Of a stretch of 64,000 nt of DNA, positions 1 through 64,000 are shown in pieces (position 1 is the stretch's first letter; each line of letters begins with the position of its first letter). Below the pieces are notes generated by a model. The model did no database searches. It saw nothing but the letters and a program-made list of their open reading frames with translations, and was not told where the DNA came from. Made by a program: the position numbers and the translations under genes. The stretch spans positions 8,269,765 through 8,333,764 of the forward strand of contig NZ_PTJS01000001.1 in NCBI RefSeq assembly GCF_002941025.1. The letters are read 5' to 3'. The DNA is from Streptomyces sp. QL37 (lineage in GTDB: Bacteria > Actinomycetota > Actinomycetes > Streptomycetales > Streptomycetaceae).

Positions 1-40
1 CAAGCCCGAAATGCCGGATTCCACTCCGTAGGGTGATCGC

Positions 41-769
41 GTGACCGACTCTGCACCGGCGGATCTCGCCGCCCCCATCCGCGCCGACATCGTCCTGCCC
101 TGTCTCGACGAGGCCGAGGCCCTACCCCGGGTGCTGGCCCGCGTCCCCGAGGGGTGGCGGGCCATCGTCGTCGACAACGGGTCCACCGACGGGTCTGCGG
201 CCATCGCCCGTTCGCTCGGCGCGACCGTCGTGCACGAACCGCGCCGCGGCTTCGGCTCCGCCTGCCATGCCGGACTGCTCGCCGCCGAGGCGCAGTACGT
301 CTGCTTCTGCGACTGCGACGGCTCGCTCGACCCGGCACTGCTCCCAGCCTTCGTCCGGCGGATCGCCGACGGCGAGAGCGACCTCCTCCTGGGCCGGCGC
401 CGTCCCACGGCCCGCGGTGCCTGGCCCCTGCACGCCAGGCTCGGCAACATCGCGCTGTCCGGCATGCTCCGTCGCCGCACCGGTCTCAGGCTGCACGACC
501 TCGGGCCGATGCGGGCGGTACGCCGGGAGGCCTTGCTGGCACTCGACCTGACGGACCGTCGCAGCGGCTACCCGCTGCAGATGGTCGTGCGCGCCTCGGA
601 CGCCGGGCTGCGCGTCGCCGAGACCGACGTGCCGTATCTGCCCCGCACAGGGAAGTCCAAGGTCACCGGCACCTGGCGGGGCACCTGGCACGCGGTGCGG
701 GACATGCGCGCGGTGCTGCGGCAGCCTCGGCCACCGGCCCCGCGGAGCGTCGGGGCGGAGACATCCTGA
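41..769 (+). CDS. Family 2 glycosyltransferase
   Basis: Predicted soluble GT2 (GT-A fold) enzyme of 242 aa that would transfer a sugar from a nucleotide donor. The nucleotide-sugar core is visible: IVLPCLDEAEALP near residue 18, DNGSTDGS, and CDCDGSLDP at the place of the metal-binding DxD-like site. There are no C-terminal membrane helices, so it resembles soluble DPM1-type enzymes. The GTG start follows an AGGGTGA stretch and leaves only a short tail before the core. It overlaps the next gene by one base (TGATG), so the three genes to 2207 probably form one operon. Donor and acceptor cannot be read from the sequence. Confidence 0.88.
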   Translation: MTDSAPADLAAPIRADIVLPCLDEAEALPRVLARVPEGWRAIVVDNGSTDGSAAIARSLGATVVHEPRRGFGSACHAGLLAAEAQYVCFCDCDGSLDPALLPAFVRRIADGESDLLLGRRRPTARGAWPLHARLGNIALSGMLRRRTGLRLHDLGPMRAVRREALLALDLTDRRSGYPLQMVVRASDAGLRVAETDVPYLPRTGKSKVTGTWRGTWHAVRDMRAVLRQPRPPAPRSVGAETS

Positions 770-1428
770 TGAGCGTACGAAGGCCACCCGCCGGGGCGAC
801 GACGCTGCTGGTCATCGCCAAGGAGCCGGTCCCCGGCCGGGTCAAGACCCGGCTCACGCCGCCGTTCACCCCCCGCGAGGCCGCGGAACTCGCCGCCGCG
901 GCCCTCGATGACACCCTGCGGACCGTGCTCACCCTGCCCGCCCAGCGACGTGTCCTGGTTCTCGAAGGGCACCCCGGCCCCTGGATGCCACAGGGCTACG
1001 ACGTGCTGCCGCAGAGCGCGGGCACCCTGGACGTGCGCATCGCGGCGGCGTTCGGCACCTGCACCGGGCCGGCCCTCCTCATCGGGATGGACACCCCGCA
1101 GATCACCCCGTCCCTGCTGGCGCCCGCGCTTTCCCCGGGCGGCTGGGACGGCTGCGACGCCTGGTTCGGACCGGCCGAGGACGGCGGCTTCTGGGCTCTG
1201 GGCCTGGCGGCGCCCGACCCCGGCCTCGTACGGGGCGTGCCGATGTCCCGCCGCGACACGGGCGAGATCCAGCGGGCGCGCCTGACCGGCGCGGGACTCA
1301 CCGTGCGGGACCTGCCGCGACTGCGCGACGTGGACACGGCCGAGGACGCGCTGCACGTCGCCGCCGCCGCGCCCCGCGGCCGGTTCGCCGAGGCCCTCAC
1401 CCGCCTGGGCGGGGCGGCGGTCCGATGA
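769..1428 (+). CDS. DUF2064 / CofC-like glycosyltransferase-fold protein
   Basis: A 219-aa protein of the DUF2064 family (TIGR04282), a nucleotidyl/glycosyltransferase fold related to CofC. The family signature AKEPVPGRVKTRL lies near the N-terminus, with GMDTPQIT mid-protein and GPAEDGGFWALGL further on. Members commonly sit beside GT2 glycosyltransferases, as here, but the reaction is not established. The ATG start is fixed by one-base overlap with the upstream stop. The 3' end overlaps the methyltransferase by four bases (ATGA), which argues for translational coupling. Confidence 0.85.
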   Translation: MSVRRPPAGATTLLVIAKEPVPGRVKTRLTPPFTPREAAELAAAALDDTLRTVLTLPAQRRVLVLEGHPGPWMPQGYDVLPQSAGTLDVRIAAAFGTCTGPALLIGMDTPQITPSLLAPALSPGGWDGCDAWFGPAEDGGFWALGLAAPDPGLVRGVPMSRRDTGEIQRARLTGAGLTVRDLPRLRDVDTAEDALHVAAAAPRGRFAEALTRLGGAAVR

Positions 1429-2207
1429 GCACGGTGCTTCCGCCGGCGGGCCCGTCCCCCGTCCCCTGGACGGCCGATCCGTACGCGCGAGCACTCATCC
1501 GCGGCCGCGGCCCGCTCTTCCTCCGGCGGAAGGACGGATGGCTCCTTCCGCTGGACGTCGAACGCTGGTGCGCCGACGCCGACGCCGCCGACCTGTCGGC
1601 GCTCCGCCGGAGCGAGGGGCCGGTCATCGACATCGGATGCGGACCAGGGCGACTCGTGGCGGCACTGGCCGCGCGCGGACACCGCGCGCTGGGCATCGAC
1701 GTGAGCGAGGCCGCCATCGGCCGCACCCAGCGGATCGGAGGATCGGCGCTCCGCCGCAGCGTGTTCGAACCGCTGCCCGGTGAAGGCCGCTGGGGGACGG
1801 CACTGCTCATCGACGGCAACATCGGGATCGGCGGTGACCCCCGGGCCCTGCTCCGCCGGGTCGCCGCCGTTCTGGCGCCGGGGGGTCTGCTCATCACGGA
1901 GGCCTCACCCCATGACGTGGACGAGCGGGTCCAGGTACGCATCGACGACGGCCGAGGGCAGTCCGGTGCGGTGCCCCACTTCCCCTGGGCCCGTGCCGGA
2001 GTGTCCGCGCTGCTCGGGTATGCCCGGTCGGAGGCCTGGAAGCCCGTCGATCAGTGGGAGGCCGACGGCCGTCCGTTCCTCGCCCTGCGCCGCGCCCGGA
2101 CGGTCCGTACGACCAGCCAGAGCGACGACACGGCGAACAGCGCGGCCGTGATCAGCAGCCAGTTCCCCAGGAACCTGTCGGGGGACATCCCGCTCGCCGG
2201 CTCGTAG
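1425..2207 (+). CDS. Class I SAM-dependent methyltransferase
   Basis: A 260-aa protein with a Rossmann-fold methyltransferase core. VIDIGCGPGRLVAAL (near residue 67) is motif I for S-adenosylmethionine binding, and LAPGGLLITEASPHD is the later strand/loop. The substrate is unknown; as third gene of the operon it may act on the glycosyltransferase product (inference). Odd feature: the last ~52 residues, after GRPFLALRRA where homologues usually end, overlap the convergent gene 2051-2518 by 157 bases. The tail is low in hydrophobic structure and looks like read-through into antisense sequence. Confidence 0.85.
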   Translation: MSTVLPPAGPSPVPWTADPYARALIRGRGPLFLRRKDGWLLPLDVERWCADADAADLSALRRSEGPVIDIGCGPGRLVAALAARGHRALGIDVSEAAIGRTQRIGGSALRRSVFEPLPGEGRWGTALLIDGNIGIGGDPRALLRRVAAVLAPGGLLITEASPHDVDERVQVRIDDGRGQSGAVPHFPWARAGVSALLGYARSEAWKPVDQWEADGRPFLALRRARTVRTTSQSDDTANSAAVISSQFPRNLSGDIPLAGS

Positions 2208-2518
2208 CGCTCCGCCTGACGTGTGATCAGAGGGAACCACATCAGGAGGAGCAGCCCGGAAAGGAGCAGCGGTACTCGCACGAAGTTCACCCTTGACGGC
2301 CGCCGGGTGACGGGGATGCGCAGGGCCCGGTCCGCCGCAGAGTACAGCGGCACCAGCACCAGGTCGTGCACGAGCGCGGCGCCCACGAACCACACCAGGA
2401 TCATGAGCGTGTCCCCGTCGAGCAGCCGCACCCCCGCGTAACCCGCGAGGGCGAACGACGAGAGCATCAGCAGCAGGTGCAGCGGCCCTTCCCCGTACCA
2501 GCGGCGCAGAATCCGCAT
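2051..2518 (-). CDS. Four-helix membrane protein partnered with the molybdopterin oxidoreductase
   Basis: A 155-aa hydrophobic protein with four predicted transmembrane segments (cores LHLLLMLSSFALAGYAG, LMILVWFVGAALVHDLVLV, VRVPLLLSGLLLLMWFPLI and WLLITAALFAVSSLWLVV) and a basic C-terminus. The ATG at 2518 overlaps the stop of the molybdopterin enzyme (TGATG), so the two are almost certainly co-translated; an ATG 33 bases further upstream is less likely. The role is unknown. It could help anchor the oxidoreductase or pass electrons to it, but no heme or quinone motif is clear. The 3' end is antisense to the methyltransferase. Confidence 0.75.
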   Translation of the reverse strand: MRILRRWYGEGPLHLLLMLSSFALAGYAGVRLLDGDTLMILVWFVGAALVHDLVLVPLYSAADRALRIPVTRRPSRVNFVRVPLLLSGLLLLMWFPLITRQAERYEPASGMSPDRFLGNWLLITAALFAVSSLWLVVRTVRARRRARNGRPSASH

Positions 2519-3789
2519 CACAGCTCTCCGAACGTCAGGCGGCTCACCCATTTGGTATTCATCACGCCGGGGGCGGCCGGCACGATGACGCGCGCCGGAC
2601 GGCCGTGATCCGGTGACAACGGTTCACCGTTGACGCCCAGCGCCAACAGTGAGCGAGGGTCGCGCACCTGGTTGTCCCTCAGCGCCACCCTCCGGAACGG
2701 CCCGCTTCGCTGGAGGGACTCCACCAGGACCCCCGGCGGGCCGTCCGGGAAGCCGGCGAGTGCGGCCAGATCGCACAGGCGGACCCCGCGCCACCACTGA
2801 TCGGACGTCGACCAGCCCTCGACACAGGCGATGGGCAGCGCTGCGCTGTGCTGATCCATGGACAGGAGCTCCGCCAGGGACAGGTGGATCTCCCCGTCCC
2901 GTCCGACCACCGTGAGCCGCCAGTGTTCCCCCGTCTCGGCCGGAGCGATACCCACCTTCGCGGCCGTCTTGTTGATCTGGAAGCCGTTGGGTCCCGGGCC
3001 GGGTTCGGCGCCGCCACGCGGGGTCAGCAGGGCGGTCCGCCGCAGCCCGCCGTCGAAGCTCCGGCCGACGGACGTCACCAGGAGCAGCAGCGACCCCATC
3101 CCCACGACGGCCAGGGCACCGCGCCGGGAGACGGTCGGTGTCGCGGGATCCGGTGAGGCGAGTTCGTCGCTCCCCGCCGTGGGAAGACCGTGGCGCAGGA
3201 CGCTCAGTGCCCGGGGCAGCTTCAGACAGGTGTGGGCGAGGAACGCGGCGAAGAAGACCCAGGCCCCGTAGAAGTGCAGAGGGTAGAACGATCCGGGGAA
3301 CAGATACTCCAACTGGATGTTGAGCAGTCCCGTGACGAACTCGAAGAGCGCCCCGCCCACGAGCAGCAGCAGCGACAGGCGCTCCAGAGCGTGCCCGGCC
3401 GACCGAGCCGGCGGCAGTGCGAAGAGCTTCGGGACCACCGACCACAGTTTGGCCAGCAGGACCGGGACCAGGACGATGCCGAGGGTGACGTGGATCCCCT
3501 GGGTCAGCCGGTACAGCCAGTGGGGCCCGGTGGGCCAGTCGAACAGGTAGAAGCCCAGCCACCCCTTGGCCGGTGTCTTGTCGTTCACGGCGGCGAGACC
3601 CGGATTGTAAGCCGCGTACGACAGGAGGCCGGTGACGAACAGCAGACTGATGCCGGCGAGGAGCACCAGGCCGAGTACGGCGGTGAACCGGACCCCGCGC
3701 ACCGGACTGCGCCAGAAGGCCGGCTCGGTGGGAAGAGGGAGCCCGGGGGAGGGGAGGTGTGCACCGGTTCGCCGGCGTCGGTCGCGCAT
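2518..3789 (-). CDS. Membrane cytochrome b561-like / molybdopterin oxidoreductase fusion
   Basis: A 423-aa fusion. The N-terminal ~210 residues have four or five hydrophobic helices with histidines (for example TQGIHVTLGIVLVPVL and YPLHFYGAWVFFAAFLAHT), consistent with a heme-b membrane domain. After another membrane segment (SRRGALAVVGMGSLLLLVTSV) comes a sulfite-oxidase-fold Moco domain. IACVEGWS supplies the likely molybdenum-ligating Cys322, and DHGRPARVIVPA and TKWVSRL follow the SUOX pattern. The layout recalls MsrP plus MsrQ in one chain. It probably oxidises or reduces a small S- or N-oxide outside the membrane; the substrate is unknown. An ATGA-type overlap joins it to 2051-2518. Confidence 0.83.
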   Translation of the reverse strand: MRDRRRRTGAHLPSPGLPLPTEPAFWRSPVRGVRFTAVLGLVLLAGISLLFVTGLLSYAAYNPGLAAVNDKTPAKGWLGFYLFDWPTGPHWLYRLTQGIHVTLGIVLVPVLLAKLWSVVPKLFALPPARSAGHALERLSLLLLVGGALFEFVTGLLNIQLEYLFPGSFYPLHFYGAWVFFAAFLAHTCLKLPRALSVLRHGLPTAGSDELASPDPATPTVSRRGALAVVGMGSLLLLVTSVGRSFDGGLRRTALLTPRGGAEPGPGPNGFQINKTAAKVGIAPAETGEHWRLTVVGRDGEIHLSLAELLSMDQHSAALPIACVEGWSTSDQWWRGVRLCDLAALAGFPDGPPGVLVESLQRSGPFRRVALRDNQVRDPRSLLALGVNGEPLSPDHGRPARVIVPAAPGVMNTKWVSRLTFGEL

Positions 3790-3835
3790 GTGCCGACGTT
3801 ATGCCGGAGACGCCGCTCCCAGCGGCGTACGACTC

Positions 3836-3893
3836 CTGACGAAAGTCTGACGTCGGCGGTACGGGCCGGATCTCACCCGCCGCGGATCTGACG
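3836..3893. promoter_or_regulatory. CTGACG direct repeats between divergent genes
   Basis: CTGACG occurs at 3836-3841, 3847-3852 and 3888-3893. The first two copies are 11 bases apart, one helical turn, which is typical of direct-repeat boxes for response regulators. The repeats lie between the molybdopterin gene (starts at 3789, leftward) and the membrane protein (starts at 3955, rightward). Their function as an operator is an inference. Confidence 0.3.
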
Positions 3894-3954
3894 GTTGTGT
3901 GACGCGGCGGCGTCGTACCGCCCGCAGCGCCCGCTTGATGCGTAGCGTGCCTGC

Positions 3955-5367
3955 GTGACGACCGAGGAACGCAGCGACCGCATCCGGCCCCCCGAACCGA
4001 CGGTGCCCATCCCCGCCGCCGGACCCGCCGGCCGCCGTAAGGACCTGACGGCGGCCCTGGCGGGGCTCCTGCTGGTGGCCGTGGCCATCGCGGTCGGGTG
4101 GGTCATCCAGGAGGGTGACGGCAGCCTGCAGGTCCACTGGCCGCCCCTCCTGGCCTCCTGGGATCCGCACCTCGGCCCCGGCACCCCGGCCGCCGTGGCG
4201 GTGGCGGTGGCGGTCGTCGCCTACGGGCCACGGCTCGCGGCCGGGCTCCCCTGGCGTCGGCTGCTGCTCACCTGCTGGGCCGGCTCGGTGGCGTGGATCC
4301 TCTCGCTCGCCCTCATCGAGGGCTGGTACCGGGGGGTCGAGCGCAGGCTGACCACCAAGCACGAATACCTGCGGGTGATCGACCGCTTCGACGACATCGG
4401 CGCAGCCCTGCGCGGTTTCACCGACCACATCGTGATCGGTCCGCCGGGCAACTGGCCCGCCCACGTCGCCGGCCACCCGCCGGGTGCCACGCTCACCTTC
4501 GTCGGCCTGGACCGCGCGGGACTCGGGGGCGGCGCCTGGGCGGGCATGTGGTGCATCGTGCTCGGCGGCTCGGCCGCGGTGGCCGTCATGGTCGCGCTGC
4601 GGGCCCTGACGGGTGAACACCTCGCGCGGCGCGCGGCTCCGTTCCTCGTCCTGGCCCCCTTCGCCGTCTGGACCGGCACCTCGGCGGACGGTTACTTCGC
4701 CGCCGTCGCGGCGTGGTCCGTGGCACTGCTGGCGCTCGCCGCGACCCGCACGGCCCGGCACGCGGGAGCCGCCGCGCTGGGCTCCGGATTGCTGTTCGGA
4801 CTGACCTGCTACCTCAGTTACGGTCTGACGCTCATCGCGGTCCTGCTGACAGCCGTCCTCGTGCTGACCCGGACGGCACGCCCGCTGGGCCCCCTCCTGC
4901 TCGGCGCACTGGTCGTACCCGTGGCCTTCACCCTGGCGGGTTTCATCTGGTGGGAGGCCTACCACCAGCTCGTCGAGCGCTATTACCAGGGCGCCGGCGG
5001 GACCCGCCCCTACTCCTACTGGGTCTGGGCGAACCTCGCCTGCACCACACTCGCCGCCGGACTGGCCACTGTCGCCGGTCTGCGCCGCGCGGCAGTGTCC
5101 GTTCCCGCCGCGGTACGCGGACTGCACCCGGGCACCACGACGGCCGCTCAGCGGCTGGCGCTTCTCACGCTGGCCGCGCTCCTTGCCATCGCCGCCGCGG
5201 ACCTGTCCGGGATGAGCAAGGCGGAGACGGAACGCATCTGGCAGCCGTTCGTCGTCTGGCTGATGCCCGCCGCCGCCCTGCTTCCGGACATCGGCAGACG
5301 CGGCTGGCTGGCCGCCCAGGCGGTCGTCGCCCTGCTCGTCAACCATCTGCTGTGGACCGGGTGGTGA
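3955..5367 (+). CDS. Polytopic membrane protein, possible GT-C type glycosyltransferase
   Basis: A 470-aa integral membrane protein with about ten to twelve hydrophobic helices and a hydrophilic loop at residues ~125-175 (DRFDDIGAALRGF, then PPGNWPAHVAGHPPGATL). A large loop between the first helices of a polytopic protein is the layout of GT-C lipid-linked-sugar transferases, and a GT2 gene lies nearby. No DE/DD catalytic pair is clear enough to assign the family. The GTG start is adopted; about 40 hydrophilic residues precede the first helix. No function is assigned beyond membrane location. Confidence 0.72.
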   Translation: MTTEERSDRIRPPEPTVPIPAAGPAGRRKDLTAALAGLLLVAVAIAVGWVIQEGDGSLQVHWPPLLASWDPHLGPGTPAAVAVAVAVVAYGPRLAAGLPWRRLLLTCWAGSVAWILSLALIEGWYRGVERRLTTKHEYLRVIDRFDDIGAALRGFTDHIVIGPPGNWPAHVAGHPPGATLTFVGLDRAGLGGGAWAGMWCIVLGGSAAVAVMVALRALTGEHLARRAAPFLVLAPFAVWTGTSADGYFAAVAAWSVALLALAATRTARHAGAAALGSGLLFGLTCYLSYGLTLIAVLLTAVLVLTRTARPLGPLLLGALVVPVAFTLAGFIWWEAYHQLVERYYQGAGGTRPYSYWVWANLACTTLAAGLATVAGLRRAAVSVPAAVRGLHPGTTTAAQRLALLTLAALLAIAAADLSGMSKAETERIWQPFVVWLMPAAALLPDIGRRGWLAAQAVVALLVNHLLWTGW

Positions 5368-5542
5368 GCGACAGTGTGGCCAGGGGCTGGGGACCGGGTA
5401 CCACGGTGAGCGGCTTCGGTATCTGCTGGAGGGTCTGGAGCACGAATTCGTGGAACGGTGTGGCCCGCTCCTCGTGGCGGAGCTTCCCCTGGTGGTAGCC
5501 GTGACCTACCCGGTCGACGCCGACGGTCGACAGCGCCAGCAT
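5339..5542 (-). CDS. Possible small gene or gene remnant of unknown function
   Basis: Within the 315-base gap 5368-5682 the only coding-like signal is a minus-strand frame of 67 codons, mostly G/C-ending, from an ATG at 5542. It contains the plausible segment GVDRVGHGYHQGKLRHEER followed by PFHEFVLQTLQQIPKPL. Codon bias weakens toward its end, which overlaps the 3' end of the membrane-protein gene. No Shine-Dalgarno sequence is obvious. I do not recognise the family; it may be a 3' remnant of a lost gene. Nothing else is seen in the gap. Confidence 0.25.
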   Translation of the reverse strand: MLALSTVGVDRVGHGYHQGKLRHEERATPFHEFVLQTLQQIPKPLTVVPGPQPLATLSLTTRSTADG

Positions 5543-5682
5543 GGTTGCGCACCCCGGCACGTGCACCCGCGTCCACCGGATTGCGGCCGACCCGCCTCCG
5601 CGCCTGCCAGGGCCTCGTCCCGTTCCGAACCGGGGACGAGGTCCACGCCGCGCGACCGCGCCGGCACGACCGGCTCCCGTCC

Positions 5683-6879
5683 TCAGTCGCGCAGGCAGAG
5701 TTCGCGGTCGCCCAGCCACTGACCGAACCAGTCGCTCAGCGGGAGGGTGAAGCACCAGCCGGAGTCGTTCGTGTCCGGCGTGGGCGTCGTCGGTGCCGGC
5801 TTGTCGGGCTTGGGCGTCTCCGGCGTCCCGCTCGGGTCCGGCGCGGGAGCCGAGGGCCCGGTCGCGTCCGGGAGCCCGCTCAGCATCTCGCGGAACACCC
5901 GGGAGGACTCGGGGTTGTCGGCACACTGCCACACCCCGTGCGGGCAGTAGTCCGTGATCGTCTGGTACACCGGCCTGTGCCGGTCCATCCACTCCAGCAT
6001 GCGGCGCATGTACTCGGGGTTGTCGCCGTTGCGGAAGAGCCCCCACTCCGGGAAGGAGATCGGCTTGCCGTGCTCGGCCGCGAAGTCGACCTGCTTCTGC
6101 AGACCGTACGGTTCGTTCACCTGCTCGTCGAAGGTCCGTGCCGGAGGCTGGTCGTAGGAGTCCATGCCGATGATGTCCACGACGTCGTCGCCCGGATAGC
6201 ACTCCGTCCACGGCACGGCGTCCCGGCCCCGGCTCGGAGCGAAGTCGAAGCGGAAGCTCTGGCCGGACACGGACCGCATCGTCGTGACGATGCGGTTCCA
6301 GTACGACTTCCAGGCGACGGGATCGGGACCGCACCGGTGCGTGTACGTGGTCCCGTTCATCTCCCAGCCGAGGACGATCACCGTGTCCGGGACGCCCAGC
6401 AGGACCAGGCGCTCGGCCAGCCGGCGGAAGTGCTCGTCGAACTGCCCCTCGGCGCCGGCCCGCAGCAGGCCGCGGACCTCCTCGTCGGACACGTGCTCCT
6501 CGTTCCGCTCCAGCATCGGCGTGTTGAGCACGAACATCCGGTCGTCGGCCGCTTTACGCCATGCCGCCCAGGAGGCGAGGAAACCGGGGCGGCCCTCGAT
6601 GTTCTCCCACAGGTCGCCCGGCAGATAACTGTGCCCGACGCGCAGCTCCGTGCCGCCGAGCCAGCGGGACAGCTCCCCCATCCGCTGCACGCCCTTCGGC
6701 CCGTAGTCCAGATAGGCGCCGATGGCGGTCGTCGTCCCCGGCTCCGGCGCCTGCTGCGCCGCGCCCTTGCCGGCCTGGACGTCCGCGGTGTCACGGTCGG
6801 CGACGACCGCACCGCCGACGAGGAGGCAGAGCGCGGTCGCTCCGACGCCGAAACTGATGAGACGGCGCTGTACGGCCAC
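5683..6879 (-). CDS. Secreted GH26-type glycoside hydrolase
   Basis: A 398-aa predicted secreted enzyme. Residues 1-27 are a signal sequence (basic QRR, then hydrophobic GVGATALCLLVGGAVVA). The catalytic domain, residues ~50-335, is a TIM barrel of the GH26 type: Glu173 in LGWEMNG is the predicted acid/base and Glu278 in ISFPEWG the predicted nucleophile. GH26 members act on beta-mannans or related beta-glycans; the exact substrate is not readable. A Pro/Thr-rich linker (~340-375) leads to a short tail ending with two cysteines. It stands alone between a gene gap and the P450. Confidence 0.85.
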   Translation of the reverse strand: MAVQRRLISFGVGATALCLLVGGAVVADRDTADVQAGKGAAQQAPEPGTTTAIGAYLDYGPKGVQRMGELSRWLGGTELRVGHSYLPGDLWENIEGRPGFLASWAAWRKAADDRMFVLNTPMLERNEEHVSDEEVRGLLRAGAEGQFDEHFRRLAERLVLLGVPDTVIVLGWEMNGTTYTHRCGPDPVAWKSYWNRIVTTMRSVSGQSFRFDFAPSRGRDAVPWTECYPGDDVVDIIGMDSYDQPPARTFDEQVNEPYGLQKQVDFAAEHGKPISFPEWGLFRNGDNPEYMRRMLEWMDRHRPVYQTITDYCPHGVWQCADNPESSRVFREMLSGLPDATGPSAPAPDPSGTPETPKPDKPAPTTPTPDTNDSGWCFTLPLSDWFGQWLGDRELCLRD

Positions 6880-6990
6880 GGCTTCTCCTTGGGTTGCGTC
6901 CTGTCCCCGGCCCTGTCGACCCTAAGGAGAAAGATTCAACAATGGGCTGCGGGGCGGCCCGTGAATAGACCATTCGCGACACGCGCACGT

Positions 6991-8280
6991 TCAGAGCGGA
7001 CCATTCGGGTGACACATTTCGAAGGTGAAAGGCAGGGAGCGGACGCGATTGTCGAAATTCGAATCGACCAGGCCCGGTTCGCCCGAAGCCCGGACACCTC
7101 CCGGCCGAGTGAGCATTTCGCGGAAGAGCGCCTTCATCTCCAGTTTCGCCAGATGGGCCCCCAGACAGTGGTGGGGGCCTCCGCCGCCGTATCCGAGGTG
7201 CGGATTGGGCGACCGGGTGATGTCGAAAGCACCGGGGTCGTCGAAGACGGACGCGTCGCGGTTGGCGGACGCGTAGAGGAGTACGACCTTCTCCCCGGGC
7301 AGGAAGGTGTGGCCGCCGAGCGTGCACTCGGCCGCCACCGTCCGGCGGAACTGGATGATCGGCGTCGAGTGGCGGACGATCTCGTCGACCGCGCCGTCGG
7401 CGTAGCGGTCGAAGTCGGACTCCAGGAGGGCCCGCTGCTCCGGATGCGCCGTGAGCAGGACGAGACCGTGGGCGATGGCGTTCCGGGTGGTCTCCACACC
7501 CGCCACGAGCAGCAGCGAGAAGAACGCGCCGAGCTGACGCGAGGACAGGGCCCGTCCGTCGACATCCGCGCGGACGAGCGCCGAGATCACGTCGTCCTCC
7601 GGGAGTCGGCGCCGCTCACGGGCGATGCCCGCCATCTCCAGCTGCATGCGGGCCAGGGAGCGCAGGCCGCGTCCCGGGACACGGAGCCGTGCGCGGCCAC
7701 GCCTCTGTACACCGACGTACTCCGACGCGTGGTCGATGCGCGCAGCGATGCGTGCCCGGTGGCGCGCGGGGATGCCCATGAGGTCGCAGATCACCTCGAA
7801 GGGCATACGCGAAGGTGCCGAACGCATGAAGTCGCCCGGTCCTTCCGTGATCATCTCGTCCACCAGCCGCCGGGCGACGGCGCCGATGTTCTCCTCGGCG
7901 GCCGCGAGCAGCCTCGGTGTGAAGGCGCGGGAGATGGTCCTGCGCAGCCCCGCGTGCTCGGCGCCGTCCATGTTGACCATGGAGTTGCCGAACACCGCCT
8001 TGGCCCAGGGCGCCGGCTCCGGAGTGGTGACACCGGGGGCGCTGGCGAAGACCTGCGGCTGCCGGCTCGCCGCCCTCACGTCGGCGTGCCTCACCAGCGC
8101 GTAGAACGGCGTACGCGACCCCGAGCGAGGGACGAAACGGACCGGTGCGTCGAGCTCCCTCAGCCGGGCGAACTCCGCGAGACGCTCGGACCGTGGCAGT
8201 CGCCAGAACGCGGGATCGGCCAGATCGGCACCGTCCGTTCCTCGCACGCGGACCGTGGGCACCTGCGTCGGCGCGTTCAT
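6991..8280 (-). CDS. Cytochrome P450
   Basis: Soluble bacterial class I P450 of 429 aa. Heme-binding motif YGGGGPHHCLGAHLA places the thiolate ligand at Cys372. The I-helix oxygen-activation motif is AGVETT (residues 260-265), the ExxR of the K-helix is Glu300-Arg303, and the early NMDGAEHAGLRR matches the C-helix. The PHHCLGAHLAKLE pattern resembles actinobacterial CYP124/125/142-like enzymes. The substrate is unknown and no ferredoxin gene is adjacent. The start at 8280 gives normal family length. It is divergent from the tyrosinase operon across 192 bases, so a shared promoter region is possible. Confidence 0.9.
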   Translation of the reverse strand: MNAPTQVPTVRVRGTDGADLADPAFWRLPRSERLAEFARLRELDAPVRFVPRSGSRTPFYALVRHADVRAASRQPQVFASAPGVTTPEPAPWAKAVFGNSMVNMDGAEHAGLRRTISRAFTPRLLAAAEENIGAVARRLVDEMITEGPGDFMRSAPSRMPFEVICDLMGIPARHRARIAARIDHASEYVGVQRRGRARLRVPGRGLRSLARMQLEMAGIARERRRLPEDDVISALVRADVDGRALSSRQLGAFFSLLLVAGVETTRNAIAHGLVLLTAHPEQRALLESDFDRYADGAVDEIVRHSTPIIQFRRTVAAECTLGGHTFLPGEKVVLLYASANRDASVFDDPGAFDITRSPNPHLGYGGGGPHHCLGAHLAKLEMKALFREMLTRPGGVRASGEPGLVDSNFDNRVRSLPFTFEMCHPNGPL

Positions 8281-8472
8281 GCACAACCTCCGGGAGCTCG
8301 GACGGCCATGCTCACCCGGCGGGCGGCGCCGCGCGGCCGACACGGCCGTACCGCACCGCGGAATTCCCACGGTCGCGTGATGCCCTGTGGATGAGAACCG
8401 TTCCCGCTCCGTCTCGTTGCCCACCCGGGCGGGACGCCTCGCAGGAACGGACGAGAGGGAGGTACACCCACC

Positions 8473-8949
8473 ATGAACCCGACCGACGCCGCCATCGGGC
8501 GGCCGCCCGGCGCCCCACGGCCGGCACGCCGGGCGGTGCTGCGCACCGCCTTCACCGCGGCCGTGATCGCCGGCACCGGCGGTGCGCTCGCCCCGGTGAT
8601 CATCGAGGCGGACCCGGAGCCCGGAAGCCCTGCTCGGGAGCGAGGCGCAGTGGGGCCCGAGCGCTTCTCCGAGCTCTACAAGGGCCGGGAGATCCGGGGC
8701 ACGGCCACCACCATGGTGCCGGCCGGTGCTCAGCCGTACGCAGGCGAGGCCGGAGCCGTCACCGCCGTGTCCGGCACCGAGGTCAGCGTCGACGGGAGGG
8801 CGCTGCACGTGATGCGGCGCGCCGACGGGAGCTACCTGAGCGCCGTCAACCACTACGAGTCGTTCCCCACGCTCCTCGAGACGGCCCGCGCGGCGGTGGA
8901 CGAACTCGGCACCGCCCAGTTGTCGGCAGCCTCCCCGCACACCATCTGA
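8473..8949 (+). CDS. melC1: Tyrosinase chaperone / copper-transfer protein MelC1
   Basis: MelC1-type protein of 158 aa that loads copper into apo-tyrosinase and carries it through the Tat system. The N-terminus has a twin-arginine-like signal (PARRAVLRTAFTAAVIAGTGGAL). The mature part has the family pattern FSELYKGREIRG and ends with DGSYLSAVNHYESFPTLLETARAAVDEL. A GGGAGG ribosome site lies before the ATG. The tyrosinase gene follows after 20 bases. Many Streptomyces carry two such operons (melC and melD); which copy this is cannot be decided from the window. Confidence 0.92.
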   Translation: MNPTDAAIGRPPGAPRPARRAVLRTAFTAAVIAGTGGALAPVIIEADPEPGSPARERGAVGPERFSELYKGREIRGTATTMVPAGAQPYAGEAGAVTAVSGTEVSVDGRALHVMRRADGSYLSAVNHYESFPTLLETARAAVDELGTAQLSAASPHTI

Positions 8950-8969
8950 GACCCTGAGGACGAGCACGC

Positions 8970-9830
8970 GTGTACAGCCGCAAGAACCAGCGCGATCTCA
9001 CGCGCACCGAGAAGAAGCGCCTGGTCGACGCGATCCTGGAGCTCAAGCGATCGGGCCGCTACGACGACTTCGTCAGCATGCACCGGGAGTTCTACGTCAC
9101 CGACGCGGAGAGCAGGCCCCGGCCCGCCCATATGACCCCGTCCTTCTTCCCCTGGCACCGCAGATACCTCCTGGAGTTCGAGAAGGCGCTGCGGGCCGTG
9201 GATTCCCGCGTGTCCATTCCGTACTGGGACTGGACGCGGGACAACACGGCGAAGGCGTCCCTCTGGGCGGAGGACTTCCTCGGCGGCAACGGCAGACCGG
9301 GAGACCGGCAGGTCATGACCGGACCGTTCGCCTACCGGCAGGGGAACTGGCGGATCCGCGCCGGAGTGACCGACGACCCCTTCCTGCGGCGCAACTTCGG
9401 CCGGCCCTCCGCGCCCGTCGCACTGCCCGGGCCCGCGGACGTGGACCGTGCGCTGCGCGATCCGGTGTACGACTCCGCGCCCTGGAACAGCGTCAGCACC
9501 ACCGGCTTCCGTAACAGGATCGAGGGGTGGGGCATCAGGGGCGGCCGCGGCGTGGCCAACCACAACCAGGTGCACCGCTGGATCGGCGGGTCGATGGCGG
9601 GCGCCGCGTCACCCGACGATCCCGTCTTCTGGCTGCACCACGCCTTCATCGACCTGCTGTGGACCCGCTGGCAGAAGGCGCATCCGCGCTCCCGCTACCT
9701 GCCGGCCCGAGCGCTCCCCGCCGACGACCCGCAGCGGGACCGGGTGTTCGCGCATGACCAGCCCATGCCGCCGTGGGACGTGGCGCCCTCACAGCTCATG
9801 GACCACACCCGGCTTTACCGGTACGTCTGA
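8970..9830 (+). CDS. melC2: Tyrosinase MelC2 (type-3 copper monooxygenase)
   Basis: A 286-aa tyrosinase that hydroxylates monophenols and oxidises diphenols to quinones, leading to melanin. Both copper sites are intact: CuA ligands His38 (SMHREF), His54 (PAHMTP) and His63 (FPWHRR); CuB ligands His198 and His202 (ANHNQVHRW) and His224 (FWLHHAFID). It has no signal peptide of its own, as expected for export with MelC1. The GTG start gives MYSRKNQRDLTRTEKKR, which aligns with known MelC2 N-termini. A strong hairpin follows the gene. Confidence 0.95.
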   Translation: MYSRKNQRDLTRTEKKRLVDAILELKRSGRYDDFVSMHREFYVTDAESRPRPAHMTPSFFPWHRRYLLEFEKALRAVDSRVSIPYWDWTRDNTAKASLWAEDFLGGNGRPGDRQVMTGPFAYRQGNWRIRAGVTDDPFLRRNFGRPSAPVALPGPADVDRALRDPVYDSAPWNSVSTTGFRNRIEGWGIRGGRGVANHNQVHRWIGGSMAGAASPDDPVFWLHHAFIDLLWTRWQKAHPRSRYLPARALPADDPQRDRVFAHDQPMPPWDVAPSQLMDHTRLYRYV

Positions 9831-9850
9831 GCGCGGCCCGGCGAACGGGG

Positions 9851-9893
9851 CCGGGCCTCCCCCTCCGCGTCGTGCGCGGAGGGGGAGGCCCGG
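9851..9893. terminator. Bidirectional transcription terminator hairpin
   Basis: A perfect 19-bp inverted repeat (9851-9869 with 9875-9893) closes on the 5-base loop TCGTG. It sits between the convergent tyrosinase operon and chaplin gene and could terminate both. Confidence 0.8.
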
Positions 9894-9910
9894 ACGGTGC
9901 CTGCTGGAGA

Positions 9911-10192
9911 TCAGTGGCCGTAGGCGTGCTCGCCCTTGGCCTCGTGGCTGTCCGACACGTTGGCGCAGGTGTTGCCGAACGCCGGGTTCAGCAGGGCGAT
10001 CACGTTCACCGTGTTGCCGCACACGTTGACGGGGATGTGGACCGGCACCTGGACGACGTTGCCCGAAAGGACACCGGGGGAGTGGGCCGCGACGGCCTCC
10101 GCGCCGGAGTCGGCGGTAGCCATGCCGGCGCCGCCGGCGATCAGGGCACCGGTACCTGCCATGACGGCGGCCACCTTCGAGATACGCGACAT
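9911..10192 (-). CDS. Short chaplin (cell-surface amyloid protein)
   Basis: A 93-aa secreted chaplin. Residues 1-27 form a signal peptide (SRISKVAAVMAGTGALIAGGAGMA). The mature chaplin domain contains HSPGVLSGNVVQVPVHIPVN, then VCGNTVNVIALLNPAFGNTC, with the two conserved cysteines that form a disulfide. A polar His/Glu/Lys tail follows (SDSHEAKGEHAYGH). Chaplins assemble into amphipathic fibrils that coat aerial hyphae. There is no LPXTG sorting signal, so it belongs to the short, non-anchored group. AAGGAG lies seven bases before the ATG. It is downstream of the polysaccharide operon, same strand, with its own 110-base leader. Confidence 0.93.
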   Translation of the reverse strand: MSRISKVAAVMAGTGALIAGGAGMATADSGAEAVAAHSPGVLSGNVVQVPVHIPVNVCGNTVNVIALLNPAFGNTCANVSDSHEAKGEHAYGH

Positions 10193-10303
10193 CAGTTCTC
10201 CTTGGGAGGGTCGAAGCCGGCCGCCGAGAGTGCGGCCGGTATGCCCTGACAACGCGAAAGTCGACAGACGGTAACGGATCGTGGCAAAACTCATCATCAC
10301 GGC

Positions 10304-11470
10304 TCAACTCAGGCCGATGAACGCGGCCCCGGCAGCCGGCAGCTCACCGAGCCGGCCGCGCCAGTCCCGCGCTGCGGGTAGGCGGGACTTCACCGTCTCC
10401 GCCGCCCGGTCCCGGACGGTCACCTGCGTCTCGCGCAGCCGCAGCAACGGCTCCAGCGCCGGACGGGCCAGCATCAGGCGCCGGTTGACGACCGGCACGG
10501 GGCCCCAGTGGTTCTTGTACTGCTCCGAGCCGCGCAGCAGGCTCAGCACACCGCGGTCCAGGTCCCCGGCCTCCCGGGCGATCTCACGTAGCAGCATCGT
10601 GGAGACATCCACCTTCGTCTCCCTGAGCCGGGGGTCGGCCCCGTAGAGGTAACCCCCCGTCAGCCGCGCGGACCGGAACGACAGGTCGGCGGCCACCACC
10701 TCCCCGTCGAGCAGGAACTCCCTGACCGAGGCCTCGCCGTCGCGCACCATCCGGCGGGTGGAGCGCACCAGATGCGCGCAGAACCGGGGCCGCAGATGCT
10801 CCGGGTTGACACCCCGGCCGAGCCACTGGAGCTCGTGCAGCCGCAGCAGGGTGCCGACGGCGCCCGCCACCCGGTGCACGGGCGCGGTGCGGCACTCGAT
10901 GCCGAGCGCGTCGATCCTGCGGAGCTTGGCCCGCGTCCGCTGGGCGCGCGAACCGGTCATCCGCCCGATGAGGGCGTCGATGGGCTCGGCGGGCAGCTCC
11001 ATGCAGGTCGAGTCCGTGCGGCTGCTCCGGGCGCCTGACCACGCCTCGAAGAGCAGGTGCGCCGAGGCGTCGGGCCGCACCTCCCGCAGGTCCACGACCG
11101 AATGCGCGGCGGCCCGGTGGAGCCCGCGCTCCAGCGCTTCGACCGCTGCCGGGGTGTCCTCGCCGTCCACCAGAATGTCGAAGAAGTCGGAGATCGCGCC
11201 GCCCATCGGCACCAGCAGGGGCATCGGGCGGTGCACGAGCATCAGCGGCGCCGCCCCGATCAGCCGGTCTCCCCGGCGCGCGAGGAGGACCCGGAGGCGG
11301 CCGGGCACCCCGTAGGAGAGCCACCACGAGTGGAGCCACGCATGGCTCTGGAACGGCGTCGCGGTGGGGCACCGGCGGTGCAGCGCGTCCCACTCCGCGG
11401 CGAGGTCCACGAAGTCCGGCAGATCCCTGCAAAGGGTGACGGTGAGCCGCCCGTGTCGGTCGGTGTTCAT
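10304..11470 (-). CDS. GNAT-fold acetyltransferase (CelD/BcsL or FemAB-like), last gene of the EPS operon
   Basis: A 388-aa protein resembling the 'cellulose biosynthesis protein CelD' GNAT family found in exopolysaccharide clusters. Visible family features are PFQSHAWLHSWWLSYG near residue 40, PLLVPMGGAISDFFDILVDG near 90-110, and SFRSARLTGGYLYGADPRLRE with GVLSLLRGSEQYKNHWG near 290-340. It probably acylates a sugar amine or another acceptor in the polysaccharide (inference). The ATG overlaps the upstream gene by four bases. It is the last of eight coupled genes. Confidence 0.78.
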   Translation of the reverse strand: MNTDRHGRLTVTLCRDLPDFVDLAAEWDALHRRCPTATPFQSHAWLHSWWLSYGVPGRLRVLLARRGDRLIGAAPLMLVHRPMPLLVPMGGAISDFFDILVDGEDTPAAVEALERGLHRAAAHSVVDLREVRPDASAHLLFEAWSGARSSRTDSTCMELPAEPIDALIGRMTGSRAQRTRAKLRRIDALGIECRTAPVHRVAGAVGTLLRLHELQWLGRGVNPEHLRPRFCAHLVRSTRRMVRDGEASVREFLLDGEVVAADLSFRSARLTGGYLYGADPRLRETKVDVSTMLLREIAREAGDLDRGVLSLLRGSEQYKNHWGPVPVVNRRLMLARPALEPLLRLRETQVTVRDRAAETVKSRLPAARDWRGRLGELPAAGAAFIGLS

Positions 11471-12138
11471 CGCACGAGCTCCCTTTCGCCGGTGGTTCCG
11501 CCCTGGGCGGGGCCCGGCACCTGGGCCGTGGCGCCCCGGCGTCCGGTGCGGGGGCGCACGAGCAGGACCAGTCCGCCGACCAGCCCGCCCGCGCTGGCGC
11601 CCACGGCCGTGCCGAGTGGCGTGGACGGGGACACGGGGTCCACGGGAGGCACGGCGTGGGAGAACTTGACCAGCTTCACCCCGGTGTCCTTCGCGACGTG
11701 CCCGCTGCTGACGACCACCGCCTCCGTCACCGCGTTGGCGATGTCCGCGGCACGGTCCGGGTCGGCCGACGTGCCGGTGACCGAGATCATGGGTGAGTCG
11801 GGAGAAGTCTCGGACCGTACGTGTGTCCGCAGTTCGCGCACGGGCTCCCCGGCGGCACCCTTGGCGTACGACAGGGTGGCGTCGCTGGTGGCCAGGCGGC
11901 CGTACGACTGCGCGTAGCCCAGCGCGGCGGCCGGATCGATGTCCTTCCCGGCGGTGACCATGGCGTAGCTGGTGGCCGCGTACTCGGGCGTGGCGAGCAG
12001 ACCGTACGAGAATCCGCAGGCGGCTCCGAGCAGGACACCGGCGGGCAACGGCAACCACCACCCGGTCCGTACGAACGCGGGTCGGAGCCTGCGGAGCCGT
12101 CCGGGGACGGCCGGCTGCTGCTCTGGCGAGTCGGTCAT
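11467..12138 (-). CDS. Wzz-like polysaccharide co-polymerase (chain-length determinant), no kinase domain
   Basis: A 223-aa protein with two membrane helices, ~residues 28-48 (WWLPLPAGVLLGAACGFSYGL) and ~180-197 (GTAVGASAGGLVGGLVLLV). Between them is an extracytoplasmic domain, and the Pro-rich PPVDPVSPSTPLG lies just before the second helix, as in Wzz proteins. The C-terminus lacks a Walker A tyrosine-kinase module, so it is a short PCP rather than a BY-kinase fusion. Expected role: setting chain length of the polymer. Four-base overlaps join it to both neighbours. Confidence 0.82.
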   Translation of the reverse strand: MTDSPEQQPAVPGRLRRLRPAFVRTGWWLPLPAGVLLGAACGFSYGLLATPEYAATSYAMVTAGKDIDPAAALGYAQSYGRLATSDATLSYAKGAAGEPVRELRTHVRSETSPDSPMISVTGTSADPDRAADIANAVTEAVVVSSGHVAKDTGVKLVKFSHAVPPVDPVSPSTPLGTAVGASAGGLVGGLVLLVRPRTGRRGATAQVPGPAQGGTTGERELVR

Positions 12139-13286
12139 GATGGTGCTCTCTCGGTCGGGGGGAGTGCTGGGGTGTCGATGGCCTGTGCGTAGACGTCCAT
12201 GAGGCGCCGGCCGCTGAGCCTGATGTCGTAGTGGTCCACGGCCGGCGGCGGCGGCAGCCTCCGGGCGCCGCCCTCCATGCGGTGCCGCAGCGCGGCCGTC
12301 AGCTCGTCCGTGGGATCGGCCCCGCCGGCGCCGGAGCCGATGCGGGTGGCGCCCGGCGTCCGGCCCGCCGGGAGGTCCTCGATGGCGGGGCAGGCCGCGT
12401 ACACGACCGGAAGCCCGGCCGCCAGGGCCTCGACGACCGCAAGTCCGAAGGACTCCTCACGCGACGCCGAGACGAACGTGTCGACGGCGCTGAGCACCGC
12501 CGGGATGCCGGGCCCGGCCCCCGGGGTGCCGCACTCGCCGAGGAACCTGACACGGCCGGCCACACCGAGCCGGGCGGCGAGAGCGCGCAGCGCCCCGGCC
12601 TCCGGCCCGTCGCCGGCCAGGACCAGCCAGGCACCGGGGAGGGCGGCGACCGCGCGGATCAGCAGGTCGAAGCGTTTGCCGGGGACCAGCCGGCCCACAC
12701 CCCCCACCACGAACGCCGCGTCGGGGAGGCCCAGGAGGGCTCGGGTGGCGTGCCGTCGAGCGCTGTCGAAGCGGAAGGCCGCCACGTCGACGCCGTTGGG
12801 GACGGTATGGATCCGGGCGGCCGGCACCCCCCAGTCACGCAACCTGCCCGCGACGGTGTCGGAGACCGCGACCGTCGCCGCCCCGAGCCGCTCGGTGCGC
12901 AGGTAGAGCTCCCTGGTGGAGCGGGTGAGCGGCCGTCCCTCGATCTCCGCGCGGCCGAGCGAGTGCTCCGTCGACACCGCGGTGGTCCCGGCGAGACGTG
13001 CCGCGATCCGTCCGTAGACGCAGGCCCGGTAGAGGTGCGTGTGCACGAGGTCGTAAGAGCCGCGACGGATGAGCCGGGCCAGCCGGGGCACGGCGCCGAG
13101 GTCCCGGTTGCTTCTCATCCCCAGGTCCCGGACGCGGACGCCGTCGGCGCGCAGCCCCTCCGCGACCGCTCCCGGATTGGTGAGCGTCACGACGTCGCAG
13201 CGCACCGGCAGATGGCGCAGCAGCAGCCGCAGCTGCTGCTCGGCGCCGCCGACGCCGAGGCCGGTGATGACGTGCAGCGCCCTCAC
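12135..13286 (-). CDS. Family 4 glycosyltransferase (EPS)
   Basis: A 383-aa GT-B fold retaining glycosyltransferase. N-terminal acceptor domain: VITGLGVGGAEQQLRLLL and THLYRACVYGRIAARLAG. C-terminal donor domain: VGGVGRLVPGKRFDLLIRA and the GT4 motif SREESFGLAVVEALAAGLPVV, where the glutamate pair contacts the nucleotide-sugar. It is predicted to act at the inner membrane face in building the repeat unit. Coupled by four-base overlaps to the Wzz-like and deacetylase genes. Sugar specificity unknown. Confidence 0.88.
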   Translation of the reverse strand: MRALHVITGLGVGGAEQQLRLLLRHLPVRCDVVTLTNPGAVAEGLRADGVRVRDLGMRSNRDLGAVPRLARLIRRGSYDLVHTHLYRACVYGRIAARLAGTTAVSTEHSLGRAEIEGRPLTRSTRELYLRTERLGAATVAVSDTVAGRLRDWGVPAARIHTVPNGVDVAAFRFDSARRHATRALLGLPDAAFVVGGVGRLVPGKRFDLLIRAVAALPGAWLVLAGDGPEAGALRALAARLGVAGRVRFLGECGTPGAGPGIPAVLSAVDTFVSASREESFGLAVVEALAAGLPVVYAACPAIEDLPAGRTPGATRIGSGAGGADPTDELTAALRHRMEGGARRLPPPPAVDHYDIRLSGRRLMDVYAQAIDTPALPPTERAPS

Positions 13287-14053
13287 CCGGCGTCACCCGG
13301 CCGCCCGGCGCCGGGGGAGCGGTGCCGCAGCCGGTGCCGTAGCTCCTTGGCCAGCAGACGGGCACCCCGGTCGGCATGGCTGACATGCGTGCGCGGAAGG
13401 GCGAACGGCCCCGACAGGGAGCCGGGTGAGAGGGCGCATCCGTACGCGTAGCCCGCGTCCCGCACGGACTCGGCCACCCGGCGGTCGGCCGTGCCGTAGG
13501 GGTAGCAGAAGCCGGAGGGCGCCTGCCCGGTGACGCGTCGCAGCTCCTCCCGGCTGCCGTGCGTCTCCTCGCGCAGTTCCTCGTCCGACAGAGCCGTCAG
13601 ATCCCGGTGGAGCATCCCGTGCGAGCCGACCTCCATACCCGCCGCGGCGACCGTACGTACCTCCTCCTCCGTCAGCAGCGGCCTGCGCGGGCCGAGCGGG
13701 TCCCAGGCGTTGGAGCCGCCGGGCCGGCCGGGCAGGACGAACACCGTCGCGGTGCAGCCGTGGGCGCGCAGCACCGGAAGCGCCTCGTCGAGGAAGTCGG
13801 CGTACCCGTCGTCGAAGGTGAGCCCGACCAGCCCTTGCTTCCCGGCGGCCCGCGCACGCAGCAGGGCCGCGATCCCGACGCCGGTCAGTCCACGGCGCCG
13901 TAGCCAGGTGAGCTGCTCGTCCAGACGGCCGGCGGAGACGGTGATGCCGTACGGATCCTCCGTGGGGTCGCTCACCGAGTGATAGGTCAGGATCCACGGC
14001 CGGGACCTGGGAGGGAGCGTCCGGGCGGGGGGCGCCGAGGTGTCAGCGGTCAT
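13283..14053 (-). CDS. Polysaccharide deacetylase (CE4 / NodB domain)
   Basis: A 256-aa NodB-type deacetylase. LTYHSVSD begins the domain; VGLTFDDGYADF gives the catalytic and metal aspartates; EVGSHGMLHRDL gives the two zinc histidines; CYPYGTADRR is motif 3. CE4 enzymes remove N-acetyl groups from amino sugars, so the operon product probably contains a GlcNAc-like residue (inference). There is no signal peptide, so it may act on a cytosolic precursor. The start overlaps the flippase gene by 11 bases and the end overlaps the GT4 gene by four. Confidence 0.87.
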   Translation of the reverse strand: MTADTSAPPARTLPPRSRPWILTYHSVSDPTEDPYGITVSAGRLDEQLTWLRRRGLTGVGIAALLRARAAGKQGLVGLTFDDGYADFLDEALPVLRAHGCTATVFVLPGRPGGSNAWDPLGPRRPLLTEEEVRTVAAAGMEVGSHGMLHRDLTALSDEELREETHGSREELRRVTGQAPSGFCYPYGTADRRVAESVRDAGYAYGCALSPGSLSGPFALPRTHVSHADRGARLLAKELRHRLRHRSPGAGRPGDAG

Positions 14054-15653
14054 GAGGGAACCTCTGTCGGATAAGTGCGAGCAGATGAACGGCTTCCGGT
14101 GCCCGGAGTACGAGCCCGGTGAGAAGGAACGCCATGGGTACGAGCAGACAGCCGGCCGCCAGGCCCGGCAGCGGCCCCGGCACCAGCTCCGTGGCCAGCC
14201 GGCCCGCGGCCGCCGCGACCGCCGCCGCCGCCACCGGCCGGGCGAGGGAGAGGGCGACTGCCCCGGGCCGTACGGCCACCGCCCGCGAGCCCAGCCCCAG
14301 CAGCATCAGCAGGGCGGCCGTGCTGATGCCGACGGCATTGGCGGCGGCGATGCCGTCGACACCGAAGGGGCCGGCCAGAAGCACTCCGGCCACGGTGGTG
14401 ACCAGGAGTCCCGCGCCCATCGCGCCGAGCGGGTACCAGGTGGGCCGGCCGGCCGAGAAGAACGGCCGGCACAGGGCGCCGACCAGTGTGTGGCCGAGCA
14501 GGCCCAGCGCGTAGACCCGCATGACACCGGCCGTGGCGGCGGTGTCCGCCGCGTCGAAGGCGCCGCGCTGGAAGAGGACTTCGACGATGCGGGGCGCACA
14601 GCCGAGCACCGTCGCCGTGCCCAGCAGCACCACGGTCCCGGCCAGGGCCAGATCGCGTTCGACCCGCTGCCGGGCACCCTCCCGGTCCCCGGCCGCCATG
14701 GCCCGCGCGACGACGGGGAAGGTCACCGTGCAGATCATCATGGACAGCACCATCGGCAGCTGCGCGACCTTCTGCGCGTAGTTCAGATGCGAGATCGCCC
14801 CGTCCGGCAGCGACGACGCGAGGAACCGCTCGACGAAGACCTGCGACTGACGGCTCACCACGAACAGGACGACCGGCGCCAGGACCGTCGCCCCGAGAAG
14901 GGCGGAACCGGAACCTCGCTCCCGGTGCGCCCCCTTTCCGCGCCGCGCGGGAACCAGCCGCAGGAACGTGGGCAGCAGGGTCAGGATCATCAGCAGGCTG
15001 CCGACGGCGACCCCCGCGGCCGCGGCGCGGACCCCCCAGACCGAGTGCAGAGCCAGCGTCATGCCGATGATGCCGACGTTGTACGCGATGTAGACACCGG
15101 CCGGTGCCAGGAACCTGCCGTGCGCCCGCAGCGCCGCGCTGAAGTACCCCGTGATGCCGAAGGTGAGGACCGTGACGGCCGTCAGACGTGTGCAGTCCAC
15201 CGCGAGCCGGGGATCGTCCAGCCCGGGAGCCAGGACGGCGACGGCCCAGGGCGCCCCCCAGACCAGCAGCCCTCCCGCACAGGCCAGCACGGCGGACAGC
15301 CGGGGGAGGGTTTCGGCCACCAGGACGCGGACCGGGTCCTGCGCGTGACCGCCGGCCGCACGCCGGGTCAGGGCCAGGCTGAACGCCGGCACGAGCAGCA
15401 GCGCCATGCCGTCCTCGATCAGCAGCGTGGCCGCCATCTCCGGGACCGTCCAGGCGATCAGGAACGCGTCGCTGGCGTGACTGGCGCCGAACAGCCGGGC
15501 GAGGGCCTGGTCTCGGAAGAGCCCCAGCAGCGCGGCGATCACGGTGAGTCCCGCGGCACCGCCCGCCGCCCGCGCGAGGAAGCGCCCGGGCCGTTGCGGG
15601 GCGTCGGGCGCGGGCGGTCCGGTGACCGTCGCCTCCGTGGCGGTCCCGCTCAC
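14043..15653 (-). CDS. MurJ/MVF-type lipid-linked oligosaccharide flippase
   Basis: A 536-aa polytopic protein (about 13 hydrophobic helices) of the MurJ/MviN branch of MOP flippases. Family segments include LIAWTVPEMAATLLIEDGM, TFGITGYFSAALRAHGRF and VLFQRGAFDAADTAATAGV, the last close to the MurJ motif LLFERGAF. Its place in the operon suggests it moves the lipid-linked repeat unit, in place of a classical Wzx. The GTG at 15653 is chosen because it overlaps the upstream stop (GTGA); a longer start at 15692 would intrude 43 bases into that gene. Confidence 0.82.
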   Translation of the reverse strand: MSGTATEATVTGPPAPDAPQRPGRFLARAAGGAAGLTVIAALLGLFRDQALARLFGASHASDAFLIAWTVPEMAATLLIEDGMALLLVPAFSLALTRRAAGGHAQDPVRVLVAETLPRLSAVLACAGGLLVWGAPWAVAVLAPGLDDPRLAVDCTRLTAVTVLTFGITGYFSAALRAHGRFLAPAGVYIAYNVGIIGMTLALHSVWGVRAAAAGVAVGSLLMILTLLPTFLRLVPARRGKGAHRERGSGSALLGATVLAPVVLFVVSRQSQVFVERFLASSLPDGAISHLNYAQKVAQLPMVLSMMICTVTFPVVARAMAAGDREGARQRVERDLALAGTVVLLGTATVLGCAPRIVEVLFQRGAFDAADTAATAGVMRVYALGLLGHTLVGALCRPFFSAGRPTWYPLGAMGAGLLVTTVAGVLLAGPFGVDGIAAANAVGISTAALLMLLGLGSRAVAVRPGAVALSLARPVAAAAVAAAAGRLATELVPGPLPGLAAGCLLVPMAFLLTGLVLRAPEAVHLLALIRQRFPHDR

Positions 15654-17011
15654 GCGCCGGTCGTCCTCTCCGGCTCGGCCAGTGCCCACCACGCGGCGAG
15701 GCCCAGCACGATCCCGGTCAGGACGGTCGAAGGGCCCCCGATGTCCGCGTACAGGAAGTCGACCGTCTGCCAGGTCATCAGCCCGACGGCGACGAGACCG
15801 CAGTCGACGGCCGCGGCTCCCCTGGCCCGTGCGAGCACCAGCCTGCGCACCCCGGCGGCCAGGAGCGCCGCCCAGGAGCCCACCAGCGCGGTGAAGCCGA
15901 TGAGCCCCTGCTCGCCGAGCACCAGCAGATACATGTTGTGGGGGGAGAGCAGCGGCTGCTTGCGGAACTCCTGACCGGCACCCGCCGTGTCACTGCCCGC
16001 GGAGAGCCCGATCGAGGCGTGCCCGTCGCGGTGGGCCGGGAAGCCCTTCAGGCCGACTCCCGCCGCGGGCCGCTCGCGCCACATACCCGCCGCGGCGGCC
16101 CACATGGCGTAGCGGTCGTTGACCGACCGGTCGGGGGCGCTGGTCACCTCGGTGATGCTGGTGAGCCGCTGCGAGACCATCTCCGACCCGACGCCGAAAC
16201 CACCCACCAGGACGACCCCGGCGGCGCCCAGCACCGCCAGCGCGCGGACGGCCTGCCGGAACCCGGTGAGGGCGATCACGGCGAGGGCCCCGGCGGCCGT
16301 CGCGATCCACGCTCCGCGGCTGAAGGACAGCGTGAGCGGGACGAGCAGCAGCGCGGCGGTCACGGGGGCCCACGGCCTCAGGCGGCGCGGTGTGCCGGCG
16401 GGGGGCCGGAGCGCGTACGCGGCTGCCGCCACCAGGCCGTAGCCGACGACCGTGGCCATCCCCATGACATCGCTGGGGCCGAACGTGCCGACAGCGCGGA
16501 TGTCCTCCCCCATGTAGGAGGCGCCGGTGCCGGTGACGTACTGGTGTACCCCCGTGGCGCCCTGGACGACCGCCAGCAGGACGAGCGCGCCCGCGACGGC
16601 CCGGAACCCGGAGGCGTCCCTGACCAGCAGAAGGACAGCGGCCGGTACGAGGACGAAGATCTGCAGGTACCGCACGAACCCCGGCAGTGCCGCCACCGGG
16701 TCCGTGGCGGTGACCGTGGCCAGGGCGAGGCCGACGGCCGGGAGCCCCAGCACGACCGCCGCGGCCGGGGTGAGCGGACGCCGCCGGAGGAACAGCAGGC
16801 AGCCCGCGCAGACGAGGACGGCCACCCCCGAGAGGAGATCGGCCGCAGGCACGCCCGCCACCGTCCAGGGTGACGTGTCGTCGGCCGGGACGGCCACGAG
16901 CAGGACGGTCGCGATCAGCGGCAGCAACGGCCAACGGTCGCCCCACCTGTGAGGGGGCGCCTTCTCCCGGGCTGCCGGAACGACGGGCGGCGAGGCCACG
17001 ATGAGGGTCAC
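15650..17011 (-). CDS. O-antigen ligase / Wzy-like polymerase
   Basis: A 453-aa membrane protein with about ten to twelve helices and the Wzy_C region. A large loop near residues 300-350 contains RYAMWAAAAGMWRERPAAGVGLKGFPAHR and then SPHNMYLLVLGEQGLIG, the usual P/H-N-xxL signature of O-antigen ligase and polymerase proteins. It would polymerise the repeat unit or ligate the finished chain on the outer membrane face. The GTG start lies three bases after the stop of the initiating transferase. Confidence 0.85.
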   Translation of the reverse strand: MTLIVASPPVVPAAREKAPPHRWGDRWPLLPLIATVLLVAVPADDTSPWTVAGVPAADLLSGVAVLVCAGCLLFLRRRPLTPAAAVVLGLPAVGLALATVTATDPVAALPGFVRYLQIFVLVPAAVLLLVRDASGFRAVAGALVLLAVVQGATGVHQYVTGTGASYMGEDIRAVGTFGPSDVMGMATVVGYGLVAAAAYALRPPAGTPRRLRPWAPVTAALLLVPLTLSFSRGAWIATAAGALAVIALTGFRQAVRALAVLGAAGVVLVGGFGVGSEMVSQRLTSITEVTSAPDRSVNDRYAMWAAAAGMWRERPAAGVGLKGFPAHRDGHASIGLSAGSDTAGAGQEFRKQPLLSPHNMYLLVLGEQGLIGFTALVGSWAALLAAGVRRLVLARARGAAAVDCGLVAVGLMTWQTVDFLYADIGGPSTVLTGIVLGLAAWWALAEPERTTGA

Positions 17012-17014
17012 GGT

Positions 17015-18502
17015 TCAGCTGCCTCCGAGCCGGAACACCGAGCCGGCCGTGCGCGCCAGCACGCACATGTCCTGCCAGAGCGACCATGTCTCGATGTACC
17101 GGTTGTCGAAGCGCGCCCGGTCCTCGATCGAGGTGTCACCGCGCAGGCCGTGCACCTGGGCCAGTCCCGTGATACCGACGGGCATCCGGTGGCGGGACCG
17201 GTAACCGGGATGCGCGAGGCTGAACTGCTGGACGAAATAGGGGCGTTCGGGGCGCGGACCGACCAGGCTCATGTCGCCGCGTACGACGTTCCACAGCTGC
17301 GGCAGCTCATCGAGCGACGTCCTGCGCAGAAAACGGCCGACGCGGCTCATGCGCCGGTCCGACGAGACGTTCCACCGGGTGGCCGACTCGTGCGCGTCGG
17401 CGGGACGCAGCGTGCGGAACTTCAGCAGGACGAAGGGCCGCCCGTATCCGCCGATGCGTTCCTGGCGGAAGATGACGCCCGGGCCGTCGCACAGACGCAC
17501 GGCCAGCGCGCAGGCGGCCATCACCGGGGACGCCGCGACCAGGGCCCCCATGGCCAGGACGGCGTCCATGGCCCGCTTCACCCGGTGCGCCACCGGGCGG
17601 TGGGCTCCGGCATGCAGCGAGTGGGCCGTGAAACCCCACACATGGTCCGGCCGGGGCGCGTTCCGGTACCGGGCGACCGGCGCCTGATCCGTGATCAGCC
17701 ACACCCGGCAGCCGTGCCGTGCGAACAGGGCGAAGAGCTCCGCCCCGTCGGAAGCGGCTTCGGGAGGGACCGTGAAGACGGCGTGCCGCACGGAGTTCTG
17801 CACGACCGCCCGGCCGGCGTCCTGCACCGACGTCAGGACGGGCAGCGGGGACCCACCCGTGGGCGCGTCCGCCGACCCGTCCACGGGTGGGCCGGATCCC
17901 GTCACCCGGCCGACCGGCCGCATCCCGTACCGCGTGTGCTCCTGCAGCACGGCGACGACGCGGTCGGCGAACGGACCCTCGCCCACCACCAGGGTGGACC
18001 GCGGATTGCGCGCGGCCGACCAGAGCCGGGACCGGTGGACCACGGCGCGTGCCCCGCAGCTCACCAGGGTCTGGAGGCCGGCCGCGCACGCGAGCGCCGT
18101 CCACCCGGCGGCGAGGCGCGGGTCGTACACGGACACCGCCTCGGCGACGACGTACCACTGCACCACGGCCAGCCCCGCCAGCGCGGGCAGTTCGGCCAGG
18201 GCCGAGGGGGAGAGTCCGGTGCGGTAGAGGCCCCGGTACGCGTTGAGGAGCAGCTGGACGGCCGCCTGCAGGAGGGCGGCGACCGGCGGCCAGGGCCCGG
18301 GGGCGATCAGAGCCAGTGCCAGGCCGAGTGCGAGAACGTCGGAGGCCACGAGCGCCGCCGGGGCCCGGCCCCGGCGGCCTGCCGCGGTCCGTGGGGCGGG
18401 AGCGTCCTCCCTGCCGCTGCGCGGCGGACGGATCGCGGTAGCGGCGCGCCGTACGGCGGTTGCCTGGGCGGCTCGGGGGACAGGTGCACTCTCCGTCGTC
18501 AT
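17015..18502 (-). CDS. Initiating polyprenyl-phosphate sugar-1-phosphate transferase
   Basis: A 495-aa WbaP/WcaJ-type enzyme that starts polysaccharide assembly by placing a sugar-1-phosphate on undecaprenyl phosphate. The N-terminal part has several hydrophobic helices and a nucleotide-fold region (~165-285). The C-terminal Bac_transf domain starts near residue 305: KRAMDAVLAMGALVAASPV, RQERIGGYGRPFVLLKFRT, then LRRTSLDELPQLWNVVRGDM and SLVGPRPERP, all catalytic-domain signatures. Second gene of the operon, coupled to the GT4 gene by a four-base overlap. Confidence 0.92.
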   Translation of the reverse strand: MTTESAPVPRAAQATAVRRAATAIRPPRSGREDAPAPRTAAGRRGRAPAALVASDVLALGLALALIAPGPWPPVAALLQAAVQLLLNAYRGLYRTGLSPSALAELPALAGLAVVQWYVVAEAVSVYDPRLAAGWTALACAAGLQTLVSCGARAVVHRSRLWSAARNPRSTLVVGEGPFADRVVAVLQEHTRYGMRPVGRVTGSGPPVDGSADAPTGGSPLPVLTSVQDAGRAVVQNSVRHAVFTVPPEAASDGAELFALFARHGCRVWLITDQAPVARYRNAPRPDHVWGFTAHSLHAGAHRPVAHRVKRAMDAVLAMGALVAASPVMAACALAVRLCDGPGVIFRQERIGGYGRPFVLLKFRTLRPADAHESATRWNVSSDRRMSRVGRFLRRTSLDELPQLWNVVRGDMSLVGPRPERPYFVQQFSLAHPGYRSRHRMPVGITGLAQVHGLRGDTSIEDRARFDNRYIETWSLWQDMCVLARTAGSVFRLGGS

Positions 18503-19674
18503 CGCTCGGTGCGCTTCCTCGTCGTGGGGCGGGACAGGCCGACAAGTTCCTCGTAGAGGCGCAGGACCGCTCCGGCGGTCTTCGTCACGTCGAAGACCTC
18601 CCGGGTGCGGCTCTGCGCGGTGCGGCCCAGCCGTGCCCGCAGCACCGGGTCGCCCAGCAGCGTGGTGAGCGCTGCCGCGAGAGCGGCGGGGTCCTCGGGC
18701 GGCACCAGGCAGTGGGGCAGGTGTCCGGGCGGCAGGCTCTCCCTGGCCCCGTCGACGTCGGTCAGCAGGACCGGCGTTCCGCAGGCCATCGCTTCGAGGG
18801 GGGCCAGCGCCATCCCCTCCCAGCGCGAAGGGAGGACCAGCAGGTCCGCCGCGTGGATCCAGGGACGTACGTCAGCGCTCTCCCCGGCGAACAGAACGCC
18901 GGGGGGCGCGGTACGGCGCAACTCGTCCCCGTACGGTCCGTCGCCGACCAGGACCAGCCGTGCGCCACCCGTCGCCGCGGTGCGCCAGGCTCGCAGCAGC
19001 ACGTCCTGGCCCTTCTGCCGGCTCAGGCGTCCGACGCACACGACCAGTGGGACCCCGGCCGGGGTACCTTCGAGCAGCCCGAGCGATCCACGGGCCGCCG
19101 CTGCGGCATCCCCGCAGACGGGCCGGAAGCGGCCGAGGTCGATGCCGTTGTGGATGACCGACCAGCGCGCAGTGATGCCCGCTCGCTGCCCGGCCGCCCG
19201 CTCGGACTCGCTGACGCAGAGGATGCGGTCGCTCCACCGCGCCCCGAGCCGCTCCCACGCCCTTGCCAGCCCGGCGGCCCGGCCTTCCAGGGCCTCGAAG
19301 GACCAGGCGTGCGGCTGGAAGACGGTCGGGACCCGGCCGCGCACGGCCAGCCGCCCGGCGAGTCCCGCCTTGGCGCTGTGGGCATGGACCACGTCGGGAG
19401 CGCACGCACGGATCAGACGGCCGGCGGTGAGGACCTCCCGGCCGAGCCGGGGGCCGGGGGCGCGCTCCGCCGGCCAGGCACACACCCGTGCCCCGGCGGT
19501 GGACGCTCCGGCCGCCAGGGCCCCGTCGGGCGGGCAGGCCACGACGGGCCGCAGTCCTGCCCGTACCTGTGCCGCGACGAGGTCGGTCACGACCCGTGCG
19601 ACTCCTCCCTCCACCGGCTGGACCAGGTGAAGGACTGTCAGTCGTTTTTCCTCGGTGCAACTTTTCTGCAGCAC
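18499..19674 (-). CDS. Family 4 glycosyltransferase, first gene of the EPS operon
   Basis: A 391-aa GT-B enzyme. N-terminal HLVQPVEGGVARVVTDLV begins the fold; VVCVGRLSRQKGQDVLLRAW and PSRWEGMALAPLEAMACGTPV mark the donor domain with the GT4 glutamate motif. The reading frame stays open upstream to 19806, but I place the start at the GTG at 19674 because GAAAGAGAG lies just upstream and upstream codons are not Streptomyces-like. It heads an eight-gene operon running to 10304 with no gap above three bases. Confidence 0.85.
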   Translation of the reverse strand: MLQKSCTEEKRLTVLHLVQPVEGGVARVVTDLVAAQVRAGLRPVVACPPDGALAAGASTAGARVCAWPAERAPGPRLGREVLTAGRLIRACAPDVVHAHSAKAGLAGRLAVRGRVPTVFQPHAWSFEALEGRAAGLARAWERLGARWSDRILCVSESERAAGQRAGITARWSVIHNGIDLGRFRPVCGDAAAAARGSLGLLEGTPAGVPLVVCVGRLSRQKGQDVLLRAWRTAATGGARLVLVGDGPYGDELRRTAPPGVLFAGESADVRPWIHAADLLVLPSRWEGMALAPLEAMACGTPVLLTDVDGARESLPPGHLPHCLVPPEDPAALAAALTTLLGDPVLRARLGRTAQSRTREVFDVTKTAGAVLRLYEELVGLSRPTTRKRTER

Positions 19675-19785
19675 GCACGGCTCTCTTTCACATGCCCCCG
19701 AAGAGCCGGTTCGGGTAAACACCGGCGGTAAGGAATATGGCGGCGGGAGATCAAGTGGGTAAAACCGAACTGCACTGTGGCAGAC

Positions 19786-19807
19786 CATGCGTGCGAAAAC
19801 ACGCATG
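19786..19807. repeat. 8-bp inverted repeat with 6-base loop
   Basis: CATGCGTG (19786-19793) and CACGCATG (19800-19807) form a perfect inverted repeat around CGAAAA. It lies 112 bases upstream of the EPS operon start. It could be a regulator site or a leader hairpin of the operon; it has no U-tract to make it a simple terminator. Confidence 0.4.
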
Positions 19808-19945
19808 ACTCGCGCTCGTGTCCGGATGGATTACTCCCGGCAAATCCCCCGACCACCCGTTCCTCGCTTCTGCGGCGTGTCAGGCGACCGTGACCGTCTT
19901 TGTTCGCCGCTGTGCCGCATGATGGCGGTGCCGTGCACCTCCGCT

Positions 19946-19994
19946 CGTATCCCGAGGGAGTATTCCGACGGCGTATCCCCGGCGTTCGGATACG
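19946..19994. repeat. Three CGTATCC copies (two direct, one inverted)
   Basis: CGTATCCC occurs at 19946-19953 and 19972-19979, and the inverted copy GGATACG at 19988-19994. The second and third form a 7-bp stem around nine bases. Spacing and orientation suggest a multi-site operator between the EPS operon and pgm; the regulator is unknown. Confidence 0.35.
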
Positions 19995-20284
19995 TCAGGC
20001 GTTAATGCACCGCAATTCCCGTCCCGTTGGTGCCGGAATTCCAGCCGCCGGCGTTCCGGCTGTCCGGGGCGGCATTCTCCGCGCCACGCCGCGTCCCGGC
20101 GCCCTTTCCGCGCGAACCGGCCAACCATGGCGAAACGGCCCCGGGATCCGCCGTACGCCGGGTGTACTGCCGGTCGGGCCGCGTACCCGGGAGTGCGGCC
20201 GAGGAGGCAGTATCGGGTACAACTCGTGATGATCGTCCGCCCGGTGGCGGTCCGCGAACGGCCGATGAGGACAGAGGAGAATCG

Positions 20285-21931
20285 ATGGTTCACGAACGGG
20301 CCGGTCAGCCGGCGCAGCCCGGAGACCTGGTGGACGTGGCACGGCTGGTGACGGCCTATTACACGGTCCATCCGGACCCGGGTGAGCCCGGCCAGCGTGT
20401 GGCCTTCGGGACGTCCGGACACCGGGGTTCGGCGCTCGCGGCGGCGTTCAACGAGGACCACATCGCCGCCACCACCCAGGCCATCTGCGACTACCGGGAG
20501 CGGCAGGGCACCGACGGGCCGGTGTTCCTCGGGGCCGACACCCACGCGCTCTCCGAGCCCGCCCGGATCACGGCCGTGGAGGTGCTGGCCGCCAACGGCG
20601 TCACCGTCCTGATCGACAGCGACGACGGCTACACCCCCACCCCGGCCGTCTCGCACGCGATCCTCACGTACAACCGGGACCGGAAGAGCGGCCTCGCGGA
20701 CGGCATCGTCGTCACGCCCTCGCACAACCCGCCCGCCGACGGCGGCTTCAAGTACAACCCGCCGCACGGCGGACCGGCCGGCTCGGACGCCACCTCCTGG
20801 ATCCAGGACCGGGCCAACGCCCTGATCGAAGGAGGGCTGAAGGAGGTCCGACGGATCCCCTACGCCCGGGCACTCGCCGCGGACACCACCCGGCGGCACG
20901 ACTTCCTGACCGGTTACGTCGACGATCTCCCGGCCGTCCTCGACCTCGACGCCGTACGCGATGCCGGCATCCGCATCGGCGCCGACCCCCTGGGCGGCGC
21001 CTCGGTCGCGTACTGGGGGCGGATCGCCGAGCGCCACCGGCTCGATCTCACGGTGGTCAATCCGCTCGCCGATCCCACCTGGCGTTTCATGACGCTGGAC
21101 TGGGACGGGAAGATCCGCATGGACTGCTCCTCGCCCTATGCCATGGCCTCGCTGATCGAGCAGCGCGACGCGTACACCATCGCCACCGGCAACGACGCGG
21201 ACGCCGACCGGCACGGCATCGTCACGCCGGACGGCGGGCTGATGAACCCGAACCACTACCTGGCCGTGGCCATCCGCTACCTCTACTCCTACCGCGAGAA
21301 CTGGCCGGCCGGCACCGGCATCGGCAAGACGCTCGTCTCCTCCTCCATGATCGACCGGGTCGCCTCGGACCTGGGACGGCAACTGGTGGAGGTCCCCGTG
21401 GGCTTCAAGTGGTTCGTCGACGGGCTGTTCGGCGGCACCCTGGGGTTCGGCGGCGAGGAGTCCGCCGGAGCGTCCTTCCTGCGCCGGGACGGCCGGGTGT
21501 GGACGACGGACAAGGACGGCATCCTGCTCGCCCTGCTCGCCTCGGAGATCACGGCCGTAACCGGCTCGACCCCGTCCCAGCACTACGGCGAACTCACCGC
21601 CCGGTTCGGTGATCCCGCCTACGCCCGCATCGACGCCCCCGCGAGCCGTGAGCAGAAGGCGGTGCTGGCCAGGCTCTCCCCGGAGCAGGTCACCGCGGAC
21701 ACGCTGGCCGGCGAGCCGATCACCGCCGTGCTCACGGAGGCGCCCGGCAACGGCGCGGCCGTCGGCGGGCTCAAGGTCTGCACCGACAGCGCGTGGTTCG
21801 CGGCCCGCCCGTCCGGCACGGAGGACGTCTACAAGGTGTACGCGGAGAGCTTCCAGGGCGCCGAGCACCTGGCCAGGGTCCAGGACGAGGCACGTGACCT
21901 GGTCTCCGACGCGCTGGGTGCCACGGGCTGA
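20285..21931 (+). CDS. pgm: Phosphoglucomutase (alpha-D-glucose phosphate-specific)
   Basis: A 548-aa alpha-D-phosphohexomutase interconverting glucose-1- and glucose-6-phosphate. Active-site serine loop: [19 protein letters not shown]; Mg-binding loop: [10 protein letters not shown]; sugar-binding loop: [12 protein letters not shown]; phosphate-binding loop: [16 protein letters not shown]-terminal [13 protein letters not shown] is also typical. The length matches the bacterial Pgm family. GAGGAGA lies six bases before the ATG. Divergent from the EPS operon, it could feed nucleotide-sugar synthesis for it (inference). A hairpin follows immediately. Confidence 0.95.
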
Positions 21932-21936
21932 GCTGC

Positions 21937-21965
21937 CGGGCGGGCGTGCCCGGCGCGCCCGCCCG
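21937..21965. terminator. Terminator hairpin between convergent pgm and rho
   Basis: A perfect 10-bp GC-rich stem (21937-21946 with 21956-21965, nine-base loop) starts six bases after the pgm stop and lies 28 bases from the end of the convergent rho-like gene. Confidence 0.6.
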
Positions 21966-21992
21966 CGCGATCGGCGCCTGCCACCGTGCTGA

Positions 21993-23132
21993 TCACGCGT
22001 CAGGGACGGTGTGCTGGACCTGCCGGAGGAAGGCGGCGTTGTCGGGGGTCCTGCGCATCTTGTCCAGCAGGGCTTCGAGCGTGGTCCGGGAGTCCCTCGA
22101 CCCCAGGGCGCGCCGCAGACCCCGTACGGCGGCCAGTTCCCACGCGGGCAGCAGGAGTTCCTCACGGCGGGTGCCTGACGGCGTGATGTCGACCGCGGGA
22201 AAGACCCGTCGGTCGGCGGACGCGCGGTCGAGGCGGAGCTCCATGTTGCCGGTGCTCTTGAGCTCCTCGAAGAAGTAGTCGTCGGCGCGGGAGCCGGTGT
22301 CCACCAGCGCGGTCGCCAGAATGGTGAGCGAACCGCCTTCCTCGGCGAGCCGGGCCGCGCCGAACAGCTTCTTGGGACCGATGAGCGCCGAGGCGTCCAC
22401 GCCGCCGCTCAGGGTGCGGCCGCCGGCCCCGGCGTTGTTGTTGTGGGCGCGGCACAGCCGGGTGAGGGAGTCGAGGAGGATCACGACGTCGCGGCCCTGT
22501 TCGACCAGCCGCTTGGCGCGTTCCACGGCGAGGTCCGCGAGCGCGATGTGCTCCTTCGCGGGCCGGTCGAAGGTGGAGGCGTACACCTCCCCGCGCACGG
22601 AACGGCGCATGTCCGTGACCTCTTCGGGGCGTTCGTCCAGGAGGACCACCATCAGGTGGCACTCGGGATGGTTGACGGCGACCGACGCGGCGATCTGCTG
22701 CAGAAGTACGGTCTTGCCGGTCTTCGGAGGCGCGACGATCAGTCCGCGCTGCCCTTTGCCGACGGGCGAGACGAGATCGATGATCCGCGGGGCCGGGCCC
22801 CCGTCCGGCCTCTCCAGGCGCAGGCGCTCCCGGGGGTGGAGCGGGGTGAGGTCACGGAAGTGCGGGCGGCCCCGGAGTTCGTGTGCCGCACGGCCGTTGA
22901 CGGTGTCGACGCCCGACAGGGTGCGAGGGCGCTCGCACGTCCCGTCGACGACATCGCCCTTGCGCAGGCCGTGCCGACGGATCAGCGCGGGCGGTACCTG
23001 GACGTCGCGGAGTGAGGGGTGGCCGCCGTCGGCGCGCAGTACGCCGTGCCCGTCGGCCGTGGTGTCGAGGACACCGATGGTGCGGACGGGCTGATCCTGC
23101 CGGACCACGGGGCGTTCGAGTGTGCTGGTCAT
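21993..23132 (-). CDS. rho: Short paralogue of transcription termination factor Rho
   Basis: A 379-aa Rho-family hexameric RNA helicase. An OB/cold-shock RNA-binding domain begins almost at once (residues ~17-75: TIGVLDTTADGHGVLR, then LIRRHGLRKGDVVDG). The ATPase core is complete: Walker A APPKTGKT (134-141), DERPEEVTDM with Glu168, Walker B VVILLD (216-221), SLTRLCRAHNN, and the Q/R-loop region GPKKLFGAARLAEEGG through STGNMELRLDR. It lacks the long N-terminal extension of the main actinobacterial Rho (roughly 600-700 aa), so it is probably a second copy. The ATG at 23132 follows GAAAGGA; a longer frame to 23282 has poor codon bias. Confidence 0.88.
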   Translation of the reverse strand: MTSTLERPVVRQDQPVRTIGVLDTTADGHGVLRADGGHPSLRDVQVPPALIRRHGLRKGDVVDGTCERPRTLSGVDTVNGRAAHELRGRPHFRDLTPLHPRERLRLERPDGGPAPRIIDLVSPVGKGQRGLIVAPPKTGKTVLLQQIAASVAVNHPECHLMVVLLDERPEEVTDMRRSVRGEVYASTFDRPAKEHIALADLAVERAKRLVEQGRDVVILLDSLTRLCRAHNNNAGAGGRTLSGGVDASALIGPKKLFGAARLAEEGGSLTILATALVDTGSRADDYFFEELKSTGNMELRLDRASADRRVFPAVDITPSGTRREELLLPAWELAAVRGLRRALGSRDSRTTLEALLDKMRRTPDNAAFLRQVQHTVPDA

Positions 23133-23438
23133 GGTGGGTCCTTTCGCGGACATGGCGAATGAGAGGTCCGGCGAAGGCAAGGCGGCGGAATCACGCCTTG
23201 TGCGACGGGCGTAGGAAGCCCGGACCGGACGGAAGAGATGGTGCGGGAAGCTGGATCGCCGGTCGTCGAAGGACGGGCGCAACAGCGGGGGAGAAGCACC
23301 GGCGCCCGATTCGGGCGTTCACGTGTGCTTGGGGCAACTTACCACGCGAAGGTCGGGGAGGGGAAGGCCCGGTGTCCCCGGGGCTGACGGCGGCCTCAAC
23401 GGTTTGTCGGCCGGGCGGGCCCCGGGCGCCCCCGGCGT
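23133..23438. other. Intergenic region upstream of the Rho paralogue
   Basis: A 306-base stretch between the Rho-like gene (leftward, starting at 23132) and the 3' end of the MarR gene, which reads in the same direction. No coding signal is seen. It must contain the Rho-gene promoter and leader, and perhaps a terminator for the MarR gene. No clean -35/-10 pair was found. Confidence 0.4.
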
Positions 23439-23945
23439 TCAGTCGCCGGGGGGACGCGGGGTCGTCGTGCTCCGTTCCGCGAGGTGGGCGTCCATGGTGG
23501 AGTTCAGGTCGGCCACGAAGGACTCGAACCGTGCCAGGAGCTCCGGCGGATAGTGCGACATCGTGGTGTCGAGGCGACGGGCGAGCGGGCCGAAGAACTC
23601 GTCCGCCCGATCCTGGATGTGTGGGCCTCCGCGCAGGGTGACGACGCGCCGGTCCGAGTGTTCGCGGGTGCGGGTGACGTGCCCCGCCGCTTCCAGGCGG
23701 TTCAGGAGTGCGGTGGTGGCGCCCGTGGACAGGGAGATCCGCTCGCTCAGCCGGGCCGGTGACAGCGGCGTGCCGCGCTCCTCGGCGGCGGCGATCTCCA
23801 GCACCGCGGTCGCGTCGGTGGAGTGCAGGCCCAGCCAGGCGGCGAAGCGCCGGCTGAGCTCGGCGTAATGGCCGCCGTAGATCCTCAGCCCCTCCATCAG
23901 CCGCTCACGCTGCGCCGCGACACCGTCGTGCGTCACGTCCTCCAT
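23439..23945 (-). CDS. MarR-family transcriptional regulator
   Basis: A 168-aa winged-helix regulator. The helix-turn-helix covers PARLSERISLSTGATTALLNRLEAAGHVTR split between residues ~72-102, and the wing is REHSDRRVVTLRGG. Flanking helices form the MarR dimer interface. It is divergent from a DHA2 drug exporter, the classic arrangement in which MarR represses the pump and itself and is released by a ligand. Candidate half-sites lie in the 119-base gap. Confidence 0.9.
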   Translation of the reverse strand: MEDVTHDGVAAQRERLMEGLRIYGGHYAELSRRFAAWLGLHSTDATAVLEIAAAEERGTPLSPARLSERISLSTGATTALLNRLEAAGHVTRTREHSDRRVVTLRGGPHIQDRADEFFGPLARRLDTTMSHYPPELLARFESFVADLNSTMDAHLAERSTTTPRPPGD

Positions 23946-24000
23946 GGAAGACCCGCCACCTCTCTCTCTCCTGCCGCGCGATCCGCGTCGTCGGCGCGCT

Positions 24001-24029
24001 TTGACAACCTACCGCCATCAATTTACCTT
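24001..24029 (+). promoter_or_regulatory. Candidate promoter of the DHA2 exporter
   Basis: A consensus -35 hexamer TTGACA (24001-24006) is followed after 17 bases by TACCTT (24024-24029), which fits the TAnnnT -10 pattern. The -10 element lies inside the candidate MarR operator, so bound repressor would block it. Confidence 0.5.
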
Positions 24030-24058
24030 CATCATGGAATTACTTCACCATGGAGGTA
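24010..24058. promoter_or_regulatory. Candidate MarR operator with three TACCnnCAT half-sites
   Basis: TACCGCCATCA (24010-24020) and TACCTTCATCA (24024-24034) are direct repeats 14 bases apart. An inverted half-site, TACCTCCATGG read on the minus strand, ends at 24058. The second and third make an imperfect 35-base palindrome (24024-24058) covering the exporter's -10 and ribosome-binding site. Confidence 0.5.
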
Positions 24059-24064
24059 TTAGGA

Positions 24065-25552
24065 ATGCATGCCCCGTCCCCCACCCTCGACGAGATCACC
24101 GAGCCCTACCGATGGCGGTGGCTGATCCTCGTGGTGATGCTGGTCGCGGAGGTCATGGATCTCCTGGACGCCTCGATCGTGAACGTCGCCGGACCGGCAC
24201 TGGAGGAGTCGCTGGGCGCCGGACCCGTAGGCCTTCAGTGGGTGATCGGCGGGTACGCGCTCACCCTGGGGGCCGGGCTCGTGCTCGGTGGCCGGCTCGG
24301 GGACCGCTACGGGCGGCGCAGCATGTTCCTGATCGGCCTGAGCGCCTTCACCGCCACCTCGCTGCTCTGCGCGCTGGCGCCGAACGTCGAATCGCTGATC
24401 GTCTGCCGGCTGCTGCAGGGCGCCGCCGGGGCGATGCTCCTGCCGCAGGGCCTCGGCCTGCTGCGGGAGAACTTCTCCGGTTCCGAACTCACCAAGGTCT
24501 TCGGGATCTTCGGCCCCGTCCTCGGGCTGGGCGGCATCATCGGCCCGGTCCTCGGCGGCTTCCTCGTCGAGGGCGACTTCTTCGGCCTGGGCTGGCGGTC
24601 GGTGTTCCTGGTCAACCTGCCCATCGGCATCGCCGCCCTGATCACGGCCGCGAAGTGCGTGCCGAAGAAGGCCGGTGACCGCACGGTGGGTGTCGACATG
24701 ACCGGTGCCGCACTGGTCGTGTCCTCCTGCGCGCTTCTCGTCCTGCCGCTGAACCAGGGACAGGAGGACGGATGGCCGCTGTGGACCTGGCTGTGCATGG
24801 CCGCCTCGGCCCTCGGATTCGTCCTGTTCGCGGTACACCAGCGCCGCAGGGCAGCGGCGGGCCGTGAGCCGCTGGTCACCCCCGGCCTGCTGCGCAAGCC
24901 CGCCTTCACCGTCGGGCTCGGCGGCATCGCCCTGTTCTTCGCCGGGCTCGTCGGCACGCAACTCGTGCTGACCCTCTACCTCCAGATCGGCCGGCACTTC
25001 ACCGCCGGTGACGCGGGACTCGGCAACCTGCCGCTCGCGGTCGGCACGGCGATCGGCGGGGCGGTCAGCGGCGCCGTCCTCGCCGACAGGATCGGCCGCA
25101 AGGTCCTCCAGATCGGCCCGCTCGTCCAGCTCGCCGGTGCGGCACTGCTCTGGTCCGAGCTGGACGGCCTCACCACGGCCTCGTTCTCCGTCGGGGACAT
25201 CGCACCGGGTATCACCGTCTCCGGCATCGGTGCGGGCATGGTCATCGCCGCCCTGTTCAGCTTCGTCCTCGCCGCCGTCGGCGACAAGGAGATCGGCTCC
25301 GCCTCCGGAGTCCTGTCCGCCGTCCAGTCCATCGGCGGCTCCGTCGGCGTCGCCGTCTTCGGCTCCCTGTTCTTCACCCAGGCCGGGCGCGGCGACTTCA
25401 CCGGCGGATTCCACCGCGCCCTCGTCGTCCAGGCGTGCCTCCTGGCCGCCTTCCTCGCCATCACCTTCCTGCTGCCCGGGCGGGGGCGCCCGGACGAGGA
25501 GCAGCACGGCATCGACGACACCCCCGCCGGCACACGGAACGCCGCCGTGTGA
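24065..25552 (+). CDS. DHA2-family (EmrB/QacA) multidrug exporter, 14 TM
   Basis: A 495-aa major facilitator protein with about 14 membrane helices. Motif A is GGRLGDRYGRRSMFL, motif D1 is LDASIVNVAGPAL in helix 1, and motif C is GPVLGLGGIIGPVLGG in helix 5, the mark of drug:H+ antiporters. The start is placed at 24065, not at the in-frame ATG 15 bases earlier, because GGAGGT at 24052-24057 is an ideal ribosome-binding site for 24065. It is controlled by the divergent MarR gene (inference). Substrate unknown. Confidence 0.9.
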   Translation: MHAPSPTLDEITEPYRWRWLILVVMLVAEVMDLLDASIVNVAGPALEESLGAGPVGLQWVIGGYALTLGAGLVLGGRLGDRYGRRSMFLIGLSAFTATSLLCALAPNVESLIVCRLLQGAAGAMLLPQGLGLLRENFSGSELTKVFGIFGPVLGLGGIIGPVLGGFLVEGDFFGLGWRSVFLVNLPIGIAALITAAKCVPKKAGDRTVGVDMTGAALVVSSCALLVLPLNQGQEDGWPLWTWLCMAASALGFVLFAVHQRRRAAAGREPLVTPGLLRKPAFTVGLGGIALFFAGLVGTQLVLTLYLQIGRHFTAGDAGLGNLPLAVGTAIGGAVSGAVLADRIGRKVLQIGPLVQLAGAALLWSELDGLTTASFSVGDIAPGITVSGIGAGMVIAALFSFVLAAVGDKEIGSASGVLSAVQSIGGSVGVAVFGSLFFTQAGRGDFTGGFHRALVVQACLLAAFLAITFLLPGRGRPDEEQHGIDDTPAGTRNAAV

Positions 25553-25570
25553 ACCCGGGCCGGGCGGCCC

Positions 25571-26560
25571 TCAGCCCTCCCCGCGGAACGCCCGCAGGAT
25601 CTGCCCGGCGGCCAGCGTCGCCGTCAACTCGCCCCCACGGACACGCTGTTCCAGCTCGGGGGCGAGCGTCCGCACCGCCGGATGGCTGCGCAGACCGTCC
25701 AGCAGTTCGTCACGGACCATCGCCCAGGTCCAGTCCACCTGTTGCTCACGGCGCTTGGCCGACAGCCGCCCCGTGGACTCCAGGAGCGTACGGTGCTGTT
25801 CGAGCCGCTCCCACAGTGCGTCCAGACCGGTCGACTCCCTGGCGCTGCACGTCAGCACCGGGGGAGTCCAGGCCGCGTCCACGGGGTGCATCAGCCGTAG
25901 CGCACCCGCCAGTTCACGTGCCGCCGAGCGGGCGTCACGTTCGTGCGGGCCGTCGGCCTTGTTGACCGCGATGGCGTCCGCCAGCTCCAGTACACCCTTC
26001 TTGATGCCCTGCAGCTGGTCGCCCGTGCGCGCCAGGGTGAGCAGCAGGAAGGTGTCGACCATGTTGGCGACGGCCGTCTCCGACTGCCCTACGCCGACCG
26101 TCTCCACCAGCACCACGTCGTAGCCGGCGGCCTCCATCACCACGATGGACTCGCGGGTCGCCTTGGCCACCCCGCCGAGGGTTCCCGCGGTGGGGGAGGG
26201 GCGTACGAACGCCCGCGCGTCCACCGCCAGCCGCTCCATCCGGGTCTTGTCACCCAGGATGGAACCGCCCGTACGGCTGGACGACGGGTCCACGGCCAGC
26301 ACGGCGACCCGGTGCCCGAGCCCCGTCAGCATGGTGCCGAGCGCGTCGATGAACGTCGACTTCCCCACGCCCGGCACGCCGCTGATCCCGATGCGCCTGG
26401 CCCGCCCCGAATGCGGCAGCAGCTCGCTCAGCAGACGTTGCGCCGCCGTCCGGTGATCGGGGCGGGTGGACTCGACCAGGGTGATCGCGCGTGCCACGAA
26501 CGCACGCTTCCCGGCGAGCACACCCTTGGCGTATACGTCGGTGTCGATGTCTCGCGCCAT
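25571..26560 (-). CDS. meaB: Methylmalonyl-CoA mutase GTPase chaperone MeaB
   Basis: A 329-aa G3E-type GTPase that protects and reactivates B12-dependent methylmalonyl-CoA mutase. P-loop: GISGVPGVGKSTFID; Mg/switch region: VLAVDPSSSRTGGSILGDKTRM; switch II: VLVETVGVGQSE; base specificity: VNKADG. It ends with the family's C-terminal dimerisation arm. The gene follows mutB by 11 bases on the same strand, completing a mutA-mutB-meaB operon. Confidence 0.95.
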   Translation of the reverse strand: MARDIDTDVYAKGVLAGKRAFVARAITLVESTRPDHRTAAQRLLSELLPHSGRARRIGISGVPGVGKSTFIDALGTMLTGLGHRVAVLAVDPSSSRTGGSILGDKTRMERLAVDARAFVRPSPTAGTLGGVAKATRESIVVMEAAGYDVVLVETVGVGQSETAVANMVDTFLLLTLARTGDQLQGIKKGVLELADAIAVNKADGPHERDARSAARELAGALRLMHPVDAAWTPPVLTCSARESTGLDALWERLEQHRTLLESTGRLSAKRREQQVDWTWAMVRDELLDGLRSHPAVRTLAPELEQRVRGGELTATLAAGQILRAFRGEG

Positions 26561-26571
26561 CCGTCAGCGGC

Positions 26572-28806
26572 TCACAGCTCGTGGCCGAGCGCGGCACCGA
26601 GCCGCGTGACCAGATCGTGGGCGGCGTCCGGGATCACGGTGCCGGGCGGGAACACCGCGGCGGCACCGGCCTCGTGCAGCGCCTCGATGTCCTGCGGCGG
26701 AATCACCCCGCCCACCACGATCATGATGTCCTCCCGGCCCTCCGCGGCCAGCTCCTCGCGCAGCGCGGGCACGAGCGTGAGGTGACCGGCGGCGAGCGAC
26801 GAGACGCCCACGACGTGCACGTCCGCCTCGACCGCCTGCCGGGCCACCTCACCCGGCGTCTGGAACAGCGGGCCGACATCGACGTCGAAGCCCAGGTCGG
26901 CGAAGGCGGTCGCGATCACCTTCTGGCCGCGGTCGTGACCGTCCTGGCCCATCTTGGCGACGAGGATGCGCGGACGCCGCCCCTCCGCCTCCTCGAAGTC
27001 GTCGACCAGTGCGCGCGTGCGGTCCACGGACGGGGACTCTCCTGCCTCTTTGCGGTACACCCCCGAGATCGTACGGATCTGGCCCGCGTGCCTGCCGTAC
27101 ACCTTCTCCAGCGCGTCGGAGATCTCGCCGACCGTGGCCATGGCCCGGGCCGCGTCGACGGCCAGCGCCAGCAGATTGCCTTCCAGCCCCGGCCCCGGGT
27201 CCCGCTCCGCCGCGGCCGTCAGGGCGCGCAGGGCATCCTGGCAGGCCGTCTCGTCGCGCTCCTCGCGCAGCCGGCGCAGCTTCTCGACCTGCTGGGTGCG
27301 CACCGAGGAGTTGTCGACCTTGAGCACATCGATCTTCTCGTCGGTCTCCACCCGGTACTTGTTCACGCCGATGACGGGCTGGCGCCCGGCATCGATCCGG
27401 GCCTGCGTACGCGCCGCGGCCTCCTCGATCCGGAGCTTCGGGATGCCCGCGTCGATGGCCTTGGCCATGCCGCCGGCCGCCTCGACCTCCTCGATGTGCT
27501 GCCAGGCCCGCGCCGCGAGGTCGTGGGTCAGCTTCTCCACGTACGCGCTGCCGCCCCACGGGTCGATGACCCGGCAGGTGCCGGACTCCTGCTGAAGCAG
27601 CAGCTGGGTGTTGCGGGCGATCCGCGCCGAGAAGTCCGTCGGGAGCGCGAGCGCCTCGTCGAGCGCGTTGGTGTGCAGCGACTGCGTGTGCCCCTGCGTC
27701 GCCGCCATCGCCTCGACGCAGGTGCGCGTCACGTTGTTGAAGACGTCCTGCGCCGTCAGGGACCAGCCGGAGGTCTGCGAATGGGTGCGCAGCGACAGGG
27801 ACTTGGAGTTCTTCGGGCCGAACTCCTTGACGAGCTTCGCCCAGAGGAGCCGGGCCGCCCGCAGCTTCGCGATCTCCATGAAGAAGTTCATGCCGATCGC
27901 CCAGAAGAAGGAGAGGCGCGGAGCGAACGCGTCCACGTCCAGGCCCGCCGCCTGTCCGGCCCGCAGATACTCCACCCCGTCGGCCAGGGTGTAAGCCAGC
28001 TCCAGGTCGGCCGTCGCTCCCGCCTCCTGGATGTGGTAGCCGGAGATCGAGATGGAGTTGTAGCGCGGCATCTTCTGCGAGGTGAACGCGAAGATGTCGG
28101 AGATGATCCGCATCGAGGGGCCGGGCGGATAGATGTAGGTGTTGCGGACCATGAACTCCTTGAGGATGTCGTTCTGGATGGTCCCGGCCAGCTTCTCGGG
28201 GGCGACCCCCTGCTCCTCCGCGGCGACGATGTACAGCGCGAGCACGGGGAGCACGGCACCGTTCATCGTCATCGACACCGACATCCGGTCCAGCGGGATG
28301 CCGTCGAAGAGCTGGCGCATGTCGTAGATCGAGTCGATCGCCACGCCCGCCATGCCGACATCACCCGTCACCCGGGGGTGGTCGCTGTCGTAGCCGCGGT
28401 GGGTGGGCAGGTCGAACGCGATGGACAAGCCCTTCTGCCCGGCAGCGAGGTTCCGCCGGTAGAAGGCGTTGGACTCCTCGGCCGTGGAGAATCCGGCGTA
28501 CTGACGGATCGTCCAGGGCTGGTTGACGTACATCGTCGGGTACGGGCCGCGCACGTACGGCGCGATGCCGGGGTAGGTCCCGAGGTGGTCGAGCCCCTCC
28601 AGATCCCGCCCGGTGTACAGCGGCTTGACCTCGATGCCCTCCGGGGTCTCCCAGAGCAGCTCGTCCTCGGACCGCTCGGCCGTCTCCTTCACCGCGGCCC
28701 GCCACCGGTCCTCGGAGACCTCGGCGGGGGCCCCGCCGGTCAGCGCCACCTCGGAGAAGTCCGGCACGGGTGTCCCGGGGGACGTCGTGGTCTCGGGGGT
28801 CTGCAT
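26572..28806 (-). CDS. mutB: Methylmalonyl-CoA mutase, large (catalytic) subunit
   Basis: A 744-aa adenosylcobalamin enzyme isomerising succinyl-CoA and methylmalonyl-CoA. The N-terminal TIM barrel binds CoA ([30 protein letters not shown]). The C-terminal B12 domain has the base-off motif GQDGHDRG, then [10 protein letters not shown] and VVGGVIPP, the DxHxxG...SxL...GG set. The ATG at 28806 overlaps the mutA stop by one base; a GTG three bases earlier is possible. The reaction links propionyl-CoA metabolism to the TCA cycle and supplies methylmalonyl-CoA for polyketides. Confidence 0.96.
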
Positions 28807-30662
28807 CACGCCACTCCCATGCGGTCGAGTTCGGAGGAGAGGACGGAGACCACGTCGCAGCCGGCGAACACATGCACGTCGGCCCCGGTGTACTCGCCGG
28901 GCCGCCCCGCGAGGAAGATCTGTTCGGCGCCCGCTGCCCTGAGGGCCGAGACGACGGCCTCGCCCTGTTCGGCGTAGAGCGTGTCGGCCGAGCACAGACA
29001 GGCGATCGTCGCCCCACTGGCCGTGAAGGCCTCGGCAGCGGTCGACGCGTCCACCGAGGCCGGCCCGTGGACGGGCCGGATGCCGCCCGACAGGAAGAGG
29101 TTCGCGGCGAAGGAGGCGCGAGCGGTGTGCACCGAGGCGGGTCCCAGCGCGGCGAGGAACACCGTCGGCCGGCTGCCCGTGGCCGCGAGGTGAGCGTCCG
29201 ACCTGGACCGCAGCGCCTCGAACGCCTCATCGCGCCTGACCTCGGGCAGCCCGCCGCCCCGCGGTACGGCGGGCACGGGCTCACGCTCCACGGGCCGCTC
29301 GTCCAGCGACGGGAATTCGCTGACCCCGGTCACCGGCTCCTTGCGCCGGGCCAGATCCCTGCTCCGGGCCGCCCAGGTGGCCGCGAGCCGCTCCCGGACC
29401 ATGCCGGAGCCGAGGGCGGCGGCCTGGCCGCCGGCCCGCTCGACCTCCTGGAAGAACGCCCAGGCGGCAGCGGCGAGTTCGTCGGTCAGCCGCTCGACGT
29501 ACCAGGAACCGCCCGCCGGGTCCGTGACCCGGGCCAGATGCGACTCCTCCATCAGGATCGTCGAGGTGTTGCGGGCGATCCGCCGGGCGAACGCGTCCGG
29601 CAGACCCAGTGCGTGATCGAACGGCAGTACGGTCACGGATTCGGCTCCGCCGACGCCCGCGCCCAGACAGGCCAGCGTCGTCCGCAGCATGTTCACCCAT
29701 GGATCACGGCGCGTCATCATGACCGAGGAGGTCACGGCGTGCTGCCGCTGCGCCCCGGCGTCCGGGGCCCCGCAGACCTCGGCGACACGGGCCCACAGCC
29801 GGCGGGCGGCACGCAACTTCGCGATCGTCAGGAACTGGTCCGCCGTGGCTGCGTACCGGAACTCCAGCTGCGCGCACGCCTCTTCGACGGAGAGCCCCGA
29901 CGACGTCAGCGCACGGAGGTAGGCGACACCGGTGGCCAGCGAGAGCCCCAGCTCCTCGGCGGCCGAGCCGCCCGCCTCGTGGTACGGCAGCGCGTCCACG
30001 GCGAGCGAGCGCAGTCCGGGATACTCGCGGGAGCACAGCCGCGCCCAGTGGACGGCGTCGCCCAGCTCGGGCTCCGCGCCCGTGCGCGCCGCCTGCCCGA
30101 GCGGATCCACCCCGAGGCTGCCCCGTGCCGTCTCCTTCGCGATGCCCCGGGCCTCGTGGAGCGCGAGCAACTCACGGACAGCGGGCCCGGGATCGGCGCC
30201 CGCGTCGAGCACGACGGGCGCCAGATCGAGATGGACGCCCTCGAGTGCGCGGGCGAGGCCGGACACCGGGACGCCACCGGGTCCGCCGACGGCCAGCCAG
30301 AGAGACGTGACGCCGTTCTCCAGATCGCCGAGGAGGGCCTCGTTGAGACGCACCGGATCTTCCAGCGCGTGCCGCTGGCGCACGTCCCATCCGTCCGTGG
30401 TGTTCCCCGTCGCCCTGCTGCCCCGGGTGAAGGGTGCGAAGCCGGGCAGACCGGGGTCAGCCGATACGTCGGTGGAGGTGTACAGGGGGCGGGCTGTGAG
30501 CCCGTCCCCGAGCGCGGTGGACAGCGCTTCCTCGGCGGCCGAGCCCGTGACTTCCTTGCCCGACTTGCGCAGTACGCCTTCGACAAGGCTCTGCCACTGG
30601 TCGTGGGAAGGGTCGGGGAACTCGGCGGCCCGGGAAAGCCCGTCAGCAGGCAGGACCGTCAT
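28806..30662 (-). CDS. mutA: Methylmalonyl-CoA mutase, small subunit
   Basis: A 618-aa non-catalytic partner of MutB. It keeps the TIM-barrel fold ([31 protein letters not shown] region, [17 protein letters not shown]) but the C-terminal domain has no DxHxxG motif ([20 protein letters not shown]), so it should not bind cobalamin. The heterodimer MutAB is the form expected in Streptomyces. The stop overlaps the mutB start (TGATG). It is the first gene of the operon. Confidence 0.94.
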
Positions 30663-30790
30663 GCTGAGATGCTAGGTCAGCACTCCGGTGAGCAGCAGGG
30701 CCACTCGCTGTGACCTTGCACTCTCCGAAATGTGCCGGATCCGCTGGGTGGTGCTGCCTTGTCCGGCGGATCCTGGACCGAGGCGCGGGC

Positions 30791-30818
30791 CCCGCGCCGG
30801 CACCAGGGCCGGCGCGGG
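30791..30818 (-). terminator. Terminator hairpin after the UvrA-like gene
   Basis: A perfect 11-bp stem (30791-30801 with 30808-30818; loop ACCAGG) lies nine bases beyond the stop of the UvrA-like gene. It also separates that gene from the mut operon. Confidence 0.65.
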
Positions 30819-30826
30819 ACCGCGGA

Positions 30827-33217
30827 TCAGGCCTTGACGTAGGCGGCGAGGTGCTCGCCGGTGAGGGTCGAGCGGTCGGCCACGAGATCGGCCGGTGTGC
30901 CCTCGAAGACGATCCGGCCCCCGTCGTGGCCCGCGCCCGGCCCGAGGTCGATGATCCAGTCCGCGTGCGCCATGACCGCCTGATGGTGCTCGACGACGAT
31001 GACCGACTTGCCGGAGTCGACGAGCCGGTCGAGCAGACCGAGCAACTGCTGGACGTCGGCGAGGTGCAGACCCGCCGTCGGCTCGTCGAGGACGTAGACA
31101 CCGCCCTTCTCGGCCATGTGGGTGGCGAGCTTGAGCCGCTGCCGTTCACCGCCGGAGAGCGTGGTGAGCGGTTGGCCGAGGGTCAGATAGCCGAGCCCCA
31201 CGTCGGCGAGCCGGCCGAGGATGCGGTGTGCGGCCGGCGTGCTCGCCTCGCCGGTGCCGAAGAACTCCTCCGCCTCGGCCACCGACATCGCGAGCACCTC
31301 GCTGATGTCCCGGCCGCCGAAGCGGTATTCGAGGACCGACGCGTCGAACCTCTTGCCCTCGCAGTCCTCGCACATCGTGGTGGTGCCGGCCATCATCCCC
31401 AGGTCGGTGTAGATGACGCCGGCACCGTTGCACGTGGGGCAGGCGCCCTCGGAATTGGCGCTGAACAGCGCCGGCTTCACGTCGTTGGCCTTGGCGAACG
31501 CCTTGCGGATGGGATCGAGCAGTCCCGTGTACGTGGCCGGGTTGCTGCGCCGCGAGCCCTTGATCGGGCTCTGGTCGACCGACACCATGTTCTCGCCGGC
31601 CGGGATCGAGCCGTGCACCAGCGAACTCTTGCCGGAACCTGCGACGCCGGTGAGGACGGTCAGCACCCCGAGCGGGATGTCGACGTCGACGTCCCGCAGG
31701 TTGTGCAGCGAGGCCCCGCGGATCTCCAGGGCGCCGGTGGGCTCGCGCACCGACTCCTTCACGGCGGCCCGGTCGTCGAAGTGGCGGCCCGTGACGGTGG
31801 CACTCTCGCGCAGGCCCTCGACGGTTCCCTCGAAGCAGACGGCGCCACCCGCCGTCCCGGCGCCGGGGCCGAGGTCGACGACGTGGTCGGCGATCGCGAT
31901 CGTCTCCGGCTTGTGCTCCACGACGAGCACGGTGTTGCCCTTGTCCCGCAGGCGCAGCAGCAGATCGTTCATGCGCTGGATGTCATGGGGGTGCAGGCCG
32001 ATGGTGGGCTCGTCGAAGACGTAGGTGACGTCCGTGAGCGAGGAGCCGAGGTGACGGATCATCTTGACGCGCTGCGACTCACCCCCCGAGAGCGTGCCCG
32101 CCGGACGGTCGAGCGAGAGGTAGCCGAGACCGATCTGCACGAAGGAGTCGAGGGTGTGCCGCAGGGCGGCGAGCAGGGGCGCGACGGAAGGCTCGTCGAG
32201 CTCGCTCACCCAGGTGGCCAGATCGCTGATCTGCATCGCGCAGGCGTCGGCGATGCTGGTCCGCTCGATCCTGGACGACCGGGCCGCTTCGCTGAGCCGG
32301 GTGCCGTCGCACTCGGGGCAGGTGGTGAAGGTGACCGCGCGCTCCACGAACGCCCGGATGTGCGGCTGCATGGCCTCCTTGTCCTTGGACAGGAACGACT
32401 TCTGGATCTTGGGGATCAGCCCCTCGTAGGTGAGGTTGACGCCGTTGACCTTGACCTTGACCGGCTCCCCGTAGAGGAAGGCCTGCAGTTCTTTCTTGGT
32501 GTACTCGCGGATCGGCTTGTCCGGGTCGACGAAGCCCGACTGCGCGTAGACCTGCACGGTCCACTGGCTGTCCGACTTCCAGCCGGGGATGGTGAACGCA
32601 CCCTCGGCGAGCGACTTGGAGTCGTCGTAGAGCTGGGTGAGGTCGATGTCGGAGACCGAGCCCCGGCCCTCGCAGCGCGTACACATGCCACCCGTGCGGT
32701 GGAAGGTCGCCTTCACGGTCTTGGTCTTGGCCGCGCCGCGTTCGACGGTGATCCCGCCGCTCGCGCGGACCGACGCGGTGTTGAAGGAGTACGCGCTGGG
32801 CGGGCCGATGTGCGGCTCGCCGAGCCGGCTGAAGAGGATGCGCAGCATCGCGTTGGCGTCGGTGGCGGTGCCGACCGTGGAACGCGGGTCGGCGCCCATC
32901 CGCTGCTGGTCGACGATGATCGCCGTGGTGAGCCCTTCCAGCACGTCGACCTCGGGGCGCGCCAGCGTCGGCATGAAGCCCTGCAGGAAGGCGCTGTAGG
33001 TCTCGTTGATCATCCGCTGCGACTCGGCGGCGATGGTGCTGAACACCAGCGAACTCTTGCCCGAGCCGGAGACGCCGGTGAACACCGTCAGCCGGCGCTT
33101 CGGGATCTCGACGCTGACGTCCTTGAGATTGTTCACGCGCGCGCCGTGCACGCGGATCAGATCGTGGGTGTCGGCAGCATGCGGCGCGGGTGACCGCCCG
33201 TCCGTCCTCGTGGCCAT
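30827..33217 (-). CDS. UvrA-like ABC ATPase (class II UvrA / DrrC type)
   Basis: A 796-aa soluble protein with two ABC ATPase modules. Walker [10 protein letters not shown] (residue ~48) and GVAGSGKSS; signatures [10 protein letters not shown] and [10 protein letters not shown]; Walker [12 protein letters not shown] and [11 protein letters not shown]. Zinc knuckles [16 protein letters not shown], and CPTCNGAG with CEDCEGKR are kept. It is shorter than housekeeping UvrA (~950 aa), as are class II UvrA and the self-resistance protein DrrC. It may bind DNA lesions or DNA-acting drugs. No antibiotic cluster is adjacent. Confidence 0.88.
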
Positions 33218-33332
33218 GCTTGTGAGTTCTCCATCTGTCACGCGGGCCGCCCGTGCGGTCCCCGTCGGCGTCACCGGCGCGTCGCGGCAACGGTCGTTGT
33301 CTATCAGAGGACGGTCCCGTCCCGGGGCGGAA

Positions 33333-33746
33333 TCAGCTGCGGGGCTGGTTGAAGCGGAGCATGTTGCCGGACGGGTCGCGGAAGGCGCAGTCGCGGACGC
33401 CGTACGGCTGGTCGACCGGCTCCTGGAGCACCTCGCCGCCCGCCGCGCGGATGCGCTCGAAGGTGGCGTCGCAGTCGTCGGTGCTGAAGATGACACCGCG
33501 CAGCAGGCCCTTCGCCAGCAGTTCCGCCATGGCCGCCTTGTCGGCGGGGGAGGCGTTCGGGTCCGCGAGCGGCGGCTCGAGGACGATCTCCACACCGGGC
33601 TGCGACGGCGCGCCGACGGTCACCCAGCGCATGCCCTCGAAACCGACGTCGTTGCGCACCTCCAGGCCGAGGACGTCCCGGTAGAAGGCCAGCGCCTTGT
33701 CGTGGTCGTCGACGGCGATGAAGCACGTCGAAAGTTTGATCTCCAT
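33333..33746 (-). CDS. VOC-superfamily (glyoxalase/bleomycin-resistance fold) protein
   Basis: A 137-aa protein with two beta-alpha-beta-beta-beta units typical of VOC metalloenzymes and binding proteins: STCFIAVDDHDKALAFYRDV, WVTVGAP, GVIFSTDDCDATFERIRAAGG and DCAFRDPSGNMLRFNQ. The function is not readable; ligand-binding resistance or a lyase is possible. The start at 33746 follows the AraC-type gene by 10 bases on the same strand, so the two are probably co-transcribed and the regulator may control this protein. Confidence 0.82.
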   Translation of the reverse strand: MEIKLSTCFIAVDDHDKALAFYRDVLGLEVRNDVGFEGMRWVTVGAPSQPGVEIVLEPPLADPNASPADKAAMAELLAKGLLRGVIFSTDDCDATFERIRAAGGEVLQEPVDQPYGVRDCAFRDPSGNMLRFNQPRS

Positions 33747-33756
33747 GCGAACAACG

Positions 33757-34176
33757 CTACGGGCGGCGGATGGCTTTCGCTTCTCCATTCCTGACCGGTC
33801 GCGTGTGGATCTTGGCGACACAGGCCGGGATGGCGGCGCCGGCGTCATGGGACCGGGACCGGTACGCGCTCGGGCTCTCGCCGACGAGCTCGGTGAAGCG
33901 CGAGCTGAACGACCCCAGCGAAGTGCAGCCGACCGCGAAGCAGACCTCCGTCACCGTGAGGTCGCCCCGCCTCAGCAGGGCTTTCGCGCGCTCGATCCGC
34001 CGCGTCATCAGGTAGCTGTACGGGGTCTCCCCGAACGCGGCGCGGAAGCTGCGGGAGAAATGGCCCGGTGACATGAGGGCGACGCGGGCGAGCGCGGTGA
34101 CGTCGAGCGGCTCCGCGTAGTCGCGGTCCATCCGGTCACGGGCCCGGCGCAGCCGGACGAGGTCTTCCAAGGTCAC
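33757..34176 (-). CDS. AraC-family DNA-binding protein (short, DNA-binding domain only)
   Basis: A 139-aa regulator made of little more than the double helix-turn-helix AraC domain: MDRDYAEPLDVTALARVALM, FSRSFRAAFGETPYSYLMTR, RRIERAKALL, VTEVCFAVGCTSLGSFSSRF and LVGESPSAYR. There is no sensor domain, so activity would depend on amount or partners. The GTG at 34176 is chosen over an ATG at 34254 because the family start fits and codon bias begins there. It precedes the VOC gene in the same operon. Confidence 0.87.
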   Translation of the reverse strand: MTLEDLVRLRRARDRMDRDYAEPLDVTALARVALMSPGHFSRSFRAAFGETPYSYLMTRRIERAKALLRRGDLTVTEVCFAVGCTSLGSFSSRFTELVGESPSAYRSRSHDAGAAIPACVAKIHTRPVRNGEAKAIRRP

Positions 34177-34319
34177 ACCACCACCATCGCACGGGCGCGG
34201 AGCGCGGACGGCGGCGCGCGTTCCCCCCATGTCCGCTCTGCCATCTATTTTCACAGTGCGTAGCGGATTGCCCGAAGTTAAGCTGCTCTCGATCCAGAAC
34301 CGCAGGGGAAGGACGCACC

Positions 34320-34814
34320 ATGGCCGTGGGACCCGTGGAGTACCTCGTCGTCACCTTTCCCGGCGGCCGTTTCGCCGACGCGATCGCGCCCGTACTGGCC
34401 GACGCCGTCGCCTCGGAGGCGGTACGCATCCTCGACCTGGCCTTCGCCCGCAGAGGTGCGGGCGGCGCCATCGAGTACGTCGAGCTGCGGGAGATGGACC
34501 CCCAGGGGCTCGTGTCGTTCGAACCGCCGGGCGAGCGGGATGCCGGGCTGCCGCGGATCACAGGTCTCGATGTACTCGAACGCCTGCCCGAGGAGAGCTC
34601 TGCCGCGCTGATCGTGTGGGAGGACCTCTGGTCGGTGCCCCTCACCCGGGCGGTCCAGGAGGCGGGTGGCCTTCTCCTGGCGCACGAGCGCGTCCCGGCG
34701 GACGGCGGGGACGACGTCATCACGCTGCTCGAGAGGCTCGCCGATCTGAAGCAGCGGGGCGTCCTCACGGACGCGGAATTCGCGGCACAGAAGACGAGGA
34801 TCCTCGCCGACTGA
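34320..34814 (+). CDS. DUF6325 protein with C-terminal SHOCT domain
   Basis: A 164-aa protein. Residues ~5-110 match the DUF6325 pattern (VEYLVVTFPGGRF; ADAVASEAVRILDLAF; YVELREMD; SSAALIVWEDLWSVPLTRA). The C-terminal ~30 residues (LLERLADLKQRGVLTDAEFAAQKTRIL) are a SHOCT oligomerisation/interaction helix pair. No enzyme motif or membrane segment is seen. GGAAGG precedes the ATG. Function unknown; related proteins in actinomycetes are often linked to stress regulons, but that is not shown here. Confidence 0.8.
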   Translation: MAVGPVEYLVVTFPGGRFADAIAPVLADAVASEAVRILDLAFARRGAGGAIEYVELREMDPQGLVSFEPPGERDAGLPRITGLDVLERLPEESSAALIVWEDLWSVPLTRAVQEAGGLLLAHERVPADGGDDVITLLERLADLKQRGVLTDAEFAAQKTRILAD

Positions 34815-34920
34815 TCTCCCCGCGCCGGTGTTCCGGTACCTCGCGTTCCCTTTGTCGATATTCGCACGCCGTGCGACGTTGATTCCGACCTGCAGTCTGT
34901 CGGGAAAGAGGCAGTTCATC

Positions 34921-35718
34921 GTGCAGACCGCCCGGGCCGTCCCCGCCTCCACCGTTGTCAACCTGCGCGATCTGGGCGGCATCGCCCTGGGGCGCCACCG
35001 CCGCCTGCGACAGGGAATCCTGCTGCGCTCGGGTCAGCTGAGCGACTTCGACGCGGAGCACGACATGGCGGTGGCCGCGCTCGGCATCCGCACCGTCGTC
35101 GATCTGCGTACCGCCGACGAGCGCCGATGGGCGCCGGACCGCCTGCCGACGGGCGCGAGGCTCTTCGTCGCCGACGTCCTGGGCGACAATCCGGGCGTGA
35201 CTCCGGCGCGGCTCAAGGCGCTGCTCGGTGACCCGGACGGAGCAGCCCGTCTGCTCGGCGGCGGGAAGGCGGAGGAGCTGTTCGCCCAGACCTACCGGGC
35301 GATGGTCCTCTCCCCGGGGGCGGCGGCCGCCTACCGCGCCTTCCTGGACACCGTCGCGGATCCGCACGCGAGACCGCTGCTCTTCCACTGCGCGACGGGC
35401 AAGGACAGGACGGGCTGGGCCACCGCGCTCCTGCTGATGATGGCGGGCGCGTCCCGTGACGTCGTACGCGCGGAGTTCCTCGCGGTGAACCGCGCGGTGC
35501 GCGCCGCCTTCGGGCCCGCGGTGCGGCGCTTCCTGGACGAGGGAGGGGACCCGGGCATCGCGTCGGCCGTCATCGAGGCCCGGCCCCGCTATCTGGAGGC
35601 GGCCCTGGACGCGATGGACGAGCGCTGGGGCGGACTCGACGGCTATCTGGGCAAGGCGCTGCGCCTCCCCCCGGCTGTGGCCGAGCGGCTGCGCGCCGAC
35701 CTGGCAGTCCCGGCCTGA
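34921..35718 (+). CDS. Tyrosine/serine protein phosphatase (Y_phosphatase3, MptpB-like)
   Basis: A 265-aa phosphatase. VVNLRDLGGI at the N-terminus, LLRSGQLS and VVDLRTADER are family segments. The P-loop HCATGKDRTG carries the catalytic cysteine, arginine and the lysine typical of MptpB-like triple-specificity enzymes. C-terminal YLEAALDAMDERWGGLDGYL is the usual end. The GTG at 34921 is preferred over an ATG at 34828 because AGAGG lies about nine bases upstream and the fold begins right after it. Confidence 0.88.
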   Translation: MQTARAVPASTVVNLRDLGGIALGRHRRLRQGILLRSGQLSDFDAEHDMAVAALGIRTVVDLRTADERRWAPDRLPTGARLFVADVLGDNPGVTPARLKALLGDPDGAARLLGGGKAEELFAQTYRAMVLSPGAAAAYRAFLDTVADPHARPLLFHCATGKDRTGWATALLLMMAGASRDVVRAEFLAVNRAVRAAFGPAVRRFLDEGGDPGIASAVIEARPRYLEAALDAMDERWGGLDGYLGKALRLPPAVAERLRADLAVPA

Positions 35719-35761
35719 CCGGGGCGAGCCCGGTCAGGCCGGGCCGCCCCGGGCACGGGCC

Positions 35762-35797
35762 GGCCCGGTGCCACGTCGGGGGACGTGACACCGGGCC
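35762..35797. terminator. Bidirectional terminator hairpin
   Basis: GGCCCGGTG-C-CACGTC (35762-35777) pairs with GACGTG-A-CACCGGGCC (35782-35797) around GGGG, with one internal mismatch. It lies between the convergent phosphatase and 35819-36352 genes. Confidence 0.7.
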
Positions 35798-35818
35798 GGG
35801 CCGGGGCGGCCGTGCCGC

Positions 35819-36352
35819 TCAGATCTTCAGCAGTTGTTCGCTGAGGTCGCGGTAGCGCTGCAGCGCGATGCGCAGCTCCTCCGTCTGGGCCTCGGTGTCC
35901 TGCTCCTGCCAGCTCGCGCGCAGGACGCGCCTGCGTTCGGCGAGGGCCTCGGTCAGGCCCGAGACGATCTGGTCGAAGGTGCTGTCCGCCTCCTCGACCG
36001 CCCGGCGGGGGCTCTCGACGAAGTCGGTGACCGCCTGCTGCATGCGGAGCGCCAGCCTGTCCTGGTCGTCCGGGGGGACCAGCCGGTCGGAGCCGGCGGC
36101 CCCGTGGTGGCCGGTCCGCTCCGCCTGCACGGCGGGGGCCTTCCGCGGGGCCGGCGGAACGCTGAGATCGTCCGGTCCGCCGCGCCTCGGCTCACGGTCC
36201 ATGCTCTCTCCGGGAGCGAACCCGGCCGCCGTCCCCGGGGCCGCGCCCCGCGCGGATCCGGGCGCCCTCCCGGGCGTGGTTCCCGGGGTGTCCACGGGCG
36301 GGGGCTCCATGGGGGAGAGGGGATCGGTCGTGTGCTCGGTTCGGTTCGTCAT
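35819..36352 (-). CDS. Hypothetical protein, paralogue of its upstream neighbour
   Basis: A 177-aa protein. The N-terminal ~95 residues are low-complexity (Pro, Gly, Ala, charged). The C-terminal ~80 residues are predicted helical and contain ALRMQQAVTDFVESPRRAVEEAD, then EELRIALQRYRDLSEQLL. The same scheme, VQEQFIDSPRDAVVEAD and EEMRKALIESRALFDVLL, occurs in the gene before it, so the pair looks like a diverged tandem duplication. The start overlaps that gene by four bases. No function is known to me. Confidence 0.75.
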   Translation of the reverse strand: MTNRTEHTTDPLSPMEPPPVDTPGTTPGRAPGSARGAAPGTAAGFAPGESMDREPRRGGPDDLSVPPAPRKAPAVQAERTGHHGAAGSDRLVPPDDQDRLALRMQQAVTDFVESPRRAVEEADSTFDQIVSGLTEALAERRRVLRASWQEQDTEAQTEELRIALQRYRDLSEQLLKI

Positions 36353-36927
36353 GCTGCTGCACTGCCTTTCGCCTCGTGCCGGTCGGTCCGCGCCGGCTCG
36401 GCCGGCGCGTCCGCGAGAAGTACGTCGAAAAGGGCCCGGGACTCGATCAGGGCCTTCCTCATCTCCTCCGTGCCGCCCTGGCCGCGCACGGCGGTGTGAA
36501 CCCTGCGGTAGCCGTCGACCTGCCCGGCGTGGTGGACGGAGAGGGCGTCCGTCTGCTCCTCGAAGCTGTCGCCGTCCGGGAAGCCCCGGTCGTGGGCCAG
36601 CTGGGCCAGGAGCGCGTCGGCTTCGACGACCGCGTCCCTGGGGGAGTCGATGAACTGTTCCTGCACTTCCGCCCAGCGGCGGGCGTACGCCTCACGGGCC
36701 TCCGGGCGCAGAGGCCGCTCGGACAGGGAGCCGTGCAGCTTCACCCGCTCCGAGAGCTCGCGCTCGGCCGCTGCGGTGTCGCCGTTGTGACGGGCGACCG
36801 TCCGGTCGTACTCGGGTCCGAAGCGGCGCCGCAGCCCGCGTCCGCCGGTGCTACGGCCACGGACGACGAGGAAGAAGGCGAGCGCTGCCACGAGGACGAC
36901 GGCAACGATGATCACCACGGTCGTCAT
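36349..36927 (-). CDS. Membrane-anchored hypothetical protein with helical SPRDAVVEAD domain
   Basis: A 192-aa protein with one N-terminal membrane helix (residues 3-22, VVIIVAVVLVAALAFFLVV), basic residues after it, and a cytosolic helical domain. YARRWAEVQEQFIDSPRDAVVEAD followed by HTAVRGQGGTEEMRKALIESR is shared with the downstream gene. The start at 36927 is placed at the ATG directly before the helix; GGGAG lies upstream. The two genes overlap by four bases and probably act together, one anchored and one soluble. Confidence 0.75.
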   Translation of the reverse strand: MTTVVIIVAVVLVAALAFFLVVRGRSTGGRGLRRRFGPEYDRTVARHNGDTAAAERELSERVKLHGSLSERPLRPEAREAYARRWAEVQEQFIDSPRDAVVEADALLAQLAHDRGFPDGDSFEEQTDALSVHHAGQVDGYRRVHTAVRGQGGTEEMRKALIESRALFDVLLADAPAEPARTDRHEAKGSAAA

Positions 36928-37154
36928 GGCCGACGCTCCCGTCGGTTCGCGGTCGGTGCGTCGTGCTGTTTCACTCTCGTCAACCCCTTCCGGTTCGGGC
37001 CCGGTTCGGTGTACCGGCCGGGCTGTGTGCAACAGGCGTGTACCCCCTGAGCGCCGTTCAAGCAGGAATGCCCCCGGTATCCTGGAGCGCGCGGACCCGG
37101 ACGTGCCCGGCCGAAGGCGGAGCCGTCCGGTACGAGTTGCGAGAGGGGCGTGCG

Positions 37155-37559
37155 GTGACCGAGCGCAAACCAGCGGGGGTCAGCTTCGAGACGTGGGTCG
37201 ACCGGCAGATCCGCGAGGCCGAGGAGCGCGGCGCGTTCACCGACCTGCCGGGTGCCGGAAAGCCGCTTCCCGGTCTCGACGGGCCGTACGACCCGATGTG
37301 GTGGATCAAGGCGAAGATGGAGCGTGAGGGGCTGTCGGCGCTCCCGCCCTCGCTGACGCTGCGGAAGGCGGCCGAGGATGCCAGGCAGGACGCGTCGCGC
37401 GCACGGTCGGAGGCCGAGGTCCGGCGCATCCTGACCGAGGTGAACGAGAGGATCCGCGAGGCGCTCGCCCGGCCGCCGGAGGGGCCGCCGCTGAATCTCG
37501 AGCCGTTCGACATCGACGCGATCGTGGCCGAGTGGCACGCCGGACGAACCGGGCGCTGA
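37155..37559 (+). CDS. DUF1992 (DnaJ homologue C28-type) protein
   Basis: A 134-aa protein with the full conserved block of DUF1992: FETWVDRQIREAEERGAF, then DLPGAGKPLPGLDGPYDP and WWIKAKMEREG. The rest is charged helix ending at WHAGR. In eukaryotes this domain occurs in DNAJC28 without a J domain; in bacteria it stands alone and its role is unclear. The GTG at 37155 is chosen because the conserved domain begins ten residues later; the frame is open to 36963 without coding-like sequence. Confidence 0.85.
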   Translation: MTERKPAGVSFETWVDRQIREAEERGAFTDLPGAGKPLPGLDGPYDPMWWIKAKMEREGLSALPPSLTLRKAAEDARQDASRARSEAEVRRILTEVNERIREALARPPEGPPLNLEPFDIDAIVAEWHAGRTGR

Positions 37560-37602
37560 GCACCATGTCTGCTTTCCGCCGGGAGTGCGTAATACTCACC
37601 TC

Positions 37603-38085
37603 ATGAGACCGAGTGTTACGGACCGGCGCGGCGGCGTCCACGTCAGACGAGCCGTCGCGCGGGACGCCAGGCGCCTCACCCGTCTGGTCACCGCATCACG
37701 CGCCTACGAGGGGCCGTACGCGCCCATGGTCGCGGGGTACAAGGTCGGCCCCGACTACATCGAGGCACACGTCGTCCATGTGGCCGTGGACGACGACGGC
37801 CGCGTGCTCGGCTTCTACGCCCTGGTCCTCTCCCCACCGGAGCTCGACCTGATGTTCGTCGCCGACGACGCCCAGGGGCGGGGTATCGGCCGGCTCCTCG
37901 TGGGCCACCTGCGTGCCGAGGCGCGCCGGGCCGGTCTCGCGGCCGTACGTGTGGTCGCGCACCCGCCGGCCGAGGGCTTCTACCGCAGCGTCGGCGCGGA
38001 ACGCACCGGCACCGTCGCGGCCCGTCCTCCCGCGGTGATGTGGGACCGGCCCGAGCTGACGCTGAGGACCGACGGCGGTCCCTGA
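37603..38085 (+). CDS. GNAT-family N-acetyltransferase
   Basis: A 160-aa acetyltransferase using acetyl-CoA. Beta strands and motif A are visible: VHVAVDDDGRVLGFYAL, LDLMFVADDAQGRGIGRLLVGHL (the QGRGIG loop binds the CoA pyrophosphate), and AAVRVVAHPPAEGFYRSVGAERTG near the end, where the Tyr can serve as general acid. Acceptor unknown. The ATG at 37603 is used; an in-frame GTG at 37585 is possible. No strong Shine-Dalgarno precedes either. A hairpin follows the stop. Confidence 0.83.
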   Translation: MRPSVTDRRGGVHVRRAVARDARRLTRLVTASRAYEGPYAPMVAGYKVGPDYIEAHVVHVAVDDDGRVLGFYALVLSPPELDLMFVADDAQGRGIGRLLVGHLRAEARRAGLAAVRVVAHPPAEGFYRSVGAERTGTVAARPPAVMWDRPELTLRTDGGP

Positions 38086-38088
38086 GCC

Positions 38089-38122
38089 GGACGGCCCGGC
38101 CCCGGTCGGGGTCGGGCCGTCC
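38089..38122. terminator. Bidirectional terminator hairpin
   Basis: A 15-bp stem (38089-38103 with 38108-38122, one G-T wobble) around GGTC lies between the convergent GNAT and VOC genes. Confidence 0.7.
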
Positions 38123-38145
38123 ATACGTGCCGGGGGCGGAGCCGG

Positions 38146-38532
38146 CTACGACCAGCCGCCGTACGGGCGGGTGATGATCTCCATCCCGTGACCGCTCGGA
38201 TCGGGGAAGTACACCCCGCGCCCGCCGTCGTTGTGGTTGATCTCGCCGGGGTGCTTCATGTGTGGGTCGGCGTAATACGCGATCCCCTGCGCCTCGATGT
38301 GTTCGAAGGCCGTGTCGAACTCCGCCTCCGAGATGAGGAAGGCGTAGTGCTGCACCGTGATCGATTCTGCGGGAACGGTCGCGAAGTCCAGCGTGACGCC
38401 GTTCGCGAGGACGACCGGGATGAAGGGTCCCCATTCCGTCCCGATGGTGAGACCCAGGATGTGCGCCAGGAACTCGGCGGACTCGCGGTTGTCCCGGCTG
38501 TGAACGATGGTGTGATTCAACTCGACTGGCAC
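38146..38532 (-). CDS. VOC-family protein
   Basis: A 128-aa VOC-fold protein: LNHTIVHSRDNRESAEFLAHIL at the start, PVVLANGVTLDFATVP, AFLISEAEFDTAFEHIEAQG and GRGVYFPDPSGHGMEIITRPY. Possible metal ligands are His7, the mid-protein His in VQHYAFLI and the Glu of MEIIT, so it may be a true metalloenzyme. The GTG start is set by GGAGG nine bases upstream. A good promoter lies 83-111 bases upstream. Confidence 0.82.
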   Translation of the reverse strand: MPVELNHTIVHSRDNRESAEFLAHILGLTIGTEWGPFIPVVLANGVTLDFATVPAESITVQHYAFLISEAEFDTAFEHIEAQGIAYYADPHMKHPGEINHNDGGRGVYFPDPSGHGMEIITRPYGGWS

Positions 38533-38836
38533 TGTGGAATGCCTCCAAAAGGCATCTCACGGGCTACCTCCACGCCTCACCCGGCCGGTGACCGACGCGC
38601 GATGCCGTACGACGATCCTAGGAGAGTTGTCACTGTGTGTCGAGGTCTGGCCCTCGGCTTGCGGCGATTGCCGCCTTCCCGCCTCGCTGGTGGTTTCACC
38701 GGCGGCTGCCACCATGGAGAGCACCGGCCGGCGAGCCGCTCCGGCGCACGACCGGCCGCCGGCAACGCGGGCGGCCCAGGATTCACGGCCGCTCCGCGGG
38801 GCACCAGTACCACCTCTACGAGGTGGGGAGGCATCC
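38533..38836. other. Divergent intergenic region, no gene seen
   Basis: A 304-base gap between the VOC gene (leftward) and the DUF6328 gene (rightward). Besides the leftward promoter, it contains the small inverted repeat ATGCC/GGCAT (38539-38543, 38551-38555) overlapping the VOC ribosome-binding site, which might control its translation. No coding signal. Confidence 0.45.
38615..38643 (-). promoter_or_regulatory. Candidate promoter of the VOC gene
   Basis: Read on the minus strand, TCGACA (38643-38638; five of six matches to TTGACA) is followed after 17 bases by TAGGAT (38620-38615). This is a good vegetative -35/-10 pair and predicts a leader of about 75 bases before the GTG at 38532. Confidence 0.5.
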
Positions 38837-39421
38837 ATGGGACAGAGACCGGTGGACAGCGGCGGGAGCGGTACGAACCCCCGCAGCGGACGCCAGGAGA
38901 CCGAGGAGGAGCGGGCGGACCGGCAGTGGGGCGACCTGCTCCAGGAACTCCGGGTCGCGCAGACCGGGGTCCAGATCCTGTTCGGCTTCCTGCTCGCTGT
39001 GGTCTTCCAGCCCCGCTTCGCCGATCTCTCCACCGTCGACCGGAACATCTACGTCGTGACCGTCATGCTGGGGTCCGCGACCGCGGCCGCGCTGATAGGG
39101 CCCGTGTCGTACCACCGGCTGCTCACCGGCCGCCGGATGAAGCCGCAGACGGTCACCTGGGCCTCCCGTCTGACGAAGCTGGGCCTCGGCCTGCTCTTCT
39201 GCACGATGTGCAGCACGCTGCTGCTCATCCTGAGGGTGGCGCTGCACAACGTGGCGGCACTCTGGCTGGTCGGCGGGATGGCTCTGTGGTTCCTGGTCTG
39301 CTGGTTCGTGTTCCCGCTCTGGGCCATCGCCCGGGACAACGGCCGGCGGTCCGATGACGGTCGGCGGTCCACCGGCGGGGGAGAGGCCCCGGACGCCGCT
39401 GACCCGGGCCCGCGTCCCTGA
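38837..39421 (+). CDS. DUF6328 membrane protein
   Basis: A 194-aa protein. A charged N-terminus contains QWGDLLQELRVAQTGVQILFGFLL, the conserved start of DUF6328, followed by four membrane helices (to ~residue 160: VVTVMLGSATAAALIGPVSY, LGLGLLFCTMCSTLLLILRVA, LWLVGGMALWFLVCWFVFPLWA) and a polar tail. Common in actinomycetes; function unknown. GGGAGG lies six bases before the ATG. Confidence 0.82.
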   Translation: MGQRPVDSGGSGTNPRSGRQETEEERADRQWGDLLQELRVAQTGVQILFGFLLAVVFQPRFADLSTVDRNIYVVTVMLGSATAAALIGPVSYHRLLTGRRMKPQTVTWASRLTKLGLGLLFCTMCSTLLLILRVALHNVAALWLVGGMALWFLVCWFVFPLWAIARDNGRRSDDGRRSTGGGEAPDAADPGPRP

Positions 39422-39428
39422 CCCCCCT

Positions 39429-40256
39429 TCAGTCCTCGTCCACGCCCGCCGGACCGCGTACGTCCGTCACGGTGAAGAGCCCGCCGTCCGGGTCCCTCAG
39501 GGTCGCCTCGTCGCCGAACCGCACGTCGCGCCGCTCCATGAGGGTTCCCCCGTTCCGCTCCGCCGCCCGGACGGTCGCGCCCACATCGGGGACCGGGAAC
39601 TGCACCTGCCAGTGCGGACGCACCTGCGGGTCGGGAGCGGCCTCCACGGCACCGGAGCTGATCCGGGCCAGCGGGCGGCCGTTGCAGCGTACGAGCACCT
39701 CTTCCTTCACGTACGCCACCTCGCAGCCGCCGGGCTCCCCGCTCTCCCAGCCGAGGATCTCGCCGTAGAAGATCGCGGCGTCGAAGGCGTCCCTCGTGCG
39801 CAGCCGCAGCCAGGCGTGCGCCCGGTTTCCCGACGGTGCGAGGGTGGCCGCCCGGCCCGTCCACTCCCAGACGCCGAACGACGCCCCGTCCCGGTCGGCG
39901 GCCAGGACCGCACGCCCCTGCCCCACCGTCAGCGGGCCCACGGCCACGGTGCCGCTGCGCTCCCGGATGCGGTCCGAGACGACACCGGCGTCCCGGACCG
40001 AGAAGTAGGGCATCCACGCCACGCCCACCTGGTAGGCGGACGCGACCGCGCCGATGCCGGCCACCGGCACACCGTCGGAGCGCGCCATCAGAAAGTCCCT
40101 GCCCAGCGGACCGGGGCGGAAGGTCCAGCCGAGGACGGCGCCGTAGAAACGCCGCGCGTCCTCGAGGTCGCGGGTCACCAGATGGACCCAGCAGGGGGCG
40201 CTGGCACCGCTCAGCACCGCCGGTTCCGGCGCGCCCCGCTGATCGCTAGGAGTCAT
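39429..40256 (-). CDS. Two-domain VOC-family protein
   Basis: A 275-aa protein with two tandem VOC modules. Module 1 (~25-145): WVHLVTRDLEDARRFYGAVLG, PYFSVRDAGVVSDRI, VLAADRDGASFGVWEW. Module 2 (~155-268): HAWLRLRTRDAFDAAIFYGEILG, QVQFPVPDVGATVRAAERNGG, ATLRDPDGGLFTVTDV. This is the layout of actinobacterial hydroxylase/27-kDa-antigen CFP30B-like proteins. Ligand unknown. The ATG at 40256 is chosen because the fold follows after a short linker. It ends seven bases from the convergent DUF6328 gene. Confidence 0.83.
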   Translation of the reverse strand: MTPSDQRGAPEPAVLSGASAPCWVHLVTRDLEDARRFYGAVLGWTFRPGPLGRDFLMARSDGVPVAGIGAVASAYQVGVAWMPYFSVRDAGVVSDRIRERSGTVAVGPLTVGQGRAVLAADRDGASFGVWEWTGRAATLAPSGNRAHAWLRLRTRDAFDAAIFYGEILGWESGEPGGCEVAYVKEEVLVRCNGRPLARISSGAVEAAPDPQVRPHWQVQFPVPDVGATVRAAERNGGTLMERRDVRFGDEATLRDPDGGLFTVTDVRGPAGVDED

Positions 40257-40359
40257 GGTCCACTGCCTTATCGGTTCTGCGGCATGACTTCTTCGGTGCC
40301 GCGCGGCCAGGACCAGCCTCATCCGCCTCGGCGACTCCCGCAACACGCGGCGGCCCCGG

Positions 40360-41274
40360 TCACACCCCGCCGCGGGGTGGCGCGTTCGTGATGTCCAGGA
40401 AGACGTGCTCCGCCTCGGGCCATGTCCGGGCGATCGACCGCTTTATGCGCACGGCGACCCGCTCGACCTCCTCGCTGTCGATACCGGGCGCCAGGTCGAC
40501 CCTGGCCGCCACCAGCACCGAGTCGAGTCCGAGGCCCATGGTGAACAGGGCCGCGACGTTGTCGATCTCGGACTGGGACGCGAGGAGGTCCTCCACGCCC
40601 CGGCGCAGCCCGGGCTCGGCCGACTCCCCGATCAGACGGTCGCGCGCGTCCCTGCCGAGCCGGAAGGCGACGTAGACCAGTAGCAGGCCGATCGCCAGCG
40701 AGGCCGACGCCTCCCACACGACGTCTCCCGTGACCAGGTGCAGCACCATGCCCGCCATCGCCAGCACCACACCCAGCACCGCGGTGCTGTCCTCGGCGAT
40801 CACCGTCCTCAGCGCGGGGTCACGGGCGGCGCCCTTCTCCCCGCGGAGCTGGAGCAGGGCGCGGACCAGGGAAGCGCCTTCCGCGAGGAAGGCGACCCCG
40901 AGGACGATCAGGCCCACCGTGTACCCCTCGGGTGACTCCTGCTCGTTCCGGCCCAGTGCCTCGAACCCCTGGAAGAACGAGAAGCAGCCCCCCACGACGA
41001 AGATGCCGACGGCCGCGAGCAGCGACCAGAAGTAGCGCTCCTTGCCGTACCCGAAGGGGTGATGGGCATCCGGTGGGCGACGGCTGCGCTTCAGCGCGGC
41101 CAGCAGGAAGATCTCGTTGACGCTGTCCGCCACGGAGTGCGCGGCTTCGGACAGGAGGGCGGGGGAGCCCGAGAGGAGTCCCCCCACTCCCTTGGCCACT
41201 GCGATCACCAGGTTGGCCGCGAGTGCGACCAGGACGGTCAAGCGGGTCTTGCGGTCCGACTCCGGCTGGTTCAT
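40360..41274 (-). CDS. Cation diffusion facilitator (Zn/Co/Fe-type) transporter
   Basis: A 304-aa CDF exporter with six membrane helices and a cytosolic C-terminal metal-sensing domain. Helix 2 has SEAAHSVADSVNE and helix 5 HLVTGDVVWEASASLAIGLLLV, carrying the usual metal-site residues (His/Asp in helix 2, Asp in helix 5). DAHHPFGYGKERYFW between helices 2 and 3 is a family hallmark. The C-terminal ferredoxin-like fold ends at AEHVFLDI. Metal specificity cannot be read. The start at 41274 follows GGGGGG; a longer frame is non-coding. Confidence 0.9.
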   Translation of the reverse strand: MNQPESDRKTRLTVLVALAANLVIAVAKGVGGLLSGSPALLSEAAHSVADSVNEIFLLAALKRSRRPPDAHHPFGYGKERYFWSLLAAVGIFVVGGCFSFFQGFEALGRNEQESPEGYTVGLIVLGVAFLAEGASLVRALLQLRGEKGAARDPALRTVIAEDSTAVLGVVLAMAGMVLHLVTGDVVWEASASLAIGLLLVYVAFRLGRDARDRLIGESAEPGLRRGVEDLLASQSEIDNVAALFTMGLGLDSVLVAARVDLAPGIDSEEVERVAVRIKRSIARTWPEAEHVFLDITNAPPRGGV

Positions 41275-41333
41275 ATGCCCCCCGATTCCATGTTCCTCTT
41301 CCTCCGGTCGACGGTGAATGCTGATGGGCCCCT

Positions 41334-41379
41334 GCGCAGACGTCCGGGCCCGCTCCATGACGGGCCCGGACGTCTGCGC
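41334..41379. terminator. Strong terminator hairpin after the DUF6479 gene
   Basis: A perfect 19-bp inverted repeat (41334-41352 with 41361-41379) closes on an eight-base loop. It lies 31 bases beyond the stop of the leftward DUF6479 gene and upstream of the CDF gene. Confidence 0.8.
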
Positions 41380-41409
41380 TCGCCGGCCGGTGGCCGGCGC
41401 GATGGTCTG

Positions 41410-41748
41410 TCACTCACGCCGGCGGTCGTCCTCCGGCGGCGGGATCACCTCGTTACCGCGGTCGCTGAGCTCGTACGGCGAGAGGGCACGGCCGTCCTCG
41501 GGGAAGCGGTCCGCGCCGTGCTGCCCGCTCTCCTGGATCTCGGTCCGGTGCTCCGGACGAGGCGGCTGCTCATCGGGGAGCGGCGGCCGTGATTCCTTGT
41601 CGCGGCGCCGCATCCCGAACCAGAAGCCGCCGATCAGCAGAAGCACCACGAACAGGCCGACGATGCCGATGATCACGCCTACTGCTCCCGGCCCGTCGCT
41701 GCCGCCGGTGCTGGCGAGCGATTCCCATGCTCCGTTCGTTACGTCCAT
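41410..41748 (-). CDS. DUF6479 single-pass membrane protein
   Basis: A 112-aa protein with one membrane helix (~residues 22-46: GAVGVIIGIVGLFVVLLLIGGFWFG), then MRRRDKESRPPLPDEQPPRP and a polar, Pro/Glu-rich C-terminal tail, the DUF6479 layout. Function unknown. The ATG at 41748 is used. It is divergent from the F420-type oxidoreductase, with a 14-bp palindrome between them. Confidence 0.75.
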   Translation of the reverse strand: MDVTNGAWESLASTGGSDGPGAVGVIIGIVGLFVVLLLIGGFWFGMRRRDKESRPPLPDEQPPRPEHRTEIQESGQHGADRFPEDGRALSPYELSDRGNEVIPPPEDDRRRE

Positions 41749-41790
41749 GCATGGCGCATACCCCGGGGAGTCGATCACAGACAGCCATTG

Positions 41791-41804
41791 ACATGAATTC
41801 ATGT
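41791..41804. promoter_or_regulatory. Perfect 14-bp palindrome, candidate operator
   Basis: ACATGAATTCATGT is fully self-complementary. It overlaps a TTGACA hexamer (41788-41793) and lies between two divergent genes, 33 bases upstream of the F420-type oxidoreductase start and 43 bases from the DUF6479 start. This is the form expected of a dimeric repressor site; the regulator is unknown. Confidence 0.5.
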
Positions 41805-41836
41805 TTTATGGCGATGTCACGGTAAATGAGTTTCAT

Positions 41837-42802
41837 ATGGTTCAGATCGGCTACACGATGATGACCGAGCAGGCGGGCCCCCGCGCCCTCGTCAGGGATG
41901 TGGTCGCGGCGGAAGAGGCCGGATTCGACTTCTCCGTCACCTCCGACCACTACTTCCCCTGGTTGGGTTCCCAGGGGCACGCGCCCTACGCCTGGTCGGT
42001 CCTGGGAGCCGCCGCGCAGGCCACCTCCCGGATCCCGCTGATGACGTACGTGACCTGCCCGACCGCCCGCTACCACCCCGCCGTGGTCGCGCAGAAGGCG
42101 GCGACGCTCCAACTGCTGGCCGAGGGCCGCTTCCGTCTCGGCCTCGGCTCCGGAGAGAGCCTCAACGAACACGTCGTGGGAGCGGGACGGCCCTCCGCGC
42201 ACGTCCGGCTGGAGATGCTCGAAGAGGCCGTACAGATCATCCGGGCCCTCTTCGACGGGGGCTACGTCAACCACCACGGCACCCACTTCGACGTGGAGAA
42301 CGCCAAGCTCTGGGACCTGCCCGACAAGCGTGTCCCCATCGGCATCGCGGTCTCCGGGGAGAAGTCCTGCCAACTCGCGGGAACCCTGGGCGACCTGGTC
42401 ATCGCCACCGAGCCGAAGGGCGAGCTCCTCAACGCGTTCGACCGGCACGGCGGGGCCGGCAAGCCCCGCGTGGGACAGGTGCCCGTCTGCTACGACACCG
42501 ACAGGGAAGCGGCCGTCGCCCGCGCCCACGACCAGTTCCGCTGGTCGCTCGGCGGCTGGAAGGTCAACTCGGAGCTGCCCGGTCCCTCCGCCTTCGAGCA
42601 GGCGACGCAGTTCGTCCGCAAGGACGACATCGCCGGCGCGATCCCGTGTGGCTCGGACGTCGAGGCGTTCGTCGAGGCCGTACGCCCCTACAGTGAGGCG
42701 GGCTTCACCGAGGTCGCTCTCGTCCAGATCGGCGGGGCCCACCAGCAGCCCTTCATCGACTGGGCCCGGAGCACGCTCCTGCCGGCGCTCCGCGACCTGT
42801 AG
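41837..42802 (+). CDS. F420-dependent LLM-class oxidoreductase (TIGR03557 type)
   Basis: A 321-aa luciferase-like (beta/alpha)8 enzyme. QIGYTMMTEQAGPRALVRDV and EAGFDFSVTSDHYFPW match the F420-dependent glucose-6-phosphate dehydrogenase-like family TIGR03557. MTYVTCPTARYHPAVVAQKAATL, GLGSGESLNEHVVG and PIGIAVSGEKSCQLAG follow. It would use F420 to oxidise or reduce an unidentified substrate. I use the ATG at 41837, where homology begins; the in-frame ATG at 41801 would include the palindrome. Neither has a Shine-Dalgarno, so a leaderless message is possible. Confidence 0.87.
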   Translation: MVQIGYTMMTEQAGPRALVRDVVAAEEAGFDFSVTSDHYFPWLGSQGHAPYAWSVLGAAAQATSRIPLMTYVTCPTARYHPAVVAQKAATLQLLAEGRFRLGLGSGESLNEHVVGAGRPSAHVRLEMLEEAVQIIRALFDGGYVNHHGTHFDVENAKLWDLPDKRVPIGIAVSGEKSCQLAGTLGDLVIATEPKGELLNAFDRHGGAGKPRVGQVPVCYDTDREAAVARAHDQFRWSLGGWKVNSELPGPSAFEQATQFVRKDDIAGAIPCGSDVEAFVEAVRPYSEAGFTEVALVQIGGAHQQPFIDWARSTLLPALRDL

Positions 42803-42953
42803 GCGCACTGCGCGGGCGGGCGGGCCACGTTTCCCCGCCGCACACCGGGTACGAGATCTTCGCGGGCCTGCCCGTCGGAACGCCGCTCGTGTCGCCGACA
42901 CGGAGCCGTGGGGTGAGCCTGGAGTCAGTCCCCGGACGGCTGGAGGAAACGCG

Positions 42954-43385
42954 ATGGGAGCAGGCAATCCGCTCGGCCTCCGGCCCGTGCTCCGCCGGCT
43001 GACCGGCGGTGACCCTCCGGACCGCGGGCGAGCGGTGGTGCGGCGGGCGGAAGAGGCCCGGCCCCGCACGGTCACGGAGCCCGCGTGGTCGAGTCCGTGC
43101 GCCCGTACGCGGCCGACCGGGAGCCGCCCGACCTGGAGTCGGCCAAGGACATGGTCGCGGACCGTGCCGCCGAGACCGGGCACAGGGCCTGGCGGTGGGA
43201 GCACGAAGGAGCCGCCCACCCCGGCATCGTGCGGGCGGAGGAACCGGACGCGGGTCCGCCGCAGCTCCACGGCGGCCTGCCCCGGCACCTCGTTCGGCCG
43301 AGGCGGAGCGACCACCTTCATCCGCGACCTCCGTCCGGACGAGCCGCGGCTTCCGGACCGTACACACGGTCGGCCCCCGGCGTGA
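42954..43385 (+). pseudogene. Frameshifted gene of unknown function (two compensating shifts)
   Basis: GGAGG seven bases before an ATG at 42954 marks a real gene start. The frame begins well (LGLRPVLRRLTGGDPPDRGRA), loses Streptomyces codon bias near 43081, and bias continues in another frame to ~43290 (AADREPPDLESAKDMVADRA; HRAWRWEHEGAAHPGI). It then returns to the first frame (GTSFGRGGATTFIRDLRPDE) up to the stop at 43385. One base lost and one gained would explain this. It may be a decaying gene or a sequence error. The rest of the gap 42803-42953 holds nothing recognised. Confidence 0.4.
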
Positions 43386-43432
43386 GGCCGCCGAGCAGCG
43401 CTCACAGCGCCCCCCAGCGAAAGGAACCCAGG

Positions 43433-43828
43433 GTGAACAGCACGCAGGAACAGACACAGGAGCACCAGGAGAGCGGCGACGTCGTGGTTGCGGTGACCGG
43501 CTGCCCGAAGGAGGACGCGCGCACCGTGTTCGACGTGCTGCGCCGTTCCTTCGTCTCCGACCGTCCGGCGGGCGACGTTCCGGAGGACGAGTCGGACACG
43601 CGCCCCACCGTGTGGACGGCGACCGTCGACGTCACCGAGACGAAGGCCGGCCCCGGGCCCGCGCGGCTCTCCGAGCCGGTGATGGTCGAGGCGCAGGGCG
43701 GCTACTGGGCGGTCGACCGGCTCCGCAGGCAACTGGCCGACGCGTTCACCGTCCGGCTCGTAGGAACAGCGGCGGGCGACCAGGAGCAGGAGATCCGTCT
43801 ACGGCTGGAGAGCCACCGACCCGCGTGA
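43433..43828 (+). CDS. Hypothetical protein
   Basis: A 131-aa soluble protein with a Gln/Glu-rich start and a compact domain: DVVVAVTGCPKEDARTVFDVLRRSF, then DTRPTVWTATVDVT, and GGYWAVDRLRRQLADAFTVRLVGTAAGDQEQEIRLRLES. I do not recognise the family; alternating strands and helices suggest a small alpha/beta fold. The GTG start has AAGGAA eight bases upstream. It precedes the molybdenum dehydrogenase genes by 36 bases and may be in the same operon. Confidence 0.65.
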   Translation: MNSTQEQTQEHQESGDVVVAVTGCPKEDARTVFDVLRRSFVSDRPAGDVPEDESDTRPTVWTATVDVTETKAGPGPARLSEPVMVEAQGGYWAVDRLRRQLADAFTVRLVGTAAGDQEQEIRLRLESHRPA

Positions 43829-43864
43829 CGCCCGTACGAACCGAACCCGGAAGGTAACGCGCAC

Positions 43865-44437
43865 ATGAACGCCACCCCGGGGACCGCCGACGCGGATGCG
43901 GCCCAGGTGCCGACTCCCGACGACTGTTCCACCTACACCCTGCACGTCAACGGCACGGCACGGACCCTGACGCTCGATCACCGCACCACCCTGCTGGACG
44001 CCCTGAGGGAGAACCTCGGACTCATGGGCGCGAAGAAGGGCTGCGACCACGGGCAGTGCGGAGCCTGCACCGTGCTCGTCGACGGCCGGCGCGCCAACAG
44101 CTGTCTCCTGCTGGCCGTGGCCCAGGAGGACGCCCACATCACCACCGTCGAAGGGCTGGCCGATGGCGACCGCCTGCATCCGCTGCAGGCGGCCTTCCTG
44201 GAGAGGGACGCCCTCCAGTGCGGCTACTGCACCCCGGGGCAGATCTGCTCGGCTGCCGGCATGATCCGAGAGGCCGAGGACGGCTTCCCCTCCCATGCCA
44301 CCCCGCGCCCGGCGCTCGCCGCCGGAGGGCCGGCCTCGCTCGACGCGGACGAGATCCGTGAGCGGATGAGCGGCAACCTCTGCCGGTGCGGCGCCTACCC
44401 GCACATCGTCGAGGCGATCAAGGACGTGGCGCCGTGA
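43865..44437 (+). CDS. Molybdenum aldehyde/xanthine dehydrogenase, 2Fe-2S subunit (PaoA-type)
   Basis: A 190-aa electron-transfer subunit with two 2Fe-2S clusters. Plant-type cluster: GCDHGQCGACTVLVDG plus NSC. Second cluster: CGYCTPGQICSA and GNLCRCGAYPHIVEAI. A long insert (SHATPRPALAAGGPASLDADE) before the last motif is as in PaoA. Unlike E. coli PaoA, no twin-arginine signal is present, so the complex is probably cytosolic. GTGA overlap with the next gene. Confidence 0.93.
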   Translation: MNATPGTADADAAQVPTPDDCSTYTLHVNGTARTLTLDHRTTLLDALRENLGLMGAKKGCDHGQCGACTVLVDGRRANSCLLLAVAQEDAHITTVEGLADGDRLHPLQAAFLERDALQCGYCTPGQICSAAGMIREAEDGFPSHATPRPALAAGGPASLDADEIRERMSGNLCRCGAYPHIVEAIKDVAP

Positions 44438-45429
44438 AACCCTTCGCCTATCTGCGCCCCGCCACCGTGGCCGAAGCCGTCCGGGCGGGCGCCGGACACC
44501 CCGGCGCACGCTTTCTGGGGGGCGGGACCAATCTCGTCGACCTGATGAAACTCGGCGTGGAGTCGCCCGGCCTGCTCGTCGACGTCAGCCGGCTGCCGCT
44601 GGACCGGGTGACACGGACGGACGACGGTGGTCTCCGGATCGGCGCGACCGTGCGCAACAGCGACCTCGCCGCCCACCCGGACGTACGGAGCGGCTATCCC
44701 GCCCTCTCGCAGGCTCTGCTGGCCGGTGCGTCCGGGCAGCTCCGGAACACCGCCACCACCGGCGGGAACCTGCTTCAGCGCACCCGGTGCCCGTACTTCC
44801 AGGACGTCTCCAAGCCCTGCAACAAACGGATCCCCGGCTCGGGCTGTCCTGCGCGGGAGGGAGCACACCGCGATCTCGCGGTGCTGGGCCACTCCCAGGA
44901 CTGCGTCGCCACCAACCCCTCGGACATGGCGGTCGCACTCGCCGCCCTCGACGCCGCCGTCCTGCTGCACGGCCCCGAGGGGGAGCGGACCGTGCCCGTG
45001 ACCGACTTCCACCGGCTGCCCGGCGACAACCCGGACCAGGACACGGTGATCCGCCCGGGCGAGCTCATCACCGAAGTGGTGCTGCCGCCGCCTCCCGCCG
45101 GAGCCGCCTCCCTGTACCGCAAGGCCCGGGACCGCGCCTCGTACGCCTTCGCCCTGGCCTCCGTCGCGGCCGTCCTGAGTGTGCGCGACGGCCGCGTCGA
45201 CCGCGCCTCGCTCGCCTTCGGCGGGCTCGCGCACCGGCCGTGGCGTGCCCGGGTGGCCGAGGACGTGCTGCGCGGGGCCCCCGCGAACGAGGACACCTTC
45301 ACGCGCGCGGTGGACGCCGAGCTCGCGGCGGCCAGACCCCTGCGCGACAACGGCTTCAAGGTGGACCTGGCCCGCCGGCTGGCTGTCGGCAGCCTGGCCG
45401 AACTCACCACCGAGGCCGCGGCCGGCTGA
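44434..45429 (+). CDS. Molybdenum aldehyde dehydrogenase, FAD subunit with extra Fe-S motif (PaoB-type)
   Basis: A 331-aa FAD subunit. ARFLGGGTNLVDLMKLG binds FAD; ATTGGNLLQRTRCPYFQ and NPSDMAVALAALDA are family segments. Cysteines in CPYFQDVSKPCNKRIPGSGC and the later SQDCVATN match the [4Fe-4S]-binding insert of PaoB rather than ordinary xanthine dehydrogenase. It passes electrons from the 2Fe-2S subunit to FAD and then to an external acceptor. The GTG start overlaps the previous stop. Confidence 0.92.
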   Translation: MKPFAYLRPATVAEAVRAGAGHPGARFLGGGTNLVDLMKLGVESPGLLVDVSRLPLDRVTRTDDGGLRIGATVRNSDLAAHPDVRSGYPALSQALLAGASGQLRNTATTGGNLLQRTRCPYFQDVSKPCNKRIPGSGCPAREGAHRDLAVLGHSQDCVATNPSDMAVALAALDAAVLLHGPEGERTVPVTDFHRLPGDNPDQDTVIRPGELITEVVLPPPPAGAASLYRKARDRASYAFALASVAAVLSVRDGRVDRASLAFGGLAHRPWRARVAEDVLRGAPANEDTFTRAVDAELAAARPLRDNGFKVDLARRLAVGSLAELTTEAAAG

Positions 45430-45473
45430 CCCGCCGTCGCCCCGCACACCCCCACGAACCGAGGACTTCCGTC

Positions 45474-47570
45474 ATGAGCGACTCCCCCCGGGCGCTGGGC
45501 GCGCCCGTAGTCCGCCGCGAGGGCCGGGACAAGGTCACCGGCACCGCCCGCTACGCCGCGGAGCACACCACTCAGGGCTGTCTGTACGGCTGGATCGTCC
45601 CCGCCACCGTCGCGAGCGGGCGCGTCACCGCGATCCGTACCGCCGACGCGCTCGCGGTGCCCGGGGTGCACACCGTCCTGACCCACGACAACGCGCCGCG
45701 GCTGAAGGAGCCCGACGACCCGATCCTCGCCGTGCTCCAGGACGACCGGGTGCCGCACCGGGGCTGGCCCGTCGCCCTCGTCCTGGCGGAGAGCCTGGAA
45801 TCCGCGCGGGCCGGCGCGGAGGCTGTGCACGTCGAATACGCCACCACCGGGCACGATGTCGTCCTCACCGGTGACCACCCGGGCCTCTACACCCCCGAGG
45901 AGGCGAACGGCGGCCACCCGGCTCTTCGCGAACGCGGCGACGCCAAGCGCGCGTTCGACGCCGCGCCCGTGCGGATCGACGCCACCTACACGCTGCGCGG
46001 GCTGCACAACCACCCCATGGAGCCGCACGCCTCCACCGCGCGCTGGGCCGACGGACACCTGACCGTCCACGACTCCAGCCAGGGAGCGACCGCCGTCCGT
46101 GCGAGCCTCGCGTCGGCCCTTGGGCTCGACCCGGACCGCATCACCGTCATCTCCGAACACGTCGGCGGCGGCTTCGGCTCCAAGGGCACCCCGCGCCCCC
46201 AGGCCGTCCTCGCCGCGATGGCCACGCGGCACACCGGTCTCCCGGTCCAGCTCGCCCTGCCCCGGCGGTACATGCCCGCGATCGTCGGGCACCGCGCACC
46301 CACCCTGCAGCGGGTCCGGCTGGGCGCCGACCGCGACGGCGTCCTCTCCAGCGTCTCCCACGAGATCGTCACGCACACCTCGCGGATCAAGGAGTTCGTC
46401 GAGCAGGCCGCCGTACCCGCCCGCATCATGTACGCCTCGCCCCACAGCCGCACGGAGCACCGGGTGGCGGCACTCGACGTGCCCAGTCCCTCCTGGATGC
46501 GTGCACCGGGGGAGGCCTCGGGGATGTACGCGCTGGAGTCGGCCATGGACGAACTGGCGAACGCCCTCGGCCTCGACCCCGTCGAGCTCAGGCTGCGCAA
46601 CGAACCGCAGACCGAGCCCGACAGCGGGCGCCCGTTCAGCAGCCGCAACCTCGCCGCCTGTCTGAGCGAGGGCGCCCGGCGCTTCGGCTGGCACGACCGG
46701 GACCCGCAGCCCGCCACCCGTGAGGACGGGCCCTGGCTGCTCGGCACCGGCGTCGCCTCCGCGACGTACCCGGTACTCGTCTCGAAGGCGGCCGCCTCGG
46801 CGCAGGCCGCTGCCGACGGCTCCTACCGCATCGGGGTCAACGCCACCGACATCGGCACCGGCGCCCGCACCGTCCTGGCGCAGATCGCCGCCTCGGTCCT
46901 GGGCACACCCCAGGAGAACGTGACGATCGACATCGGCAACAGCGATCTGCCCGACGCACCCGTCGCGGGCGGCTCGTCGGGCACCGCCTCCTGGGGTTCC
47001 GCGGTGCACAAGGCGGCCACCGCCCTGGTGCGCCGGCTCGAAGGGCACGCGGGGCCGCTCCCGCCGGAGGGGATCACCGTCACCGCCGACACCGGCGAGG
47101 AGGCGGCGCGGGAATCCCCGTACGCACGGCACGCCTTCGGCGCCCACTTCGCGGAGGTGGCGGTCGACTCCCTCACCGGCGAGGTCCGGGTGCGCAGACT
47201 GCTCGGTGTGTACGCCGCCGGACGCATCCTCAACTCCCGTACGGCACGCTCCCAGTTCATCGGCGGCATGGTGATGGGCCTCGGCATGGCCCTCACCGAG
47301 GGCAGCACCATGGATCCCGCCTTCGGTGACTTCACCGAGAGCGACCTGGCGTCCTACCACGTGCCCTCCTGCGCCGACGTCCCCGACATCCAGGCGCACT
47401 GGATCGAGGAGGACGACCCGCATCTCAACCCCATGGGCAGCAAGGGCATCGGCGAGATCGGCATCGTCGGAACCGCGGCCGCGATCGGGAACGCCGTGCG
47501 GCACGCCACCGGCGCCCGGGTGCGCGAACTCCCCCTCACCCCGGACAAACTGCTGCCCTACCTGCCGTGA
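45474..47570 (+). CDS. Molybdenum aldehyde dehydrogenase, molybdopterin catalytic subunit (PaoC-type)
   Basis: A 698-aa catalytic subunit. DKVTGTARYAAEH starts the first domain; HNHPMEPHASTARW and EHVGGGFGSKGTPRPQ bind the cofactor; MRAPGEASGMYALESAMDELA is the central helix; GSKGIGEIGIVGTAAA near residue 655 holds the conserved catalytic glutamate. It hydroxylates aldehydes or similar substrates at a molybdenum site. The PaoB-type partner favours aldehydes over xanthine (inference). No dedicated XdhC/PaoD maturation gene is beside it. Confidence 0.93.
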   Translation: MSDSPRALGAPVVRREGRDKVTGTARYAAEHTTQGCLYGWIVPATVASGRVTAIRTADALAVPGVHTVLTHDNAPRLKEPDDPILAVLQDDRVPHRGWPVALVLAESLESARAGAEAVHVEYATTGHDVVLTGDHPGLYTPEEANGGHPALRERGDAKRAFDAAPVRIDATYTLRGLHNHPMEPHASTARWADGHLTVHDSSQGATAVRASLASALGLDPDRITVISEHVGGGFGSKGTPRPQAVLAAMATRHTGLPVQLALPRRYMPAIVGHRAPTLQRVRLGADRDGVLSSVSHEIVTHTSRIKEFVEQAAVPARIMYASPHSRTEHRVAALDVPSPSWMRAPGEASGMYALESAMDELANALGLDPVELRLRNEPQTEPDSGRPFSSRNLAACLSEGARRFGWHDRDPQPATREDGPWLLGTGVASATYPVLVSKAAASAQAAADGSYRIGVNATDIGTGARTVLAQIAASVLGTPQENVTIDIGNSDLPDAPVAGGSSGTASWGSAVHKAATALVRRLEGHAGPLPPEGITVTADTGEEAARESPYARHAFGAHFAEVAVDSLTGEVRVRRLLGVYAAGRILNSRTARSQFIGGMVMGLGMALTEGSTMDPAFGDFTESDLASYHVPSCADVPDIQAHWIEEDDPHLNPMGSKGIGEIGIVGTAAAIGNAVRHATGARVRELPLTPDKLLPYLP

Positions 47571-47723
47571 CACCCGGTGCCCGGCTCCCTCGGTTGCGCA
47601 ACCGGCCCCCTCGGGTCACCCTGATGAGTGACCCAGAAGTGATTACTGCTCACGCTTCGTGTTCGGGGGTCGTTGGTTCAAACGGGGTGAAGCACGTGAG
47701 CCTCGCGGTGAGGAGCCTCGACG

Positions 47724-48239
47724 ATGACCGTTCCACTCGACCGGCACTATCTGGTCGAACTGCAGGTGTCGGCAGAGCGCATTTCCCAGCTGCGGCGCAT
47801 AGTCGCAGCACACCTTCGTCACTGGAGTCTCGACCTGCACGTCCGGCCGGTGTGCCGGGCGGCGGAGGAGCTCCTGACGAACGTCCAGCGACACGTCGGC
47901 GACGACAACCACTGCGTCGTCGAGCTCCGCTGGAGCGGCCGGCACCTGACGGTGTCCGTGGCCGACAACGATTCCCGGATGCCCCGGCTGCTCGACGGCG
48001 GTGGCGGCGGCCTCAGCCGCGTCATGGCTCTCAGCGACAGCTGGGGCACCTGCCGGACCACCGACGGCAAGGTCGTGTGGTTCACGCGCTACGCCGAGAC
48101 GCCGTGCACCACCGGACTGCTGCCTCCCACGCCGCTCCCCGGCGGGCGTACGTTCCTCAGCGGCCCGCCGGACGAAGGCGGCCCGGTCGCCGAGAGCAGC
48201 CCGGCGGTCGAGAGCGGCCCGGTGGCCGAACTCGTGTGA
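47724..48239 (+). CDS. RsbW-like ATP-binding protein (HATPase_c_2)
   Basis: A 171-aa single-domain GHKL ATPase of the anti-sigma/serine-kinase type abundant in Streptomyces. The N-box CRAAEELLTNVQRHV binds Mg-ATP and VADNDSRMPRL is the G1 box; GGGGLSRVMALSDSWG is the lid and G2 region. The C-terminal 30 residues contain a short imperfect repeat (GPVAESSPAVESGPVAE) outside the fold. No sigma factor or antagonist gene is next to it, so its partner is unknown. Confidence 0.85.
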   Translation: MTVPLDRHYLVELQVSAERISQLRRIVAAHLRHWSLDLHVRPVCRAAEELLTNVQRHVGDDNHCVVELRWSGRHLTVSVADNDSRMPRLLDGGGGGLSRVMALSDSWGTCRTTDGKVVWFTRYAETPCTTGLLPPTPLPGGRTFLSGPPDEGGPVAESSPAVESGPVAELV

Positions 48240-48387
48240 CGAACAGCCCGGTGCCGGCCCGGCCGGCGCGGACGGTGTGCCCGCGGCACGCATGATCCGT
48301 GCCGGCCGGGTACGTGTGCGGGAGAGCCGCGTTGCGCGCTGCGGCGTGGCGCGGCACGGTCGAAGAACAACGCAAGGAGGCATTGCC

Positions 48388-49788
48388 ATGCCCATCGCGA
48401 CGGTCAATCCCGCGAACGGCGAGACGCTCAGGACATTCGACGCGCTGGACGAGCGGGAGACCGAGCGCAGGCTCGCCGCCGCGCACCGCGCGTTCCGCAG
48501 CTACCGCACCACGGACTTCGCCGAGCGCGCCCGTCTGCTGAACCGGGCCGCCGATCTCCTCGACGCGGACCAGCAGGACATCGCCCGCACCATGACCACC
48601 GAGATGGGCAAGCCGGTCAAGGCCGCCCGCGCCGAGGCCGCCAAGTGCGCCAAGGCGATGCGCTGGTACGCGGCCAACGCCGAACGCCTGCTCGCCGACG
48701 AGCACCCCGCCGACACCGACGTCAAGGACTCCGGTGCCTCCCGCGCCCGGGTGCACTACCGGCCGCTGGGCGTCGTGCTCGCCGTGATGCCGTGGAACTT
48801 CCCGCTCTGGCAGGTCATGCGCTTCGCCGCGCCGGCCCTCATGGCGGGCAACACCGGCCTTCTCAAGCACGCCTCGAACGTGCCGCAGACCGCTCTGTAC
48901 ATCGAGGACCTGTTCACCAGGGCCGGGTTCCCCGCAGGCTGCTTCCAGACGCTCCTCATCGGCTCGGGCGCCGTCGAGGCCGTCCTGCGTGACCCCCGGG
49001 TCGCCGCGGCGACGCTCACCGGCAGCGAACCGGCGGGCCGCGCGGTCGCGTCCGTCGCCGGCGACGAGGTCAAGAAGACCGTGCTGGAACTCGGCGGCAG
49101 CGATCCCTACGTCGTCCTGCCCTCGGCGGACATCGAGAAGGCCGCGGAGACCGCGGTGACCGCCCGCGTCCAGAACAACGGCCAGTCGTGCATCGCAGCC
49201 AAGCGCTTCATCGTCCACGCGGACGTCTACGACGCCTTCACCGAGAGGTTCACCGCGGGGATGCGGGCGCTGACCGTCGGCGACCCGCTGGAGGAGTCGA
49301 CCGACGTGGGGCCCCTCTCCAGCGAACAGGGCCGCACCGACCTGGAGGAGCTCGTCGAGGACGCCCTCGGAAAGGGTGCCACCGCGCTGTGCGGCGGCGG
49401 CCGGCCCGACGGGCTGGACCGCGGCTGGTTCCACGAGCCCACCGTACTCACCGGGATCACCCCGGACATGCGCATCCACCGCGAGGAGACCTTCGGCCCG
49501 GTGGCGACGCTCTACCGGGTGGCGGACCTCGACGAGGCCGTGGAACTCGCCAACGACACCCCCTTCGGGCTCAGCTCCAACGTCTGGACGCGTGACCAGG
49601 CGGAGATGGACCGCTGCGTGCGCGACCTGGAGGCCGGCGGGGTGTTCTTCAACGGCATGACGGCCTCCCATCCGGCGCTGCCGTTCGGCGGGGTGAAGCG
49701 GTCCGGCTACGGGCGGGAGCTCGCGGGGCACGGCATCCGCGAGTTCTGCAACGCCACCACCGTCTGGTACGGCCCGGACGCCGGCTAG
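48388..49788 (+). CDS. Succinate-semialdehyde dehydrogenase (NAD(P)+), aldehyde dehydrogenase family
   Basis: A 466-aa [26 protein letters not shown] is the cofactor-binding start, [15 protein letters not shown] segment [18 protein letters not shown] follows, [10 protein letters not shown] carries the general-base glutamate, and [12 protein letters not shown] carries the nucleophilic cysteine. Overall pattern and length fit GabD/Sad-type succinate-semialdehyde dehydrogenases, though the substrate is not certain. AAGGAGG precedes the ATG. The phosphoketolase gene follows after 21 bases, so they share an operon. Confidence 0.88.
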
Positions 49789-49809
49789 TCCTGCCCAGGG
49801 AGACGCCTG

Positions 49810-52197
49810 ATGACCGATGCCCGAACACCGACCGGGGCACCCACCCTGTCCGACACCGAGACCGCCGCGCTCGACGCGCACTGGCGCGCCGCCAACTACC
49901 TCGCGGTCGGCCAGATCTACCTGATGGCCAACCCCCTCCTCGAGGAGCCGCTGGCCCCCGAGCACATCAAACCGAGGCTCCTCGGCCACTGGGGAACCTC
50001 GCCCGGGCTGAACCTGGTCCACACCCATCTCAACAGGGTCGTCAAGGCACGGAACCGGCAGGCCCTCTGCGTCTGGGGACCGGGCCACGGCGGCCCCGCC
50101 GTCCTCGCCAACTCCTGGCTGGAGGGCAGCTATTCCGAGACGTACCCCGATGTGAGCCGCGACCGCGCCGGAATGGGAGCTCTGTTCAAGCAGTTCTCCT
50201 TCCCCGGCGGTGTGCCCAGCCACGTCGCCCCGGAGACCCCCGGCTCCATCCACGAGGGCGGCGAGCTGGGATACGCGCTCACCCACGCCTACGGAGCGGC
50301 CTTCGACCACCCGGACCTGCTCGTCGCCTGTGTCGTCGGGGACGGAGAGGCGGAGACGGGGCCGCTGGCCGCGTCCTGGCACTCGAACAAGTTCCTCGAC
50401 CCCGTCCACGACGGCGCTGTCCTGCCGATCCTCCATCTCAACGGATACAAGATCGCGAACCCGACGGTGCTCGCCCGGCTCCCCCAGGACGAACTCGACG
50501 CGCTCCTGCGCGGATACGGCCACGACCCGGTCCACGTCGAAGGCGACGAGCCCGCCGCGGTCCACCGCGCGCTGGCCGCCGCCATGGACCTCGCCGTGGA
50601 CCGCATCGAGGAGTATCAGCGAGCGGCCCGCACCGAGGGCGTCTCCGCGCGTCCCCGCTGGCCGATGATCGTGCTGCGCACCCCCAAGGGCTGGACCGGG
50701 CCCGAGGAGGTGGACGGCGTCCCCGTCGAGAACACCTGGCGCGCTCACCAGGTCCCGCTGCCCGGTGTCCGGGGCGACCCCGACCACCTGCGCCAGCTCG
50801 AGGAGTGGATGCGCTCCTACCGGCCCGAGGAACTCTTCGACTCCGAGGGCCGCCCCACCGCCCAGGTCCTGGACTGCGTCCCCGAGGGCGCCGCCCGGCT
50901 CGGCTCGACGCCGTACGCCAACGGCGGGCTGCTCCTGCGCGATCTGCCGCTTCCCCCGCTCGAGGACCACGCGGTACGGGTCGACAAGCCGGGGACCGCC
51001 GTGCACGAGCCCACCCGGGTCCTGGGCGGACTCCTCGAAGACGTCATGGCGGCCACCGCCGGCCGCAGGAACTTCCGTGTGGTGGGCCCCGACGAGACCG
51101 AGTCCAACCGCCTGGGCGCGCTCTACGAAGCCACCGGCAAGGCATGGCAGGCGGAGATCCTCCCGACCGACGAGCACCTGGCCCGCGACGGCCGGGTGAT
51201 GGAAGTGCTCTCGGAACACCTCTGCCAGGGCTGGCTGGAGGGATACCTCCTCACCGGGCGGCACGGGCTGTTCTCCTCGTACGAGGCCTTCGCCCATATC
51301 GTCGACTCGATGGTCAACCAGCACATCAAATGGCTGCGCACCTCCCGCAGGCTGCACTGGCGCGCGCCCATCGCGTCCCTGAACTACCTGCTCACCTCGC
51401 ACGTCTGGCGTCAGGACCACAACGGCTTCTCGCACCAGGACCCGGGGTTCGTCGACCACATCCTCAACAAGAGCCCCGAGGTCGTCCGGGTCTATCTGCC
51501 GCCGGACGCCAACACCCTGCTGTCCACCGCCGACCACGTCCTGCGCAGCCGCGACTACGTCAACGTGATCGTCGCCGGCAAGCAGCCGGGCTTCGACTGG
51601 CTCACCCTCGACGAGGCCCGCGCGCACTGCGCCCGCGGAGCCGGGGTGTGGGAATGGGCAGGCACCGAGGACGGCGGCCGCGAGCCCGACGTCGTGCTGG
51701 CCTGCGCCGGGGACGTACCCACGCTGGAGACGATGGCCGCGGCCTCGCTGCTGCGGCGTCACCTCCCGGATCTCGCCGTGCGCGTGGTCAACGTGGTCGA
51801 CATGACGCGGCTGCTGCCTCACGACGAGCACCCGCACGGGATGCCGGACGCGGAGTACGACTCCCTCTTCACCCGGGACAAGCCCGTGATCTTCGCCTAC
51901 CACGGCTATCCCTGGCTGGTGCACCGTCTCGCGTACCGGCGGGCGGGCCACGCCCATCTGCACGTCCGGGGCTACAAGGAGGAGGGGACCACCACCACGC
52001 CGTTCGACATGGTGGTCCGCAACGACCTGGACCGCTACAGGCTGGTCATGGACGTGGTCGACCGGGTGCCCGGTCTGGGGGTCCGTGCCGTCGCCGTACG
52101 GCAGGCGATGGCGGACGTACGCACCCGCCACCACGACTGGATCCGGGAGCACGGCACGGACCTGCCCGAGGTGGCCGACTGGACCTGGGAGGGCTGA
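49810..52197 (+). CDS. xfp: Phosphoketolase (xylulose-5-P / fructose-6-P)
   Basis: A 795-aa thiamin-diphosphate enzyme that cleaves xylulose-5-phosphate or fructose-6-phosphate with phosphate to acetyl-phosphate. Signature 1 is [19 protein letters not shown]; signature 2 (ThDP/Mg) is [21 protein letters not shown] split across residues ~175-195. N-terminal [17 protein letters not shown] and the C-terminal [20 protein letters not shown] segment ([17 protein letters not shown]) are conserved. The length is as expected. It follows an aldehyde dehydrogenase gene. Confidence 0.95.
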
Positions 52198-52220
52198 ACG
52201 CGGGGAGGTGCGCCCCGGCG

Positions 52221-52266
52221 ACGCACTCCGGCCGGTCCGCCTGATCGCGGGCCGGCCGGAGTGCGT
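52221..52266. terminator. Bidirectional terminator hairpin
   Basis: A perfect 15-bp inverted repeat (52221-52235 with 52252-52266, 16-base loop that can pair further) lies between the convergent phosphoketolase gene and the secreted-protein gene. Confidence 0.72.
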
Positions 52267-52277
52267 GGCGCGCAGGC

Positions 52278-52685
52278 TCAGTTCACGGTCGTGCGGACGA
52301 CCGGCGAGACGGCGCCGCCGCCGACGATCCGGAGGGCGTTCTCGCCCTTGATGCCCAGCTTCACGCGGAGGGTGTACTCGCCGCTGGAGGCGGTCCTCAT
52401 CGTGGCGGGCAGGGAGACCCAGCGCTTGCCCTGCTTCTGCTGGAGGGTGACCGGGGTGCCGGAGCCGACGTTCCGTGCGGAGCCGTGGATGCGGAACTCC
52501 TCCCAGGCCGTCACGGTGCGGGCGGTCGCGTGGGCGGAGAGGGCCGGACGCGTCGCCAGGTCCTGCGCGCGCTCCCCGGCCGGCGGGGCGGGGACCCCGG
52601 ACGACGCCGCGGCCCCGCCCACCGCGCCGGCCAGTGCCACCGCTGTCAGCAGGGCCGCCGCCGATGCGCGCCTGAATCGGTCCAT
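52278..52685 (-). CDS. Small secreted protein, beta-sandwich-like
   Basis: A 135-aa exported protein. Signal peptide residues 1-28 (RRASAAALLTAVALAGAVGGAAA). The mature part is strand-rich: TARTVTAWEEFRIHGSARNVG, PVTLQQKQGKRWVSLPA and SGEYTLRVKLGIKGENALRIVG, which looks like a small Ig-like or bacterial surface fold found in Streptomyces secreted proteins. GGAGAG lies six bases before the ATG at 52685. Function unknown. Confidence 0.75.
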   Translation of the reverse strand: MDRFRRASAAALLTAVALAGAVGGAAASSGVPAPPAGERAQDLATRPALSAHATARTVTAWEEFRIHGSARNVGSGTPVTLQQKQGKRWVSLPATMRTASSGEYTLRVKLGIKGENALRIVGGGAVSPVVRTTVN

Positions 52686-52796
52686 GAATGGCTCTCCTTC
52701 GTGCACGACGTGATCAGTGGGATCAACGCGGTGAGATCAACTCCGGAGCGCCAAACCTAGACAAAATTCACATAATCATCACGCAGGGACACGCGG

Positions 52797-53912
52797 TCAG
52801 AAGCGAAGGACCGCTGCGAGCCGGTTGTGGTCCGCCAGGGAGTCGTCGGCGACGAAGGCCACCTCGCATCCCTTGTCCAGCGCCGCCTCGACGAGTTCGT
52901 CGACGATGTCCTCGCGGACCTGGCCGTCCGTCGACGGTGTGACGTCCGGACCCACCGGCTCCAGGTGTCCGTCGGTGACCCTGACCGTCTGCTCGTAGTG
53001 CTCCTCGACGGCGACCAGGCCCGCTCGCCCCTCCCGGACGGCCAGCCACACCTCGTCGAGTCCGCCGGCGAAGGAGCGGCTGCTGTGGGCCTTGTCGAGC
53101 CTGTCCTTGATCCGCGCCGCCGCCTGCTTGCGCCAGTCCTCCAGTGCCGGTGCCAGCTCCTTGGCCAGTTCGGGTGCGGTCGTGTCGGCGGTCGTCCCCT
53201 TCGCGACCCTGCCGACGGCCGGCTTCGCACTCTCGCCCACCTCGTCGAGCAGGGAGAGAGCCGGTGCGAGGCCGACCAGGAACAGGGGGCGCGGGTCCGC
53301 CGCCAGGACCCCGCGCAGCGACTCGTCGACCGTGCGCAGGAAGTTGCGAGCGTCCTCGCTGCTGTAGGTGCTCGGGGTGTCGCCGATCCGCTCCTCGCGC
53401 TGAGGGTTGGGCTCCTCGTGGGGGGCCGTGAGCGGGAAGCCGTCCCTCTTCTCGGGCCGAAGCCCGTCGTTCGTCCCGGAGAACAGGGCGGCGTGCTCCG
53501 CGGACAGGCTGAGGACCCAGAACAGTTGCGCTCCGGCCTTCGCCGCGACCAGGTTGCGGGTGAGGTAGCTGTCGCTCAGGACCACTCGTTCGGGCGCGGT
53601 GCGCGGCAGCTGCCAGATCTGGTACTCGTCGGTGTCGGCGAGGATGACGAGGGAGTCGAGGGCGCGGCGCTGGTCCACCTCGGCCACCGCCCGGTCGAGT
53701 TGCGCCTTCAGCGCGGCCCGGGCCTCGTGGGTCACCCGGGGGTCCGCGTCCAGCCGGTTGCCGGCCTCGGTGACGAGGTTCCGCAGCCGTACGGCGTCCT
53801 GGGCGTTGTCCGGCGCGCGTCGGTGGGTCGGCATCGTGAGCGACAGGGCCGGATAGGGCCTGGTCGCGCGAAGTTCCTGCAACAGGCCGGGCGTCAGGGC
53901 GTCCGTATCCAT
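52797..53912 (-). CDS. baeRF3-type protein (bacterial archaeo-eukaryotic release-factor-like)
   Basis: A 371-aa soluble protein of the bacterial aeRF1-like group: PYPALSLTMPTHRRAPDNAQDAVRLRNL at the start, SLVILADTDEYQIWQLP, LSAEHAALFSGTND, PLFLVGLAPALSLLDEV, and a C-terminal ALDKGCEVAFVADDSLADHNRLAAVLRF. Members are predicted to bind ribosomes or RNA like the domain-2/3 part of release factor eRF1, and may act in rescue or stress; experimental knowledge is slight. GGGAGGG lies before the ATG. Divergent from the DUF1269 gene. Confidence 0.8.
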   Translation of the reverse strand: MDTDALTPGLLQELRATRPYPALSLTMPTHRRAPDNAQDAVRLRNLVTEAGNRLDADPRVTHEARAALKAQLDRAVAEVDQRRALDSLVILADTDEYQIWQLPRTAPERVVLSDSYLTRNLVAAKAGAQLFWVLSLSAEHAALFSGTNDGLRPEKRDGFPLTAPHEEPNPQREERIGDTPSTYSSEDARNFLRTVDESLRGVLAADPRPLFLVGLAPALSLLDEVGESAKPAVGRVAKGTTADTTAPELAKELAPALEDWRKQAAARIKDRLDKAHSSRSFAGGLDEVWLAVREGRAGLVAVEEHYEQTVRVTDGHLEPVGPDVTPSTDGQVREDIVDELVEAALDKGCEVAFVADDSLADHNRLAAVLRF

Positions 53913-54048
53913 CGTTCCCTCCCGGAGGGTTCGGGGTCCGCGGTGCTGGAGCCACCCCTCGGGGCGGAGCGGTCGTCCAACGAGTCAATTCATACCTTTT
54001 GATCCTAATATGGGCGAATTATTCCCTGCGTTTTCGGAGGTAGATGCG

Positions 54049-54543
54049 ATGTCCACGCTCACGGTGTGGAAGTTCCGGACGGCCGAAGCCGCGGAGACCG
54101 TGGAGACCGCTCTGAAGGCCCTCCAGAAGGAAGGGCTGGTCAAGATCCTGGACGCCGCGGTCGTGACCTGGCCGGCCGGGCGTTCCAAGCCGAAGACCAA
54201 GCAGTTGATCAACCTCGTCGGCGCGGGCGCGCTGAGCGGTACCTTCTGGGGAATGCTCTTCGGGCTCATCTTCCTGATGCCTCTGCTGGGCGCGGCCGTC
54301 GGAGCCGCGGCCGGTGCGCTCGGCGGAAGGCTCGCGGACGTGGGCATCGACGACGATTTCATCGCCGAGGTCAAGCAGAAGGTGACGCCCGGGACCTCGG
54401 CGCTCTTCCTGCTCACCATGGCCGAGGTGCCCAGCCGCATCAGCGAGTCGCTGCCCGGAGGCGGCGCCGAACTGCTGCACAGCAACCTCGACGCGGAGCG
54501 AGAGGCCAAGCTCCGCGAGATCTTCGGCGACGACGCGGAATGA
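54049..54543 (+). CDS. DUF1269 membrane-associated protein
   Basis: A 164-aa protein of the DUF1269 family: LTVWKFRTAEAAETVETALKALQKEG, VKILDAAVVTWPAG, then a Gly/Ala-rich hairpin of two membrane segments (~62-100: LSGTFWGMLFGLIFLMPLLG and AAVGAAAGALGGRLADVGID) and SALFLLTMAEVPSRI. These proteins are common under stress regulators; no activity is known. The ATG at 54049 is chosen over 54010 because GGAGGT lies eight bases upstream. The leader is unusually AT-rich. Confidence 0.85.
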   Translation: MSTLTVWKFRTAEAAETVETALKALQKEGLVKILDAAVVTWPAGRSKPKTKQLINLVGAGALSGTFWGMLFGLIFLMPLLGAAVGAAAGALGGRLADVGIDDDFIAEVKQKVTPGTSALFLLTMAEVPSRISESLPGGGAELLHSNLDAEREAKLREIFGDDAE

Positions 54544-54604
54544 CCGAGGGGCCGCTTCTCGCCGGGCTCGCCGGACGCCCCGCGAGGCTTCCGGCAGGCA
54601 CCCG

Positions 54605-55956
54605 GTGAGCGCTTCCGAGGCCGTCACGGACGCGCTGCGCGAGCTCCACGGGCGCTTCGCCGGCGTACGCGAAGGGCGGCGTGCCACCTATATCCCGGAG
54701 TTGGCCGGATCCGACCCCGACGACTTCGGGCTCGCCCTCGTCAGCATGGACGGGCACTCCTACAGCGCGGGCGCGGCGGACACCCCTTTCACCATGCAGT
54801 CGTCTCCAAACCCTTCGTCTACGCCCTCGCCCTCGCCTCCCTGGGCCTCGACGAGGTGGGCCGCTGGGTGGGCGCCGAACCGAGCGGCGAGGCGTTCAAC
54901 GCCATCAGCCTGGAACGCGGCACCGGCCGTCCGGCCAACGCGATGGTCAACGCCGGCGCCATCGTCACCACCGCCCTGGTCCCCGACAGCCGCGAGGCGC
55001 CCGCCTTCCAGCACATCCTGACCTGTCTGAGCCGGTTCGCCGGGCGGAAGCTGGACGTCGACGAGGCCGTGTACGCCTCCGAGGCCGCGACCGGGGACCG
55101 CAACCGGGCGCTCGCCTACCTCATCCGCAGTGCGGGGACCCTGCCCGTCGACCCGGTGGCCGCGACGGACACCTACTTCCGCCAGTGCGCGGTGCGGGTC
55201 ACCGCCCTCGACCTCGCCGTGATGGCCGCCACCCTGGCGCACGGCGGTGTCAATCCGGTCACCGGGGAGATGGTCGTCTCCCCGGAGGTCGCGGCACAGG
55301 TCCTCGCGGTCATGGCCACGTGCGGGATGTACAACGGCTCCGGCGACTGGCTGCTGAGGGTAGGGCTGCCCGCCAAGAGCGGTGTGTCCGGCGGGCTGAT
55401 CGCCGCCGGCCCGGCCCGCTTCGGCCTGGCCGCCTACAGCCCGATGCTCGACGCGACGGGCACGTCGGTGCGCGGCCGGGCGGCGCTCGGCGATCTCTCC
55501 GAACGCCTCGGACTCCACCTCATGAGGAACCCGGCGCTGCCCGGCTCCACCGTCACGCTGGTCACCACCGCCGATGTGCTGCCCTCGGCACCCTCCGGCA
55601 GGCGGGAGCGGGCACTGCACGAGCGCGTGGGTGTCGTCGCCGCACAGGGTGCGCTCGACTTCACCGCCGCCGAGCGCGTGCTGTACGCCCTGGACGAGTC
55701 GGGTCCGGAGCGGGCCGGCGCGGTGGTGCTCGACCTGCGGGAGGTGACCGGCGCGGACTCCCTCGCACTCGAACTGCTGCACGCCGGCCTGTCCCGGCTC
55801 GCCCGGGAGGGCCGGCGTGCGGCCGTCGTCGATCCGGGCGACCGGCTGGGCCCGCCGGATCTGGTCCGGGAGCGGACGGGCCAGGACCTGCCGCGCTTCG
55901 CCTCCCGCGAGGAGGCCGTCGAGCACGGCGCGCGGGCCCTGGCCGGACCGGACTGA
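54605..55956 (+). pseudogene. glsA: Glutaminase A fused to STAS domain, interrupted by a -1 frameshift at the catalytic serine
   Basis: The N-terminal part (54605-54802) reads YIPELAGSDPDDFGLALVSMDG and TPFTMQS, ending in codon 66, the serine of the glutaminase SxxK motif. From 54802 homology continues only in another frame: VSKPFVYALALASLGLDEV, GEAFNAISLERGTGRPANAM, VNAGAIVTTALV, MYNGSGDW, LPAKSGVSGGLIA, and a C-terminal STAS domain (VVLDLREVTGADSLALELLH). One missing base between 54801 and 54802 explains it. Unrepaired, translation gives only an inactive fragment ending at 55021. Apart from this the gene looks intact. Confidence 0.85.
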
Positions 55957-55989
55957 GCCGGACGGGCCCCTGCCTTCGGGGGGCGAGCC

Positions 55990-56442
55990 TCACATCGGCC
56001 CGATCACCGTCTTGCGCTTGTGCGCGTACACCACCGATGTCCGTACGTCGGCGAGCTCCGGACGCTTCGTCAGCTTGTCCAGGACCACCGCGTGCAGATG
56101 ATCGGTGTCCCGGACGGCGACGTGCACCAGGAAGTCGTCGTTCCCGGTGAGGACGAAGAGCGAGATCACCTCGGGCATCCGCTCCAGGAAGGCCTGGAAC
56201 GCCTCGATCACCGCACGCGTCGGCGGGCGGACCCGTACGGCGATCATCGCCTCCAGCCCCCGGCCGATCGCCGCGAGGTCGGCCTCGGCGTGAAACCCCG
56301 TCAGGATCCCGCGCTCCCGCAGCGACCGGATCCGCTCCAGACAGGTGGAAGGCGCGATACCGAGCGCTTGGGCCATGTCCCGGTTGGTGCGCCGACCGTC
56401 CTCCTGGAGCATCCGTACCAACGCCGAATCTAGTTCGTCCAC
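55990..56442 (-). CDS. Lrp/AsnC-family transcriptional regulator
   Basis: A 150-aa feast/famine regulator. The N-terminal winged helix is LDSALVRMLQEDGRRTNRDM, then AQALGIAPSTCLERIRSLRERG; the C-terminal RAM effector domain has AMIAVRVRPPTRAVIEAFQAFL and GNDDFLVHVAVRDTDHLHAV. GTG start. It is divergent from an EamA exporter, a common pair in which the regulator senses an amino acid and controls its export. Candidate sites lie between the two. Confidence 0.9.
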   Translation of the reverse strand: MDELDSALVRMLQEDGRRTNRDMAQALGIAPSTCLERIRSLRERGILTGFHAEADLAAIGRGLEAMIAVRVRPPTRAVIEAFQAFLERMPEVISLFVLTGNDDFLVHVAVRDTDHLHAVVLDKLTKRPELADVRTSVVYAHKRKTVIGPM

Positions 56443-56463
56443 GATCGCCTCGCTCTGTCGATT

Positions 56464-56480
56464 TCCGAAGGTAATTCGGA
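56464..56480. promoter_or_regulatory. Candidate Lrp operator TCCGAA-N5-TTCGGA
   Basis: A perfect 6-bp inverted repeat (56464-56469, 56475-56480) with a 5-base AT-rich spacer lies 22 bases upstream of the regulator start. A third half-site TTCGGA occurs at 56538-56543, near the exporter start. The 17-bp size and spacing are as expected for Lrp-type sites. Confidence 0.5.
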
Positions 56481-56580
56481 TTCTACGCGGCCAACTCGGT
56501 GATCTTGTTAGCCTCCTCCGTGATCTGCCGATGTTGGTTCGGAGATCGGTGTGTCCGGTGAGGGAGAGAGGCGATTCGAG

Positions 56581-57540
56581 ATGCAGGAGCGAGGGCCGGG
56601 CGGGCGCGCGGTGGTCGCGGTCGTGGTGGCCGCGCTGTTCTGGAGCAGTTCGTACGCGGTGACGAAGCGACTGCTGGACGACGTCGGGCCGCTCAGCATC
56701 GGGGCGATCAGATTCACCCTGGCGGCCTTGCTGCTGGGTGTCCTGGTGCGGCTGAACCGGCGTCGTCCGGCCCGGCCGGACGTGCGGCAGCGGTGGCAGC
56801 TCTACCTGAGCGGATTCCTCGGAATCACCGTCTACTTCATCCTGGAGAACGTGGGCGTCGATCTGTCCACGGCGTCCGACGCGTCGCTGATCGTGGCGAC
56901 CTATCCGCTGATGACCATGCTGCTGGAACTGGTCGTCCTCCGTGCCCGGATGCCGCTGCCACGTCTGGCGGGCGTCCTGCTGGCCACTGCCGGCGCGTTC
57001 CTGGTCGTACGCAACGGGGCTGAGACGGGAGGGAGTTCACGGTGGGCAGGAGACATCCTCCTGCTGCTGGGCGGGCTGGCCTGGGCCGGGTACAACGTCC
57101 TCGGCAAGCGCGCGAGTGCGGGCCGGGACGTCCTGGGCGTCACGTACCACCAGACCCTGGCGGGTGCGGGCGGTTTCCTCGTCGCCTCCCTGCTGGAGGC
57201 GCGTGAGTGGCGGGTGCCGGATGCGACCGCCTCGGCGCTGCTCGTCCATCTGGCCGTGGCGTGCTCGGTCGGCGGCTTCCTGCTCTACAACTACGGTCTG
57301 CGCAGGATGGCGTCGAGCGTTGCCGTGAACATCCTGAACCTGGTGCCGGTCTTCGGCGTGATCGGTGCTGTGGTGATCAACGGGGAGTCGGTCCGGCCGG
57401 CCCAGGCGGTGGGCGGCGCCGTCATCATCGCCGGGGTGGCGCTGGGCATGATCGAGCGGGGGCGGGGAGCCGCGGCGGAGCCGGACGAGCCCGGGGCCGC
57501 CGTGCCGGCGGCTCCGGGCGTGACCGGCGGAGCCCGATAG
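56581..57540 (+). CDS. EamA/DMT-family exporter
   Basis: A 319-aa transporter with ten membrane helices in two EamA repeats: VVAVVVAALFWSSSYAVTKR with SIGAIRFTLAALLLGVLV in the first, and GDILLLLGGLAWAGYNVLGKR with VNILNLVPVFGVIGAVVING in the second. DMT proteins of this type export amino acids or metabolites. The ATG at 56581 is preferred because a GGGAGAGAGG run lies upstream; an in-frame GTG at 56551 is possible. Likely controlled by the divergent Lrp gene. Confidence 0.87.
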   Translation: MQERGPGGRAVVAVVVAALFWSSSYAVTKRLLDDVGPLSIGAIRFTLAALLLGVLVRLNRRRPARPDVRQRWQLYLSGFLGITVYFILENVGVDLSTASDASLIVATYPLMTMLLELVVLRARMPLPRLAGVLLATAGAFLVVRNGAETGGSSRWAGDILLLLGGLAWAGYNVLGKRASAGRDVLGVTYHQTLAGAGGFLVASLLEAREWRVPDATASALLVHLAVACSVGGFLLYNYGLRRMASSVAVNILNLVPVFGVIGAVVINGESVRPAQAVGGAVIIAGVALGMIERGRGAAAEPDEPGAAVPAAPGVTGGAR

Positions 57541-57551
57541 CCCTCCGCCGG
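57524..57551. terminator. Terminator hairpin at the EamA stop
   Basis: CCGGCGGAG (57524-57532) pairs with CTCCGCCGG (57543-57551) around ten bases that include the EamA stop codon. It also sits at the end of the convergent endonuclease gene. Confidence 0.5.
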
Positions 57552-57555
57552 CTCG

Positions 57556-58377
57556 CTACCAGATGGCCTCGACCCACTCGGGGTGGTCGATGAACGGGTT
57601 CCGGTTGTGCTGGAACCGGTCGAATATGACCTCGTTGCGGTTCTGCTCGAAGCTGTCCGGCGGGTCCTCCTGGCTCCACTGCTTCAGTACGGAGAGCCGC
57701 CCGATGTTCGGCGCCGACCCGTTGCTCACACTGTCGTTCGGCTCCAGGTCGGCGAAGGAGTCGTCGCCCTCGTACCGCACCGCCATGTAGAGGATCATCC
57801 GGGCGACATCACCCTTGACCGCGTCGCGCGGTTCGAAGGAGTCGCCGTCGGTGTAGTTGCCGGGGGCCCCCGAGACGGCGCTGCCGCCGTTGTCGAAGTC
57901 CTTGTTGCCACGGGTGGAGTTGACCTGGACGTCCTCGGGGCGCAGGTGGTGGATGTCGGTGCCGGGGCCGGTCGCGGTGCCGAAGTCGCCGTGGGACTTG
58001 GCCCAGACGTGTTCCCGGTTCCAGTCGCCGGTGCCGCCCCCGTTCTCACTCTTCGACTGGGAACGGCCCGTGTAGAGGAGGATCACGTTGGAGGAGTTGG
58101 CGGGGTCCTCGTCGGTCGCCTTGAGCGCGTCCCAGACCTGGCTGTAGGAGAGCGTGGTCTGCTCGCTGATGATCGAGTGCAGCGAGCTCTTGAGCGCGGC
58201 GCCCGTCCTGCCCAGAGCGTCCTGGTAGTAGGTGTCGTCGAGCGCGGCGGCCGGGGAGGCCGGTCCGGCGGTCGTGGGGGTCGCGGCGGGCGCGGTGGCC
58301 GCGACGCCTGTGAGAACGACGATCGATGCGGCTGTGGCGAGTAGTGGACGCGCGTAGAAACGGCGACGACCGGACAT
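57556..58377 (-). CDS. Secreted endonuclease I family nuclease
   Basis: A 273-aa exported nuclease (PF04231). Signal peptide residues 1-34 with RRRFYARPLLATAASIVVLTGVAATAPA. The beta-beta-alpha-metal core is GDWNREHVWAKSHGDFG, with the catalytic histidine in REHVW, followed by GTDIHHLRPEDVQVNSTRGNK; both blocks are diagnostic of endonuclease I. It would degrade extracellular DNA. GGAGAGG precedes the ATG at 58377. Confidence 0.92.
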   Translation of the reverse strand: MSGRRRFYARPLLATAASIVVLTGVAATAPAATPTTAGPASPAAALDDTYYQDALGRTGAALKSSLHSIISEQTTLSYSQVWDALKATDEDPANSSNVILLYTGRSQSKSENGGGTGDWNREHVWAKSHGDFGTATGPGTDIHHLRPEDVQVNSTRGNKDFDNGGSAVSGAPGNYTDGDSFEPRDAVKGDVARMILYMAVRYEGDDSFADLEPNDSVSNGSAPNIGRLSVLKQWSQEDPPDSFEQNRNEVIFDRFQHNRNPFIDHPEWVEAIW

Positions 58378-58588
58378 GTGGGGTGTCCTCTCCGGGTGGC
58401 GGAACGCTGTCGTGAAGGCCGGATGCTGACTGCTCGGTCGGGAGCCTTCCACACGCACGGTGCCGGTCGTGTGAACGTTGCGTATTCATCATGTGCAGGT
58501 CAAGTGACACCTTCTTGGGCCGGGCCGGGGCATCGGATGCGCGGATGTCGCCCCGGCGCGAGAATTGCCGCAAGGACGAGGAGGCGGT

Positions 58589-58801
58589 ATGAGCGAAGAG
58601 TCCGAATCCCTATCCGTATCCGTGCCGGAAGTGCGGGGGGTGACCCCTGACCGTCTGCTGCACACCGGAGGCGGCGATCAGCCCACCGCGGAGGATCTGG
58701 TGCTCGCCTCCGGGCGGGATCTCAGCCCCGAGAGCCTGGAGTGGGCTCAGCGCAGGCTGTCCGAGGAGGGCCGCTCCGCGATGGACAAGCGGCTCCCCTA
58801 G
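58589..58801 (+). CDS. Small hypothetical protein
   Basis: A 70-aa acidic protein: a polar start, PEVRGVTPDRLLHTGGGD, then EDLVLASGRDLSPESLEWAQRRLSEEG and a short basic end. No membrane helix or cysteine. GAGGAGG six bases before the ATG and good codon bias support it as a gene. I do not recognise a function. A strong hairpin follows. Confidence 0.65.
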   Translation: MSEESESLSVSVPEVRGVTPDRLLHTGGGDQPTAEDLVLASGRDLSPESLEWAQRRLSEEGRSAMDKRLP

Positions 58802-58823
58802 GACCCGTGGGACCACCCGTGGG

Positions 58824-58852
58824 GCGGGGAGCGTGCGGAACGCTCCCCGCCA
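58824..58852. terminator. Terminator hairpin
   Basis: A perfect 12-bp stem (58824-58835 with 58841-58852, loop GCGGA) lies 23 bases after the small gene and just before the RlmG-like gene on the same strand, isolating the two. Confidence 0.7.
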
Positions 58853-58873
58853 CTCGGTTAGCCTGAACGCAAT

Positions 58874-60031
58874 ATGAACCGTTTGACGACGTCACAGGGC
58901 GAATTCGATCTCGCCCGCTTTCCCGAGAACCCGCGCGACCCGTTCCGTGCGTGGGACGCCGCCGACGAGTACCTGCTGCGGCGGCTGGAGGGAGCGGAGG
59001 GGAGCGAACCGGTCCGTCCGTCCGGCACCGTGGCCGTCGTCGGCGACCGCTGGGGCGCCCTCGCCACCGTGCTGGCCGAGCACAGCCCCGTACAGATCAC
59101 CGACTCGTACCTCGCCCGGCGGGCCACCGAAGCCAACCTGGCGCGCAACGGCGCCGCTCCGGACTCGGTGCGGATGCTGTCGGTCCGCGACACCCCGCCG
59201 GACCGCGTCGACGTGCTGCTCGTGCGGGTGCCCAAGAGCCTCGCGCTCCTGGAGGACCAGCTGCACCGGCTCGCCCCCGCCGTGCACGCGGGGACCGTCG
59301 TCATCGGGACCGGCATGGTGAAGGAGATCCACACCTCCACCCTCAAGCTGTTCGAGCGGATCATCGGCCCCACCCGCACCTCCCTGGCGGTGAAGAAGGC
59401 GCGCCTCATCTTCTGCACCCCGGACCCGTCCCTGCCCAGGACCCCCAGCCCGTGGCCCCACCGCTACGACCTGCCCGACGACGTCGGCGTGGTCTCCGGC
59501 CGTACGGTCACCAACCACGCAGGGATCTTCTGCGCCGAACGCCTGGACATCGGCACCCGCTTCTTCCTGAAGCACCTCCCGCAGCGGACGGGGCCCGACC
59601 GCGTCGTCGACCTCGGCTGCGGGAACGGCGTCCTGGGTACGTCGGCGGCGCTCGCCAACCCCGACGCCACGGTCACCTTCGTCGACGAGTCCTACCAGGC
59701 CGTCGCCTCCGCCGAGGCGACCTTCCACGACAACGCCGAGGCCGACGCCAAGGCCGAGTTCGTGGTCGGTGACGGGATGGCGGACGTCCCCCCGGCAAGC
59801 GTGGACCTGGTCCTCTGCAACCCGCCGTTCCACTCCCACCAGGCGGTCACCGACGCCACGGCCCGGAACATGTTCCACGGAGCGCGTGCCGCGCTGCGCC
59901 AGGGCGGGGAGCTGTGGGTCGTCGGCAACCGGCACCTCGCCTACCACACCCAGCTGCGCCGGATCTTCGGCAATTGCGTCACCGTCGCGGGCGACCCGAA
60001 GTTCGTCGTCCTGCGGGCCGTCAAGCGCTGA
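58874..60031 (+). CDS. RlmG-like rRNA guanine-N2 methyltransferase
   Basis: A 385-aa protein with the two-domain layout of RlmG/RsmC. The N-terminal half is a degenerate methyltransferase fold (PSGTVAVVGDRWGALATVLAEH) that helps bind RNA. The C-terminal half is catalytic: RVVDLGCGNGVLGTSAALANP binds SAM, and LVLCNPPFHSH is the NPPF active-site motif for guanine N2. The likely substrate is 23S rRNA G1835-type. The ATG at 58874 has no clear Shine-Dalgarno. Confidence 0.88.
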   Translation: MNRLTTSQGEFDLARFPENPRDPFRAWDAADEYLLRRLEGAEGSEPVRPSGTVAVVGDRWGALATVLAEHSPVQITDSYLARRATEANLARNGAAPDSVRMLSVRDTPPDRVDVLLVRVPKSLALLEDQLHRLAPAVHAGTVVIGTGMVKEIHTSTLKLFERIIGPTRTSLAVKKARLIFCTPDPSLPRTPSPWPHRYDLPDDVGVVSGRTVTNHAGIFCAERLDIGTRFFLKHLPQRTGPDRVVDLGCGNGVLGTSAALANPDATVTFVDESYQAVASAEATFHDNAEADAKAEFVVGDGMADVPPASVDLVLCNPPFHSHQAVTDATARNMFHGARAALRQGGELWVVGNRHLAYHTQLRRIFGNCVTVAGDPKFVVLRAVKR

Positions 60032-60037
60032 CCCGCG

Positions 60038-60493
60038 TCAGGGGAGGTCGTCCCGGCCGAGCCAGGACGGCACCTCGGGCACCTGCGCGTCCCAGGCGGG
60101 CGGCGGTCCGGGGTCAGGCTCCGGGGGCTTGGCCTCCAGCGGCGCGGACGCCATGACCTCCGGCTCCCCCCGCTCCCTCGCCGGGGGACCGGGGATCTCC
60201 TCCGCGGGCTCGGGCGCCGCGCTGTCGTACAGCTGCTCGGCCACGGTGAACCGGCAGTGGAAGGGCTGCCAGACCCCCTCGACGACCAGCAGGAAGCCAT
60301 CCGCCTCGCGGTACAGCGTCCGGCGCTTCGGGTTGGCCGGATGGACCGGCTCGAAGCGCTCGGCCCGCACCCGGAGAGCCTCCAGCGCGTCCTCACGCGT
60401 TCCCTCCACGTGGTCCATCACGCCGACCGACCACATCCGCCCCTGGCGCCCGAACCCGAGGTTCTGCTCCACCACCAGCCCCCACCTGGGCAC
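60038..60493 (-). CDS. Hypothetical protein
   Basis: A 151-aa protein. The first ~90 residues are folded-looking (RWGLVVEQNLGFGRQGRMWS; GTREDALEALRVRAERF; RRTLYREADGFLLVVEGVW; HCRFTVAEQLYD) and occur widely in Streptomyces; the rest is Pro/Glu-rich and probably disordered. Function unknown. The GTG at 60493 is chosen because GGGGAGGGG lies upstream at good spacing; an ATG at 60535 is possible. It ends six bases from the convergent RlmG-like gene. Confidence 0.72.
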   Translation of the reverse strand: MPRWGLVVEQNLGFGRQGRMWSVGVMDHVEGTREDALEALRVRAERFEPVHPANPKRRTLYREADGFLLVVEGVWQPFHCRFTVAEQLYDSAAPEPAEEIPGPPARERGEPEVMASAPLEAKPPEPDPGPPPAWDAQVPEVPSWLGRDDLP

Positions 60494-60650
60494 AGTCTCA
60501 CCCCTCCCCGGAACGTGCGCGCTTGCGGTATGCATGTAACAGCGCCGGGCCGTCATCCTACGAGTCGTGATCGTCCCGGCACGACCGCGCCCGGTACGAC
60601 GATCCGGCCCGGAGGTCCGGTTCCGCCGCCGAACGGGAAGGCACGAGCCG

Positions 60651-61541
60651 ATGAACGATCGAGACCCGGGACTCTTCGGCCCCGGCTCCGTCACCTGGCA
60701 GATGCACGGGGACCCCATGATGTGGGTGGCCGGCGTCCGCGCCCTCTATCTCCAGGCGCTCCACCCGCGCGCCGTGCGCGGCGTCATGCAGAACTCCGAC
60801 TTCCGCCAGGACGCCTGGGGCCGTCTGCTGCGTACGGCCGACTTCGTCGGCACCCTCACCTACGACACCACGCGGGACGCCGAGAGGTACGGGGCGCGCG
60901 TCCGCAGGATCCACCGGCTCCTCAAAGCCACCGACCCGGAGACCGGCGAGGTCTACGGCATCGACGAACCCCAGCTGCTGCTCTGGGTGCACTGTGCCGA
61001 GGTCGACTCCTATCTCCAGGTCGTACGCCGCTCCGGCTTCCCGCTCAGCGACGCCCAGGCCGACCGCTACGTCGACGAGCAGCGGGAGGGCGCCCGCCTC
61101 GTCGGCCTCGATCCGTCCGACGTCCCCGCCACGACCGCCGCCCTGGCCGCCTACTTCGAGAAGGCCGGCCCCCGGCTCGCCGCGGGCCAGGAGGCGTCGG
61201 ACGTCGACGACTTCCTGCGTAACCCACCGGTACCCGCCCTGCTGGTCCCGGCACGCGCCCTCCTCTGGCGACGCGTGGCCGCACTCGCCTACGACTCCCT
61301 GCCCGCGTACGCCCATGAGCTGTACGGCAGGCCCGCACCGCCCCCGGCAGCGGTCGACCGCCGACTGCGCATCACGGGAACCGCCCTGCGCTCGGTCCCC
61401 GCCCGCCTCCGCTGGCGACTCCCGCCCGGCCACATCGTGAAGGCGATGGCACGGCTCGGGCCCGGGAGCCGACCCGCCCCGTACAAACTCCGCAGACAGG
61501 GAGCCATACTGGACGGGCCTGGGAGGGCGCGGCAGCGGTAG
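60651..61541 (+). CDS. DUF2236 / oxygenase MpaB-like protein
   Basis: A 296-aa mostly helical protein of the MpaB/latex-clearing-protein fold. It begins LFGPGSVTWQMHGDPMMWVAG, followed by ALYLQALHPRAVRGVMQNSDF with the family's conserved ALHP histidine, TYDTTRDAERYGARVRRIHR, and LLWVHCAEVDSYL, with a second conserved histidine. These histidines can bind heme b or iron in related oxygenases. Substrate unknown. GGGAAGG lies upstream of the ATG. Confidence 0.85.
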   Translation: MNDRDPGLFGPGSVTWQMHGDPMMWVAGVRALYLQALHPRAVRGVMQNSDFRQDAWGRLLRTADFVGTLTYDTTRDAERYGARVRRIHRLLKATDPETGEVYGIDEPQLLLWVHCAEVDSYLQVVRRSGFPLSDAQADRYVDEQREGARLVGLDPSDVPATTAALAAYFEKAGPRLAAGQEASDVDDFLRNPPVPALLVPARALLWRRVAALAYDSLPAYAHELYGRPAPPPAAVDRRLRITGTALRSVPARLRWRLPPGHIVKAMARLGPGSRPAPYKLRRQGAILDGPGRARQR

Positions 61542-61575
61542 CGGGCAGCGAAGAAGACGGGGGCGACAACACGCG

Positions 61576-63801
<2,226 letters not shown>

Positions 63802-63832
63802 CGGCGTGACCGAGCGGTGGGCCCACAGGCCG

Positions 63833-64000
63833 TCAGGCCGGGCCGCCCCGCGCGCGGTAGAGATCCCGCAGCAGCGCGATCTCCGCTCCGTGGTGCAGCA
63901 GCTCCTGGTTGACCCACCACACGGTGTCCAGGAAGGGGTCCTCCGGGTCGCTGCCGTACGGATAGGTGCTGTACCCGACCGTGTCGAGCGCGGCGTCGTC
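63833..64000 (-). CDS. DinB-like (DUF664) protein, 5' end outside the window
   Basis: The last 55 codons of a minus-strand gene that enters from beyond the window end. The segment reads DTVGYSTYPYGSDPEDPFL, then WWVNQELLHHGAEIALLRDLYRARGG, the C-terminal helix of DinB/DUF664 four-helix proteins with a metal-binding histidine pair (LLHHGAE). These are often thiol- or mycothiol-dependent enzymes. It converges with the kinase gene, 31 bases away. Confidence 0.75.
   Translation of the reverse strand, partial: DDAALDTVGYSTYPYGSDPEDPFLDTVWWVNQELLHHGAEIALLRDLYRARGGPA

Follow-up and report, generated by a model that had tools for sequence, protein, structure and literature searches.

What do eight tightly packed genes on the minus strand of Streptomyces sp. 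QL37 make, and is their combination peculiar to this strain? They run from position 19674 to 10304 of the window (the whole stretch of 64,000 nucleotides analysed), and an original prediction, made from the sequence of this stretch, had described them as an exopolysaccharide operon of unusual composition. The reading favored here, with a probability of about 0.7, is that the locus encodes a Wzx/Wzy-type pathway for an extracellular amino-sugar polymer built of repeats of about three sugars, acted on outside the cell by a GH26 glycosidase, and with aerial filaments as the likeliest site. The evidence consists of gene content and order, conservation, folds, and retained active-site residues.

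The eight ORFs, read from the sequence of the stretch, are coupled as predicted, by overlaps of 4 to 11 bases or a 3-base gap. First in the conserved order, with a GTG start, is a GT4 glycosyltransferase gene (GTa, 18499..19674; PF13692/PF13439), overlapping by 4 bases (18499-18502) that of a polyprenyl-phosphate sugar-1-phosphate transferase (PGT, 17015..18502), recognizable as the initiating enzyme by its matches to PF02397 (204.6 bits) and TIGR03025 (332 bits, above the cut-off of 295.55). A gap of 3 bases (17012-17014) separates it from the gene for a Wzy or O-antigen-ligase-like membrane protein, polymerase or ligase (15650..17011; PF04932, 68.4 bits), which overlaps by 4 bases that of a MurJ-branch flippase (14043..15653; PF03023, 198.6 bits), if the latter starts at the GTG at 15653 as taken here; the longest ORF instead begins at 15692. 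The flippase gene in turn overlaps by 11 bases a CE4 polysaccharide deacetylase gene (13283..14053; PF01522, 104.5 bits), and overlaps of 4 bases each connect this to a second GT4 gene (GTb, 12135..13286; PF13439/PF13692), a short Wzz/PCP-like co-polymerase gene (11467..12138) and finally a CelD/Acetyltransf_6 gene (10304..11470; PF13480, 63.6 bits). Across loci, the seven junctions have median gaps ranging from -11 to +3.5 bases, and with the chosen flippase start the Wzy/flippase gap is 30 bases or less in only 56% of 102 loci. An Rfam search of the whole 64-kb window gave no match.

The predicted gene families, including the assignment of the flippase to the MurJ branch, are borne out by these profile matches and, for the Wzz-like protein, by predicted structure. 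No Pfam model scores the latter above cut-off, and NCBIfam gives it only a weak match (TIGR01006, 23.7 bits; cut-off 296). When the structure that AlphaFold predicts for it (mean pLDDT 80.7) is compared in Foldseek, chains from KpsMT-KpsE complexes and from Wzc match (best E 2.3e-6), and the protein models as a polysaccharide co-polymerase. It has no kinase domain, and the expectation of a co-polymerase without a kinase holds for the genes of the operon.

The composition is less unusual than was supposed. In a search for the same gene order, which the original prediction had called for, 82 of the 96 loci fetched proved to have all eight genes in identical order, 12 of the remaining 14 being truncated at an end; among 20 further loci drawn from six genus groups, the order was found in 19. 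The set is not strain-specific: Streptomyces and several sister genera share it as a conserved locus. Order and coupling recur in those 82 loci and cannot be put down to chance. Profile matches to the Wzy gene are present in 73 of 101 Streptomycetaceae genomes. The pathway can also be lost, since two loci (L034 and L102) have no recognizable inner genes.

There is also a ninth regular member, outside the originally described 10304..19674: a secreted GH26 glycosidase, encoded on the minus strand at 5683..6879. Its assignment to the family rests on a PF02156 match (22.6 bits, cut-off 20.2) together with the two catalytic glutamates, E173 and E278, which are invariant in 25 sequences. The gene accompanies the operon in all 64 well-flanked loci and in 18 of 20 further loci from the wider genus set, adjoining it in three differing arrangements. 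In 36 loci, pairwise distances among the eight operon proteins correlate at 0.85-0.93, and those of GH26 with the operon proteins at 0.78-0.84. Operon and GH26 gene together look like a widely kept Streptomyces-family apparatus for an extracellular sugar polymer.

How might such an apparatus work? We infer the following scheme, including its individual reactions and their sequence, the sugars involved, and the place and time of action. The PGT would load the first sugar-phosphate onto undecaprenyl phosphate, and GTa and GTb would attach two sugars. The CE4 enzyme, if cytosolic, would deacetylate an N-acetyl sugar within the lipid-linked unit; once deacetylated, this sugar could be re-acylated or aminoacylated by the CelD protein. 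The MurJ-branch protein would flip the completed unit, the short co-polymerase would control its polymerization by the Wzy-like protein, and GH26 might trim or release the chain outside the cell. Such a pathway would yield an extracellular polymer whose repeat unit holds about three sugars, one or more of them amino sugars; in Streptomyces it would most likely be found where the chaplins assemble, on the surface of developing (aerial) filaments. The predicted Wzx/Wzy-type pathway gains support from the PGT score, the Wzy_C and MurJ domains and the co-polymerase fold, and the predicted short repeat unit from the presence of three sugar-adding enzymes in the operon. The favored explanation also draws on the conserved order, the correlated protein distances, the retention of GH26 and, as described below, the residues of the flippase.

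The aerial site is suggested by the neighborhood: in Streptomyces-side groups the operon is often found among chaplin genes. In QL37 a chaplin gene, not counted in the pathway, lies on the minus strand at 9911..10192, 111 bases beyond the operon end (translation; PF03777 match at the corresponding genome position). Is this a functional link, or could the polymer be real and its chaplin neighborhood a matter of history, unconnected with the aerial coat? The second possibility has only slightly less than an even chance. Against mere history, chaplin genes occur in the flanks of 56 out of 64 well-flanked Streptomyces loci, in several different layouts, even though the whole QL37 genome (8.78 Mb) yields only nine chaplin matches; but they are absent from 8 of the 64 and from all 11 deeper-genus flanks, and none are near the operon among the matches listed for 35 deeper-genus genomes.

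Promoters also favor history. On the minus strand before the chaplin gene is a BldN-like motif (10249..10276); it is the sole match to the BldN consensus in the window, with none in 100 shuffles. With up to two mismatches, such motifs precede 48 of 71 chaplin genes (1.6 expected), but none of 110 operons (3.4 expected) and none of 55 GH26 genes (0.8 expected); another count, of 111 operon upstreams, gave 1 two-mismatch match against 3 in one shuffle. With the chaplin upstreams serving as positive control, co-regulation of operon and chaplins by sigma-BldN was rejected. These motif-less upstreams, like the chaplin-less flanks, count against an aerial-surface role for the polymer, which is inferred from neighborhood. 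K-mer and dyad counts over 47 dissimilar operon upstreams yielded no other convincing conserved promoter, the top words resembling the stretch adjoining the start codon. Clustering of flanking ORFs gave three candidates for further constant members, a tyrosinase in 49 loci and, in 32 loci each, a VKOR gene and an ATP-grasp-like ORF whose Pfam match is below cut-off; all were rejected as nearly absent from deeper genera. The largest flank-ORF cluster spans 90 loci.

Another possibility, though an unlikely one, is that the Wzy_C protein is a ligase, and that the operon makes a short lipid-linked oligosaccharide for secreted proteins or some other acceptor. The PF04932 domain, matched above cut-off, is common to polymerases and ligases, the protein's top NCBIfam match is a putative O-glycosylation ligase (TIGR03097, 42.8 bits), and the glycosyltransferases are few. 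However, that score is far under the cut-off of 188.1, the co-polymerase gene, which would have no role in single-unit transfer, is present throughout, and GH26 suggests a chain to be cut.

In the polymer pathway, the position of a Wzx-type flippase is occupied by the MurJ-branch protein. It retains Arg24 and Asp39 of the lipid II flippase MurJ but not Arg18: of 107 sequences, all 101 that are readable at this position have A, S, T or G there. Arg18 is reported to be essential to the MurJ of both E. coli and T. africanus (PMC9973255, PMC4790310). The operon flippase scores 208.2 bits against the MurJ equivalog model TIGR01695, below the cut-off of 235.55 but not far under it, which counts against the favored explanation. 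The genome encodes a second MurJ, with Arg18 retained; a recent duplication of this housekeeping protein is unsupported, the two sharing 22% aligned identity, roughly the low level at which each resembles E. coli MurJ (24 and 25%). That the operon merely modifies the cell wall, making no separate polymer, is hardly credible: the flippase, CE4 and FemABX-like proteins all have relatives acting on peptidoglycan or its precursor, but the PGT, Wzy-like protein, co-polymerase and two GT4 enzymes would have no place in such a scheme, and the flippase lacks Arg18 in a genome with another MurJ.

What modification might the sugars carry? The CE4 protein has conserved TFDDG, SHGxxH and YPYG motifs (107 sequences) and no hydrophobic segment, and is probably cytosolic. 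The CelD protein was originally termed an acetyltransferase, and its family stands (PF13480). Acetyl transfer itself is only one of two possibilities: the AlphaFold model (pLDDT 90.6), a FemABX-type tandem GNAT fold, matches FemX, Sbb17, Sba18 and MprF in Foldseek, and the protein models as a FemABX-fold transferase, so that the transfer of an aminoacyl group is equally open. A long shot, put forward as speculation, is that CE4 frees an amine on the lipid-linked repeat and that the FemABX-fold protein, using aminoacyl-tRNA as donor, caps this amine with an amino acid, so that the exopolysaccharide becomes aminoacylated and cationic. Its flippase would be a MurJ paralogue whose specificity has shifted away from lipid II, and in Streptomyces the polymer would be a scaffold that anchors chaplin fibers and is remodeled by GH26 as aerial filaments emerge.

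Does the polymer already have a name? Extracellular polysaccharides of Streptomyces include MatAB PNAG and the CslA glucan, which underlies the hydrophobic coat of aerial hyphae. XrtA/PEP-CTERM exopolysaccharide sets supply the top NCBIfam models for both GT4 proteins (TIGR03088, 123.8 and 105.5 bits) and the Wzy-like protein, and TIGR03025 is matched above cut-off, but the GT4 scores are far under their cut-off of 409.05, and the scores on TIGR03097 (above) and, for CE4, TIGR03006 (30.7 bits; cut-off 276.2) are likewise far under theirs, so that the operon's GT4, Wzy-like and CE4 proteins fall outside the GT, ligase and deacetylase models of that system.

Other systems can be compared through their published descriptions. 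Ebosin is also extracellular, and its ste cluster contains the Wzz gene ste8 and, in ste5, a galactosyltransferase gene (PMC8902715), but its 27 ORFs include those of a dasABC-like transporter and of a glucose-1-phosphate cytidylyltransferase (PMC8902715, PMC4347597). Closer is wps-3 of Actinoplanes missouriensis, with clustered GT4, Wzx, Wzy, Wzz, polysaccharide deacetylase and BioF2-like acetyltransferase genes; it adds aminotransferase, monooxygenase, dioxygenase and second acyltransferase genes, no GH26 is named in its description, and its deletion is reported to have had no phenotype (PMC13390465). Two other Wzx/Wzy-type loci of that species, wps-1 with the GH26 WpsE (PMC13390465) and imp with the adjoining glycoside hydrolase gene gimB, are described as required for normal sporangia (PMC13390465, PMC12691653), but wps-1 carries GT2, GT26 and sulfotransferases (PMC13390465), and imp, as described there, four GTs and no deacetylase (PMC13390465, PMC12691653).

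In one open library, no paper on the operon or its polymer was found, in keeping with the prediction that no described Streptomyces polymer is assigned to this gene set; the locus is apparently widely kept yet unstudied. If the favored reading is true, a polymer without name, structure or mutant in the papers searched is common to many Streptomyces and to several sister genera; it is made with a MurJ-type flippase whose substrate residues are altered, and the GH26 enzyme is a ready reagent to detect and cut it. The recurrent chaplin neighborhood makes it testable which carbohydrate besides CslA glucan underlies the hydrophobic coat. In S. coelicolor, chpG, melC, chpF and chpA/chpD probably lie at SCO2699-2717, so that the operon is expected at about SCO2706-2713. 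SCO2706-2711 are not named in the papers of that library; sco2713 is mentioned there once, as an RNA control.

Eight minus-strand genes running from position 19674 to 10304 had been predicted to form a Wzx/Wzy-type exopolysaccharide operon: a GT4 glycosyltransferase (GTa), a polyprenyl-phosphate sugar-1-phosphate transferase (PGT), Wzy, a MurJ-branch flippase, a polysaccharide deacetylase (CE4), a second GT4 (GTb), a Wzz-like protein and the Acetyltransf_6 protein CelD. An ORF check of the window reproduces the place and strand of all eight, and their family assignments agree with Pfam and NCBIfam. The junctions are also as described (overlaps of 4, 4, 11, 4, 4 and 4 bases and one 3-base gap) with the MurJ start set at 15653; the longest MurJ ORF begins at 15692. 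We judge the operon real and the pathway reading sound. The "unusual composition" of the original prediction does not apply among the strain's relatives, in which the locus is conserved: its interest lies not in the oddity of a single strain, but in a nine-gene locus without a known product, often found amid chaplin genes in Streptomyces.

A Wzy-like profile search of named species genomes gave at least 562 relatives among 595 candidate stretches; the best 80, all Streptomyces by title, were kept and joined by 16 stretches from further relatives. Across these 96 loci, the proposed check for the same gene order elsewhere found the eight genes complete, with order and strand unchanged, in 82; 12 of the remaining 14 are truncated where the contig or fetched stretch ends, and two (L034 and L102) lack recognizable inner genes. 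In L102, from Streptomyces sp. t39, genes for MurJ, CE4, GTb and the co-polymerase were not found between Wzy and CelD (11170-11581), with GTa, PGT, Wzy, CelD and a GH26 glycosidase still present; this gap could reflect either natural loss of the genes or an error in the assembly. Because the 80 are best matches, and hence biased toward close relatives, 101 genomes across the Streptomycetaceae were surveyed as well. The Wzy gene occurs in 73 of them, as a single match each, in six of 17 genus groups, and 19 of 20 loci taken from these, covering six genus groups, have all eight genes; in the remaining locus, L130, insertions lengthen the operon, and the fetched stretch did not reveal its last gene. 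A PGT protein search at a strict 1e-60 matched 18 of 41 genomes, all of the strain's own genus, and none of 16 genomes outside it.

The ninth gene, encoding a secreted GH26 glycosidase (5683..6879, minus strand), neighbours the operon in all 64 well-flanked loci (full operon, >4 kb upstream, >2.5 kb downstream) and in 18 of the 20 loci of the wider set, where it is convergent in every case. In the window's clade it lies on the operon's strand, with chaplin, tyrosinase and P450 genes between; in the window, the P450 and tyrosinase genes are at 6991-8967 (minus) and 8970-9830 (plus), between chaplin and GH26. The Pfam score of the GH26 protein is narrowly above the cut-off (22.6 versus 20.2 bits), it has GH26 relatives in the PDB, and two glutamates, regarded here as catalytic, are invariant across 25 sequences. 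Of 7999 candidates scored in a protein search, 2379 were relatives, the best 120 of which are, where named, Streptomyces or Kitasatospora. All nine ORFs were recovered from 36 of the 116 loci examined; in these 36, pairwise distances correlate at 0.85-0.93 among the eight operon proteins and at 0.78-0.84 between these and GH26, so none of the nine looks swapped. An ATP-grasp-like ORF with a Pfam match under the cut-off adjoins GH26 in another relative's locus (L137 3421-4770, plus), and similar ORFs occur in 31 other loci; it is possibly a further locus member in part of Streptomyces.

Alongside the observed conservation, gene order, folds and retained active-site residues, we infer reactions, sugars and a site of action, for which a Wzx/Wzy-type assembly line is the most economical reading. 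A repeat of about three sugars would include an amino sugar that is N-deacetylated in the cytosol and then re-acylated or aminoacylated; the unit would be flipped by a substrate-shifted MurJ paralogue and polymerized, and GH26 would trim the polymer outside. The operon contains no sugar-nucleotide enzymes from which to name the sugars. The CE4 motifs TFDDG, SHGxxH and YPYG are retained across 107 sequences. Since the window's protein lacks any hydrophobic segment, its site of action should be the cytosol. CelD models as a FemABX-type tandem GNAT with high confidence (AlphaFold, pLDDT 90.6): the model's top matches include FemX, the aminoacyl-tRNA-dependent Sbb17 and Sba18, and MprF, and most acetyltransferases among the matches listed score lower. 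The Wzz-like protein (223 residues) has no Pfam match above a cut-off, but its AlphaFold model, built from 29 orthologues (mean pLDDT 80.7), matches polysaccharide co-polymerases: of 342 matches at E ≤ 10, every one of the best 50 is a chain of a KpsMT-KpsE complex or of Wzc.

By Pfam the flippase belongs to the MurJ branch (PF03023, 198.6 bits), but it falls below the NCBIfam MurJ equivalog cut-off. Two reports list Arg18, Arg24, Asp39, Arg52 and Arg270 as essential in E. coli MurJ (PMC9973255, PMC4790310), and Arg52 and Asp39 as dispensable in B. cenocepacia (PMC4790310). Among 107 operon flippases, Arg18 is substituted in all 101 readable sequences (six have gaps there), Arg24 and Asp39 are each retained in 103 of 104, position 52 is Ala or Ser instead of Arg in 105 of 105, and position 270 is Lys instead of Arg in all 107. 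The strain's genome has just one other MurJ match, which keeps Arg18, Arg24 and Asp39 but carries Tyr in position 52 and Leu in position 270, leaving Arg18 as the sole clear discriminator.

The nearest described loci found, likened by their descriptions only, are wps-3, wps-1 and imp of Actinoplanes missouriensis (PMC13390465, PMC12691653). Of these, wps-3 combines a deacetylase, a BioF2-like transferase, GT4, Wzx, Wzy and Wzz, and its deletion produced no phenotype; wps-1 includes a GH26 and is required for normal sporangia (PMC13390465); and imp adjoins gimB (PMC13390465, PMC12691653). By its published description, the Streptomyces sp. 139 ebosin cluster differs in make-up (PMC8902715, PMC4347597). 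Searches of open-licence PubMed Central papers found nothing treating the locus as a polysaccharide locus, and we provisionally regard it as unstudied.

The chaplin gene next to the operon (9911..10192, minus) begins 111 bases past its last gene. Chaplins flank 56 of the 64 well-flanked loci and tyrosinase 37; in the wider set, a chaplin is in the flank of 6 of 9 loci from genus groups g1 and g12 and of none of 11 from other groups. In the family survey, at least 23 of 38 operon-bearing g1 and g12 genomes have a chaplin within about 13 kb on the same contig (counted by eye), and none of 35 in other groups has one nearby among the matches listed. Chaplins themselves are present in all 101 family genomes, with nine PF03777 matches in the 8.78 Mb of this strain. 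A motif resembling the BldN promoter consensus (≤2 mismatches) precedes 48 of 71 locus-near chaplins (1.6 expected) and is found in none of 110 operon upstreams (3.4 expected) or 55 GH26 upstreams (0.8 expected): place is thus common to both, and this promoter type is not. L137 and L142, a further relative's locus, also hold ORFs that resemble rodlins, with no Pfam match. A VKOR-family gene (L071 428-1129, PF07884, 139.5 bits; 31 other loci) recurs on the chaplin side and may be linked to disulfide bonds in secreted proteins; so does a gene for a small 115-aa protein, probably secreted and with no Pfam match (L082 2864-3211, minus; 22 other loci). Elsewhere in the window, the ORF at 21993-23153 (minus) matches PF07497 and ATP-synt_ab and codes for a short protein resembling Rho, 386 aa long if started at the nearest ATG; our guess is that it is a second Rho.
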